Of a stretch of DNA of 44,447 nt, positions 1 through 44,447 are shown piece by piece (the stretch's first letter is position 1; each line of letters starts with the position of its first letter). Source of the DNA: Alphaproteobacteria bacterium (GTDB lineage Bacteria; Pseudomonadota; Alphaproteobacteria; TMED109). The position numbers and the translations under genes are program-made. The notes beneath the pieces are model-generated. The model saw nothing but the letters and a program-made list of their open reading frames with translations, did no database searches and had not been told where the DNA came from. The stretch spans positions 46,249 through 90,695 of the forward strand of contig JAGWAT010000025.1 of assembly GCA_021296265.1 (NCBI GenBank). Direction: 5' to 3'.

Positions 1-74
1 CCGGGTCGCCGGAACTTGTGCCCCCGGGCGGGTGGGCCAGTGGCGCCGGGACGACTTGCCCTTGCCGGCCGAAT
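1..74. repeat. Dispersed repeat copy A downstream of atpC
   Basis: Non-coding tail after atpC. Positions 22-76 share blocks with 44111-44156 at the other end of the window: an 11-base CCCCGGGCGGG, a CAGT, a 15-base GCGCCGGGACGACTT and a GAATTC, in the same order with small gaps. Two copies 44 kb apart suggest a dispersed intergenic repeat family. Its function is unknown. Confidence 0.45.
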
Positions 75-494
75 TCAGCCCGCTGCCGCGCGCCTCGCCG
101 TCGCGATCTCGAGCGCGTGTTCGGCCCGTTCGCGCGCCGCCTCGTCGGTTCCCGTTCCGGCCTCGCGAACGGCCTCCTCAGCCTCGGCGACCGCCTGGTC
201 CGCCGCCCCCACGTCGATCTCTGAGACGGGCACCGCTGTGTCCGCGAGGATGAGGCAGTATGCGGGCCCCGCCTCGGTGAACCCGCCGGTCACGAAGTAG
301 CACTCCGGTTCGGCGTCGAATGTCGCGTGCACCTGCACGATGCCGGGCCGCAGCGACGACAGGACCGGCGCGTGGTCCCGGAGCACGCCGAATTCGCCTT
401 CGGAGCCGGGCACGACCACCATCTCGGGCGTGGCCGCCAGCACCGTTGCCTCCGGCGTGATCAGCTCGAGGTCGATCAGCGGCGCGTCCACCAT
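75..494 (-). CDS. atpC: F1-ATPase epsilon subunit
   Basis: Epsilon subunit of the F1 sector of ATP synthase, part of the central stalk that couples gamma rotation to the membrane c-ring and can inhibit hydrolysis. The 139-residue product has the usual N-terminal beta-sandwich (about residues 5-88, including the family pattern PGSEGEFGVLRDHAPVL) and a C-terminal alanine/glutamate-rich helical part (about 90-135). It is the last gene of the operon. Its ATG lies one base after the atpD stop, so translational coupling is likely. No further gene follows before the window edge. Confidence 0.96.
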   Translation of the reverse strand: MVDAPLIDLELITPEATVLAATPEMVVVPGSEGEFGVLRDHAPVLSSLRPGIVQVHATFDAEPECYFVTGGFTEAGPAYCLILADTAVPVSEIDVGAADQAVAEAEEAVREAGTGTDEAARERAEHALEIATARRAAAG

Positions 495-495
495 G

Positions 496-2845
<2,350 letters not shown>

Positions 2846-2866
2846 GGCCGGCGGCTTCTCCGGGTC

Positions 2867-4396
2867 CTAGCCGAGGCTTGCGACGAAGGAGTCGAGCGCG
2901 GCACGGAGCTTGGCGTCGGTGTCGTCCGAGAGCTCCCCGGTGTCGCGGATCTCCGCCAGAAGGTCGCCGTGCTCGGCCCGCAGTAGGGCCAGGAACCCTT
3001 CCTCGAACCTCTGGATCTGATCGGTCTCGACCGCGTCGCAGTAGCCGTTCACGCCCGCGAAGATCACACAGACCTGCTCCTCCACGGATAGCGGCGCGTA
3101 CTGCCCCTGCTTGAGCAGCTCGGTGAGACGGGCACCCCGCTTAAGGAGCCGCTGGGTCGAGGCGTCAAGGTCGGAGCCGAACTGGGCGAACGCCGCCATC
3201 TCGCGGTACTGGGCGAGCTCGAGCTTGATGGTCCCCGCCACCTTCTTCATGGCCTTGACCTGGGCGGCAGAGCCGACCCGGCTCACGGAGATACCGACGT
3301 TGATGGCCGGCCGGATGCCCTGATAGAAGAGATCGGTTTCGAGAAAGATCTGGCCGTCGGTGATCGAGATCACGTTGGTGGGGATGTAGGCGGACACGTC
3401 GTTCGCCTGGGTCTCGATGATCGGGAGCGCGGTCAGCGAGCCCCCGCCCTCCGCGTCGGACAGCTTGGCGGCCCGTTCCAGCAGCCGGGAATGCAGGTAG
3501 AACACGTCGCCGGGGTAGGCCTCCCGGCCCGGCGGGCGGCGCAGCAGCAGCGACATCTGGCGGTAGGCCACCGCCTGCTTGGAAAGATCGTCGTAGATGA
3601 TGAGGGCGTGCCGCCCATTGTCGCGGAACCATTCGCCGATGGTGCAGCCGGTATAGGGGGCAAGGTACTGGAGCGGGGCGGGCTCCGACGCCGTCGCGGC
3701 CACGACGCAGGTGTAGTCCATGGCGCCCGCGTCCTGCAGGGTGCGCACGACCTGGGCGACCGTGGACCGCTTCTGGCCGATCGCGACGTAGATGCACTGG
3801 AGGCGCTTCTCGACCGGACCGTGCGCGTTGATGTCCTTCTGGTTGATGATGGTGTCGACCGCGAGCGCGGTCTTCCCGGTCTGGCGGTCCCCGATGATGA
3901 GTTCGCGCTGGCCGCGGCCGATCGGAACCAGCGAATCGATGGCCTTGAGGCCGGTCTGCATCGGCTCGAAGACCGACTGCCGGGCAATGATGCCGGGTGC
4001 CCGGACGTCAACCGGACGCCGTTCCGTGACCTCGATGTCGGCGCCGCCGTCGATCGGGTTTCCAAGGGCGTCGACCACCCGGCCAAGCATGCTCGGACCG
4101 ACCGGTGCATCGACGATCCGCCCGGTTCGCTTGACGGTGTCGCCCTCGCGGATCGTGCGGTCCTCGCCGAAGATCACCACGCCGACGTTGTCGGCCTCGA
4201 GGTTGAGGGCCATCCCCACGATGTTGCCGGGGAATTCGACGAGCTCTCCCGCCATCACCTCGTCCAGGCCGTAGATGCGGGCAATACCGTCTCCGACCGC
4301 GATCACCTCACCGACTTCGGCGACTTCGGCGCCGGTCTCGAAGTCCTCGATCTGTTGCTTGAGGATCGAGGAGATCTCGGATGCGCGAAGATTCAT
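2867..4396 (-). CDS. atpA: F1-ATPase alpha subunit
   Basis: Non-catalytic nucleotide-binding alpha subunit of F1. The 509 residues are full length. The N-terminal delta-contacting segment ([16 protein letters not shown]) is present, Walker A GDRQTGKT is at about 169-176, and the arginine-finger motif GISVSRVG is near residue 370. The start ATG directly abuts the atpH stop with no spacer, indicating translational coupling. Catalytic partner contacts appear intact. Confidence 0.98.
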
Positions 4397-4975
4397 CTAC
4401 GCGGCTCCCTTCATGGCATGGGCAAGCGACTGGAGTTGGGTGCGAAGCGAGCCGTCGACGCGGATGGAGCCCACCCGGACGACCAGGCCGCCGAGCACAT
4501 CCGGGACGACCTCGGTGCGGAGCGCCACCCTGCGCCCCAGTGCGGCCGCCAGAGCATCCCGGATGCGGTCCGCGGTGGCGGTGTCGAGATCGATCGCGGC
4601 CTCGGCCACCGCCTCGACCTCGCCCCGGCGTTCGGCCGCCAGCGCCCGAAACCGACGGACGATGGCCGGCAGCGCGCCCAGCCGGCGGTTGCGGGCCAGG
4701 ACACCGATGAAGTTCCGCACCAGCGGTTCCGCCCCGATCGCCTCGAGAATGGCCGCCATGGCGCGCTCCTGATCCGCCCGTGCCACCACGGGGCTGCGGA
4801 TCAGGCGGCCGAGGTCGGGGCTGTCGGCCGTCAGGGCCAGGACCGCTCCCAGGCCCTGCTCGGTCCGCTCAAGCGCATCGCGTTCCGCCGCGATGGCAAA
4901 CAGCGCAGACGCGTAGGGGGCTGCAAGGCTCGCGAGCCCCTCGGAAGATTCAGCCAAGACCGAGTCCGGACGCAT
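4397..4975 (-). CDS. atpH: F1-ATPase delta subunit
   Basis: Peripheral-stalk subunit linking F1 to the Fo b-subunits. I place the start at the ATG at 4975 (MRPDSVLAES), giving 192 residues, close to the family length. A longer frame reaches 5062, but its extra 29 residues look non-coding. The N-terminal helical bundle motif LAAPYASALFAIA and the C-terminal VVPDVLGGLVVRVG motif are both visible. It is the first gene of the operon. The order H-A-G-D-C without Fo genes is typical of alphaproteobacteria, where Fo genes sit elsewhere. Confidence 0.94.
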   Translation of the reverse strand: MRPDSVLAESSEGLASLAAPYASALFAIAAERDALERTEQGLGAVLALTADSPDLGRLIRSPVVARADQERAMAAILEAIGAEPLVRNFIGVLARNRRLGALPAIVRRFRALAAERRGEVEAVAEAAIDLDTATADRIRDALAAALGRRVALRTEVVPDVLGGLVVRVGSIRVDGSLRTQLQSLAHAMKGAA

Positions 4976-5200
4976 GGGTGGAGTGAAACTACGGGCGTCC
5001 GGAGGGTGCGCACCGTGCGCAACGGATTCGGACAGCCTCCGGCTAGGGACTTTTCGTAGCACAGGGCTGATTCTCCTGCAACAGAAAAGAGCCGGCCACC
5101 GGAACGGCGCGGCCCGGACCCGGGGGCGGTCCGGGCAATTCGGGCCCCGGAGGTTTCGCTAGGATGGCCCTCTCACTCGGACCCTCTGCCGGAGCGTGTC
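4976..5200. promoter_or_regulatory. Divergent promoter region atpH / thiolase
   Basis: A 225-bp gap lies between divergently transcribed atpH and the thiolase gene and must contain both promoters. No convincing -35/-10 pair could be assigned by eye. A GGAG at 5191-5194 serves the thiolase GTG start. A G/C-rich inverted element around 5115-5150 (CCCGGACC / GGTCCGGG type) could be a terminator-like or attenuator-like hairpin. Confidence 0.45.
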
Positions 5201-6406
5201 GTGCCCGAAGCCTTTGTCTGCGACTCCGTCCGCACCCCCATCGGCCGATTCGGGGGCGCGCTGGCTAGCGTTCGTCCCGACGACCTGGCCGCGCACGTCA
5301 TCCGCGTGCTCGTGGACCGGCACCCGCAACTTGACTGGGCGGCCCTCGACGACGTGGTGCTCGGCTGCGTAAACCAGGCCGGCGAGGACAACCGCAACGT
5401 GGCCCGGATGGCACTGCTGCTGGCGGGGCTGCCGGATTCCGTGCCCGGCGCCACGGTCAACCGCCTCTGCGGGTCGGGGCTCGACGCAACGGCGCAGGCC
5501 GCCCGGTCGATCCGCACGGGCGAGCACCAGTTCATGCTCGCGGGCGGCGTCGAGAGCATGTCGCGGGCGCCGTTCGTCATGCCGAAGGCCGAGCACGCCT
5601 TCTCGCGGTCCGCCCGGATCGAGGACACCACGATCGGTTGGCGGTTCGTGAATCCCCTGATGGAGAAGCTCTACGGCACGGATTCGATGCCGGAGACCGC
5701 GGAAAACGTCGCCACCGACTACCAGGTGAGCCGGGCCGACCAGGATGCCTTCGCACTCCGGTCGCAGCAGCGGGCGGCCCGCGCCATGGCGGAGCGGCGC
5801 ATGGCGGCGGAAGTCGCCCCGGTCGAGGTCCCCCAGCGGCGCGGCGCACCGGTCAGCGTCGCCGAGGATGAGCACCCGCGGCCCGGTACCAGTCTGGAGG
5901 GGCTCGCGAAGCTCCCGGCACCGTTCCGGGAGGGTGGCACGGTCACGGCCGGCAACGCGGCCGGGGTGAACGACGGCGCCTGCGCCCTCGTCCTCGCATC
6001 CAGCGAGGCGGTCGAGGCGCACGGGCTCACGCCGTTGGCGCGGGTCGTCGGCACCGCCGTCGCCGGCGTGCCGCCGCGGGTGATGGGCATGGGGCCGGCC
6101 GCCGCCGTGCCGAAGCTTCTCGACCGGGCCGGCATCAGCTTGGGCGACGTCGACGTTATCGAGCTGAATGAGGCCTTCGCCAGCCAGGCCCTCGCGTGCC
6201 TCCGCCAGCTCGGGCTCCCGGACGATGCCGAGCATGTCAATCCGAACGGTGGCGCCATCGCCTATGGCCATCCGCTCGGGATGTCGGGCGCGCGCCTCGC
6301 CATGACGGCGGCGCGGGAACTCGCAGCGCGGGGCGGCCGCTACGCAGTCTGCACCATGTGTATCGGCGTCGGCCAGGGGATCGCACTGCTGCTCGAACGC
6401 GCCTGA
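5201..6406 (+). CDS. Acetyl-CoA acyltransferase, 3-oxoadipyl-CoA thiolase type
   Basis: Thiolase that cleaves a 3-oxoacyl-CoA with CoA to release acetyl-CoA. The 401 residues start with GTG at 5201 behind a GGAG. The active-site cysteine is Cys90 in RLCGSG. The C-terminal HPLGMSGAR histidine motif and the CTMCIGVGQG second-cysteine motif are intact. The N-terminus (EAFVCDSVRTPIGRFGGAL) and the GCVNQAGEDNRNVARM segment are characteristic of PcaF/PaaJ-type 3-oxoadipyl-CoA thiolases of aromatic catabolism. No other pca or paa genes are nearby, so a general beta-oxidation role is also possible and I leave the symbol empty. Confidence 0.9.
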   Translation: MPEAFVCDSVRTPIGRFGGALASVRPDDLAAHVIRVLVDRHPQLDWAALDDVVLGCVNQAGEDNRNVARMALLLAGLPDSVPGATVNRLCGSGLDATAQAARSIRTGEHQFMLAGGVESMSRAPFVMPKAEHAFSRSARIEDTTIGWRFVNPLMEKLYGTDSMPETAENVATDYQVSRADQDAFALRSQQRAARAMAERRMAAEVAPVEVPQRRGAPVSVAEDEHPRPGTSLEGLAKLPAPFREGGTVTAGNAAGVNDGACALVLASSEAVEAHGLTPLARVVGTAVAGVPPRVMGMGPAAAVPKLLDRAGISLGDVDVIELNEAFASQALACLRQLGLPDDAEHVNPNGGAIAYGHPLGMSGARLAMTAARELAARGGRYAVCTMCIGVGQGIALLLERA

Positions 6407-6411
6407 GCTTC

Positions 6412-6513
6412 GCCCGCGCTGGACAGCACCTGGTCCGCATCCACGACCAGTGGCGCATCTGCTTCGTACGGGCCGATCCGGGGCCGGCCAACGTCGAGAT
6501 TGTGGATTACCAT
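6412..6513 (+). pseudogene. HigB toxin C-terminal remnant
   Basis: Directly after the thiolase stop, this stretch encodes about 34 residues that match the C-terminus of HigB/RelE-fold mRNA interferases: a VRIHDQWRICF segment followed by VEIVDYH, where HigB normally ends. The N-terminal two thirds of the toxin are absent, and the expected stop after VDYH is missing, so the frame runs straight into higA. It has no start codon of its own in reach, and I regard it as a dead toxin stub. Confidence 0.72.
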
Positions 6514-6531
6514 CGATCAAGGACGGGAGCG

Positions 6532-6822
6532 ATGACGCCGTTGACGATCCCCTCTCACCCGGGCGAGGTGCTCGCAGAGCTCTACCGGTCACCGCTCGGC
6601 ATGCGTGCGGTCACCCTTGCGAAAAACCTGGACGTGCCCCGGACGCGGATCGAACGGCTGGTGAAGGGCGAAACCGCACTGAGCGTTGACACCGCGATGC
6701 GCCTCGCGAAGTTCTTTGGCACCACCGCGGAGTTCTGGATCAACCTGCAGCGCGCGCACGATCTCGCACGGGCCCGGAAAACCATCGATCTATCCGACAT
6801 CACACCGCTGAGCGCGGCCTGA
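6532..6822 (+). CDS. higA: HigA-type antitoxin, XRE family
   Basis: DNA-binding antitoxin of the HigBA toxin-antitoxin family; it normally neutralises the HigB ribosome-dependent RNase and represses its own operon. The 96-residue protein starts at ATG 6532 behind GGGAG (6525-6529). It begins with the HigA signature PSHPGEVLAELY, carries a helix-turn-helix (about 27-58) and the TAEFWINLQRAHDLA segment typical of the family. The gene looks intact although its partner toxin is only a stub, so it may be an orphan antitoxin or a regulator of other promoters. Confidence 0.9.
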   Translation: MTPLTIPSHPGEVLAELYRSPLGMRAVTLAKNLDVPRTRIERLVKGETALSVDTAMRLAKFFGTTAEFWINLQRAHDLARARKTIDLSDITPLSAA

Positions 6823-7248
6823 GATCCGCCGCACCCGTTGCATCGGTGCGCCGCGGCGCCGGCTGCGTATCAGCAGTCCCCGCCCGCCCGAGCCCTGGGG
6901 GCTCGATCGCCTACGGACTTCGGCCTGCCCGCGATCGTCGGGTGGTTGCCCGGGCCTTGATATCGCAAGGCGCGCAAGCCCCGCGATATCGGAACTCCGA
7001 GGTGCACCCACCTGCCCGCTCGATACCAGCCCGTGTCCGTCACTGTGCCCAAAAAGTACTTAACTTGAAAATACGTACGATAGACGCAGGCGCGTCAAAG
7101 TGGTAGGAAACGAGCGTTCGGCAGTGCCGTTGCGTTCCATTGCCCGGGAACTCGCAGGGTTCCGAACCCCGGTCAAGGGGTCTTCGTGGACCTGGGTCCG
7201 GGCGGGCGAGCGGAGCCGCCGCCGTCGGTCCAGCCAGGAGGGGGCTCC
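6823..7248. other. Intergenic region before the DUF1302 operon
   Basis: No gene is recognised in these 426 bp. The segment 7050-7090 is markedly AT-rich against the G/C background (for example TACTTAACTTGAAAATACG) and is the best place for the promoter of the downstream four-gene operon. I cannot assign exact -35 and -10 boxes. Confidence 0.35.
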
Positions 7249-9387
7249 ATGCGGAACACTCGTGAATCTGACGCCACCGGATCGCTTCATCCGGCGGGCG
7301 GGTGGCCGCCTGGAGGCGCACAGCGCCGACGCGGCGCGGTGCGGAGGTCCGGGGTCGGGCCGATCGCTCTGGCAACGATCGTCGCGCTCGGCGGCGGCCT
7401 TCTCCACGTCAAGCCGGCGGCGGCCGTCGAGTTCGATGAGAACGGGTACCGGGGGAGCCTGGACACGACCGTCTCCCATGGCCTGACCATCCGGGTCGAG
7501 GAGCGCGACGGCACGCTGGCCAACGACGTCAACGGCAACGACGGCGAACTCAATTACGACCGCGGCATCGTCAGCAACGTCTCCAAGTTCACCTCGGACC
7601 TCGATGTCCGGACCGGTGACTTCGGCGCATTCGTCCGGGCCACCGGCTTCCTCGACTTCGAGAACCAGAGCGGCGATCGCGAGCGCACCCCGCTGAGCGA
7701 CGCGGCGAAGGAACGCGTGGGGAGCGACGTCGAGCTCCTTGACGCGTACGTCACGGCCGCGTTCTACGCCGGCGACATGCCCATCGATGTCCGGCTGGGC
7801 CGGCACGTGCTGAACTGGGGCGAAAGCACCTTCATCTCGAACGGCATCAACGCCGTCAACCCGTTCGACGTGAGCAAGCTCAGGCAGCCGGGCTCGGAGC
7901 TCCGAGAAGCGCTGCTGCCCGTCGGGGCAGCCTCGGTGGCGGTCGCGCCGACCGACACCCTGTCGGTGGAAGCCTTCTACCAGTTCGACTGGGAGGAAAC
8001 CCGGATCGATCCGGTCGGCAGCTACTTCTCGAGCACCGACTACGCAGGACCGGGGGCGGAGAAGGCCGTGATCACCAGCATCATGGAAGGCCTGTTGCCC
8101 GACGACCCGCAGCTGCGCGACCTGGGCTTCGGATTCGGCCCGCTGACGGCGCTGATCAATGCCGATCTGGCTGCCTACACGGTCCAGCACCCGCAATTGG
8201 GCGTGGTCCCCCGGCCGCAACGTCCGCAGCCGGCGTTCGACGAGACGTTCGCGAGCGTGCTGCGCGGCCCTGACCGCTCACCCGACCGTTCTGGCCAGTG
8301 GGGCATGGCGGTCCGCTACCTTGCCGAAGAACTGAACGACACCGAGTTCGGCCTCTACCTCATCAACTATCACAGCAGACTGCCCACGGTCGGCGCCCGG
8401 ACCGCCGATCTGGCAAGCGTGCAGGCGGGGCTGGCAGCAGCCGGCGCCGTCGGCGCGCCGACCTCCCATACCGTCGCTGCCGTCACACAGCAGGTCACGG
8501 CCGGGGTCCAGCAGGCGGTCCAGGCCGGACTGATCCCTCCAGCGGCTGCGCCTGGCGTGATCGGGCAGCAGATCGATGCCCAAGTGCGCGGGCTTGCCAG
8601 CGCCCTTGCGCTCGACCGGTACGCGAAGGGCGGCCACTACTTCCTCGAGTATCCCGAAGACATCCAGCTCGTCGGCGTGAGCTTCAACACGGTGCTGGGC
8701 GCCTCGGGCTGGGCGCTGCAGGGCGAGTACTCCCTGCGTGCCGACGCGCCGTTGCAACGGGCCGAGCGAAAGGTCCTCGAGGACGGTCTCCAGCCGATCA
8801 TCACGGCCCTGGGATTGTCCGCCGGCGCTCCGGAGAGTCTCCGCGACTATCTTGCGACCTACCAGCCGACGCGGGTGGTGGGCTACGTCGAGCGCGACGT
8901 GAGTCAGGTCCAGGCCACCGCGACCAAGGTCTTCGGGCCCACCATGGGTGCCGACAGCCTCGCGTTCGTCATGGAAGCGGCGGTCATGCACGTCCATGAC
9001 ATGCCGGACAAGCGCACGACCGCCCTGGAGAGTCCGGCGGGCGGCATCCTCCCGGCCCCACTGCCGACGGCACCCGCCGACGCGCCCCATGAAGCCGACG
9101 CGGACGCCACCTCGTGGGGGTACCGGATCGCGGCGCGTCTTGACTACAACAACGTGATCGGATCGATCAATCTCTTCCCCTACGTGCAGTTCCTGCACGA
9201 TGTCAGCGGCAACAGCCCCGCACCCAGCGGCCCCTTCGTGGAAGGGCGGACCGCGCTGACGCTCGGGGTGCGCGCCGACTATCTCAGCCGCTGGCAGGCC
9301 GACGTCGGCTTCACGCGGTACGCGGGCGACGGCAACGAGCTGCTCGACCGCGATTTCATCTCCGCCTCCGTCAAGTACTCGTTCTGA
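7249..9387 (+). CDS. DUF1302 family outer-membrane protein
   Basis: Predicted outer-membrane beta-barrel-type protein of the DUF1302 family. I choose ATG 7249, preceded by AGGAGGGGG; a GTG 21 codons upstream in frame is less likely. The product has 712 residues: a long n-region with arginines, a hydrophobic stretch around residues 35-55 and a probable cleavage after PAAA. The mature part starts EFDENGYRGSLDTT and contains the DUF1302 pattern RLGRHVLNWGES followed by NPFDVSKLRQPG. It ends in an aromatic residue (SASVKYSF), as expected for BAM-dependent insertion. It leads an operon with DUF1329, Ycf48-like and RND genes, consistent with a hydrophobic-compound uptake or export route. Confidence 0.88.
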   Translation: MRNTRESDATGSLHPAGGWPPGGAQRRRGAVRRSGVGPIALATIVALGGGLLHVKPAAAVEFDENGYRGSLDTTVSHGLTIRVEERDGTLANDVNGNDGELNYDRGIVSNVSKFTSDLDVRTGDFGAFVRATGFLDFENQSGDRERTPLSDAAKERVGSDVELLDAYVTAAFYAGDMPIDVRLGRHVLNWGESTFISNGINAVNPFDVSKLRQPGSELREALLPVGAASVAVAPTDTLSVEAFYQFDWEETRIDPVGSYFSSTDYAGPGAEKAVITSIMEGLLPDDPQLRDLGFGFGPLTALINADLAAYTVQHPQLGVVPRPQRPQPAFDETFASVLRGPDRSPDRSGQWGMAVRYLAEELNDTEFGLYLINYHSRLPTVGARTADLASVQAGLAAAGAVGAPTSHTVAAVTQQVTAGVQQAVQAGLIPPAAAPGVIGQQIDAQVRGLASALALDRYAKGGHYFLEYPEDIQLVGVSFNTVLGASGWALQGEYSLRADAPLQRAERKVLEDGLQPIITALGLSAGAPESLRDYLATYQPTRVVGYVERDVSQVQATATKVFGPTMGADSLAFVMEAAVMHVHDMPDKRTTALESPAGGILPAPLPTAPADAPHEADADATSWGYRIAARLDYNNVIGSINLFPYVQFLHDVSGNSPAPSGPFVEGRTALTLGVRADYLSRWQADVGFTRYAGDGNELLDRDFISASVKYSF

Positions 9388-9399
9388 AGATCCGAGGCC

Positions 9400-10779
9400 A
9401 TGAACGCCATGAATGACACGAGATCGACCACGATTCGTCTGGGCGCTGCCCTCGTCCTCGGGTGCGTCCTTGCCACCCCCGCTGCCGCCGAGATCTCGGC
9501 GGAGGAGATTGCGCGGCTCGGCGCCGACCTCACGCCGTTGGGCGGCGAACGGACCGGCAATGCCGCCGGCACCATCCCGGAGTGGACCGGCGGCATCACG
9601 GAGCCGCCGGCCGGCTACAACGTCGGTGAGCACCACCGCGACCCGTACACCGCCGATGCGCCGCTGTTCGTCATCGACGCGGGCAACCTGGATGGGCACC
9701 GCGACCGGCTCTCGATCGGACACCAGCGCCTGCTGGAGACGTATCCGAGTTTCAACATGCAGGTCTATCCGACCCGGCGCAGTGCCTCCGTTCCGCAGCG
9801 GATCTACGACGCCACCCGGAACATCGCCGCCACCGCCCGGCTCGTGGACGATGGCAACGGCGTCGCTGATGCCGTGATCGGCATCCCGTTCCCGGTTCCC
9901 GCCAACGGCCTGGAGGTCATCTGGAACCACCTGCTGCGCTACCGGGGCGAGTCGGTGGCGTGCGTCATCGGCCAGGCCGCGGTCACCCGCGGTGGCGACT
10001 TCACGCTGGTCAAGCAGAGCCTCCAGATCGAGCTCCGCTACTCGCTTCCGGAGATGACACTGGACGAGCTCGGGAACACCATGATCCTGTTCAAGCAGGA
10101 GACGCTCGCGCCGGCCCGGCTCGCGGGCGATATCGTCTTGGTGCACGAGACCATGAATCAGTTCCGCGAGCCGCGGAACGCCTGGACCTACAACCCCGGC
10201 CAGCGGCGGGTACGGCGTGCGCCGAACATCGCCTATGACAACCCGGGCACGTCGGCCGACGGACTCCGGACCTCCGACCAGCTCGACATGTTCAACGGGG
10301 CCGTGGACCGGTACGACTGGGAGCTCGTCGGCAAGCGCGAGCTGTACGTCCCGTACAACTCGTACCGGCTGCACGGCGACGACCTCGCGTTCACCGACAT
10401 CCTCCACCCCCTCCACGTCAACCCGGAACTGCTGCGCTACGAGCTGCACCGGGTCTGGGTGGTGGAAGCCACGCTCAAGGAGGGCGCGAGCCACATCTAC
10501 AAGCGGCGCACCCTGTACGTGGACGAGGATTCCTGGCAGATCGTGGTCGGGGACATCTACGACAACCGTGATCAGCTCTGGCGGGTGTCGGAAGCCCACG
10601 TCATCAACTACTACGAGAAGCCGCTGGTGTGGCCGACGCTTGAAGTGCACACCGATCTCCAGGCCGGCCGCTACCTGGCATTCGGCCTCGACAACGAGTT
10701 CCCGATGTGCACGTGGGACCCGGGCCTGACATCCCGCGACTTCACGCCTGCGGCGCTGCGCCGCGCGGGTCGGCGGTGA
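9400..10779 (+). CDS. DUF1329 family periplasmic protein
   Basis: Secreted protein of the DUF1329 family, thought to have a LolA/LolB-like lipid-binding fold and almost always encoded beside DUF1302 partners. The 459-residue product has a signal peptide (hydrophobic core around residues 14-28, cleavage near TPAAA). The mature N-terminus carries the family pattern LGADLTPLGGERTGNAAGTI. It starts 12 bp after the DUF1302 stop; a second in-frame ATG at 9409 may be the real start since GAGG at 9392 is close to the first. Substrate unknown. Confidence 0.88.
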   Translation: MNAMNDTRSTTIRLGAALVLGCVLATPAAAEISAEEIARLGADLTPLGGERTGNAAGTIPEWTGGITEPPAGYNVGEHHRDPYTADAPLFVIDAGNLDGHRDRLSIGHQRLLETYPSFNMQVYPTRRSASVPQRIYDATRNIAATARLVDDGNGVADAVIGIPFPVPANGLEVIWNHLLRYRGESVACVIGQAAVTRGGDFTLVKQSLQIELRYSLPEMTLDELGNTMILFKQETLAPARLAGDIVLVHETMNQFREPRNAWTYNPGQRRVRRAPNIAYDNPGTSADGLRTSDQLDMFNGAVDRYDWELVGKRELYVPYNSYRLHGDDLAFTDILHPLHVNPELLRYELHRVWVVEATLKEGASHIYKRRTLYVDEDSWQIVVGDIYDNRDQLWRVSEAHVINYYEKPLVWPTLEVHTDLQAGRYLAFGLDNEFPMCTWDPGLTSRDFTPAALRRAGRR

Positions 10780-10829
10780 ACCCGGCGCCGGCCGCCTGAA
10801 GCGCCGGCCGCCTCGGCTGCAACACCGGG

Positions 10830-11882
10830 GTGTACCCGTTCCAGCCCTCCTGGAAGCGTGAAGCGCGCGGCGCTCTCGCCGGGGTCGTGACGATCCCGCA
10901 GCCGGCCGCCGCGCCTTCGCGACGCGCGGCGGCATCCCTCGCGATCGTCGGCCTGCTCGCCCTCCTCGCGCCGGGCAGCGCGGGCGCAGAAGCGGCCGTT
11001 CAGGCACCGCTCGCGATCGAATCCCTGCTGCTCGACGGGGCCGTGGTCGGCTCGCGGCTGGTGGTGGTGGGCGCGCGCGGCCATGTGCTGGTATCTAGCG
11101 ACGATGGCGCCAGCTGGACGCAGGCCGAGGTGCCCACCCGCGTCCTGCTCACGGCGGTCCACATGCACGACGAACGCAAGGGCTGGGCCGTGGGGCACGA
11201 CGCGGTGATCCTCCGCACCGACGACGGCGGCGCGACATGGTCGATGGTGCATCAGGCGCCGGAGGAGGAACTTCCCCTGCTCGACGTCTGGTTTCGCGAT
11301 GCGCACACCGGCTTCGCGGTCGGGGCCTACGGCTACTTCCTTGCCACCGAGGATGGCGGCGAGACCTGGACCCCACGGACCATCAGCGCGAACGACTTCC
11401 ACCTGAACGCGCTGGTGCCCGTGGCGGAACCGGCTTCCGATTCGCCGCAGCTGCGGTCGCAACGCCTGTTCATCGCCGCGGAGGCCGGAATCGCCTACCG
11501 CTCCGACGACGGCGGTGCGACCTGGCGCGAACTGCCCTCGCCCTATGCCGGCTCGTGGTTCGGCGGGCTGGCGCTTGACGAGGACCAGCTGCTGCTGGCG
11601 GGGCTCAGGGGCCATCTGTTCCGATCCGCCGACGGTGGCGAGACCTGGACGGAGGTGACCACCAGTACCCGTGCGACCCTGACCGGCGCCGTCCTGCTGC
11701 CGTCCGGCCGGATCATCGTGACCGGCCTCGAGGGCAGCGTGCTGACCAGCGATGACGGCGGGCGCAGCGTGGCCGGCCGCCGGCTGGCGTCGCGCGCGGG
11801 AATCTCGGCTGCGCTGCCGCTCTCGGACGGCGGCGTGCTGCTGGTCGGAGAATTTGGCGTCCGGCGCTGGCCGGGCCCATGA
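10830..11882 (+). CDS. Ycf48/BNR-repeat periplasmic propeller protein
   Basis: Protein with repeated S/T-D-D-G-G-x-T/S-W motifs (SSDDGASW, RTDDGGATW, ATEDGGETW, RSDDGGATW, RSADGGETW), the signature of Ycf48/HCF136-like beta-propellers. In non-photosynthetic bacteria such proteins accompany RND/MMPL transporters, probably as periplasmic accessory factors. No ATG start exists: the candidates are GTG 10830 (350 aa) and GTG 10887 (331 aa); the hydrophobic signal segment ends near GSAGA. Its TGA overlaps the ATG of the following transporter by 4 bp, so the two are translationally coupled. Confidence 0.83.
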   Translation: MYPFQPSWKREARGALAGVVTIPQPAAAPSRRAAASLAIVGLLALLAPGSAGAEAAVQAPLAIESLLLDGAVVGSRLVVVGARGHVLVSSDDGASWTQAEVPTRVLLTAVHMHDERKGWAVGHDAVILRTDDGGATWSMVHQAPEEELPLLDVWFRDAHTGFAVGAYGYFLATEDGGETWTPRTISANDFHLNALVPVAEPASDSPQLRSQRLFIAAEAGIAYRSDDGGATWRELPSPYAGSWFGGLALDEDQLLLAGLRGHLFRSADGGETWTEVTTSTRATLTGAVLLPSGRIIVTGLEGSVLTSDDGGRSVAGRRLASRAGISAALPLSDGGVLLVGEFGVRRWPGP

Positions 11883-14200
11883 CGGAACGCATCGAACGAC
11901 TCCTGTTCGCCCGCCGCCCGCTTGTGCTCGCGGCGTTCGCACTCGTCACCGTCGCGATGGGATGGTCCGCGACGGGGCTGCGCGTGGATGCCGGCTTCAC
12001 CAAGCTGGTGCCCGTCGACCACGAGTACATGCAGACCTTCCTTGAGTATCGCGAAGAGTTCGGCGGCGCGGACCGCGTCCTAATCGCGGTGATGGCACGT
12101 GACGGCGACATGTTCACGCCCGGGTTCTTCGCAGCGCTCCGGCAGGTGACCGATGCAACGTTCTTCCTGCCCGGCGTCGATCGGACCCAGGTGTTCTCGA
12201 TCCTCACGCCGAACGTGCGGTTCATCGAGGTGGTGGAGGACGGCGTCGCGGCCGGGAACGTGCTGCCGGTGGACTTCGAGCCCACCGATGCGGGCTTCGC
12301 GCGGGTGCGGGAGAACATCATCAAGGCCGGCCTGGTCGGCCGCCTGGTGGCCAACGACTTCACCGGCGCGATCGTTGCCGCCAAGCTGCAGGAGTTCCAC
12401 CCCAACACCGGAGAGCGGCTCGACTACATCGAGGTCGCGGGCGAGCTGGAGCGCATCCGCCAGACGGTCAGCGCGGACGTCGATGTGCACGTTGACCTGC
12501 ACGTCATCGGATTCGCCAAGGTGGTGGGGGACATCGCGGCCGGGGCGACCCGGGTGGTCGCGTTCTTCGGGATCGCGGTCCTGATCACCGCGCTGTTCGT
12601 CTACGCCTACACCCGGTCGCTCCGGCTGACCGTGCCGCCGATCGCCTGTTCCCTGGTCGCGGTGGTCTGGCAGCTCGGCGGCGTCACGGCGCTGGGTTTC
12701 GGCGTCGACCCGATGTCCATCCTGGTGCCGTTCCTCGTGTTCGCGATCGGCGTGAGCCACGGGGTCCAGATGGTGAGCTCGATGCGCGCGGAGGAAGCGG
12801 GCGGCGCCAGCGGACTCGCGGCCGCCCGGGCGAGCGTCCGCCGCCTCCTGCTGCCCGGCGCGGTCGCGCTGGCCTCCGATTCGGTGGGGTTCATCACCAT
12901 CTCGTTCATCGAGGTCCAGGTCATGAAGGAGATCGCCACCACCGCGAGCCTTGGCGTGGCGGCGATCATCCTCACCAATCTGGCACTGCTGCCGGTGCTG
13001 CTCTCGTACTTCGAGGCAAACGACGCGCAGCGACGCGCGACGCGCGAGCGCGACGACCTGCTGCAGCCGGTGTGGTCGCGGATGGCGCGTCTCGCACACC
13101 GGGGCCCCGCCGCCGCCGTGATCGGTGTAGCCCTGGTGCTCCTGGCCGCCGGTGCGTACGTGGCGCCCGAGGTGCGGATCGGCGACGAGCACCAGGGCGT
13201 GCCGGAGCTCCGGGCCGAGTCCGTCTACAACCTCGACTCCGCCGTGATCACCGACCGCTTCGATATCGGTGTGGATGTCCTGACGGTGATCGTGGAGACG
13301 GTGGCGGAGGGCTGCATCGACTACGAGGTGATGCGCACCCTCGACGCCTTCGAATGGCACGTCCGCAACGTGGAGGGCGTCCAGTCGGTGCGTGGGCTCG
13401 CCGGCACCATGGGCAGCATCCACGCGATGTGGAACGAGGGCAGCCTCAAGTGGCGGACGCTCCCCCGCAATCGCTACATGATCGTGCAGTCGGTCTCCCC
13501 GGTGCCAACGAGCAGCGGGCTGCTCAACCTCGACTGCAGCGTCATGCCGGTATCGATCTACACGACCGACCACAAGGCCGAGACCATCGAGCGCGTGGTC
13601 GACGCGGTGAAGGCGTTCGACGCCGCGAATCCGGACGACCGCATCGCCTTCCGGCTCGCCTCCGGCAACGTCGGGGTAATGGCGGCAACCAACGAAGAGG
13701 TGGCCGCGTCGCAGTTCCCGATTCTCGCCTACGTGTACGCCGCGGTCATCGTGCTGTGTCTGCTCTCCTTCCGGTCGGCGGCGGCGACCGTGTGCATCAT
13801 CGCGCCGCTCGCGGTGGTCTCCCTGCTCGCCTACGCCCTCATGGGGCTGCTCGAGATCGGCCTCAAGGTATCCACCCTGCCGGTCGTGGCGCTCGGGGCG
13901 GGAATCGGGGTGGACTACGGCATCTACATCTACGGGCGGCTCCGCACCCTGCTCGCGGAGGGCCTCGACTTCGCCACGGCCTACGAGCGGACGCTGGCCA
14001 CCACCGGAGCAGGGGTCGTGCTCACCGCCCTCACCCTGGCCGTCGGGGTCGCGACGTGGATCGTCGCGCCGCTGAAGTTCCAGGCCGACGTGGGCACGGT
14101 GCTGACATTCATGTTCCTGGTCAACATGATCGGAGCGGTCGTCCTGCTGCCGGCCCTGGGTGCCTGGCTGGTCAGGCCAAACCCGACGAAGACTCCCTGA
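11879..14200 (+). CDS. RND superfamily transporter (MMPL/COG1033 type) 1
   Basis: Inner-membrane RND exporter of 773 residues with the usual duplicated layout: one N-terminal membrane helix (about 17-37), a large periplasmic loop, a five-helix block (about 222-380), helix 7 near 400-420, a second periplasmic loop and a final block (about 610-765). The proton-relay region contains GAGIGVDYGIYIYGRL. MMPL/COG1033 members move lipids or other hydrophobic molecules. It is coupled by a 4-bp ATGA overlap to the Ycf48-like gene and closes the DUF1302-DUF1329-Ycf48-RND cassette. A second RND protein of almost the same size lies at 40598. Confidence 0.9.
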   Translation: MTERIERLLFARRPLVLAAFALVTVAMGWSATGLRVDAGFTKLVPVDHEYMQTFLEYREEFGGADRVLIAVMARDGDMFTPGFFAALRQVTDATFFLPGVDRTQVFSILTPNVRFIEVVEDGVAAGNVLPVDFEPTDAGFARVRENIIKAGLVGRLVANDFTGAIVAAKLQEFHPNTGERLDYIEVAGELERIRQTVSADVDVHVDLHVIGFAKVVGDIAAGATRVVAFFGIAVLITALFVYAYTRSLRLTVPPIACSLVAVVWQLGGVTALGFGVDPMSILVPFLVFAIGVSHGVQMVSSMRAEEAGGASGLAAARASVRRLLLPGAVALASDSVGFITISFIEVQVMKEIATTASLGVAAIILTNLALLPVLLSYFEANDAQRRATRERDDLLQPVWSRMARLAHRGPAAAVIGVALVLLAAGAYVAPEVRIGDEHQGVPELRAESVYNLDSAVITDRFDIGVDVLTVIVETVAEGCIDYEVMRTLDAFEWHVRNVEGVQSVRGLAGTMGSIHAMWNEGSLKWRTLPRNRYMIVQSVSPVPTSSGLLNLDCSVMPVSIYTTDHKAETIERVVDAVKAFDAANPDDRIAFRLASGNVGVMAATNEEVAASQFPILAYVYAAVIVLCLLSFRSAAATVCIIAPLAVVSLLAYALMGLLEIGLKVSTLPVVALGAGIGVDYGIYIYGRLRTLLAEGLDFATAYERTLATTGAGVVLTALTLAVGVATWIVAPLKFQADVGTVLTFMFLVNMIGAVVLLPALGAWLVRPNPTKTP

Positions 14201-14414
14201 CGGCGGCTCCGGGCGCGGGCGGGAGGCCGGTCACGCCGCGGTGCGGCGATGCGCCTCCCGGTTCGCAGGAACCCTTCGGCCGGGCCCGGGAGATCACCTG
14301 CCGAGCGACGTGAATCGCGCGCCGCTCCGGGCTGCGGCCTGCTTCGAACGCTTGGGCCTGCGCTCCGCAGGAGTTCCGGAACCGCCGCTTGCGCTCACGG
14401 CAACCGAAGGGTGG

Positions 14415-16034
14415 TCAGGACAGGCCGAACTCTTCGAAAAAGTCGTTGCCCTTGTCGTCGATCACCACGAACGCGGGAAAGTCCTCCACCTCGATGCGCC
14501 AGACGGCTTCCATGCCGAGCTCCTCGTAGGCGAGGCATTCCACTTGCTTGATGTTCCGCGCGGCCAGTTCCGCACCGGGGCCTCCGATCGAGCCCAGATA
14601 GAAACCGCCGTGGGCGCGGCACGCATCGACGACCGCGCGTGACCGGTTGCCCTTGGCGAGCATGATCAGGCTGCCCCCCGCGGCCTGAAACTGGTCGACG
14701 TAGCTGTCCATGCGGCCGGCCGTCGTCGGACCGAACGACCCGGTCGGAAGGCCAGCCGGCGTCTTGGCGGGCCCCGCGTAGTAGACCGGATGATCCCGGA
14801 TGTAGCCGGGCAGCGCCCCCTCTCGTTCAAGATGTTCCTTCAGCACCCCGTGCGCGAGGTCGCGCGCGACCACCATCGGACCGGACAGCGACAGCCGGGT
14901 GCGCACCGGGTGCTTGGACAGCTCGGCCCGGATCTCGCTCATCGGCCGGCTGAGGTCGATCTCGACCGCCTCGCCTTCGAGCACTTCGCTCCCGACCTCG
15001 GGAAGAAACCGCGCTGGATTCCGCTCCAGCTCCTCCAGAAACACGCCTTCCGCCGTGATCCTGGCGCGCGCCTGACGGTCCGCGCCACAGCTCACCCCGA
15101 CGCCGATGGGCAGACTGGCACCATGGCGCGGGAGTCGGATGACGCGGACATCGTGGCAGAAATACCGGCCGCCGAACTGGGCGCCGATGCCGAAGGATCG
15201 GGTCATCTCGAGAACCGCCTGCTCCATGTCGCGGTCCCGAAACGCCCTCCCCTCCGGGGTCCCGTCGGCCGGCAGGTCGTCCAGTTCCCGGCAGCTTGCC
15301 AGCTTCAGGGTCTTCATGGTCATTTCCGCCGACAGCCCGCCGATGACCACGGCCAGATGGTACGGCGGGCAGGCCGCGGTGCCGATCGACCGGATCGGTT
15401 CCTCCAGGAACTCGAGCAGCCGGCCGGTGCGCAGGACCGACGGCAAGGCCTGATAGAAGAACGACTTGTTCGCGGAACCCCCGCCCTTGGCGATGAACAG
15501 GAACTCGAACGCATCGCCAGCGTCGGCGTACAAGTCAATTTGTGCGGGCAGATTGGTGCGGGTGTTCACTTCCTCGTGCATCGAGAGCGGCGCCAGCTGG
15601 CTGTAGCGCAGGCTGGTTTCCGTGTAGGCCCGGTAGATGCCGCGGGACAGCGCCGCCCGGTCCCGACCCCCGCTCCAGACCTGCTCGCCCTTGTGGCCGA
15701 CCACGATTGCGGTACCGGTGTCCTGGCACATGGGCAGGACACCGCCTGCCGCCGTGTTCGCGTTCTTGAGGAGCGTCAGCGCGACATAGCGGTCGTTCGC
15801 CGACGCGGACGGATCATCGAGGATTGCGCGGAGCTGTGCGAGATGGGACGGACGGAGATAGTGCGAGATGTCCTGAAACGCCGTGAACGCGAGGAGCTCG
15901 AGGGCGGACGGGTCGACCACGAGGGCGGGACGCCCGCGGATCGTCGACGCCTCGACGTGGTCACCGGTCAGCTTGCGATATGCGGTCGTATCGGCTGCAC
16001 GCGGGAACAGCGCGGAATATCGGAAGTCGGTCAT
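14415..16034 (-). CDS. Class I fumarate hydratase, iron-sulfur dependent
   Basis: Interconverts fumarate and malate in the TCA cycle with a labile [4Fe-4S] cluster. The 539 residues match class I fumarases of the FumA/FumB type. Candidate cluster cysteines are in [18 protein letters not shown] and GVSCGADRQ; the C-terminal domain contains [17 protein letters not shown] and ends [18 protein letters not shown], characteristic of the family. Its ATG overlaps the sspB stop by 4 bp, so it is co-translated with sspB. The following convergent gap to 14200 (about 210 bp) shows no gene. Confidence 0.95.
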
Positions 16035-16582
16035 GCCGGATCCCCGTCCTCTCGCCGTGACGGCGGCATGCCCCGACGCGTCCGGAAGGCCTCGAGCGAG
16101 ACGACGCCGTCCGGTTGGTCAGCCGTCGGTTCCGCGGCAGTGTCACCGGTCGGCACCCCGGCGTCATCCTGCTCGGTTGCCAGGGTGGCAGTCGCTTCCG
16201 GTTCCGGCGCTTCCGGCGCAAACCGGACCGCGAACTGGGCCGCGGGATCCATGAACGCGGTCATCGCGGCAAACGGGACGGTCAGGGTTGCCGGCACGCC
16301 GTCGAACGCGAGACCAACCCGGAACTGCTCCGCCTCGACCTCCAGACCGGAGTACTGGTGCTGGAGGACGATGGTCATCCGTTCGGGATACTGGTTCCGC
16401 AGGAAGTCTGGTATCGCCACGCCGGCGGCGGTGGTGTCGAACTCGATGTAGAAGTGATGGTCACCCGGCAAGCCTTCTTCTGCGACACGTTCCAGGGCGC
16501 TGCGCGCAACCCCCCGCATCGCTTGCAGCGTGAGCGACTCGTAGTCAATGAGCCGGGAAATCTGCGGGGGGCGATCGGTCAC
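16031..16582 (-). CDS. sspB: ClpXP adaptor SspB, alphaproteobacterial type
   Basis: Adaptor that tethers tmRNA-tagged proteins to the ClpXP protease. I place the start at GTG 16582 (first residues [17 protein letters not shown]), giving 183 residues; a longer frame starts at 16657 but its leader looks non-coding. The core (about 8-125) holds the family motif [14 protein letters not shown] followed by [14 protein letters not shown] and [13 protein letters not shown] proline/glutamate/alanine-rich linker and a short basic tail follow, matching the flexible ClpX-binding tail of SspB. The gene sits just downstream of ssrA on the same strand, so the tag gene and the tag reader are neighbours. Confidence 0.9.
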
Positions 16583-16689
16583 AGGCGCACACGGGCTACA
16601 CGGCAGCGTCTCAGGGGGAGGGCTTCGATGGGGGCTTCTGTTGCCGGGTGCCCCCAAACCCCGCCCTACCGTGTGAAGCGGCAGGGACT

Positions 16690-16970
16690 TGGAACTGTCG
16701 TTCCTCTCACTGGTTAGGCAGCGAGAGCAACCTCACGACTGTTGTCGTTGGCAGTTTTAAGTTCGGTCCGTCACGGCGGTACCATGCCGGGCGAAGGCCC
16801 TCATCTTTCAGCGGTTGTCGATCCTGGATCGCCCCCTCGCCGACCGCGTGACCGGTCGGAAATCTGGTGGAGGCGCCGGGCACTGCCCCCGGGTCCAACA
16901 CGCCTATTGCATGAGACGTTTATCGCCATAGCCGACCGAGGCCAGCACCCACAAGATAGGCGCGTACCGC
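16690..16970 (-). ncRNA. ssrA: tmRNA, circularly permuted two-piece ssrA
   Basis: Read on the minus strand, the acceptor piece comes first. It ends CGCCTCC-ACCA (16875-16865), preceded by a T-arm CCGGG-GGCAGTG-CCCGG (about 16892-16876). A spacer of about 28 nt follows, and the coding piece begins GGGGGCG at 16836. GGGGGCG pairs with CGCCTCC as a 7-bp acceptor stem with one G-U. The coding piece contains an open tag frame GCC AAC GAC AAC ... GCC TAA at 16752-16714, encoding ANDNSREVALAA. Permuted ssrA is typical of alphaproteobacteria. A helix pairs 16898-16907 with 16956-16965 in the acceptor piece. The outer ends are estimates; the acceptor 3' end (16865) and coding 5' end (16836) are well supported. 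Confidence 0.9.
16714..16752 (-). other. tmRNA proteolysis-tag reading frame
   Basis: Twelve sense codons and TAA encode ANDNSREVALAA; with the alanine carried by tmRNA the full tag is A-ANDNSREVALAA. The ANDN start and the terminal ALAA/LAA match ssrA tags, where the first half is read by SspB and the last residues by ClpX or ClpA. A GGAAC/GTTCC hairpin follows the stop. Confidence 0.9.
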
Positions 16971-17310
16971 CTGGCGGGCAACGTGGCCCGCAAGGAATCG
17001 GGTGCCGCAGGGTTCCGGTCCCGGCCGGCTCCTCGATGTGGCCGTGCTCGAATCGGGAGGGATCGCCGCCCGGCGAAACGCGGCGTGGATCCTTGCATGG
17101 ATCCTCCGCTGTCGTCGCTATGCTCGAAGCGCGCGAGACCGGCTCGAGCGAAGTTCCGCCCTCGTCGCCGGGCCATCGCCGTCGCCTCGGCTGCCGCCCG
17201 CGGGGTGCCAGGTCATTGGTGGCGTTGCCATGCGCCGGAGACGGCCGCCGCCCGCGACATGGAAGCAGGGAGCATGTGATCAGAGCTGACGTTCGGTCGG
17301 CGACGGCCGA
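16971..17310. other. Intergenic region upstream of ssrA
   Basis: No gene is recognised. It carries one copy of the 28-bp direct repeat at 17049-17076 and should contain the ssrA promoter on the minus strand, which I could not locate. Confidence 0.4.
17049..17076 (+). repeat. 28-bp direct repeat, copy 1 (left of TA module)
   Basis: Begins CGAATCGGGAGGGATC and continues through CCGCCCGG. It matches 17921-17948 at 26 of 28 positions in the same orientation. The two copies bracket the dinJ/yafQ module, about 850 bp apart. Confidence 0.7.
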
Positions 17311-17591
17311 TCAAAGACCAAGTTCGCTGTGGGAGCCGAGGCGCACGAGATCGAGATGCCCGCATCCAGCTTGCGGTAGATCAAGACCAGATCGGGCCGG
17401 AGGTAACAGTCCCGATGGTCCTTCCACTGACCGGCAAGCGGGTGATCGTGGTGGCGCGGAGCGAGCACCCGGTCCGCCGCCAGGTCGGTCAGAAGACCTG
17501 CAAGATCGCTGTCCAGTGTGCTGGCGAAGCGCCCCCTCTTTTCGCGCCTGCAATCCCGTCTGAATGCCGTGGTCCGCCTAATCGTCCGCTT
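17311..17591 (-). pseudogene. YafQ-type toxin, start codon lost and frameshifted
   Basis: RelE/YafQ-family endoribonuclease toxin relic next to its antitoxin. Reading from 17591, the expected initiator of the family pattern M-RTI-RRTT is AAG (17591-17589), not a start codon. The frame then gives FRRDCRREKRGRFASTLD and LAGQWKDHRDCYLRPDLVLIYRKLDAG, all YafQ-like. Near 17358-17361 one base is missing, and only the next frame continues HLDLVRLGSHSELGL and stops at 17311, exactly the YafQ C-terminus. Catalytic-region residues (DHRDC, RPDLVLIYR) are preserved, but with two independent lesions the gene should not make active toxin. Confidence 0.85.
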
Positions 17592-17835
17592 TGAGGTCGG
17601 CCATCAGGCCGTCCACATCGCCGACCGTGACCAGGTCACCGCGGCGGGCGGCCTCCATGGCTGCGATGGTTTCCTCGTTTGGCACCAACGGCTCAAAGGG
17701 CAAACGCTTCTCCGCCGCAATCCGCATCATCATCAGACGGAAAGCATCGGACACGGTGAGGCCAATCGCGCCTAGAACATCGGCAGCCTCGTTCTTGGTC
17801 TTCTCGTCAATGCGAGCTCGAACGACGGTGCGCAT
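17578..17835 (-). CDS. RelB/DinJ family antitoxin
   Basis: An 85-residue antitoxin with an N-terminal ribbon-helix-helix DNA-binding region (VVRARIDEKTKNEAADVLGA, then GLTVSDAFRLMMMRIA) and a C-terminal toxin-wrapping segment (LPFEPLVPNEETIAAMEAA). It starts ATG 17835 with an AGGAGG-type Shine-Dalgarno (minus strand, around 17845). Its stop codon lies inside the former yafQ start region, the usual overlap of such operons. The partner toxin is broken, so this is an intact orphan antitoxin. Confidence 0.9.
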   Translation of the reverse strand: MRTVVRARIDEKTKNEAADVLGAIGLTVSDAFRLMMMRIAAEKRLPFEPLVPNEETIAAMEAARRGDLVTVGDVDGLMADLKADD

Positions 17836-17920
17836 GCGTCAATCCTCCTAGCTGAGCTACAACGTAGCCCAGATCGGCAGCCTGTGTCCATGCAGCCATT
17901 GGGGGCGTCCCTGGCACGCA

Positions 17921-17948
17921 CGAATCGGGAGGGATCACCGCCCGGGGA
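17921..17948 (+). repeat. 28-bp direct repeat, copy 2 (right of TA module)
   Basis: Same orientation and 26 of 28 identity to 17049-17076. Begins CGAATCGGGAGGGATC; differs at the base after GGGATC (A for G) and near the end (G for C). Lies between the antitoxin and a PIN-domain relic. Confidence 0.7.
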
Positions 17949-17983
17949 GACAGAGCGTGGGCCCTGGGGCGCGGCGGATACCG

Positions 17984-18070
17984 TCAGGCCACCAAGGCCG
18001 CAACGTCGTAGATCGTGATGCGCTTGTCAGGAGTGACGAGGATCAAGCTATCCGCTTCCGCCAATCTGCG
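17984..18070 (-). pseudogene. PIN-domain (VapC-like) C-terminal remnant
   Basis: The minus strand reads RRLAEADSLILVTPDKRIT followed by IYDVAALVA and a stop at 17984. This resembles the last segment of VapC-like PIN ribonucleases, where an aspartate follows VT (VTPD) and the protein ends a few residues later. The remaining PIN domain with its other acidic residues and a VapB partner are not found upstream, so it is a fragment. Only about 28 residues support this. Confidence 0.5.
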
Positions 18071-18170
18071 GAAGGAGAGACCAACGGTACGCGCGGGCAG
18101 GCCGCAGATCATTGCGCGGCCCGTACCGTGCGAGCCAACGCGTACCCATGAGGTCCTTCCCGCAAGCCCG

Positions 18171-19427
18171 CTACTGAAGCACTGGACTCCTCGATGAGCC
18201 CGAAACCCGAAGCCGCAGCAGGTTGAGCACGCTGATCACCGCGTATTCGCGCACACGGCGACGGTCGCCGGGCAGGCGTACCCACATCGCCTCGGGACTC
18301 CCACCGTGCGCGAGCCCAAGAAACACGGTGCCAGGCGGGTGACCTTCCTGCTCGGCCGGCCCGGCAACGCCGGTCGTCGCGATTCCGACGTCCGCGCCGA
18401 GACGCTCGCGCACCCCGGCGGCCATCGCCTTTGCCGCGTCGGCCGTGACCACGGGACCGTGCGGCACGCCAAGGACATCGAACTTCACGTCACTTGCATA
18501 CGACACCACTGCGCCGCGGAACACATCGCTCGCACCGGGTACCGCCGTGAGCCTCGTCCCGACCAACCCGCCCGTGACCGATTCGGCGACCGCGAGGGTG
18601 AGCCCGCGCTCGCGGAGCAGGTCGAGGACCACCGACTCCATGGTCTGTTCGTCGGTGGCGAAGATCGCATCGCCGACGATGGCGCGCACGTTTGTCTCCT
18701 CGGCGGCAATAAGCGCTTCCGCGGCGGCCCGGTCCTTTGCCTTGGCGGTAATGCGGATCTTCAGGCCTTCGATGCCGCTCGCCTGAAAAGCGATCGTGGG
18801 ACTGCCGGCCCGGTCGAGCACGTCGACCCGCCCCGCCAACAGCTCCGCGAGGCGTGATTCCGTCTCTCCCCAGCTCTTGAGCACCCGGCTCTTGATCACC
18901 GCGGTCACGCCGGCCCGCTGCTGGAGATCCGGGAGAATCGTGCCCTCCATCATCTCGCGCATCTCGAACGGCACCCCGGGCACCGCGTAGATCACCTGCT
19001 TCCCGAGCGGGCAGACGAGTCCCGGGGCGGTACCCGGCATCTGGGGAATGAACGCGGCGCCGACAGGACAGTCCGCCTGGCGGAGATTGTTCTCGGTGAA
19101 GCGGCGCCCGCGGGCCTCGAACCCACGACGGATCTTCTCCCCCATCGCCTGGTCGCGCACCAGCGCCACTCCCATCACTTCGGCGACGGCCTCGCGCGTG
19201 ATGTCGTCCTGGGTTGGCCCCAGCCCGCCGCAAAGAATGACAGCGTCGCTCCGCGCGAGCGCGCGCCGGATCGTGTCCACGATCCGTGCCCGGTTGTCCC
19301 CGACCTTCACCTGGAAGTGGGAATCGATTCCCGCCAGGGCAAGCTGCTCTCCCATCCACGACGAGTTGGTGTCGACGATCTGTCCGAGCAGCAGCTCGGT
19401 CCCGACTGCGACGATTTCGCAACGCAT
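18171..19427 (-). CDS. cinA: CinA family protein (nicotinamide-nucleotide amidase)
   Basis: Two-domain CinA of 418 residues. The N-terminal MoaB/MocF-like domain (about 1-170) has the family pattern VAVGTELLLGQIVDTNSSW and CGGLGPTQDDITREAVAE. The C-terminal PncC domain (about 255-405) deamidates nicotinamide mononucleotide in pyridine-nucleotide salvage; it has AESVTGG, SYASDVKFDVLGV and GVAGP. The usual AESCTGG is AESVTGG here: the cysteine is replaced by valine while the serine is kept. The start is ATG 19427. It stands alone on the minus strand. Confidence 0.94.
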   Translation of the reverse strand: MRCEIVAVGTELLLGQIVDTNSSWMGEQLALAGIDSHFQVKVGDNRARIVDTIRRALARSDAVILCGGLGPTQDDITREAVAEVMGVALVRDQAMGEKIRRGFEARGRRFTENNLRQADCPVGAAFIPQMPGTAPGLVCPLGKQVIYAVPGVPFEMREMMEGTILPDLQQRAGVTAVIKSRVLKSWGETESRLAELLAGRVDVLDRAGSPTIAFQASGIEGLKIRITAKAKDRAAAEALIAAEETNVRAIVGDAIFATDEQTMESVVLDLLRERGLTLAVAESVTGGLVGTRLTAVPGASDVFRGAVVSYASDVKFDVLGVPHGPVVTADAAKAMAAGVRERLGADVGIATTGVAGPAEQEGHPPGTVFLGLAHGGSPEAMWVRLPGDRRRVREYAVISVLNLLRLRVSGSSRSPVLQ

Positions 19428-19643
19428 GCCTCTGCGCCCCCGTGACGGCGGCCATTGCCGCGGCGTGCAATCCTACCTGCCGGAGCCCTCGCCCGCGGTC
19501 TCGCCGCCAACCCACCTGCGGCCGGCAATTTCGACACGAACCTCCCGCGGTCGCGCCACGCGGCCGGGAGCCGACAACTTCCACCGTGTCTGCCCGGCGA
19601 GAAATCCCCTACAATTTCAAATTGGGTACGACCGGGGAGATAG

Positions 19644-20432
19644 ATGATGACGGTAACGGCTGTTCGCGAATTTCCCGGGCCTTCTTTGCGCGATCGTGTC
19701 AGTGAAGCCGAATGGCGGACCCGCGTCGACCTGGCCGCGGGCTATCGCCTCGCCCATCTCTACGGCTGGGCAACATCGTTGATCTACAACCACATCTCGG
19801 CCCGGATTCCGGGTCCCGACCACCATTTCCTGCTGAATCCCTTCGGCCTGCGATGGGACGAGATCACGGCGTCCAACCTCGTGAAGATCGATCTCGACGG
19901 CAACATTCTCGACAACACCCCGCACGAAATTAACAGCGCCGGATATACGATCCACAGCGCTATTCATACTGCGCGCGAGGACGCGATGTGCGTCATGCAC
20001 ACCCACACCGAGGCCGGCATGGCGGTGTCCGCACTGGAGAACGGTCTCACCTTTACCAACCAGGACTCGATGATGTTCTACGGTCGGATCGCGTACCACG
20101 ACTTCGAGGGACTCGCCTTCGACCTGTCGGAACGTGAACGGCTGGTCAGCGATCTCGGCGACAGGAAGGTGATGGTCCTCCGCAACCACGGCCTGTTGAC
20201 CACCGGCGTGTCGGTTGCCGACGCCTGGGTACAGATGTTCTATCTCGAGAAGGTGTGCTCGACGCAGCTTGCCCTGCAGGCAGCGACGGCGAACGGCGAA
20301 GCGATCCGACACCCGTCAAAGGAAGTCTGCGAGCGGACGGTCCGGCAGTACGGGAACCAGGGATGCGGCGAGCGCGAATGGCCGGGACTGCTTCGCCAGC
20401 TCGATCAGGAGGGAATCGACTACCAGCGGTAA
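19644..20432 (+). CDS. Class II aldolase/adducin domain protein
   Basis: Cytoplasmic zinc-dependent class II aldolase-fold protein of 262 residues. The metal ligand motif HTHTE is at 119-123, with a third histidine in NHG at about 182; the acidic residue at about 95 (PHEINSAGY) is also conserved. The family includes fuculose-phosphate aldolases, decarboxylases and many uncharacterised enzymes, so the substrate cannot be named. The ATG at 19644 follows GGGGAGATAG; a second ATG directly follows. The neighbouring minus-strand SDR and hydroxyacyl-CoA dehydrogenase may belong to the same carbon-utilisation function. Confidence 0.88.
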   Translation: MMTVTAVREFPGPSLRDRVSEAEWRTRVDLAAGYRLAHLYGWATSLIYNHISARIPGPDHHFLLNPFGLRWDEITASNLVKIDLDGNILDNTPHEINSAGYTIHSAIHTAREDAMCVMHTHTEAGMAVSALENGLTFTNQDSMMFYGRIAYHDFEGLAFDLSERERLVSDLGDRKVMVLRNHGLLTTGVSVADAWVQMFYLEKVCSTQLALQAATANGEAIRHPSKEVCERTVRQYGNQGCGEREWPGLLRQLDQEGIDYQR

Positions 20433-20457
20433 AGGTGCTTCGGCCGAACTCGCCTGA

Positions 20458-20513
20458 TGTGACCATTTGCTTGTCAGCTGCCGTCTGATTGAGCGGCAGC
20501 CTGTGACCAATTG
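20458..20513. repeat. Direct repeats flanking a hairpin (possible IS end or terminator)
   Basis: TGTGACCATTTG (20458-20469) and TGTGACCAATTG (20502-20513) differ at one base and flank a perfect 7-bp inverted repeat GCTGCCG/CGGCAGC (20477-20483 / 20494-20500) with a 10-base loop. There is no T-tract, so a classic terminator is unlikely. It could be a solitary insertion-sequence end. Confidence 0.4.
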
Positions 20514-20679
20514 ACACCACGTACCCGTCCAGGTGAGTGGATGGATGGACTGCACGCGGGCCTCCGCCCCTCCGGTGTCGCGGGACCGCCGGTGGGTCGC
20601 ACCAAACATTGTGGGTACGAACCCGAAAGATACCGGGAGCGTGCGGGCGCGCCGGTCGCGGTCTGGCCGTGGTGCCCGT

Positions 20680-21546
20680 TCACGCCGCCGGGCTGCCACC
20701 GGGCCAGACCGGGTTGCGGGCCAAGTCAGGCCACGCGATCGGCGCCCGGCAGGCGGCGGCGGCGGCAGCCGGCTCGATGGACGAATCCCAGTCGGCAGCG
20801 ATGTAGCGATGGCCGGTCGCGTCGCTGCCCGCCTGCGCGCACAGCCAGACGATCGGCGGGACCATCGCCGACGCGGCGATCAGCGTCTGCCGATCAAAGC
20901 CCGATTCCTCCGGCACCATCGGCGTGTCCGCCGGCCCGCCGGGCACCACGACATTCACCGTGACCCCGGTGCCCGCGAATTCCTCTGCGTGGCCCGCCGA
21001 CATGGCTTCCAGTCCGGCCTTGGCGGGGCCGTAGGGATGAAACCTCGAGCGCAGCATCGTGAAGAAGCTGGTGGTGACGTTCACGATCCGGCCCCAGCCC
21101 GCCGCCAGCATCCCGTCGATCGCCGCCCGGGTCATGTACCACGCCCCCGAATAGTTCGTGGCGGTGAATTGGTCCCACATCTCCGGGGAGATCTCCTGAA
21201 TGTCGATCAGCCTGGCCATGTGGTCGCGCCGGATCACACCCATCCCGACCGCGCCGTTGTTGATCAGGATGTCCGGACCACCGAACCGCGCGCGGGTGCG
21301 GGAAATCGCTTCCGCGCAATCCTCGTACCGCGAGATATCCATGCGAAACGTTGCCAGTCGGGCGGCCAGACCCCGCTCCGAGCATTCGTCGCTGAGGGTC
21401 TGGAGGCGGCGTTCGTCGATATCCGACGCCGTCACCGCCGCCCCTTCCCGGAGCAACGCGAACACCAGTTCCCGACCGAATCCTCCCGCTGCTCCCGTGA
21501 TCGCAGCGATCCTGCCTGCTAGCCGGTCTCCTTCAAGCACTGGCAT
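20680..21546 (-). CDS. Short-chain dehydrogenase/reductase (SDR)
   Basis: NAD(P)-dependent oxidoreductase of 288 residues. The cofactor motif TGAAGGFG is at about 17-24, NNGAV at about 96-100, the catalytic YGPAK (Tyr/Lys) at about 172-176, with an upstream serine in VTTSF. A run of alanines (AAAAAAACR) near residue 265 and a proline-rich tail are atypical for SDRs and may be non-conserved. It lies 12 bp downstream of the hydroxyacyl-CoA dehydrogenase and is probably co-transcribed with it. Substrate unknown. Confidence 0.9.
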   Translation of the reverse strand: MPVLEGDRLAGRIAAITGAAGGFGRELVFALLREGAAVTASDIDERRLQTLSDECSERGLAARLATFRMDISRYEDCAEAISRTRARFGGPDILINNGAVGMGVIRRDHMARLIDIQEISPEMWDQFTATNYSGAWYMTRAAIDGMLAAGWGRIVNVTTSFFTMLRSRFHPYGPAKAGLEAMSAGHAEEFAGTGVTVNVVVPGGPADTPMVPEESGFDRQTLIAASAMVPPIVWLCAQAGSDATGHRYIAADWDSSIEPAAAAAACRAPIAWPDLARNPVWPGGSPAA

Positions 21547-21558
21547 GGGCCGGTCCTC

Positions 21559-22524
21559 TCAGTTCAGTCCCCTGTCCCGCCGGACGCGTGCGAGCGTGCT
21601 GAGCGTAGCCAGCAGCAGTGCGTCGCGCGCGCCGGCGAGCGCGGCCGGGTCCCGACCTGCCATCGCGGTATCGACCAGCGCCTTGAGACGGGCCCGGACT
21701 GCCGGGGTGAAATCCACCGGCTCGAGATCGTTCATCCAGTGCTGCAGGGCATCACCCAAGTGATCGAGAAAATGCGCGTAGCCGCCGGCACCTCCGGCCA
21801 GTTGGCAGATCTCGAAGGGGCCCATCACGCCGAGCCGGAGCCCGGGCCCGTACTTCACGGCGATGTCGACATCTTCCACGCTCGCCAATCCCGAGAGCAC
21901 GGCCGCTGCGCACTCGCGCCACAGCGCGGCCTGCAACCGGTTGACCAGGTGGCCGGGAGCCTCGTGGTTGAGCCGGATCGCCTTCTTCCCTTGCGCGTTG
22001 TAAAAGTTGATCGCCCAGTTCACCACGCCCGGGTCCGTTTCGGCACCACCGAGCACTTCCACGAGCGGGATCAGGTGGGGCGGATTGAACGGATGCCCGA
22101 CCACGAACCGGGCGGCGTTCGCGCAGCCGGCCTGCAGGTTCGACATGAGCAGACCGGACGTGGAACTCGCGAGCACGGCATTCACTGGCAGGGCGGCGTC
22201 GATCTCCGCGTACAGGGATCGTTTCAGCTCGAGCTCTTCCGGGGCGCTCTCCTGCACGAAATCGGCGCCGGCCAGCGCCCCGGCGGGGTCGGCATGGAAC
22301 TGCAGACGTCCCGGGTCGGCGGCGGTCACCAGCAGGCCAAGCTCCTCGAGAACCGGCCAGGCACCGCTGACGTGCGCACGGAGGAACTGCTCCGCGCCGG
22401 CGGCCGGGTCCCACGCCCGGACCTCCATCCCGCGCCCCAGGAAATAGGCGGCCCACGAGGCCCCTATGGTCCCGGCGCCGATGATGCTCACGCGGCGGAT
22501 CGCTGACGGTTCGGGCAAGTTCAT
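21559..22524 (-). CDS. 3-hydroxyacyl-CoA dehydrogenase family protein
   Basis: NAD-dependent dehydrogenase of the 3-hydroxyacyl-CoA/L-carnitine dehydrogenase/lambda-crystallin group, 321 residues from ATG 22524, which has AGGAG 9 bp upstream; an upstream in-frame ATG at 22560 lacks such a site. The Rossmann motif IIGAGTIGASWAAYF is at about 14-28, the catalytic-region motif VVGHPFNPPHLIPLVEV at about 138-154. The C-terminal helical domain is complete. The single-domain length is closer to carnitine dehydrogenase and lambda-crystallin than to fatty acid-oxidation enzymes. First gene of a two-gene operon with the SDR. Confidence 0.9.
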   Translation of the reverse strand: MNLPEPSAIRRVSIIGAGTIGASWAAYFLGRGMEVRAWDPAAGAEQFLRAHVSGAWPVLEELGLLVTAADPGRLQFHADPAGALAGADFVQESAPEELELKRSLYAEIDAALPVNAVLASSTSGLLMSNLQAGCANAARFVVGHPFNPPHLIPLVEVLGGAETDPGVVNWAINFYNAQGKKAIRLNHEAPGHLVNRLQAALWRECAAAVLSGLASVEDVDIAVKYGPGLRLGVMGPFEICQLAGGAGGYAHFLDHLGDALQHWMNDLEPVDFTPAVRARLKALVDTAMAGRDPAALAGARDALLLATLSTLARVRRDRGLN

Positions 22525-22717
22525 GGGCTCGCTCTCCTGGCGATGGACAGTCCGTTCCACGCCTGCATACCAGCCGACAGGTTAATGCGTGCAGCAGTTC
22601 CACCCGTCGGCCCGGAATCGAGATCTTGCGGGAATCGTCGACCTGGCGCGTGCCCGACATGGCTAGATCCGGCCGGCGAGCAGGCGCGGCCACGAGTCGC
22701 AACGGCGGAACCTGGAG

Positions 22718-22939
22718 TTACGCCGGCGCGGGTCGCGAGCACCATGGGCGCAACGCCTTGCCGAGATGCGCCGCGCTGGAGCGAGTAAGGGCGATTGCGA
22801 GACGGTGGGACCGGCATCCGTCTACGACGGCCTGGTCCACGCGAGCGACCATTAGCCGAAAGGCCTGGGTTGCATTGACGCCTCGGGCAGCGGCCGGCCG
22901 GCAAAGGACGTCCGGCTCGGCGCCGAATGCGATCGACAA
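22718..22939 (-). pseudogene. Possible RelB/DinJ antitoxin remnant
   Basis: Around 22830-22890 the minus strand encodes ARGVNATQAFRLMVARV, which resembles the GLTVSDAFRLMMMRIA core of the intact DinJ-type antitoxin at 17578. The sequence before and after has no family resemblance, and no toxin is found next to it. Weak evidence; it may be chance. Confidence 0.3.
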
Positions 22940-22961
22940 GCCGGAAGGGGATGCAGCGGTG

Positions 22962-23320
22962 TCAGGCGCCGAAGAGACGGCTGATAAAGCGTCCAGGCCC
23001 GAGCGCGAATGCGCCCGCAGCCAGGAGTCCGGCCATCGTGCCGACCATGAAGCTCGCGTGGATTCGCACCCAGCCCCTACGGATGGAGAAGACCGCGACC
23101 GCCATGGAGATCAGCGTCCACACCGTGAGCCGTGGATCCAGCTGAACTGGCCCGCATTGAGCTCCCGAATCGGGAACGAGGACAGCGTTACAAACGCCAT
23201 GGCCACGATCCACACCCAGCCAACGACCCGGTGACGCCGCGTGCCCTTGGCAAGCGCCAGGTTCGCGGTTCCCAGTCCGAGCGCCAAGGTAGCGGTCGCC
23301 AAATGGAGCCAAATCACCAT
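22962..23320 (-). pseudogene. DUF2306 membrane protein, frameshifted
   Basis: Small integral membrane protein of the DUF2306 family with four predicted helices. The first frame, from ATG 23320, gives MVIWLHLATATLALGLGTAN, then KGTRRHRVVGWVWI, SSFPIRELNAGQFSWIH, and is cut after a few residues. The neighbouring frame continues exactly where expected with LTVWTLISMAVAVFSIRRG through PGRFISRLFGA to the stop at 22962. One base appears to be missing at 23130-23131 (minus CACGGCTC where a codon such as CGG is expected). Everything else is conserved, so the lesion is either recent or an assembly error. Confidence 0.82.
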
Positions 23321-23650
23321 CAGTCCGTCTCGATCGCTGCATTGTAGGCACCGCCGGCTGGGCCGGCTCCGCGGGTGGTCATCCCACGATTGCCGGCCAG
23401 ACAACGCCCCGTGGAGGAACTGCTTCGATCAGGCCCGCGCACGTCATTGCGTCATGCACGTCGGCTGGTCTCGGCCGGCGACGGGCACGCTCATGCTTCC
23501 GCCTCTCGAGGTGTCGGTATCGCGGTAATCTGGCCAACTGGCCGCATAATGCGATCTATTCGGTATCGGCCAGGTTGTGAGGCACCCCTTTGTCGCGTGC
23601 GCTGGTGCCGTTTTCTCTGTCGGGGCAAGCGGACTTGCGGGTGGTGTCAA

Positions 23651-23694
23651 TGTCAACTGAAAACTGCACATTCCTGACAACCGAAAACTGCACA
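23651..23694 (+). repeat. Tandem 20-bp repeats, insertion-sequence-end type
   Basis: TGTCAACTGAAAACTGCACA (23651-23670) and TGACAACCGAAAACTGCACA (23675-23694) agree at 18 of 20 positions. Spaced repeats of this type are known at ends of IS21-like elements. No transposase genes accompany them, so this would be a solitary end. Confidence 0.5.
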
Positions 23695-23880
23695 CTTTGG
23701 GGTGACCGGGAGGGCGGTCATGGCGGGGTCGGCGCGCCGGTTGGCGGGTCGCCCGCGCGAGACGCGCCCGCCCTTCCGTGGTCACGGAAGGCGAACCATG
23801 CCCGTCAAGGATGCCGCGAAATCTGATGATCCCGGATCCTGCAGGCTCCTCCGACCCCACCAAGCAGGTAGACTTGCGAC
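23695..23880. other. Region between IS-end repeats and nucleotidyltransferase pair
   Basis: No recognisable gene. G/C-rich, with an imperfect CCGTGGTCACGG palindrome around 23776-23787. The promoter of the following small gene must lie here or in the repeats. Confidence 0.3.
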
Positions 23881-24123
23881 ATGGCGTCACCAGCAGGACA
23901 CCCCCGGGACAATCCCGAGAACACGATCGACATCGACCCCGAATGGCGCGCGGAATTCGACGCCGCCGCCGCGCGGCCGTTGGAACAGCATCTGCGGTAC
24001 GGGTTTGTGAAGACCTACAAACCGGTCCTGGACGACGCCCGGTATCGGGCCTTCGACACGATGGAGGCATACCGGGCATGGTGCGACGCGCACGTGCCGG
24101 CATGGCTCGGCTATGGCCGTTGA
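23881..24123 (+). CDS. Small conserved-looking protein preceding a nucleotidyltransferase
   Basis: An 80-residue acidic protein, not recognised as a named family. It contains EWRAEFDAAAARPLEQHLRY and AFDTMEAYRAWCDAHVPAWL, rich in Trp, Tyr and charged residues, with no signal peptide or membrane helix. Its last 11 bases overlap the start of the nucleotidyltransferase gene (ATG 24113), which indicates translational coupling and argues that it is a real gene. By position it could be the antitoxin or partner of that enzyme; this is inference. Confidence 0.6.
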   Translation: MASPAGHPRDNPENTIDIDPEWRAEFDAAAARPLEQHLRYGFVKTYKPVLDDARYRAFDTMEAYRAWCDAHVPAWLGYGR

Positions 24124-24619
24124 CTACCGGCAGCTCGAAGAGCTGCGAGACGCCTGTGCGCGCCACGGCGTCGCGTACTTGGTCATCGGCAAGAGCGGGG
24201 CGCTCCTGCACGGGTTTCCGGACACCACCCAGGATGCGGACCTGTTCATCCGCAAATCCCCGGGCAACGGCCGCGCGCTGGTGCGAGCGCTGCGCGAACT
24301 GCAGTTCCGTCTAAACGATCAGGAAGCGCAAGACATCGAACAGGGCAAGGACTTCGTCCAGTTGAAAAACGGGCCGTTCGATATCGACCTAGTGTACGCC
24401 CCTGACGGCATCGAGCGATTCGAGGATGCCTGGACACGCGGCATCGACGTCGACGGCATCGCTGTCTGTTCCCTCGACGACATCATCGCGAGCAAACAGG
24501 CTGCGAACCGCGTGAAGGATCGCGAGACCCTGCCCAGGCTCATCGCGTTCCGGGACTACCTGCGCCAGCGCCGCAGCCAACGAAAGCGACTCGGTGCCCT
24601 GCCAGACAACCGGCCGTGA
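24113..24619 (+). CDS. Nucleotidyltransferase-fold protein (pair 1)
   Basis: A 168-residue protein with the minimal nucleotidyltransferase pattern: VIGKSGALLHGF (about 23-34) followed by DTTQDADLFI, where the DxD aspartates would bind metal, and a third acidic position in PFDIDLVY (about 88-95). The C-terminal SLDDIIASKQAANRVKDRE segment is typical of AbiEii/DUF6036-like nucleotidyltransferases that act as toxins or defence effectors. It overlaps the preceding small gene by 11 bp. Target and function are unknown. Confidence 0.75.
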   Translation: MAVDYRQLEELRDACARHGVAYLVIGKSGALLHGFPDTTQDADLFIRKSPGNGRALVRALRELQFRLNDQEAQDIEQGKDFVQLKNGPFDIDLVYAPDGIERFEDAWTRGIDVDGIAVCSLDDIIASKQAANRVKDRETLPRLIAFRDYLRQRRSQRKRLGALPDNRP

Positions 24620-25004
24620 CGCCAACATGGAAGCCTGGAGCGATAAGCCGCTGGATCAGATACCGCTGGCGCCCGAAGCGCTGCCGTTGAAGCAGCTTCT
24701 GCAGGACAACGCCAATGGTAGCCGACTGTGCAGAGCGGCCATGGCCGCGTCATGCGCCAAGGTCTGCGGCATTGGCCAAGGTAGAGTCTTGATACAGCCT
24801 GAAGCTGGCGCCATCACCACCCTGATGCGACCCATCGAGAAGGTTTTCGGCCACGTTCTGGGTGCATGCGCAGCCAGTATTTGACGATACCAGCACGAGG
24901 CGTCTCATGACGGCATCCGGTCGTCACGTCGCCGACTTCAACGCGCTCCGACCAATCCCCACGGTCAAGCGCGGAAGGTTCCGCACGGGCGCTAGTTTCG
25001 TACG
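24620..25004. other. Gap between two convergent nucleotidyltransferase genes
   Basis: No family is recognised here. A frame on the plus strand from ATG 24627 (MEAWSDKPLDQIPLAPEALP) runs about 85 codons to 24884 and could be a small gene, but I see no motif or clear ribosome-binding site. Confidence 0.3.
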
Positions 25005-25529
25005 TCAACCCTGGGGTTCAAGCAGTTCTGCCAGCGCATAGAGCGTCTTCTGCGGGAAGCGATCCCGGGGGTAGTAGCGGGTGACGATCTCAAGCGCCTT
25101 GTCATACTCCGAAAGATTCAGGTACCGCAGGAGAAAACGCACGTCGTCCTCGTCGTGGAAGCCCTCGCCGAGCCGCATGGCGAGGCACTTCATCGCGAGC
25201 AGATACTCCGGGGTTGCGGTCAGCACACGCAGGTTGGAAAGCTCCAGGTACGCACGAAAGTCTCCATGGTCGCTCAGATACCCCTTGACGGCGTCATTGA
25301 GCCAGTCGCCCGGCATTCCCGAAGCGGCTGCGACCGCCCGCGCGGCCGTGCGTACTTCGTTCGCGGGCCGGAAGAATGCGTCGATGTCCTGGGTCGACGC
25401 ACGAGAGTCGAACACGAGGCACATGACGGCCCCACCCACCACGTACACCTCGCCAGTGATCGCTCGGCGCTCGAGTTCATCGTTCAGGCGCCCGAGCAGG
25501 CGCTCGATGTCGTGCTTCGAATATTCCAC
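25005..25529 (-). CDS. Nucleotidyltransferase-fold protein (pair 2, DUF6036-like)
   Basis: A 174-residue protein with VVGGAVMCLVFDSR (about 29-42) and TQDIDAFF, the G-G and DxD motifs of the minimal nucleotidyltransferase fold, as in DUF6036/AbiEii-like proteins. The middle contains LTATPEYLLAMKCLAMR and a helical C-terminus. It starts at GTG 25529, whose first G is the last base of the upstream gene's TAG, so the two genes are coupled. Paired with a putative DNA-binding partner, this resembles a toxin-antitoxin or abortive-infection module. Confidence 0.78.
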   Translation of the reverse strand: MEYSKHDIERLLGRLNDELERRAITGEVYVVGGAVMCLVFDSRASTQDIDAFFRPANEVRTAARAVAAASGMPGDWLNDAVKGYLSDHGDFRAYLELSNLRVLTATPEYLLAMKCLAMRLGEGFHDEDDVRFLLRYLNLSEYDKALEIVTRYYPRDRFPQKTLYALAELLEPQG

Positions 25530-26020
25530 TAGACCCGCTGCCCGACACTGCTGTCGATGAACAGGTTCCGGCGCCGGAACGCGGGTGGGGACTGCGTCAG
25601 GAGGTAGAGCCGCAGGCTCTTGAGCGGCGAAGCGAACCAGGGCGCATCAAGCCCCTTGACCGAGGCTACCCAGCGGGGCGAATCGACTCCGTACATCGCT
25701 GCCGCATGCTCGACCGTCGCCGCCAGATAGTTCATTTCGAACGGGGGTAGCTGAAGCTCCGGACCGTGGCGCACCGCTCGCACGTACTCGCTTGCAGTCA
25801 ACCGGGCGAAGCAGTCCTGCAGTTCGGCGAACGCGAAGGAGCGTGCAGCCGGGCGCGTCGCCAGGTCGCGGCACAACGCCTGGAATTTGCGATCGGCAGG
25901 CGGCAGCACCTGCTCCAGTACCCACCTGGAGATATCCATCCCGGCGCTTGCCGCGCGCGCGCGTATGCGCGCCTTGTCCCCCGCAGTGACGCGAATCTGG
26001 AGTTGGTGGGTCTTGCTCAC
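25529..26020 (-). CDS. Putative ribbon-helix-helix partner of nucleotidyltransferase
   Basis: A 163-residue protein starting at GTG 26020 (VSKTHQLQIRVTAGDKARIR). The first 50 residues look like a ribbon-helix-helix or DUF1778-like region: a strand QLQIRV, then DKARIRARAASAGMDISRWVL. The rest is helical without a recognised domain. A 21-bp palindrome sits 30 bp upstream of this start, fitting autoregulation. A longer frame from a TTG at 26071 would translate the palindrome itself and is less likely. It overlaps the nucleotidyltransferase start by one base. Antitoxin role is inferred from order, fold and operator. Confidence 0.65.
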   Translation of the reverse strand: MSKTHQLQIRVTAGDKARIRARAASAGMDISRWVLEQVLPPADRKFQALCRDLATRPAARSFAFAELQDCFARLTASEYVRAVRHGPELQLPPFEMNYLAATVEHAAAMYGVDSPRWVASVKGLDAPWFASPLKSLRLYLLTQSPPAFRRRNLFIDSSVGQRV

Positions 26021-26049
26021 GAGCAGTACCTTGGCCTTTCTTGAGACAA

Positions 26050-26070
26050 TGTCAATACGTCGTATTGACA
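26050..26070. promoter_or_regulatory. Palindromic operator TGTCAATACG-T-CGTATTGACA
   Basis: A perfect 10-bp inverted repeat with a single-base spacer, located 30 bp upstream of the GTG start of the minus-strand pair. It contains a TTGACA sequence and is likely to overlap the promoter. Its place and symmetry suit binding by a dimeric ribbon-helix-helix autorepressor. Confidence 0.75.
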
Positions 26071-26438
26071 ATTTGCGGTTTCGAGACAGCGACGTTGCTG
26101 TGCCAAGCGTACGACGTGCAAAAAATCGATCTGCACTGACGCCCGGAGGCTACCGGGAAGCTTCGAAGTCACGGAGTTCCCGCGGCGACGGCGCGACATC
26201 CGCGTTCAGCAGCGAGCCCAAAACGATGGTTGTGGGTCGTCCGTCCACTCGATTCGTTTCCGCCTACCAAACGCAAAATTGCGCGCCGGCTTTCGGCGGT
26301 GGACTGTGCGCCGTACAATTTCCGGCGGCTACGCGACGAAGTTTCTTCTGCCGGGGGCGGAGTGCGCCAACCAAACCATCTGGATGGGAACGGGCTCTCC
26401 GGCAGAGCGGGGACGTGGCCAACGGAAGGAGATGGCAG
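26071..26438. other. Intergenic region upstream of livK
   Basis: No gene recognised in about 370 bp. It separates the divergent palindrome-controlled pair from the liv operon and must hold the livK promoter. The stretch 26260-26345 is less G/C-rich (GCAAAATTGCGC, GTACAATTTCC) and is the likeliest promoter area. Confidence 0.35.
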
Positions 26439-27620
26439 ATGAGACGATTTCTGTTGACCTTTGCAGCCTTGATGATGGCGGCATCCGCGGCGCAGGCGGA
26501 GATGAAGATCGGCGTCCTGCTGGGTTTCACCGGGCCGATCGAATCCCTTGCCCCCAACATCGCAGCCTCGGCCGAACTGGCGATGCAGGAAGCGACGGAA
26601 TCCGGTGCATTCCTCGGCGGCAGGAAGGTAACGCCGGTGCGCGGTGACTCCACCTGCATCGATGCCGCTGCGGCGACGGCCGCGGCCGAGCGGCTGGTCA
26701 ATTCGGACGAGGTCGCGGCCATCATGGGGGCGGACTGCTCGGGCGTCACCACCGCCGTCGCAAACAACGTGGCGGTGCCGAACGGCGTCGTCATGATCTC
26801 GCCGTCGGCCACCTCGCCGGCGCTCACCGCGCTCGATGACAACGGCCATTTCTTCCGCACCGCACCGTCGGATGCGAGACAGGGCCAAGTGTTGGCCAGG
26901 GTCGCCGAGGCACGCGGCATCACCAACATCGGCGTCACCTACACCAACAACGACTACGGGAAGGGCCTGGCGAACGCCTTCGCGAACGCCTTCGAGGCGG
27001 CGGGCGGCACGGTCGCGCTGTCTGTCGCGCATGAGGACGGCAAGGCCGACTACGCGGCGGAGGTCGGAGCGCTGGCCGCCTCCGGTGCCGAGCATCTGGC
27101 CGTGTTCGGCTATGTCGACCAGGGCGGCAGGGGGATCATCCAGGCTTCGCTGGACACGGGCGCATTCGATACCTTCCTACTCGCGGACGGCATGATCGGT
27201 GACTCCCTGCTCGAGGCCATCGGCGATGCGCTGGAAGGATCCGTCGGCACCGCACCCGGGTCCGATTCCCCGAACGCGAAGAAGTTTCAGGCGGCGGCGG
27301 AGGCAGCCGGACTCAAGGGAGCGGATCCGTTTTCCGCGGAAGCCTACGACGCGGCGGCGCTGATCATCCTCGCCGCGCAGGCGGCCGGTTCGACCGACCG
27401 GGCGGCGATCCGGTCGAAGATTCTCGAGGTCAGTAACGCGCCGGGCGAACCGATTGGTCCGACCGAACTGGCCAAGGGTCTGGAGTTGCTCGCCGCCGGC
27501 ACGGTGATCGATTACCAGGGCGCGACCGATGTCGAGCTGACCCCCGAGGGCGACGCCTCGAGCCCCTACAAGGAGTACGAGGTCATGGACGGCAAATTCA
27601 CCACTGTCCGGATCCATTGA
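26439..27620 (+). CDS. livK: Branched-chain amino acid ABC transporter substrate-binding protein
   Basis: Periplasmic solute-binding protein of 393 residues, type I fold. I place the start at ATG 26439, preceded by AAGGAG; residues 1-20 form a signal peptide ending in AQA before EMKIGVLLGFTGPIESL. The mature part has the periplasmic-binding signature GADCSGVTTAVANNVAV, SPSATSPALT and a C-terminal TDVELTPEGDASSPYKEYEV. It leads the operon livK-livG-livF-livH-livM. Ligand specificity (branched-chain amino acids, other amino acids or amides) cannot be told from sequence by eye. Confidence 0.92.
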   Translation: MRRFLLTFAALMMAASAAQAEMKIGVLLGFTGPIESLAPNIAASAELAMQEATESGAFLGGRKVTPVRGDSTCIDAAAATAAAERLVNSDEVAAIMGADCSGVTTAVANNVAVPNGVVMISPSATSPALTALDDNGHFFRTAPSDARQGQVLARVAEARGITNIGVTYTNNDYGKGLANAFANAFEAAGGTVALSVAHEDGKADYAAEVGALAASGAEHLAVFGYVDQGGRGIIQASLDTGAFDTFLLADGMIGDSLLEAIGDALEGSVGTAPGSDSPNAKKFQAAAEAAGLKGADPFSAEAYDAAALIILAAQAAGSTDRAAIRSKILEVSNAPGEPIGPTELAKGLELLAAGTVIDYQGATDVELTPEGDASSPYKEYEVMDGKFTTVRIH

Positions 27621-27715
27621 CTGCTCAAGCGACAGGGAGGCGTCCGGCGCCTTCCACCGCCGCGGCTTCCGGACACCGTTCCTGATCGGCGGCATACGCC
27701 GGGAAGGGGGCCCGC

Positions 27716-28507
27716 ATGATCCGCGTGGTGGACGTGCACAAGCATTTCGGCGGGGTGCGGGCGGTTGACGGGGCGACCCTGAAAATTCGCGAGGGCGCGA
27801 TTACCGGGCTGATCGGACCGAACGGGGCCGGCAAGACCACCCTCTTCAACGTCGTCGCCGGGGTCTACCCGCCCACCGCCGGCCGGGTCTTCCTGGCGAA
27901 CGACGACGTCACTGGCCTCCGGCCCCACCAGCTCTTTCGCAGGGGGGTGGTGCGGACATTCCAGATTGCCCACGAATTCGCCACGCTGACCGTCGTGGAA
28001 AACCTGCTGGCGTCGGTTGGCAACCAGACCGGCGAGAGCCTCGTGGGCGCTTGGCTGCATCGGGGCCGCGTGCGCATCGAGGAAGAGAAGCTTCGGGACC
28101 GGGCGGACGAGGTCCTTCAGTTCCTGAATCTTGGCGAGGTCGCCAATCTACCGGCCGGTGACCTCTCGGGTGGCCAGAAGAAACTCCTGGAACTCGGGCG
28201 CGTGATGATGACCGGCGCCAAGGTCGTACTGCTCGACGAAATCGGGGCCGGCGTCAACCGCACGCTCCTGCGCTCCATTTCGGGGGCCATCCTCCGCCTC
28301 AATCTCGAGTACGGGTACACGTTCTGCCTGATCGAGCACGACATGGACCTGGTCTCGCTGCTCTGCGACCCCGTGATCGTGATGGCCGAGGGGAAGGTCC
28401 TCGCCGAGGGTTCCGCTCCGGACGTCCAGTCCGATGAGCGGGTCATCGAAGCCTATCTGGGCTCCAGGTCGAGGCACCGCCGCCAGCAGACGGCCGACAC
28501 CGCATGA
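27716..28507 (+). CDS. livG: ABC transporter ATP-binding protein, LivG type
   Basis: Cytoplasmic ATPase subunit of the Liv transporter, 263 residues. Walker A GPNGAGKT at about 34-41, signature LSGGQKKLLELGR at about 149-161, switch histidine in CLIEHDMD. The Walker B/D-loop reads VVLLDEIGAGVNRTL; LivG proteins usually have DEP at that point, so the proline is replaced by isoleucine, while the catalytic glutamate is kept. Its TGA overlaps the livF ATG by 4 bp. Confidence 0.92.
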   Translation: MIRVVDVHKHFGGVRAVDGATLKIREGAITGLIGPNGAGKTTLFNVVAGVYPPTAGRVFLANDDVTGLRPHQLFRRGVVRTFQIAHEFATLTVVENLLASVGNQTGESLVGAWLHRGRVRIEEEKLRDRADEVLQFLNLGEVANLPAGDLSGGQKKLLELGRVMMTGAKVVLLDEIGAGVNRTLLRSISGAILRLNLEYGYTFCLIEHDMDLVSLLCDPVIVMAEGKVLAEGSAPDVQSDERVIEAYLGSRSRHRRQQTADTA

Positions 28508-29194
28508 GCTACCTCGCCGGCTGTTCGATGCGTGGCGGGTACGGCGGCGCGGACATCCTGCGCGGCTGCAGCGTCGGGGTCGACAAGGGTGAGATCGTCG
28601 TGGTCGTGGGCCCGAACGGCGCCGGCAAGTCGACCGCCATGAAGGCCCTGTTCGGCATGGTGCGGCTGCACGAAGGGGAGGTGCGCCTAGGCGGGCAAAC
28701 GATCACCGGCCTGACTCAAGCGGGGGATGGCCTTCGTTCCGCAGACCGGCAACATCTTCACGACCCTCACAGTCCAGGAAAACCTGGAGATGGGTGCCTT
28801 CCTCCGTCGCGACAACATCTCGGCGAGCATGGAGCACGTATTCAGCCTCTTTCCCGTCCTGAAGGAGAAACGCCGCCAGACGGCCGGTGAGCTGTCCGGC
28901 GGCCAGCGCCAGCAGGTGGCGATTGGCCGCGCGCTGATGACGCAACCGGATGTGCTGATGCTCGATGAACCGACTGCCGGCGTGTCGCCGATTGTCATGG
29001 ATGACCTGTTTGACCGGATCCTGGAGATCCGGCAAGCCGGTATCGCCGTACTGATGGTGGAGCAGAACGCCCGGCAGGCGCTCGCCATCGCGGATCGGGG
29101 ATTCGTGCTGGTGACCGGCGAGAACCGGTTTACCGACAGCGGGCAGGCCCTGCTGGCCAATCCCGAAGTGCGGCGCTCCTTTCTTGGCGGATGA
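28504..29194 (+). pseudogene. livF: ABC transporter ATP-binding protein LivF, frameshifted
   Basis: Second ATPase of the Liv transporter. The first frame (ATG 28504) gives Walker A VVGPNGAGKST (about 35-45) and VRLGGQTITGL, then becomes unrelated. The +1 frame resumes at about 28715 with LKRGMAFVPQTGNIFTTLTV, then ELSGGQRQQVAIGRALM and VLMLDEPTAGVSP, to the stop at 29194. Compared with LivF proteins, about five or six residues between ITGL and RGMAFVPQ are also missing, so this is a small deletion of non-multiple-of-three size and not a single-base slip. The Walker A and signature halves lie in different frames. Confidence 0.86.
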
Positions 29195-29200
29195 GCGCCG

Positions 29201-30217
29201 GTGGAAGTGGACATCGTCAACGCGCTGGTGCTGCTGGCGAACTTCGTCGTCGTCCCGGCCGTTGCCTACGGTTCGCAGCTCGCCCTCGGCGCGCTCGGGA
29301 TCACGCTCGTCTACGGCATCCTGCGTTTCGCGAATTTCTCCCACGGCGATCTCATGGCTTTCGGCACGATGGTCGCGATCCTCGGCACGTGGCAGCTGCA
29401 GGCATGGGACATCGGACTGGGCCTGCTGCCCACGGCGTTGCTCGCGCTTCCCGTCGGCGTCGTGGCGGCCGTCATCGTCAGCCTGGCCGCGGACCGGATG
29501 GTGTTCCGGTTCTACCGGCTGAGACGCAGCGCACCGATCATTCTCTCGATCGCCTCCGTCGGCGTGATGTTCGTGCTGAACGGCGCCGTGCGGTTGATCA
29601 TTGGCCCGGATAACCGGGCCTTTCTGGACGGCGCGCGCTACCTGATCAGCGCGCGCGAGTTCAAGTCCCTGACAGGCCTCGCCGAGGGTCTGTCCGTTCG
29701 CACCTCGCAGGTGCTGACCCTGGCTCTGGCGGTTCTCGCGGTCGCAGCGCTTTTCTGGTTCCTGCGGCGTACCCGTGCCGGCAAGGCAATGCGTGCCTAC
29801 GCCGACAACGAGGACCTGGCCCTCCTTTCCGGCATCGAGCCGTCCCGGGTGGTGCTGCTGACCTGGGTGATCACCGCGTCGCTCGCCGCGACCGCCGGCA
29901 CGCTCTATGGGCTCGACAAGAGCTTTCACCCGTTCACGTATTTCCAACTGCTGCTTCCCATGTTTGCCGCCGCGATCGTGGGCGGCATCGGGCAACCGCA
30001 TGGCGCGATCGCGGGCGGCTTCCTGATCGCCTTTTCGGAAATCGCCCTCACCTATCCTTACAAGAAATTCCTGCAGTACCTCCTCCCCGAGGACCTGCAT
30101 CCAGACGGCCTCGTGCAGCTGTTGTCGACCGACTACAAGCTCTCCGTCTCGTTCGTGATCCTGGTGGTGGTCCTCCTGTGGAGACCCACCGGGTTGTTTG
30201 GGGGGCGCCTCTCGTGA
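29201..30217 (+). CDS. livH: Branched-chain amino acid ABC transporter permease, LivH type
   Basis: Inner-membrane permease of 338 residues with eight or more hydrophobic helices. GTG 29201 starts 6 bp after the livF stop. The N-terminus ALGITLVYGILRFANFSHGD and the EAA-like loop region AMRAYADNEDLALLSGIEPSRV are hallmarks of LivH. The C-terminal part contains GGIGQPHGAIAGGFLI. The 3' end overlaps the livM start (GTGA). Intact. Confidence 0.93.
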   Translation: MEVDIVNALVLLANFVVVPAVAYGSQLALGALGITLVYGILRFANFSHGDLMAFGTMVAILGTWQLQAWDIGLGLLPTALLALPVGVVAAVIVSLAADRMVFRFYRLRRSAPIILSIASVGVMFVLNGAVRLIIGPDNRAFLDGARYLISAREFKSLTGLAEGLSVRTSQVLTLALAVLAVAALFWFLRRTRAGKAMRAYADNEDLALLSGIEPSRVVLLTWVITASLAATAGTLYGLDKSFHPFTYFQLLLPMFAAAIVGGIGQPHGAIAGGFLIAFSEIALTYPYKKFLQYLLPEDLHPDGLVQLLSTDYKLSVSFVILVVVLLWRPTGLFGGRLS

Positions 30218-31559
30218 GCGGGAACGCGCGTGCCGCCACCGGTTTCGCCATCGTCGCCGCGGCACTTCTGGCCGTCGGCCTGGGCCAGTCCTGGTCCGTC
30301 AGCCTGGCAGTGCTCAACCTCTGCCTGATCTCGGCAGTGATGGCGCTGGGCGTCAACATCCAGTGGGGCTATGCCGGCCTGTTCAACGTGGGGACCATGG
30401 CGTTTGCCGCGCTGGGAGGCCTGGCAGCGGTGCTGGTCTCGCAACCACCGGTGCATGCGGCCTTGGCGGCGGGCGGCGGAGGGATGGTGATCACCGCCGG
30501 GACGGCGTGCCTGACGGCAGCGCTGATCTGGCTGACCTGCCGGAATTTGCGGCCCGGCGGTGTCCGCACCGCCGCGGTGGCGGTGGTGGCGGTGGGCGGA
30601 TACTTCGCCATGAGCGCCTTCTTCGATCCCGCGGTCAAGGCGATCGAGGCGGTCGACCCGGCCGCCACCGGCTTTCTCGGGGGATTCGGGCTTCCCATCC
30701 TCTTTTCGTGGGCCGTGGCCGGATTGTTCGCCGCGGGCGCCGCGTGGGCGATCGGCCGGGTGGCTCTCGGTCTGCGCGCCGACTATTTCGCCATCGCGAC
30801 GCTCGGCATTTCCGAGATCGTGATCGCGGTGCTGAAGAACGAGGACTGGCTCGCCCGGGGCGTGAAGAACGTGACGGGGCTCGACCGGCCCGTACCCTAT
30901 GAGATCGACCTGCAGCGGGCGGGCTGGTTCCAGGACCTGGTGCGCTCGCCGGACTGCCCGAGGCCGAAGCCGCCGCGGTGCTCCGGGGGCTGGTGGTCGA
31001 TACCTCCGGCATCTTCGTAAAGCTCTGTTACACGGGCCTGTTCGCTGCCGTCCTCCTGGTCGTCCTGGTGCTCAGCGAGCGTGCACTCCGGTCACCTTGG
31101 GGGCGGATGATGCGGGCAATCCGTGACAACGAGACCGCCGCCGAGGCGCTGGGCAAGGACGTCCACGGACGCCACATGCAGGTCTTCGTGATCGGCTCGG
31201 CAGTGGTCGGCATCGCGGGCGCGATGCTCGTGACCCTCGACGGCCAGTTCACGCCCACCACCTACCACCCCATGCGGTTCACCTTCCTGATCTGGGTGAT
31301 GGTGATCGTGGGGGGCTCAGGCAACAATTTCGGGGCGGTGCTCGGCGCATTCATCGTGTGGCTGAGCTGGGTCGAAGCCGAACCGCTCGCGCTTTGGGCC
31401 GTGGACGCCCTGACTGTGGCGATGGCGAAGGACGACCCGGTTCGCATTCACCTGGTCGAAGCGGCGGCCCATGTAAGGCCGGTCCTGATGGGGGCGATTC
31501 TGCTCCTGGTGATGCGGTTCAGCCCGCGCGGCGTGGTACCGGAGGCCGTCGGGAAGTAA
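30214..31559 (+). pseudogene. livM: Branched-chain amino acid ABC transporter permease LivM, frameshifted
   Basis: Second permease of the Liv transporter. The GTG at 30214 overlaps the livH stop (GTGA). The first frame runs well through VNIQWGYAGLFNVGTMAFAA and RADYFAIATLGISEIVIAVL to QDLVR, then falls out of frame near 30945-30950. In the neighbouring frame GLPEAEAAAVLRGLVVDTSG continues, then RMMRAIRDNETAAEALGKDV (the LivM EAA loop) and MVIVGGSGNNFGAVLGAFIV, to the stop at 31559. The break fits one missing base (CTCGCCGG). A whole LivM would be about 448 residues. Confidence 0.86.
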
Positions 31560-31654
31560 GTACTGCCTGCCTGGTTCCGTCCCTGCTCCGCCCGAACGTC
31601 CGGACTCCTGCCCTGCCTGATCTGCGGCACGCCGGGCAGGCGCGATGCGGCGGG

Positions 31655-32638
31655 TCAGGAAAGGCGGCCGAAATCGTTTGCGTACAGTCGCACGAGCGCC
31701 GCCTCGGTGTCGGGTGCGAAGGGGGCCATGTCGACGGCGGCCACCGCTTCGCTGACGTGCTCGGGAAGGTGCGGGCCCACGAGCACGCCGCCCACTCGCG
31801 GATCGCCAAGCACGAACCGGATGGCGGCCTGGGCCCGGCTGCCCGGTTCATCCTCGATCGCCGCCCAGACGGCGCGGGCCCGGATTTCCTCCGAAGCCAT
31901 GTCGGCACTTTCGTACATGGGAATCTCTCGGCCCGTTCGGGTCGCGGTTGCCAGCACGCCGGCCGCCATCACGCGGATCACGAACACCCCGACGTCGTGT
32001 TCCGCGCAACGGGCAAGAACATCACCGAAATCCATTGCCGACCATCCGACCGGCACCACCCGCCCCGCGCTCGGGTTGAGCATGTTGTAGTACACCTGCG
32101 CGGTGTCGAAGCGCCCGCTTGCTACCATCCGCTCGAGGCTGGCCGCATCGCCATTGGCGGTGAAACCCACGTGTCGGGTCACGCCACGGTGCTTCAGATC
32201 GTCAAGCGCGTCCGCCACGCCACCCGGTTCCAGCACCCGGTCGACGGCGAGATGGCGCGAGCCGCTGTCCGCCCCGACCGGGTTGTGCAGCTGCAGAAGA
32301 TCCACGGACGTCCGGCCCAGCCGTGCCAGGCTGGCGGCGACACTGCGCTCGATCTGTTCGTTGACCGGGAGTTCGCTCGCCGGATCGACGTGAAACTTGG
32401 TCGAGATGTAGGGATCCCATTCGAGCTCCGGCAGCAGCGTACCCAGGGCGTGCTCGGAAACGCCGTCGCCGTAGGACGGGGCGGTGTCGATCCAGTTAAT
32501 CCCCGCGGCCCGGGCCCGACGCAGCGCCTCGCGCCCGATGTCTGCGTCGTGATGGATCAGGACGCCCCCGACCCACCCCGCGCCGAAGACGATTTCCGAT
32601 ACCTCCAGACCGGTGCGGCCCAATCGGCGATACTTCAC
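31655..32638 (-). CDS. Aldo/keto reductase family protein
   Basis: NAD(P)H-dependent oxidoreductase with TIM-barrel fold, 327 residues. I choose GTG 32638, which follows GGAGGG by 4 bp and begins VKYRRLGRTGLEVSEI, the usual AKR N-terminus; an upstream ATG at 32782 would add 48 residues unlike the family. Catalytic residues are visible: DTAPSYGDG (Asp51, Tyr56), STKFH (Lys about 81) and LLQLHNP (His about 116). The C-terminal cofactor loop has VGGVLVGPHLPEHVSEAV. Convergent with livM. Substrate unknown; D-threo-aldose or galactose dehydrogenase-like AKRs are similar. Confidence 0.9.
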   Translation of the reverse strand: MKYRRLGRTGLEVSEIVFGAGWVGGVLIHHDADIGREALRRARAAGINWIDTAPSYGDGVSEHALGTLLPELEWDPYISTKFHVDPASELPVNEQIERSVAASLARLGRTSVDLLQLHNPVGADSGSRHLAVDRVLEPGGVADALDDLKHRGVTRHVGFTANGDAASLERMVASGRFDTAQVYYNMLNPSAGRVVPVGWSAMDFGDVLARCAEHDVGVFVIRVMAAGVLATATRTGREIPMYESADMASEEIRARAVWAAIEDEPGSRAQAAIRFVLGDPRVGGVLVGPHLPEHVSEAVAAVDMAPFAPDTEAALVRLYANDFGRLS

Positions 32639-32971
32639 GCTGCCCTCCAACCCAGTGAACATTGGCTGCCCGCCCACGGGGGCGCCGATGATATCCGCGA
32701 ATGCCCCGGGAATGCCCGAAAGCGCCGCAAGACCGGGACAGGGGGCGCACCGAGCGGACAAGGACAACCCGACACCCTTCAATAGCGGACATCCCGCGGC
32801 ACGATGGATGCGAGGGCGCGCGAGCGCGACGCTAAGATTGGTCGGCGATTGGCATCAAGATCGTCTGCTGATCGTCAGGCGACGACGGGTTCGACGTGAC
32901 CTCTGGCTGCGCGAAGCACGGGCAAGTCAGCCTGACGGAAACACGATCGATCCCGCCGGGGGCAAGGCCGC
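32639..32971. other. Divergent intergenic region AKR / DUF1624
   Basis: Non-coding gap of about 330 bp with promoters for both neighbours. A GGGGGCAAGG near 32957 precedes the DUF1624 start. No other element identified. Confidence 0.3.
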
Positions 32972-33814
32972 ATGGCTCGAAGACGCGCATCGCGGGCATC
33001 GAAATCGAAATCGCGAAAACCCGGGCGGTCGACGCACCGGGCCGAGACGCGCCGTCCTCTTGCCGGCGCGCAGTCGGCCGGGGCCCCGGGCATCCCCCGG
33101 ATTGCGCTACTGGACGGGTTGCGGGGCGGCGCGCTGATCGGGATGACCGTGTTCCATTTCGCCTACGATCTCATGTTTTTCGGCCTTCGGGAGCCTGGCT
33201 ACACCACGCAATTCCACTGGTGGGCCCTGGCCAAGGCGGTGGCCATCACCTTCCTGTTCGCGACCGGGGCCAGCCTGTATCTCGCGCACGCGGAGGGGTT
33301 CCACTGGAAGCGCTGGGCAAGACGTCTTGCCTGGATCGGCCTTGCGGCCCTGGCCATCACCGTCGTCACCTGGTTCGTCACGCCGCAGGCGTTCGTCTTC
33401 TTCGGGATCCTGCACCTGATCGCGTTTGCGGGTATCGCCGGCCTGGCATTCGTGCGGGCCCCCTGGTGGCTGGCGGCCACCGCTGCGGTGGCGATCCTGG
33501 TCCTCAACGAAACGGTGCAGACCAAGCTGCTGGACGCGCCCATTTGGCATTGGTCGGGCCTGTCCGCCGTCACACCGGTCTCCGGCGACTATTTCCCGGT
33601 GTTTCCCTGGCTGGCCGCGGTTCTCTTCGGGATCGGCGCCGCGAAATGGGCGCACGAGGCAGGCGCACTGCGCGTGCTGGCGATTCCCAGGCTGGAGGGA
33701 CGCGTTGGGCAACTGGTCCGCTTCCTCGGTCGCAACAGCCTCGTCTACTACTTGCTGCACCAGCCCGTGATGATGGGCCTGTTCTGGGTGTGGCTGCAGG
33801 CGGCAGGCCGGTAA
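32972..33814 (+). CDS. DUF1624 (HGSNAT-like) membrane protein
   Basis: Integral membrane protein of 280 residues in the DUF1624/heparan-alpha-glucosaminide N-acetyltransferase-like family, predicted transmembrane acyltransferases. A basic, disordered N-terminus (residues 1-40) precedes the family motif ALLDGLRGGALIGMTVFHFA; about seven hydrophobic helices follow. The closing LGRNSLVYYLLHQPVMMGLF matches the family C-terminus. Start ATG 32972; a start closer to the motif is also conceivable. It stands alone. Confidence 0.82.
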   Translation: MARRRASRASKSKSRKPGRSTHRAETRRPLAGAQSAGAPGIPRIALLDGLRGGALIGMTVFHFAYDLMFFGLREPGYTTQFHWWALAKAVAITFLFATGASLYLAHAEGFHWKRWARRLAWIGLAALAITVVTWFVTPQAFVFFGILHLIAFAGIAGLAFVRAPWWLAATAAVAILVLNETVQTKLLDAPIWHWSGLSAVTPVSGDYFPVFPWLAAVLFGIGAAKWAHEAGALRVLAIPRLEGRVGQLVRFLGRNSLVYYLLHQPVMMGLFWVWLQAAGR

Positions 33815-34027
33815 TTCCCTGACGAATGGTCTCGGGCGCCCGCACGGAGCGCCACCTACACCCAGCAACTTTCCGCGTTCGGCCCATGCGCGGGTAGCCC
33901 GGGCCGAATGCCGGGATGCCCGCGCGCAATGCGCCTGTGTTCGCAATTCTCGCGAACATTGGGTTGCCAACAGCAGTACCGGGCGGACCTGTCCCCAAAA
34001 AACATGGAGCGCAGCCGCACATCCGGC
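33815..34027. other. Intergenic region after the DUF1624 gene
   Basis: No gene recognised. Part of a non-coding stretch that continues past the XRE relic to the csp gene at 34333. Confidence 0.35.
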
Positions 34028-34136
34028 TCACGCCGGCTCGAAGCTGATGCGAAGACGGGCACCCGTGGCGCGCGCGAACCGTTCCAACGTCCCGATGGAC
34101 GGACAGACTCCGCCGCTTCGAGACCTTGGTCACGTC
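34028..34136 (-). pseudogene. XRE/HTH antitoxin C-terminal remnant, frameshifted
   Basis: On the minus strand, one frame encodes DVTKVSKRRSLSV and the next frame, after a shift around 34090-34097, encodes IGTLERFARATGARLRISFE-PA and a stop at 34028. Together these match the second half of XRE-type antitoxins (helix-turn-helix end, then GTLERF-A-ATG). The first half and any toxin are missing. Confidence 0.55.
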
Positions 34137-34332
34137 ACACGTGCAACCCGGCGATCGGGAAGATGCTGGAAGCGACGGGCATTGTCATGACGGCTGACGC
34201 CAAACCGGCGCCCACATCTGTCGCTGCCTGATCATGCGCCCGAGCGCGCCAAGCGCCGGCCCCGACCGATTGGTCCGGTCCCAACGTTCAGGAGGTGCAG
34301 GCAGGGCGGCCGCTGGCCGCTCCGGTATGGTT

Positions 34333-34542
34333 CTAGTCGGCGAGCGCGAGATGCTCAGCCGACATCTTGCCGTTTCGGCCTTCCACAAGCTCGTAGGACA
34401 CCACGCGTCCTTCGCTCAGCGTGGACAGGCCGGACCGCTCCACAGCGCTGATGTGCACGAAAACATCCTCGGAGCCATCCTCCGGCCGGATAAATCCGTA
34501 CCCCTTGTTGGCGTTGAACCACTTGACGGTACCAGTAGCCAC
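34333..34542 (-). CDS. Cold-shock protein, CspA family
   Basis: Single-stranded nucleic acid-binding OB-fold protein of 69 residues. It starts at GTG 34542 ([18 protein letters not shown]) with GAGGAAG upstream; a longer frame from 34611 would add a non-conserved leader. RNP1 KGYGFI and RNP2 VFVHI are present. The last part ([21 protein letters not shown]) matches alphaproteobacterial Csp proteins. It acts as RNA chaperone or transcription antiterminator. A 16-bp palindrome lies about 175 nt upstream. Confidence 0.95.
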
Positions 34543-35041
34543 GATCACTTCCTCACACCACAGTTTGATCGAAGCACCGCTCCAAGCAACGCTTCTTGAA
34601 GACATCAACACGGTCGGAGCAGCGACCTGACCACCTGCTCACGCGGCGAGCCACGTACACTACATCGACACGGTGACGTCGGACGACCATACACGCAAAG
34701 AGCAAGCACGCAAGCCGCCCCCTCGAGGGGGCTCGGGTGCCGAGGGCAAATCCGGAACGTTCGGAGCAACAGGCTCACGACCCATCGTGGTCGAGGAACA
34801 GCAACTTCCGGCAACCATGCATCCATGCACGTGACTGCCGAAGTACCGGTGCCCGGGCCCGACACGACGAACGAGCGCGCGGGTACGAAGTCGCAAGTCA
34901 GGGGCGACCAGCAGGCTCTCCTGTTTGGCTCGGACCGTCCGCACAGGGCAAAATTCCGGGCCTAACTCGGGCAAACACCAGACGCGTTGTCGAATCCAGG
35001 CAGTCAAGTGCTGGCGGTTAGCGTGCGCAATCGCGCAAGCC
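34543..35041. other. Upstream region of the cold-shock gene
   Basis: About 500 bp without a recognised gene. Likely includes a long 5' untranslated leader of the csp mRNA, a common feature of cold-shock genes. It contains the perfect palindrome at 34717-34732. Confidence 0.35.
34717..34732. repeat. 16-bp perfect palindrome GCCCCCTCGAGGGGGC
   Basis: A fully symmetrical 16-mer; as RNA it forms a 6-bp G/C stem with a TCGA tetraloop. No T-tract follows on either strand. It could be a leader hairpin of the csp mRNA or a protein-binding site. Confidence 0.45.
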
Positions 35042-35780
35042 TCAGTAGATGCCGGGTATCAGGGCCCGGCGGTGCGCCGGATAGTCGCTGAACGTTTCCA
35101 GATACCAACGATGGTTGCTCCTCGCCCTCGGAGCAAGATTGGCGGCGGTGAACAGCATGAATGCAAGACCGCACGACGACCAGGTCGCAACCGCCCAGCC
35201 CAGCCATTCGAGGATTTCCCCGAGATAGTTCGGGCACGAGACAAACCGCATAGCCAGTCTCGCCGGGCCGGCGTAGGCGCATGAGGGTATTGTCAGCGTG
35301 AAGATTGAGCGCGAGCCCGGCGAGGAAAATCCCGACGCCGATCAGGAATCGCGGGTCGGCGAGCCAATCGGTGGCGTACTCGCCGAATTCCGAGATGAAG
35401 CGGGCGTTGATGTACGCGTTGATCGCATTAAAGAAAAAGCCGGACCCGACCAGCAGCAGGGGCGTCTTCCGGCCGCGTGCCCGAACTCGAAACGGATAGA
35501 CGAACGTCCGGTGCAGATAGTGGCCCTGCCACATGACCAGGAACAGCAGCGGCACGATCTGGAACGCGCCCTTGCCGTCGAGATAGACGACGAGGAAGAG
35601 CGCGGGCGCCGGCAGTTCCATGATGACCCACGCGAGCCTGGTGGAAATGTGTGACCCCCAACCCGCGCCCGCGTAGTGGCGCCCGTAGGGTGCAGCTCTG
35701 CGGAACAGGTACAGGAACGTCAGGACCGCCATTGCGAGGACAGCCCATACCAACATCCCGTGCAGCCGTTCCTCGGTCAT
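35042..35780 (-). pseudogene. Steroid 5-alpha-reductase family (PF02544) membrane protein, frameshifted
   Basis: Membrane-bound NADPH-dependent reductase family that includes SRD5A steroid 5-alpha-reductases. ATG 35780 has AAGGGG upstream and lies 1 bp after the epimerase stop. The first frame has several hydrophobic helices and the motif NLHADNTLMRLRRPGETGYA. Then the reading frame is lost: MRFVSCPNYLGEILEWLGWA and YLETFSDYPAHRRALIPGIY follow in another frame, ending at 35042. The normal family contains about eight residues (pattern YRIPxGG) between these parts; they are missing, so a small deletion near 35250 is likely. NADPH-binding C-terminal residues are conserved but out of frame. Confidence 0.85.
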
Positions 35781-35781
35781 G

Positions 35782-36777
35782 TCATGCCCCTTCACCCAAC
35801 ATGCCGTGTTCGTCGAACCAGCGATACGTGTCCTCGACCGATTCTGCGAGAGGGCGCGGGTGGAACCCGAGCTCCGCCTGCGCCTTGGCGCTGGATATCT
35901 GCCGATTGCCGTAGGCCATGACGCGAACGGCTGCCGGCGTGTAGAGCGGCCGGCGCCCGCGCCATCGATCCAGGACGACCTGGCAGGGTGCCCATAGCCG
36001 GGCCACCCACAACGGGAACTGGAGACGGGGTACGGCTATACCGGTCGCCAGCTGAGAGAGCTCGGCCAATTCGCGCACGGTGTGCCAGTGACCTGAGACG
36101 AGGTAGTTCTCGCCACATCTCGCCTTGGTCTCGGCGGCCATCGTGGCGGCAACGACATCCCGCACATCGACCCAGTCGTAGCCACCCGCGATCAGCGCGG
36201 GAATTCGCCTGCGGTAGAGGTCGAGAAAGACCTGTCCCATAGGTGACGGCTCGCCGTCGTACGGGCCGATCACGCTGGTTGGATTCAGGATCACGGCGTC
36301 GAGGCCCCGCTCGATGCCGCGGCGCACCTCTACTTCGCCGGCGGCCTTCGAACGGTCGTAGGGACCGTGGTGCACGCCGGCGGCGGGTCGGCGGCTCTCA
36401 TCGAGAACTTCGTCCAACGGGTGTTGGTCGTAGGCGTGGATCGAGGAAACGTGAACCAGGCGCCGTACACCACATGCAAGGGCCGCCTCCACGACGTTGC
36501 GTGTGCCCACGACATTCGTGCGATGGAACACCTGCGCCCTGACGGCGTCGATCGAGACCAGCGCGGCCAGATGGAACACGGCCTCCGCGCCCTTGAAGGC
36601 GGCGATCAGCGATTCTTTGTCCAGAATGTCGCCATTGACCCATGCGATATCTAGGTCCGCCGCCGTACCTCGACGCTCCCGATAGATCGCGCGGATCTTA
36701 CGGGGCCCGTACCGGTCAGCCAGGGCCCGCGCCAACACCCCGCCGATCTGCCCGCTCGCCCCCGTGATCACCCGCAC
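35782..36777 (-). CDS. NAD-dependent epimerase/3-beta-HSD-like extended SDR
   Basis: Extended short-chain dehydrogenase of 331 residues. Cofactor motif TGASGQIGG at 5-13, NVVGTRNVVEAA at about 88-99, serines at 111-112 and catalytic YDRSK at 140-144. The family covers nucleotide-sugar epimerases, dihydroflavonol reductases and 3-beta-hydroxysteroid dehydrogenases/sterol C4-decarboxylases. The downstream, coupled steroid-reductase-type gene supports a steroid or isoprenoid substrate here, but the sequence alone does not decide. The start is ATG 36777. Confidence 0.86.
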   Translation of the reverse strand: MRVITGASGQIGGVLARALADRYGPRKIRAIYRERRGTAADLDIAWVNGDILDKESLIAAFKGAEAVFHLAALVSIDAVRAQVFHRTNVVGTRNVVEAALACGVRRLVHVSSIHAYDQHPLDEVLDESRRPAAGVHHGPYDRSKAAGEVEVRRGIERGLDAVILNPTSVIGPYDGEPSPMGQVFLDLYRRRIPALIAGGYDWVDVRDVVAATMAAETKARCGENYLVSGHWHTVRELAELSQLATGIAVPRLQFPLWVARLWAPCQVVLDRWRGRRPLYTPAAVRVMAYGNRQISSAKAQAELGFHPRPLAESVEDTYRWFDEHGMLGEGA

Positions 36778-36989
36778 GGTGTGCCTACAAGCGGCCCGCC
36801 GGCCGGTCCAGAGGGTATTGCTTCGTGGGCTGCGCCGTCGGCATCAACCGCGTTCACACCCGATAGCGGCAACACGTTACGGCACTTTGCGGCATCTGGG
36901 CGGTGGATGCAGCGAGCCTCCCTACGGGTACCTGTATGTGATGAGCGCGGGCAGTGTTGCACACGGGAGAATCGGCCGCAATAACTGCC
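36778..36989. other. Intergenic region between epimerase and TnpB relic
   Basis: No complete gene. Probably holds the epimerase promoter and decayed transposon sequence. Confidence 0.3.
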
Positions 36990-37204
36990 GACGCGGGCTA
37001 GCAACAGACCGCGATGTCAACGCGGCGAAGAATATCCTCTGCCACGGAATCACGGCTACCGGGCGGGACATCGAACCGGTGAAGCTATCGATTTGTCCCG
37101 GTGCGTCCGGGGACATTCTGTATCGACATGTCGCCGGGTTGCCGGGGCAGGACGCGAACCCGTCTATCGAACCGTCGGCGGCAGCCGTGCCGTTGGGTAC
37201 TTAG
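36990..37204 (+). pseudogene. TnpB (IS200/IS605 OrfB) C-terminal remnant
   Basis: The plus strand encodes TDRDVNAAKNILCHGI, the highly characteristic D-x-N-A-A-x-N-I-L motif that closes the RuvC domain of TnpB/OrfB nucleases, then a tail of about 50 residues to the stop at 37204. The zinc-finger cysteine pairs expected just before are no longer recognisable. No TnpA is present. In complete elements the guide (omega/reRNA) lies at this 3' end, so remains of it could persist around 37100-37250. Confidence 0.75.
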
Positions 37205-37296
37205 GAATATAAGAGAGAGTCGCCAGGTAGTCTTGTAGTGAGCGATCGGGGACGGTGGTAGGCTGCGAAGCTGCGGAATCGGCAGGAAAGAGCGTG

Positions 37297-38655
37297 ATGC
37301 GGCAACGAATCGCGGTGGTGGGCGGCGGAGTTTCGGGACTCGGCGCCGCGTGGGCGCTGCATCAGCACCCGGATCGTTTTGACTTCCGCCTGTACGAGGC
37401 CCAGGAACAGATCGGCGGGAACGCCGTTACGGTCGACATGCCGCAGGATGACGGCAGTTCCGTCCCCTTCGACATTTCGGTCACCGCCCTGATCCCGACG
37501 GTCTATCAGCATATCTTGTTGTTGATGGAGCAGTTCGGCATCAGGCTGGTTGATACCAAGTTCAGCTACAGCGTGGGGTACGGCGGTCAGGTGTACGCCC
37601 ATGATTTCGATTCCGAAATCAGGGAACAGCTGCGATCCGAAATCGCCAAGTTCCAGCGACTCCTGAGACGCCTGCACTGGATCGGCTGGCTCAGCCGCCG
37701 TCAGTCCATGTTTCTGAACGCCATCAACCCGTTCAATTACGTCAGCATGCGGACGGTTCTGGACCTGGGAGGCTTTTCCGAAGACTTCAGGTACAAGATC
37801 CTGAAGCCGATGTTCATCAACTTCGTGCTGGCGACGAACGTGTACGACCTACCTGCCGCGCTCTTCTCACGGTATCTCGAGTTCTTTGATATCGAAACGG
37901 CGACACCCATGTGGACGTGGGATCAGGGAACACGGCGCATCTACGAGAACCTGTCCGCCGGTTTTCAGGACAAGATCTACTGCAACCGGCGCGTCTCGAA
38001 GGTCTATCGGGAGGCGTCCGGCGTCGTGATCGAAGACGGCCATGGTGTGAAGGAGACGTTTGACGAAGTGATCTTCGCGTGCAGTGCGGATCAAACCCTG
38101 AAGATCCTGGATAACCCGACCAGGCTTGAACGCTACATCCTGTCGTCAATCCGCTATGACAGTGCCATCCACGAGCACGCGGTCGTCCACTGGGACTCCT
38201 CGGTCCTTCCGGACGACGAGATGAAGGCCTTGACAACTCGGACAAATTATATCGAACAGTACGGCGCGGGGCCGGACAACTACGAAATCACGCACATTAT
38301 CCACAACCAGCAGCGATGGGCCAGACGATCGGATAAGCCCTGCCTAGTGACCTACAACCCGGTCAACCCCATCGATGAAGCGAAGATCATCAAGCGGCAC
38401 CGATTTCGACATGTTGTCCACGACGTACGTCAAGTCGCGCTGCTCGTCTACCTGTTCCGCTTCATACAGGGCAAGCGGCGCACGTGGCACTGCGGCGCAC
38501 ACACGCTGGTCAACAGCCAGGAAACCTGCTTCATCACCGGCCTGGCCGCCGCCAGACAGCTGGGCGCCGACTACCCCTTCAGCGACCCGGCGGCCAGACG
38601 GACATTCAACTATTTCGGAAGCATCTTGCACGGGTCGCGCTTCCGACGAGCGTAG
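37297..38655 (+). CDS. FAD-dependent oxidoreductase (amine oxidase-like, COG2907)
   Basis: Flavoprotein of 452 residues starting at ATG 37297 after GGAAAGAG. The dinucleotide-binding motif RIAVVGGGVSGLGAAWAL is at about 4-21, followed by YEAQEQIGGNAVTVD. The rest resembles COG2907-type NAD(P)/FAD-binding proteins, including AHTLVNSQETCFITGLAAAR near the C-terminus, where flavin contacts usually occur. In other bacteria COG2907 genes often lie beside DUF1295/cyclopropane-synthase genes, so a fatty-acid role is an alternative to a sterol role. It is convergent with the Rieske gene, 147 bp apart. Confidence 0.86.
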   Translation: MRQRIAVVGGGVSGLGAAWALHQHPDRFDFRLYEAQEQIGGNAVTVDMPQDDGSSVPFDISVTALIPTVYQHILLLMEQFGIRLVDTKFSYSVGYGGQVYAHDFDSEIREQLRSEIAKFQRLLRRLHWIGWLSRRQSMFLNAINPFNYVSMRTVLDLGGFSEDFRYKILKPMFINFVLATNVYDLPAALFSRYLEFFDIETATPMWTWDQGTRRIYENLSAGFQDKIYCNRRVSKVYREASGVVIEDGHGVKETFDEVIFACSADQTLKILDNPTRLERYILSSIRYDSAIHEHAVVHWDSSVLPDDEMKALTTRTNYIEQYGAGPDNYEITHIIHNQQRWARRSDKPCLVTYNPVNPIDEAKIIKRHRFRHVVHDVRQVALLVYLFRFIQGKRRTWHCGAHTLVNSQETCFITGLAAARQLGADYPFSDPAARRTFNYFGSILHGSRFRRA

Positions 38656-38802
38656 TCGCCCAGACTGGTCGTCCACCCGCCCGTCCGCGTGGCCGGCCAA
38701 GGAGCGATCCCACACACCACCGCTCCATGCGCCGCCGCGGGGCGGAGGCGAACTGCAGGGCGCGCAACCAACACCGGCATATCCTGGCGACCGTGAGCGC
38801 CG

Positions 38803-39888
38803 CTAGCCGCCCTCGCTGACGCGGTCGTCGGGGTAGAACTGCCTGCAATAGCGCCGGTAGCGGCCAATGTCGCCGTCGGAACGACTCAAGCGAGGATGCG
38901 GCCGGTACTGCCGTCGTTGCCAGATCACGACATCCTGCTGCACGTCCTGCATTTGCGCGGAGATCACCAGCCTATTCATGACCCAGGTGCGGAACCTCGG
39001 CGGCAGGAAGCCGAGGCCAACGATCAGACGCTTGGGCCTTCGTATTTCCCGGATCTGACTGGCCAGCGACAGATCCACCAACGTGCCGTCGACGGGCGTG
39101 GCCAGCACCCACAGGCGAGCCTCCATGCCAATGGAGTGCTCCTGGATGTCGACGAACGAGTAACCCAGCCCGTGGACGTGGGCGGCGGCCGACACACGAT
39201 AAACGCTACCAACGAATCCCGCGATGGGGCCGCGGCGGATGAATTCGAAACGGGCGAGGAGATGCGAACCGTCCACCGTCGTGGAACCGATGGGCTGCAC
39301 GTTGCCGTAGCCGTGCACATACCGCAGGTGCGCGAGGTCTACGGAGTTCTCCGCGATCTCCTGCACATGACCGGGAAAGCGGACGGTCCGGATTTCCAGA
39401 TCGCACCAGTCGTTTCCGGCCGGCGGCTCTTCCGGCAGTTGCCATTGCGGCGGGCGACCAGCGGCGCTCCACCACGCAAAGACGAGGCCTTGAATTACCC
39501 GCGTATCATAGACGTTCAGCCCCAAAGATTTCGGCGGCGGTGCGTACGGTGTCGCGACACAGTTGCCGACGATATCGTAGGTGAAGCCGTGAAAGGGACA
39601 GACGAGACAGCCATCGCGCACGCGACCGCCGACGGTCGGGCCCAGGGCGGAACCCATGTGCGGGCATACGGACTCGGCCACGCAGACTCTTCCGTCGTCG
39701 TCGCTCCATGCGACGATGTGCCGCCCAAGCCACTGTCTTTCAAGCAGCATCCCCTTGGCCAGGGAGCGTTGACTCGCGACGAAGTACCACCCCTCGGGAA
39801 ACGGGAAAAGCGGCGCCGCCCCGTCACCCACGCTGCAATCGCCATTCAAGTCTTGACATGTTCTTGGACATGTTGACGCCGTTGTCAC
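38803..39888 (-). CDS. Rieske [2Fe-2S] oxygenase, DAF-36/KshA-like
   Basis: Terminal oxygenase of 361 residues. The Rieske cluster ligands are C75-P-H77 (VCPHMGSALG) and C97-P-F-H100. The mononuclear iron motif lies in EIAENSVDLAHLRYVHG, with Asp184, His187 and His192. The HVQEIAENSVDLAHL segment and the WYFVAS opening closely resemble cholesterol 7-desaturase (DAF-36/Neverland) and bacterial KshA-type steroid oxygenases. Start is uncertain: GTG 39888 is the longest, while TTG 39849 or GTG 39831 (VGDGAAPLFPF) are plausible; a direct repeat lies in the disputed stretch. Needs separate electron-transfer partners, none seen here. Confidence 0.88.
   Translation of the reverse strand: MTTASTCPRTCQDLNGDCSVGDGAAPLFPFPEGWYFVASQRSLAKGMLLERQWLGRHIVAWSDDDGRVCVAESVCPHMGSALGPTVGGRVRDGCLVCPFHGFTYDIVGNCVATPYAPPPKSLGLNVYDTRVIQGLVFAWWSAAGRPPQWQLPEEPPAGNDWCDLEIRTVRFPGHVQEIAENSVDLAHLRYVHGYGNVQPIGSTTVDGSHLLARFEFIRRGPIAGFVGSVYRVSAAAHVHGLGYSFVDIQEHSIGMEARLWVLATPVDGTLVDLSLASQIREIRRPKRLIVGLGFLPPRFRTWVMNRLVISAQMQDVQQDVVIWQRRQYRPHPRLSRSDGDIGRYRRYCRQFYPDDRVSEGG
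39853..39877. repeat. Direct repeat TTGACATGTT / GGACATGTTGAC
   Basis: The 8-mer GACATGTT occurs at 39855-39862 and 39867-39874, 12 bp apart, i.e. close to one helical turn. If the Rieske gene starts at 39831 or 39849 the repeat lies at its promoter and could be an operator; if the start is 39888 it is coding. Confidence 0.4.
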
Positions 39889-40597
39889 AAAGGATTGTCA
39901 GACCGAAAACACGCAATCGCCTCGGTCCCCAATGCATTGGCATTCCATCCCCGTCGCGCCAAACGAAGTTGAGGGCGTGCTGTCCCGACGGCGAACCCGG
40001 CTTCCGGGCAACGTCTCGGCCCGCTGCCGTCCACACGACTCCAAATAGCACCGATATTGCGCGACAACAAGCTGAGACGCGGCCTCCAAGAAGCGGTCGG
40101 AGCCGGGTGCAGGCCACTAGTTCGGCGGCGTGTTCTCTGTCAGGTAACCGGCTGTCGCCCAATTCGTAGACTTGTGCAGACGGTTGCGGCACTACCCCGG
40201 GACATCCTTTTGATACTTGATATTGGAACCGAGTTCCACGACATCCTGCTGTGTCTTGCGCTGGCACGGAACCCCAGCTCACCCCCCATCAGACGGTTGC
40301 CGCGCCGGCAACCGACCCCGGAATGTCCGGTGGGCACGGAGACCGCCATTCGACAACCCACCTTGACCGCACTGGAGCGCACACCTGTCGCCCGCTTCCT
40401 TTGCACGCGGTCCACGCCGGCTCAAACCCCATCGTACGCGCCGTTCGCGGCACACGGCCGCCTTCAGTATCTGAGTCGTGCCTCTTGCGGACGTTTCTTC
40501 ACGATACATTTTCTGTTAAGGCGGCGGAAGGCTGTCCGTGGCGGGGCTGCGGGCAAGCTGCTATACCTGAATCACGCTCCCAGGCCAGCACGCGGTC
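39889..40597. other. Divergent intergenic region Rieske / RND transporter 2
   Basis: About 700 bp with no gene I can support. Codon usage and motifs in its open frames look random. It should contain the promoters for the Rieske gene (minus) and the RND-LolA-like pair (plus). Base composition is somewhat lower in G/C than the flanks, e.g. around 40205-40235 and 40495-40515. Confidence 0.4.
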
Positions 40598-42925
40598 ATG
40601 ACATTAGATTCCTGCATAGCGCTCGTCGTCGGTCGCCGCTGGCTGACCATCGCGCTCTCGCTAGTCGCGATGCTGGCCCTTGCCGCAGGCGCCCAATACA
40701 TCACGATCGTTGACGTCGACGTTCGAAATCATTTCAGCAAAGATGACCCGCACATCGTCGCGCTCGACCAGATGGAAGCCACCTACTCGCTCTCCGACGC
40801 CGCGCTAGTGGTAGTGGCGCCGCAAAGCGGTACCGTCTTCACTCCGGAAGTGCTCGTCGCCATCGAAGAGCTGACCGATCAGCTATGGCGAACGCCCTAC
40901 GTCACGCGCGTTGACTCGATCACGAATTATTCACACAGCGAAGGCCTCGAGGACGAGCTGATCGTCGCACCCCTGATCGACGATGCCAGTTCCCTGAGCG
41001 GCAGCGATATCGAACGAATCCGGGAAATTGCGCTCGGTACCGAAGAAGTCGCAGGGCGCTTCATTTCCAGGGACGGTCGCGTCGCCGGGTTGATCGTCAG
41101 CGTTGCGCTTCCCGAGGACCGACAGCTGGGAAGATTCGAGGTTACCGACTTCCTCCACGGAACTGCCGCCGAGGCGAGAGAGCAGTATCCGACCATCGAC
41201 TACCACCTGACCGGCGAACTCATCCTCAATCGCGCCATGAAGCAGGCGATTGACGATGACATGGGTGTCCTCGCGCCCATCACGCTCGGTACCATGCTAC
41301 TCGTCGCCATCGTCCTGCTGCGCTCGCTGTGGGGGATGGTGGCGATTCTCGTGATGCTGGTCGCGGTCATGCTGTCCGCGCTGGGCTTCACCGGCTGGGT
41401 CGGGCTGAAGTTGTTCGGCGAGAGCGGCGCGGCGCTATTCGTCTTGATGGCGGTCACCGTCGCGCATTCGGTGCACATAATCGAGGGGATGCGGGCGGGG
41501 CTGCGCCAGGGCATGGACCGTCCACAGGCGGCGATTCATTCCCTGCAGGTCAACCTGTGGCCAGTTCTCCTGACATCGGTGACGACCGCGATCGGCTTCC
41601 TCAGCCTCAATTTCGCGGACATGCCGCCGTTTCGGGTGATGGGCAACATGGTGGCATTCGGCGCGATGGCCGCCTTCGTCTTGTCGGTCACGCTTCTGCC
41701 AGCGTTCCTGTCCGTTGTGCCCATACGTGGCGGGTCCGCACGTCCGGGAAAAGCAGACGTCTTCGATCGCCTGGCGCGGTTTGTCATTTCCTACCGCACG
41801 ATCCTGCTTTGGTCCGTCGCCGCCGTGATGGTCGTGCTTATCGCCGGTATCTCGCGAATTGAGCTCCAGGAAAACTGGCTGGAGCTGCTCGACGAGAGTT
41901 ACGAGTTCCGGCGATCCACGGATTTCGTGAGCGAGAACTTCACTGGCGTGGAGACGTACGAGTACTCGCTCAACTCCGGGCGGGAGGGCGGCATCACGGA
42001 TGTCGAATATCTCCGGCAGGTGGATGCCTTTGCGGAGTGGAGTCGGACGCAGCCGGAGGTTGCCCACGTCTTCGCCATCTCCGACATCATGAAGCGCCTG
42101 AACAAGAATCTGCATGGCGACGATCCCGACTTCTACGCGCTGCCGGCCGATTCCGACCTTGCTGCGCAGTACCTGCTGCTCTACGAATTTTCCCTGCCGG
42201 TCGGACGCGACTTGAACAACCTTATCGATGTGGAACGGTCGTCGACGCGTGTGACGGTCGTGCTCAAGAGCCTGACCACCCGAGAAAAGGTTGATCTCGA
42301 CAACCGCACGCAAGCCTGGTTCCGGCAGAACGCGCCGGACCTGGAAACCCAGGCCTCGGGAGTTGCCGTTGTCGGGGCCCATTCAATTCAACGGAACATC
42401 GAGGGCATGCTGCGGGGCACGATCGCGGCGATGGCCATCGTTTCCCTGCTCCTGCTCTTCGTCTTCAGAAGCGTGCGTCTCGGCCTGATCAGCCTGATCC
42501 CCAACTTTGTGCCCGCCGCCATGGCGATGGGCCTCTGGGGATACATGGTGGGAGAGGTCGGCGTCGCGGCGTCAGTCGTCACCGCCATCGCGTTCGGCAT
42601 CATCGTGGACGATACGATCCACTTCATGACCAAGTACGTCGGGGCCAGGAAACGCGGGCTGTTGCCGTCGGAGTCCGTTCAGGCCGCCTTTAGCGCGGTC
42701 GGCAAGGCGCTGACGGCAACGACGGTCGTATTCGCACTGGGATTCATGGTGTTCGGGGCGTCGGGAATGGTGACCAACCAGGCGCTCGGCCTGCTCGTCG
42801 GGATCACGGTCATCGTGGCCCTGCTGGCGGATTTCCTGTTCCTTCCGCCGTTGCTGATGGCGCTTGATGCAACGAAGGAAACGACCGCGCAGATCAGGGA
42901 ACGACTGAAGCGGTCGACCGCATAG
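40598..42925 (+). CDS. RND superfamily transporter (MMPL/COG1033 type) 2
   Basis: Inner-membrane transporter of 775 residues with the duplicated RND plan: N-terminal helix (about 13-33), periplasmic loop, helices about 222-372, helix near 405-425, second loop, and helices about 612-760. The second half contains AFGIIVDDTIHFMTKYV, with paired aspartates in the proton-relay helix; the first half has LMAVTVAHSVHIIEGM in the corresponding place. COG1033 proteins together with LolA-like partners are thought to move lipids between membranes; a bacterial sterol transporter (BstA) belongs to the same superfamily. Start ATG 40598 with weak ribosome-binding site. Confidence 0.9.
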   Translation: MTLDSCIALVVGRRWLTIALSLVAMLALAAGAQYITIVDVDVRNHFSKDDPHIVALDQMEATYSLSDAALVVVAPQSGTVFTPEVLVAIEELTDQLWRTPYVTRVDSITNYSHSEGLEDELIVAPLIDDASSLSGSDIERIREIALGTEEVAGRFISRDGRVAGLIVSVALPEDRQLGRFEVTDFLHGTAAEAREQYPTIDYHLTGELILNRAMKQAIDDDMGVLAPITLGTMLLVAIVLLRSLWGMVAILVMLVAVMLSALGFTGWVGLKLFGESGAALFVLMAVTVAHSVHIIEGMRAGLRQGMDRPQAAIHSLQVNLWPVLLTSVTTAIGFLSLNFADMPPFRVMGNMVAFGAMAAFVLSVTLLPAFLSVVPIRGGSARPGKADVFDRLARFVISYRTILLWSVAAVMVVLIAGISRIELQENWLELLDESYEFRRSTDFVSENFTGVETYEYSLNSGREGGITDVEYLRQVDAFAEWSRTQPEVAHVFAISDIMKRLNKNLHGDDPDFYALPADSDLAAQYLLLYEFSLPVGRDLNNLIDVERSSTRVTVVLKSLTTREKVDLDNRTQAWFRQNAPDLETQASGVAVVGAHSIQRNIEGMLRGTIAAMAIVSLLLLFVFRSVRLGLISLIPNFVPAAMAMGLWGYMVGEVGVAASVVTAIAFGIIVDDTIHFMTKYVGARKRGLLPSESVQAAFSAVGKALTATTVVFALGFMVFGASGMVTNQALGLLVGITVIVALLADFLFLPPLLMALDATKETTAQIRERLKRSTA

Positions 42926-43239
42926 GCCCGGAACGCGGTTGCACCGGTCGATATCTGGCAGGAGATGCAGCGCTCGCACGTAGGGACGGGCGCTGACGGC
43001 AGCGGCCGGTTGGTGTTCCGGGGTACTGCGCCACCACCACATTTGGATATCGCAGCAGGCTCGACTCCTGCTGTACGAGAATGGCCGTCCCGGGGCAGAT
43101 GGTCAGGCGCGTAGCGGGAATCGTGCTACCATGCCCGAACAGGCCCAGAAGTCGATGCGGCCCGCTCACTGCTCGGGCCTTTCCATCGAGTTCCTACGTT
43201 CCCTGTTGCGGCCACGGCGATCGACAGGAGGCAACGGTA
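42926..43239. other. Gap between RND 2 and the LolA-like gene
   Basis: About 310 bp. In-frame extensions of the LolA-like gene (ATG 43081 or 43099, GTG 43123) reach into it, but the sequence looks non-coding. An AGGAGG at 43226-43231 is the clear signal. Confidence 0.4.
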
Positions 43240-44055
43240 ATTCGCGCTTCTCTTCCACGCTCGATCCTGGCGTCATTCGGGATCCTAGTTGCCATCTTTG
43301 CCTGGGCGGCCGAACCTCCGGTCGGGCAGGCGGAAACTGCCGAAGAAGCAGGGATTCGGATCGCGACCGAAGCCCGCGAACGCCAACAGGGTTTCGGCAA
43401 CTTCACTTCTAACTTGATCATGACCCTGCGCACCAAGCGGGGACAGGAAAGCAATCGCGAAATGCGCCTGAAGGTCATGGAGGTCGCGGACGACGGGGAC
43501 CGCAGCGTGTTCGTGTTCGACCGCCCGCGCGACGTCAAGGGAACCGCATTTCTCGTTCACGCCCACAAGGGCGAGCCAGACGACCAATGGCTCTATCTCC
43601 CCGCCCTGAAACGGGTCAAGCGCATCAGCTCCGCAAATCAATCGGGCTCATTCATGGGCAGCGAGTTCTCGTACGAGGATCTCGGTGCCGTGGAAGTCGA
43701 GAAATTCACGCATCGGTACCTGCGGGATGAGCCTTGCGGCGAATTCCAGTGCCATGTTCTGGAGCGAATCCCAGTAAGCGAGGATTCGGGGTACTCCCGT
43801 CAAGTGATCTGGCTTGACAAGGACGAACTGCGCTCCATGCAGATTCAGTACTTTGACCGCAGGGAAGAGCATTTCAAGACGATGGTCATGGAAGACTACG
43901 CACAGTATCTCGATCGTTTCTGGCGAAGCAGCAAGATCACGATGACCAACCATCTCACGGGCAAGAGCACCGTGCTGGTCTGGTCGGACTACGCGTTCGG
44001 GACCGATCTTGACGCTCGCGACTTCACCCGGACGGCGCTCCAGCGGGTGCGATAG
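43240..44055 (+). CDS. LolA-like outer-membrane lipoprotein-sorting protein (COG2834)
   Basis: Periplasmic lipid-carrier-type protein, 271 residues if started at 43240. A signal peptide is evident (hydrophobic core SILASFGILVAIFAWAA, cleavage near VGQA). The conserved stretch DDQWLYLPALKRVKRISSAN followed by SGSFMGSEFSYEDL is diagnostic of this LolA-like family, which is regularly encoded beside RND transporters. The only strong ribosome-binding site, AGGAGG at 43226-43231, is followed 8 bp later by ATT (43240). ATG, TTG and GTG are absent at that spacing, so an unusual ATT or ACG start, or a start at ATG 43081/43099 or GTG 43123, must be considered. Confidence 0.85.
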   Translation: MRASLPRSILASFGILVAIFAWAAEPPVGQAETAEEAGIRIATEARERQQGFGNFTSNLIMTLRTKRGQESNREMRLKVMEVADDGDRSVFVFDRPRDVKGTAFLVHAHKGEPDDQWLYLPALKRVKRISSANQSGSFMGSEFSYEDLGAVEVEKFTHRYLRDEPCGEFQCHVLERIPVSEDSGYSRQVIWLDKDELRSMQIQYFDRREEHFKTMVMEDYAQYLDRFWRSSKITMTNHLTGKSTVLVWSDYAFGTDLDARDFTRTALQRVR

Positions 44056-44107
44056 CGCCTGAACGACGAGCGGCATCCTCGCCGGTCGGCTTCGTCGAGT
44101 GGCCAAT

Positions 44108-44165
44108 ACCCCGGGCGGGCGTCTCAGTACTTGCGCCGGGACGACTTTCCGCTGAATTCCGGGCA
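44108..44165. repeat. Dispersed repeat copy B
   Basis: Shares CCCCGGGCGGG, CAGT, GCGCCGGGACGACTT and GAATTC in order with 22-76. On the minus strand this copy reads CPEFSGKSSRRKY and a stop, and copy A reads GKGKSSRRHW, so it might derive from the 3' end of a repeated small gene. Confidence 0.45.
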
Positions 44166-44400
44166 CTGATGGCGGTCACGGCCCATCCGATGCGGGCTGG
44201 GCGCAGGCGGCCGGTCCATGCGCCCGTGAATCGACTCCGCACCGTCAGGTCTGGCCCGTCGCCGTAAGGCAAGGACCGGCCCGCCGCTAGAGCGAGTTTC
44301 GAGCCCCTAGAATCGAGCGGGCTGGACGGGCGGTCAGCTTGTCAGATGTAGGGGTGTGTGGAAGAAGACCTGGCAGATGTAGTACTGCCGGGAGGGAGCC
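44166..44400. other. Left flank of an IS630-type element
   Basis: Non-coding. CAGATGTA occurs at 44343-44350 and 44374-44381, probably within or next to the terminal inverted repeat of the insertion sequence starting here. GGAGGG at 44391-44396 is the ribosome-binding site of the transposase. Confidence 0.5.
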
Positions 44401-44447
44401 ATGCCCAGACCGTTGTCGGAAGATCTGCGTGTGCGGCTGGTCGAGGC
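44401..44447 (+). CDS. IS630-family transposase, N-terminus (cut by window end)
   Basis: Fifteen residues are visible, MPRPLSEDLRVRLVE, which match the start of IS630-family transposases (helix-turn-helix region beginning S-R-P-L-S-x-D-L-R-x-R-V). The gene begins with ATG 44401 behind GGAGGG and continues beyond the window, so integrity cannot be judged. Confidence 0.7.
   Translation, partial: MPRPLSEDLRVRLVE

Follow-up and report, generated by a model that had tools for sequence, protein, structure and literature searches.

A putative half of a sterol-tailoring module in an alphaproteobacterial genome with no detected sterol cyclase

The window analysed here is a 44,447-nucleotide stretch of one contig of an alphaproteobacterial metagenome-assembled genome (MAG). 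The original prediction described six genes near its end as a partly decayed block for modification and transport of a polycyclic lipid, and Pfam searches of the window's open reading frames recover all six, five of them intact and one, the SRD5A gene, broken. The minus strand carries the pseudogene of an SRD5A-type steroid 5-alpha-reductase (35042..35780; Pfam Steroid_dh in ORF 35004-35795, and DNA alignment) and an extended SDR of the Epimerase/3Beta_HSD, HpnA/SdmB superfamily with a YxxxK motif (35782..36777; Epimerase 118 bits, 3Beta_HSD 71 bits). These are followed by a plus-strand 466-aa FAD enzyme of the amine-oxidase superfamily (37255..38655; Pfam Amino_oxidase), whose nearest solved structure is LkcE (6f7l, 2.6e-31), and by a KshA-type Rieske oxygenase on the minus strand (38803..39888; Pfam Rieske and KshA_C). 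A 775-aa RND/MMPL transporter (40598..42925; Pfam MMPL) and a LolA-like periplasmic carrier (43081..44055; Pfam LolA_like), both on the plus strand, complete the block. The carrier belongs to PF17131 by score (206.8 bits against a gathering score of 30) and matches 3bk5 over residues 89-322 with 258 bits; its true start is probably further downstream than 43081. Elsewhere in the window, positions 7186-14200 are occupied by another RND block, distinct from this one.

The block has a lower GC content than the remainder of the window (0.621 vs 0.673), and its dN/dS relative to congeners is 0.07-0.25. The RND and LolA genes adjoin the Rieske gene in all five congener loci that carry the latter, with RND identities of 94-95% in four congeners and 82% in the fifth; a strong Rieske match is absent in the sixth congener, G022. 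The proposed direct coupling of the SDR and SRD5A genes holds, as the likely SRD5A ATG at 35,780 is one base past the SDR stop at 35,782, a spacing that is identical in congeners.

The break in SRD5A, already noted from the sequence alone, is confirmed in the assembly: DNA alignment with congener loci L029, L030, and L031 shows that 23 bp have been deleted near 35,246, with a frameshift and the loss of a segment reading IPRGGGYR or IPQGGGYR in those congeners. The out-of-frame remainder stops at about 35,042, the coordinate at which the block had been taken to start. The window copy thus has neither an intact frame nor a full Steroid_dh match, which covers just 2-78 of 150 profile positions, and PF02544 finds two pieces in its genome vs full-profile matches in all six congeners. 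The nearest solved structure to an intact congener SRD5A is PbSRD5A (7c83, 284 bits). In vitro reduction by PbSRD5A is described, in the accessible text, for progesterone and, to a weak degree, for androstenedione, with no detectable reduction of testosterone (PMC7815742). Of the Q-E-Y motif, this congener SRD5A retains Glu and, as judged from the alignment, Tyr, whereas the Gln is replaced by Met in eight of nine copies, i.e., in all eight that are readable; these nine copies come from six genomes, two of which are counted twice.

The Rieske protein contains the predicted DAF-36/KshA-type iron motif, HVQEIAENSVDLAHL, and its metal-binding residues C75, H77, C97, H100, D184, H187, and H192 are invariant in 52 sequences; together with the Rieske and KshA_C domains, both over their Pfam cut-offs, this places it in the KshA/DAF-36 type. 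Its start is uncertain, the called start being 13-19 residues later in four of five congeners by alignment. A profile match to KshA 4qdc (2.7e-25) and an AlphaFold model (pLDDT 82.5) whose top six Foldseek matches are all KshA agree with this placement, and some of the matched KshA entries are steroid-bound. The expected affinity to steroid enzymes stands with respect to KshA, the nearest among solved structures, in a comparison that held neither DAF-36 nor Neverland. The protein shares architecture, best fold match, and metal motif with KshA, the 3-ketosteroid 9-alpha-hydroxylase, but is only 22-24% identical to it, is accompanied by a sterol methyltransferase and a P450, and occurs in a genus without a ring-cleavage dioxygenase over cut-off.

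The kinship to the Methylococcus SdmA/SdmB/BstA set that had been suggested is not borne out, as scores fall far under the respective cut-offs. The Rieske protein was rejected as SdmA (34.6 bits against a cut-off of 600, NCBIfam NF052579); the same model gives 387 and 415 bits, also below 600, for two SdmA-like operon proteins of related MAGs, and the C-terminal Pfam domain is KshA_C in the window protein vs VanA_C in the SdmA-like operon protein L113. The SDR was rejected as SdmB, its NF052578 score of 201 bits being lower than that for HpnA (217 bits) and both being below cut-off, whereas the operon SdmB-like proteins of related MAGs score 297 and 303 bits with SdmB as the best model. Likewise, the RND protein was rejected as BstA (23 bits against 1400, NF045600) and as HpnN (TIGR03480 and NF052374, 109 and 53 bits against 752 and 1100). 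In a congener, SdmA/SdmB-like genes form a separate operon. A logic of Rieske oxygenase, SDR, RND protein, and periplasmic carrier is nevertheless common to both systems, as far as the accessible text on SdmA/SdmB and BstA/B/C describes the latter, in which BstB is PhnD-like and BstC belongs to a TRAP T-component family, unlike the LolA-like carrier of the window (PMC10202945; PMC10942540).

On the same contig, 0.4-3.8 kb past the window end, lie a sterol C24-methyltransferase (SMT) gene and a gene for a GOLPH3-cytochrome P450 fusion. The SMT (L025, 3101-4126) is assigned by Methyltransf_11 and Sterol_MT_C (77.6 bits vs 21.7). These two genes are the strongest link to sterols and turn the lipid reading of the block into a sterol reading; the original idea of a partly decayed block for polycyclic-lipid modification and transport is supported in this form. 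An ERG2 gene also lies within the block in two congeners, and in congener G027 the block is present with no GPP34-P450 match. The fusion P450 is nearest to CYP51 by sequence and to CYP184A1, then CYP51 including lanosterol-bound entries, by fold; it keeps the heme Cys and ExxR, but not the I-helix acid-alcohol pair. Identity with CYP51 was rejected, since the fusion P450 shares just 22% identity with a separate P450 (p450, 198 bits) that adjoins the SdmAB-like genes of L093. The fusion of a P450 with a Golgi adaptor fold is unusual as an architecture. Searches of the open-access literature for GOLPH3 or GPP34 together with P450 or sponge gave nothing relevant among the results listed. In the GOLPH3 domain, which may tether the enzyme to a membrane, the Trp aligned with that of GOLPH3 is invariant in 40 sequences, whereas the next Arg of GOLPH3 faces Val in one alignment. 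As we take this Trp and the following Arg to be the PI4P-related residues, the Val in that alignment leaves a PI4P-type function unsupported.

Eighty related Rieske loci, all from MAG records and including congener contigs L033, L034, L035, and L037, were surveyed for neighbours with 38% identity over half the query. The P450 fusion is found near the Rieske gene in 56 loci, SMT in 29, the FAD gene in 28, and, mostly in Pseudomonadota, RND in 20 and LolA in 17, vs 0-2 loci for 15 control ORFs. Synteny is conserved in relatives; its absence had been named as evidence against the original prediction. SDR and SRD5A are found in only four and five loci, respectively, two of each being congener contigs, and 15 loci, some on short contigs, have no partner by this criterion; together with the low RND and LolA counts, this makes the module a mosaic and counts against the sterol-tailoring reading. 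At E<=1e-10 alone, the window's other RND, one of the control ORFs, reaches distant homologues in 19/80 loci.

The Rieske loci carry 11 phylum labels and the Rieske-P450 pair 8. The window SDR is 85% identical to two Acidobacteriota copies vs 76% to congeners, and the 123-aa SRD5A fragment is 93% identical to a Latescibacterota copy, 85% to Acidobacteriota, and 77-79% to congeners. Similarly, the GPP34-P450 of the same genome is 75% identical to a Rhodospirillaceae record, 69% to a Binatia record, and 51% to that of congener G023. For enolase, in contrast, that Acidobacteriota genome and the best match in the window's genome share 52% identity. From these sequence comparisons, the module most likely passes between phyla by horizontal transfer, often residing in genomes without a sterol cyclase.

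Family searches covered 57 genomes: the window's own, those of its six congeners, and those behind 50 of the 80 loci, picked mainly for longer contigs; the 30 loci left out include L033, L034, L035, and L037, contigs of congeners already included. MAG bins may be incomplete or mixed. In the window's genome (93.8% complete), there is no match to squalene/oxidosqualene cyclase (PF13243), ERG24 (PF01222), or ERG2. Absence of a polycyclic lipid source had been named as evidence against the original prediction; such a source is absent as far as PF13243 shows, which is taken here to indicate an outside source rather than to refute the idea. When cyclases were sorted by bit score and open-frame length, an oxidosqualene cyclase (OSC)-type match was found in 19/57 genomes and not in 37, with two partial matches in G024, which was scored partial; six genomes whose matches were all weak or divergent (including G070, 81 bits) were assigned to neither type. 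Some members may therefore use self-made sterols. SMT matches occur in 50/57 genomes (in G077 a 22-residue fragment) and are missing from seven; 30 of the 37 genomes without OSC-type cyclase have one, a fragment in one case. Among eight Rieske-bearing records titled as chromosomes, seven have no OSC-type match, and of these, five have no SMT, one has only a fragment, and one (G040) has a full SMT. This makes the SMT link weak in the best assemblies, for which reason the sterol-tailoring reading is held slightly less firmly.

These observations suggest, with a probability of about 0.6, that sponge-associated bacteria have a sterol-tailoring module of which one half lies in the window, SMT and the GOLPH3-P450 fusion forming the remainder. 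The cluster probably alters host-derived sterols and not ones synthesised de novo, and it is shared by many unrelated bacteria that appear to be sponge-dwelling. In a step order and a transport direction that we infer, sterols supplied by the sponge or its food would reach the bacterial cell, where SMT would alkylate the C24 side chain. Oxidation, desaturation, or isomerisation of the side chain or ring system would fall to the KshA-type Rieske oxygenase, GOLPH3-P450, and FAD enzyme. The SDR would oxidise the 3-hydroxyl to the 3-oxo-delta4 form, and SRD5A would reduce the latter to the 5-alpha form, a branch lost in the window's own genome. The RND pump and LolA-like carrier would shuttle the sterol between membranes, possibly joined by a small protein of congeners that may be an outer-membrane barrel.

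An unlikely alternative is that chance made neighbours of a generic RND-LolA lipid exporter and an unrelated set of sterol enzymes. RND-LolA pairs are widespread for other lipids, which counts against a sterol module, as do the modest RND and LolA frequencies near the Rieske gene and the reach of the second RND block; however, both genes adjoin the Rieske gene in every congener locus that has it, an RND gene near the Rieske gene recurs in records labelled Nitrospinota, Nitrospirota, Binatota, and Dadabacteria, and control ORFs stay at or below 2/80. It is rather unlikely that sterols are made de novo and that the cyclase and an ERG24/CYP51/SdmAB operon are missing only through MAG incompleteness. 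The incomplete MAG of the window would allow this, and congeners G023 and G025 have a squalene epoxidase-OSC fusion gene, which in G023 sits in an SdmB-SdmA-ERG24-OSC operon, with the partial matches of congener G024 pointing the same way, but no cyclase is matched in four genomes out of the seven in the genus, at 92-97% completeness, the chromosome-titled records mostly have no OSC, and ERG24 and ERG2 are unmatched in the window's genome as well.

Steroid catabolism, in which the Rieske enzyme would be a KshA that cleaves ring B as part of the 9,10-seco pathway while its neighbours supply steroids for degradation, is decidedly unlikely, even with KshA nearest by profile and fold. The dioxygenase model TIGR03213, which we equate with HsaC, the partner in this pathway, goes unmatched at E<=0.001 in the window's genome, exceeds its cut-off in none of the seven genomes of the genus (weaker matches are 1.2e-11 in G025 and 6e-4 in G026), and reaches it in one of 22 genomes searched. 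In known systems, SMT, ERG2, and SRD5A serve anabolism or remodelling, which also counts against catabolism. On the other side, one study reports, in its accessible text, genes for the degradation of steroids, among them a KshA cluster confined to sponge MAGs (PMC5790920). A hopanoid or other non-sterol terpenoid substrate is very improbable: SDR and RND have sub-threshold similarity to HpnA and HpnN, the FAD enzyme resembles HpnE weakly, and 19/57 genomes have hopene-cyclase-type matches (in G061 scored from a contig-end fragment), whereas the window's genome and 18 others have a cyclase match of neither type and the linkage to SMT, SRD5A, and ERG2 favours sterols.

The proposed sterol-tailoring module resembles, in part, published sponge-symbiont clusters. 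Clusters of steroid genes in Ircinia symbionts, as far as the accessible text describes them, likewise occur in many phyla, have SMT or FDFT1 at the flank and in several cases ERG2, and have been proposed to spread horizontally (Kelly et al., 2022; PMC9531527). Their core is ERG24-CYP51-OSC, whereas that of the present module is the KshA-type Rieske oxygenase, GOLPH3-P450, and FAD enzyme, in a genome with no match to ERG24 or OSC. Sponge-symbiont SMTs within sterol gene clusters, some assayed to yield 24-isopropyl sterols, are also reported in the accessible text of Brown et al. (2023; PMC10070321), but with erg genes and sdmA/sdmB; some of those sdmA homologues could be window-type Rieske genes. 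'Rieske' has no occurrence in the main text of either paper, nor 'Golgi' in that of Kelly et al. (2022), and the module was not found in the accessible text of either. Whether Chlamydiae methylate sterols acquired from a host is a question that the later study does not settle in its accessible text (Brown et al., 2023; PMC10070321).

Genomes that have SMT and the tailoring module and no detected cyclase predict bacterial editing of acquired sterols. Sponge sterols, including 24-isopropyl and 26-methyl sterols, underlie the debate on the oldest animal biomarkers. A tentative wider proposal, given somewhat less than an even chance, is that a cyclase-free module exchanged among many phyla edits host sterols by means of the Rieske oxygenase, GOLPH3-P450, LkcE-like FAD enzyme, SMT, and SRD5A, with traffic through RND, LolA, and barrel proteins. 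If true, unusual sponge sterols and some fossil biomarkers would be joint host-symbiont products built on host skeletons.

All six genes proposed in the original prediction for the block at 35042-44055 of the window (SRD5A-type reductase, SDR, FAD enzyme, KshA-type Rieske oxygenase, RND/MMPL transporter and LolA-like carrier) are in place, each family call being backed by Pfam; the window spans 46249-90695 of its contig (C12), in a genome of 2.54 Mb in 77 contigs (93.8% complete). The cluster runs past the window end on the same contig. In L025, the stretch reaching beyond that end, a sterol methyltransferase (SMT; Sterol_MT_C, 77.6 bits) lies ~0.4 kb outside (3101-4126) and adjoins a 723-aa GPP34(GOLPH3)-P450 fusion (4294-6465, 1.6-3.8 kb outside). 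In the congeners G023 and G026, the block additionally contains a gene of the ERG2/Sigma1R type, as well as a protein of 296 aa that has no Pfam match and whose sequence would be compatible with a possible outer-membrane barrel; at the Nitrospirales locus L093, a gene with an OMP_b-brl match precedes the Rieske gene. The congener G027 has the order SRD5A, SDR, a 330-aa protein similar to the 296-aa one, FAD enzyme, Rieske, a TnpB-like gene, RND, LolA and SMT, and its block includes no GPP34-P450. G022 has no strong Rieske match, although an SMT is retained there close to a 696-aa GPP34 frame.

Insertion-sequence traces occur within the cluster, as a partly masked transposase-like frame, recognised by eye, between LolA and SMT (L025 2650-3126), and as the TnpB/OrfB-like gene that separates Rieske from RND in G027 (L031 11820-13097). 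An HGSNAT_cat membrane acyltransferase-like gene (window 32972-33814, + strand) stands beside SRD5A in all three congener loci covering that spot. Elsewhere in the window are a second transport-like block (7186-14200, + strand) with DUF1302, DUF1329 (LolA-like), YCF48/BNR and another MMPL RND, which shares ~22% identity with that of the sterol block, and a permuted tmRNA gene (16623-16957, - strand; ARAGORN) with the tag ANDNSREVALAA.

Searching GTDB contigs with patterns from the Rieske alignment yielded 297 relatives; the best 80, all titled as MAGs, were kept and surveyed up to 10 kb on either side (full flanks in 41/80), a partner being counted at >=38% identity over half of the query. Among these best 80 of 297, the Rieske gene is accompanied by GPP34-P450 at 56 loci (34 of the 41 with full flanks), SMT at 29, the FAD enzyme at 28 and RND at 20, and more rarely by LolA (17), SRD5A (5), SDR (4) and ERG2 (2). 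At least one of six partners is found at 65 loci, at least two at 50 and none at 15. Fifteen other window ORFs, some of them probably not real genes, gave 0 to 2 matches each under the same criterion; when the cut is relaxed to E<=1e-10 alone, the other RND of the window, which is among them, scores 19/80. SDR, SRD5A, RND and LolA are optional parts across the 80 loci, which, like the gaps in G022 and G027, counts against the reading of a module that edits and transports acquired sterols.

Maximum-likelihood analysis of 85 Rieske rows, with two SdmA-like rows as the root, leaves these and two Rieskes of a third type outside an 81-row clade that includes the window Rieske (support 93, below the starred level). 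By the submitters' NCBI labels, the 80 loci span 11 named phyla, with 6 records carrying no label, and those with a GPP34-P450 partner span 8. An even draw of 385 same-class genomes contains the Rieske (E<=1e-40) in 5, three of this genus, and GPP34-P450 (E<=1e-60) in 6, two of this genus. The third type (KshA_C; for example, L032 8040-9092 and L102 8363-9349) is 25-27% identical to the window Rieske and has an SMT nearby in each of the five congeners G022-G026; the own genome retains a similar SMT neighbourhood (L120), its second Rieske match being weak and elsewhere.

The top profile match of the window Rieske is KshA 4qdc (2.7e-25), and the best six Foldseek matches of its AlphaFold model (pLDDT 82.5, built from 52 sequences) are all KshA. 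Sequence and modelled fold point to a steroid-type enzyme; likeness to KshA says nothing on which carbon is involved. For the fusion P450, CYP51 is nearest by sequence, and the modelled fold of its L049 homologue (pLDDT 83.1) matches CYP184A1 first, then CYP51. Across 60 homologues, ExxR is present in 60/60 and the heme Cys in 58/58 (two gaps), and a Tyr three residues before the I-helix acid-alcohol position is invariant; that position is D33/S23/T4, followed mostly by A/G/Q. Because it departs from the canonical motif, an unusual oxygen chemistry is suggested. GPP34 domains occur in 57/57 surveyed genomes, with 1 to 9 matches per genome, and in 0/14 control genomes; besides the P450 fusion, they are found as single-domain proteins and as a 393-423 aa form whose ~190 extra C-terminal residues have no Pfam match over cut-off (loci covered: L116, L117, L118 and L119).

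The FAD enzyme is nearest to LkcE, then to 2b9w, deposited as a putative aminooxidase and presumably a fatty-acid isomerase. By family logic, SDR and SRD5A together would convert a 5-en-3-beta-ol to a 5-alpha-3-oxo sterol. One intact SRD5A copy from a congener matches PbSRD5A (284 bits) better than human SRD5A2 (153 bits); unlike in PbSRD5A, the Gln of the Q-E-Y motif is Met in 8 readable copies of 9, from 6 genomes. According to passages of PMC7815742, PbSRD5A reduces progesterone in vitro, androstenedione weakly and testosterone not detectably.

SRD5A is indeed broken in this copy, as had been predicted, by a 23-bp deletion that shows in comparison with three congeners; PF02544 gives a full-profile match in 6/6 congeners and two pieces in the own genome alone. 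Two Bryobacterales (Acidobacteriota) copies of the SDR share 85% identity with the window SDR, congener copies 76%. The intact N-terminal part of the window SRD5A matches the Bryobacterales copies at 85% and congener copies at 77-79%, but a Latescibacterota copy at 93% (123 aa). For the own GPP34-P450, identity is 75% with a Rhodospirillaceae record and 69% with a Binatia record, versus 51% with the fusion of G023. The enolase from one of the two Bryobacterales shares 52% identity with the best match in the own genome. dS to G023 is higher for SDR (0.84) and SRD5A (0.61) than for Rieske, RND, LolA and SMT (0.30-0.41); within the block, dN/dS is lowest in RND, LolA and the FAD enzyme (0.07-0.14). 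These sequence comparisons are most simply explained by exchanges between phyla that moved parts of the block on separate occasions; mis-binning of MAGs could produce some of the same signal.

Profile searches of the own genome (93.8% complete) for squalene/oxidosqualene cyclase (PF13243), for ERG4/ERG24 and for ERG2 found none of them, but two SMTs were matched. In a survey of 57 genomes (own, six congeners and those of 50 of the 80 loci), a match of the oxidosqualene cyclase (OSC) type is found in 19, partially in one and not in 37; 19 match neither cyclase type. Since no OSC-type match is found in 37/57, the module does not rely on self-made sterols in many carriers. SMT is matched in 30 of these 37, once as a 22-residue fragment. 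Counting against the reading of acquired sterols, 7/57 genomes have no SMT, and among the seven of eight chromosome-titled records without an OSC-type match, five lack SMT and one has a fragment only.

In the 19 OSC-type genomes, the module could instead be used in de novo synthesis. Where an OSC is present, as in G023, it lies in an operon apart from the module, with SdmB-like SDR, SdmA-like Rieske (387 bits), ERG24, OSC fusion and ERG2. Squalene epoxidase and OSC are fused in one frame in 3/3 OSC-type frames scanned (1136-1201 aa; L113 4767-8213, L114 8166-11576 and L064 4061-7666); across the survey, open frames of the OSC type turn up repeatedly, at lengths of 1138-1413 aa. Steroid catabolism by the KshA-like Rieske would also count against tailoring, as KshA itself is catabolic and passages of PMC5790920 record KshA-like clusters in sponges, but no HsaC-type marker exceeds its cut-off in this genus, and we regard catabolism as unlikely.

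Among Rieske relatives with a class name, the nearest are alphaproteobacterial MAGs. The jk18x series, which belongs to these, is named in an Ircinia sponge paper (PMC9531527), and one record, L063, has 'sponge' in its title. Most other series (RHO, COS, APA, SB, MPM, OX638 etc.) presumably come from sponges too. Sterol clusters of bacterial sponge symbionts have been published, as parts of PMC9531527 and PMC10070321 describe; the word Rieske is absent from both main texts, and Golgi from that of PMC9531527. Literature searches pairing GOLPH3 or GPP34 with P450 or with sponges gave no relevant paper among the results listed, and we could not find a description of the GOLPH3-P450 fusion in the literature searched. 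What is new here would be a putative cyclase-independent module for sterol tailoring and transport, a variant of the published symbiont clusters, acting on sterols whose source is most likely the host or the host's food.
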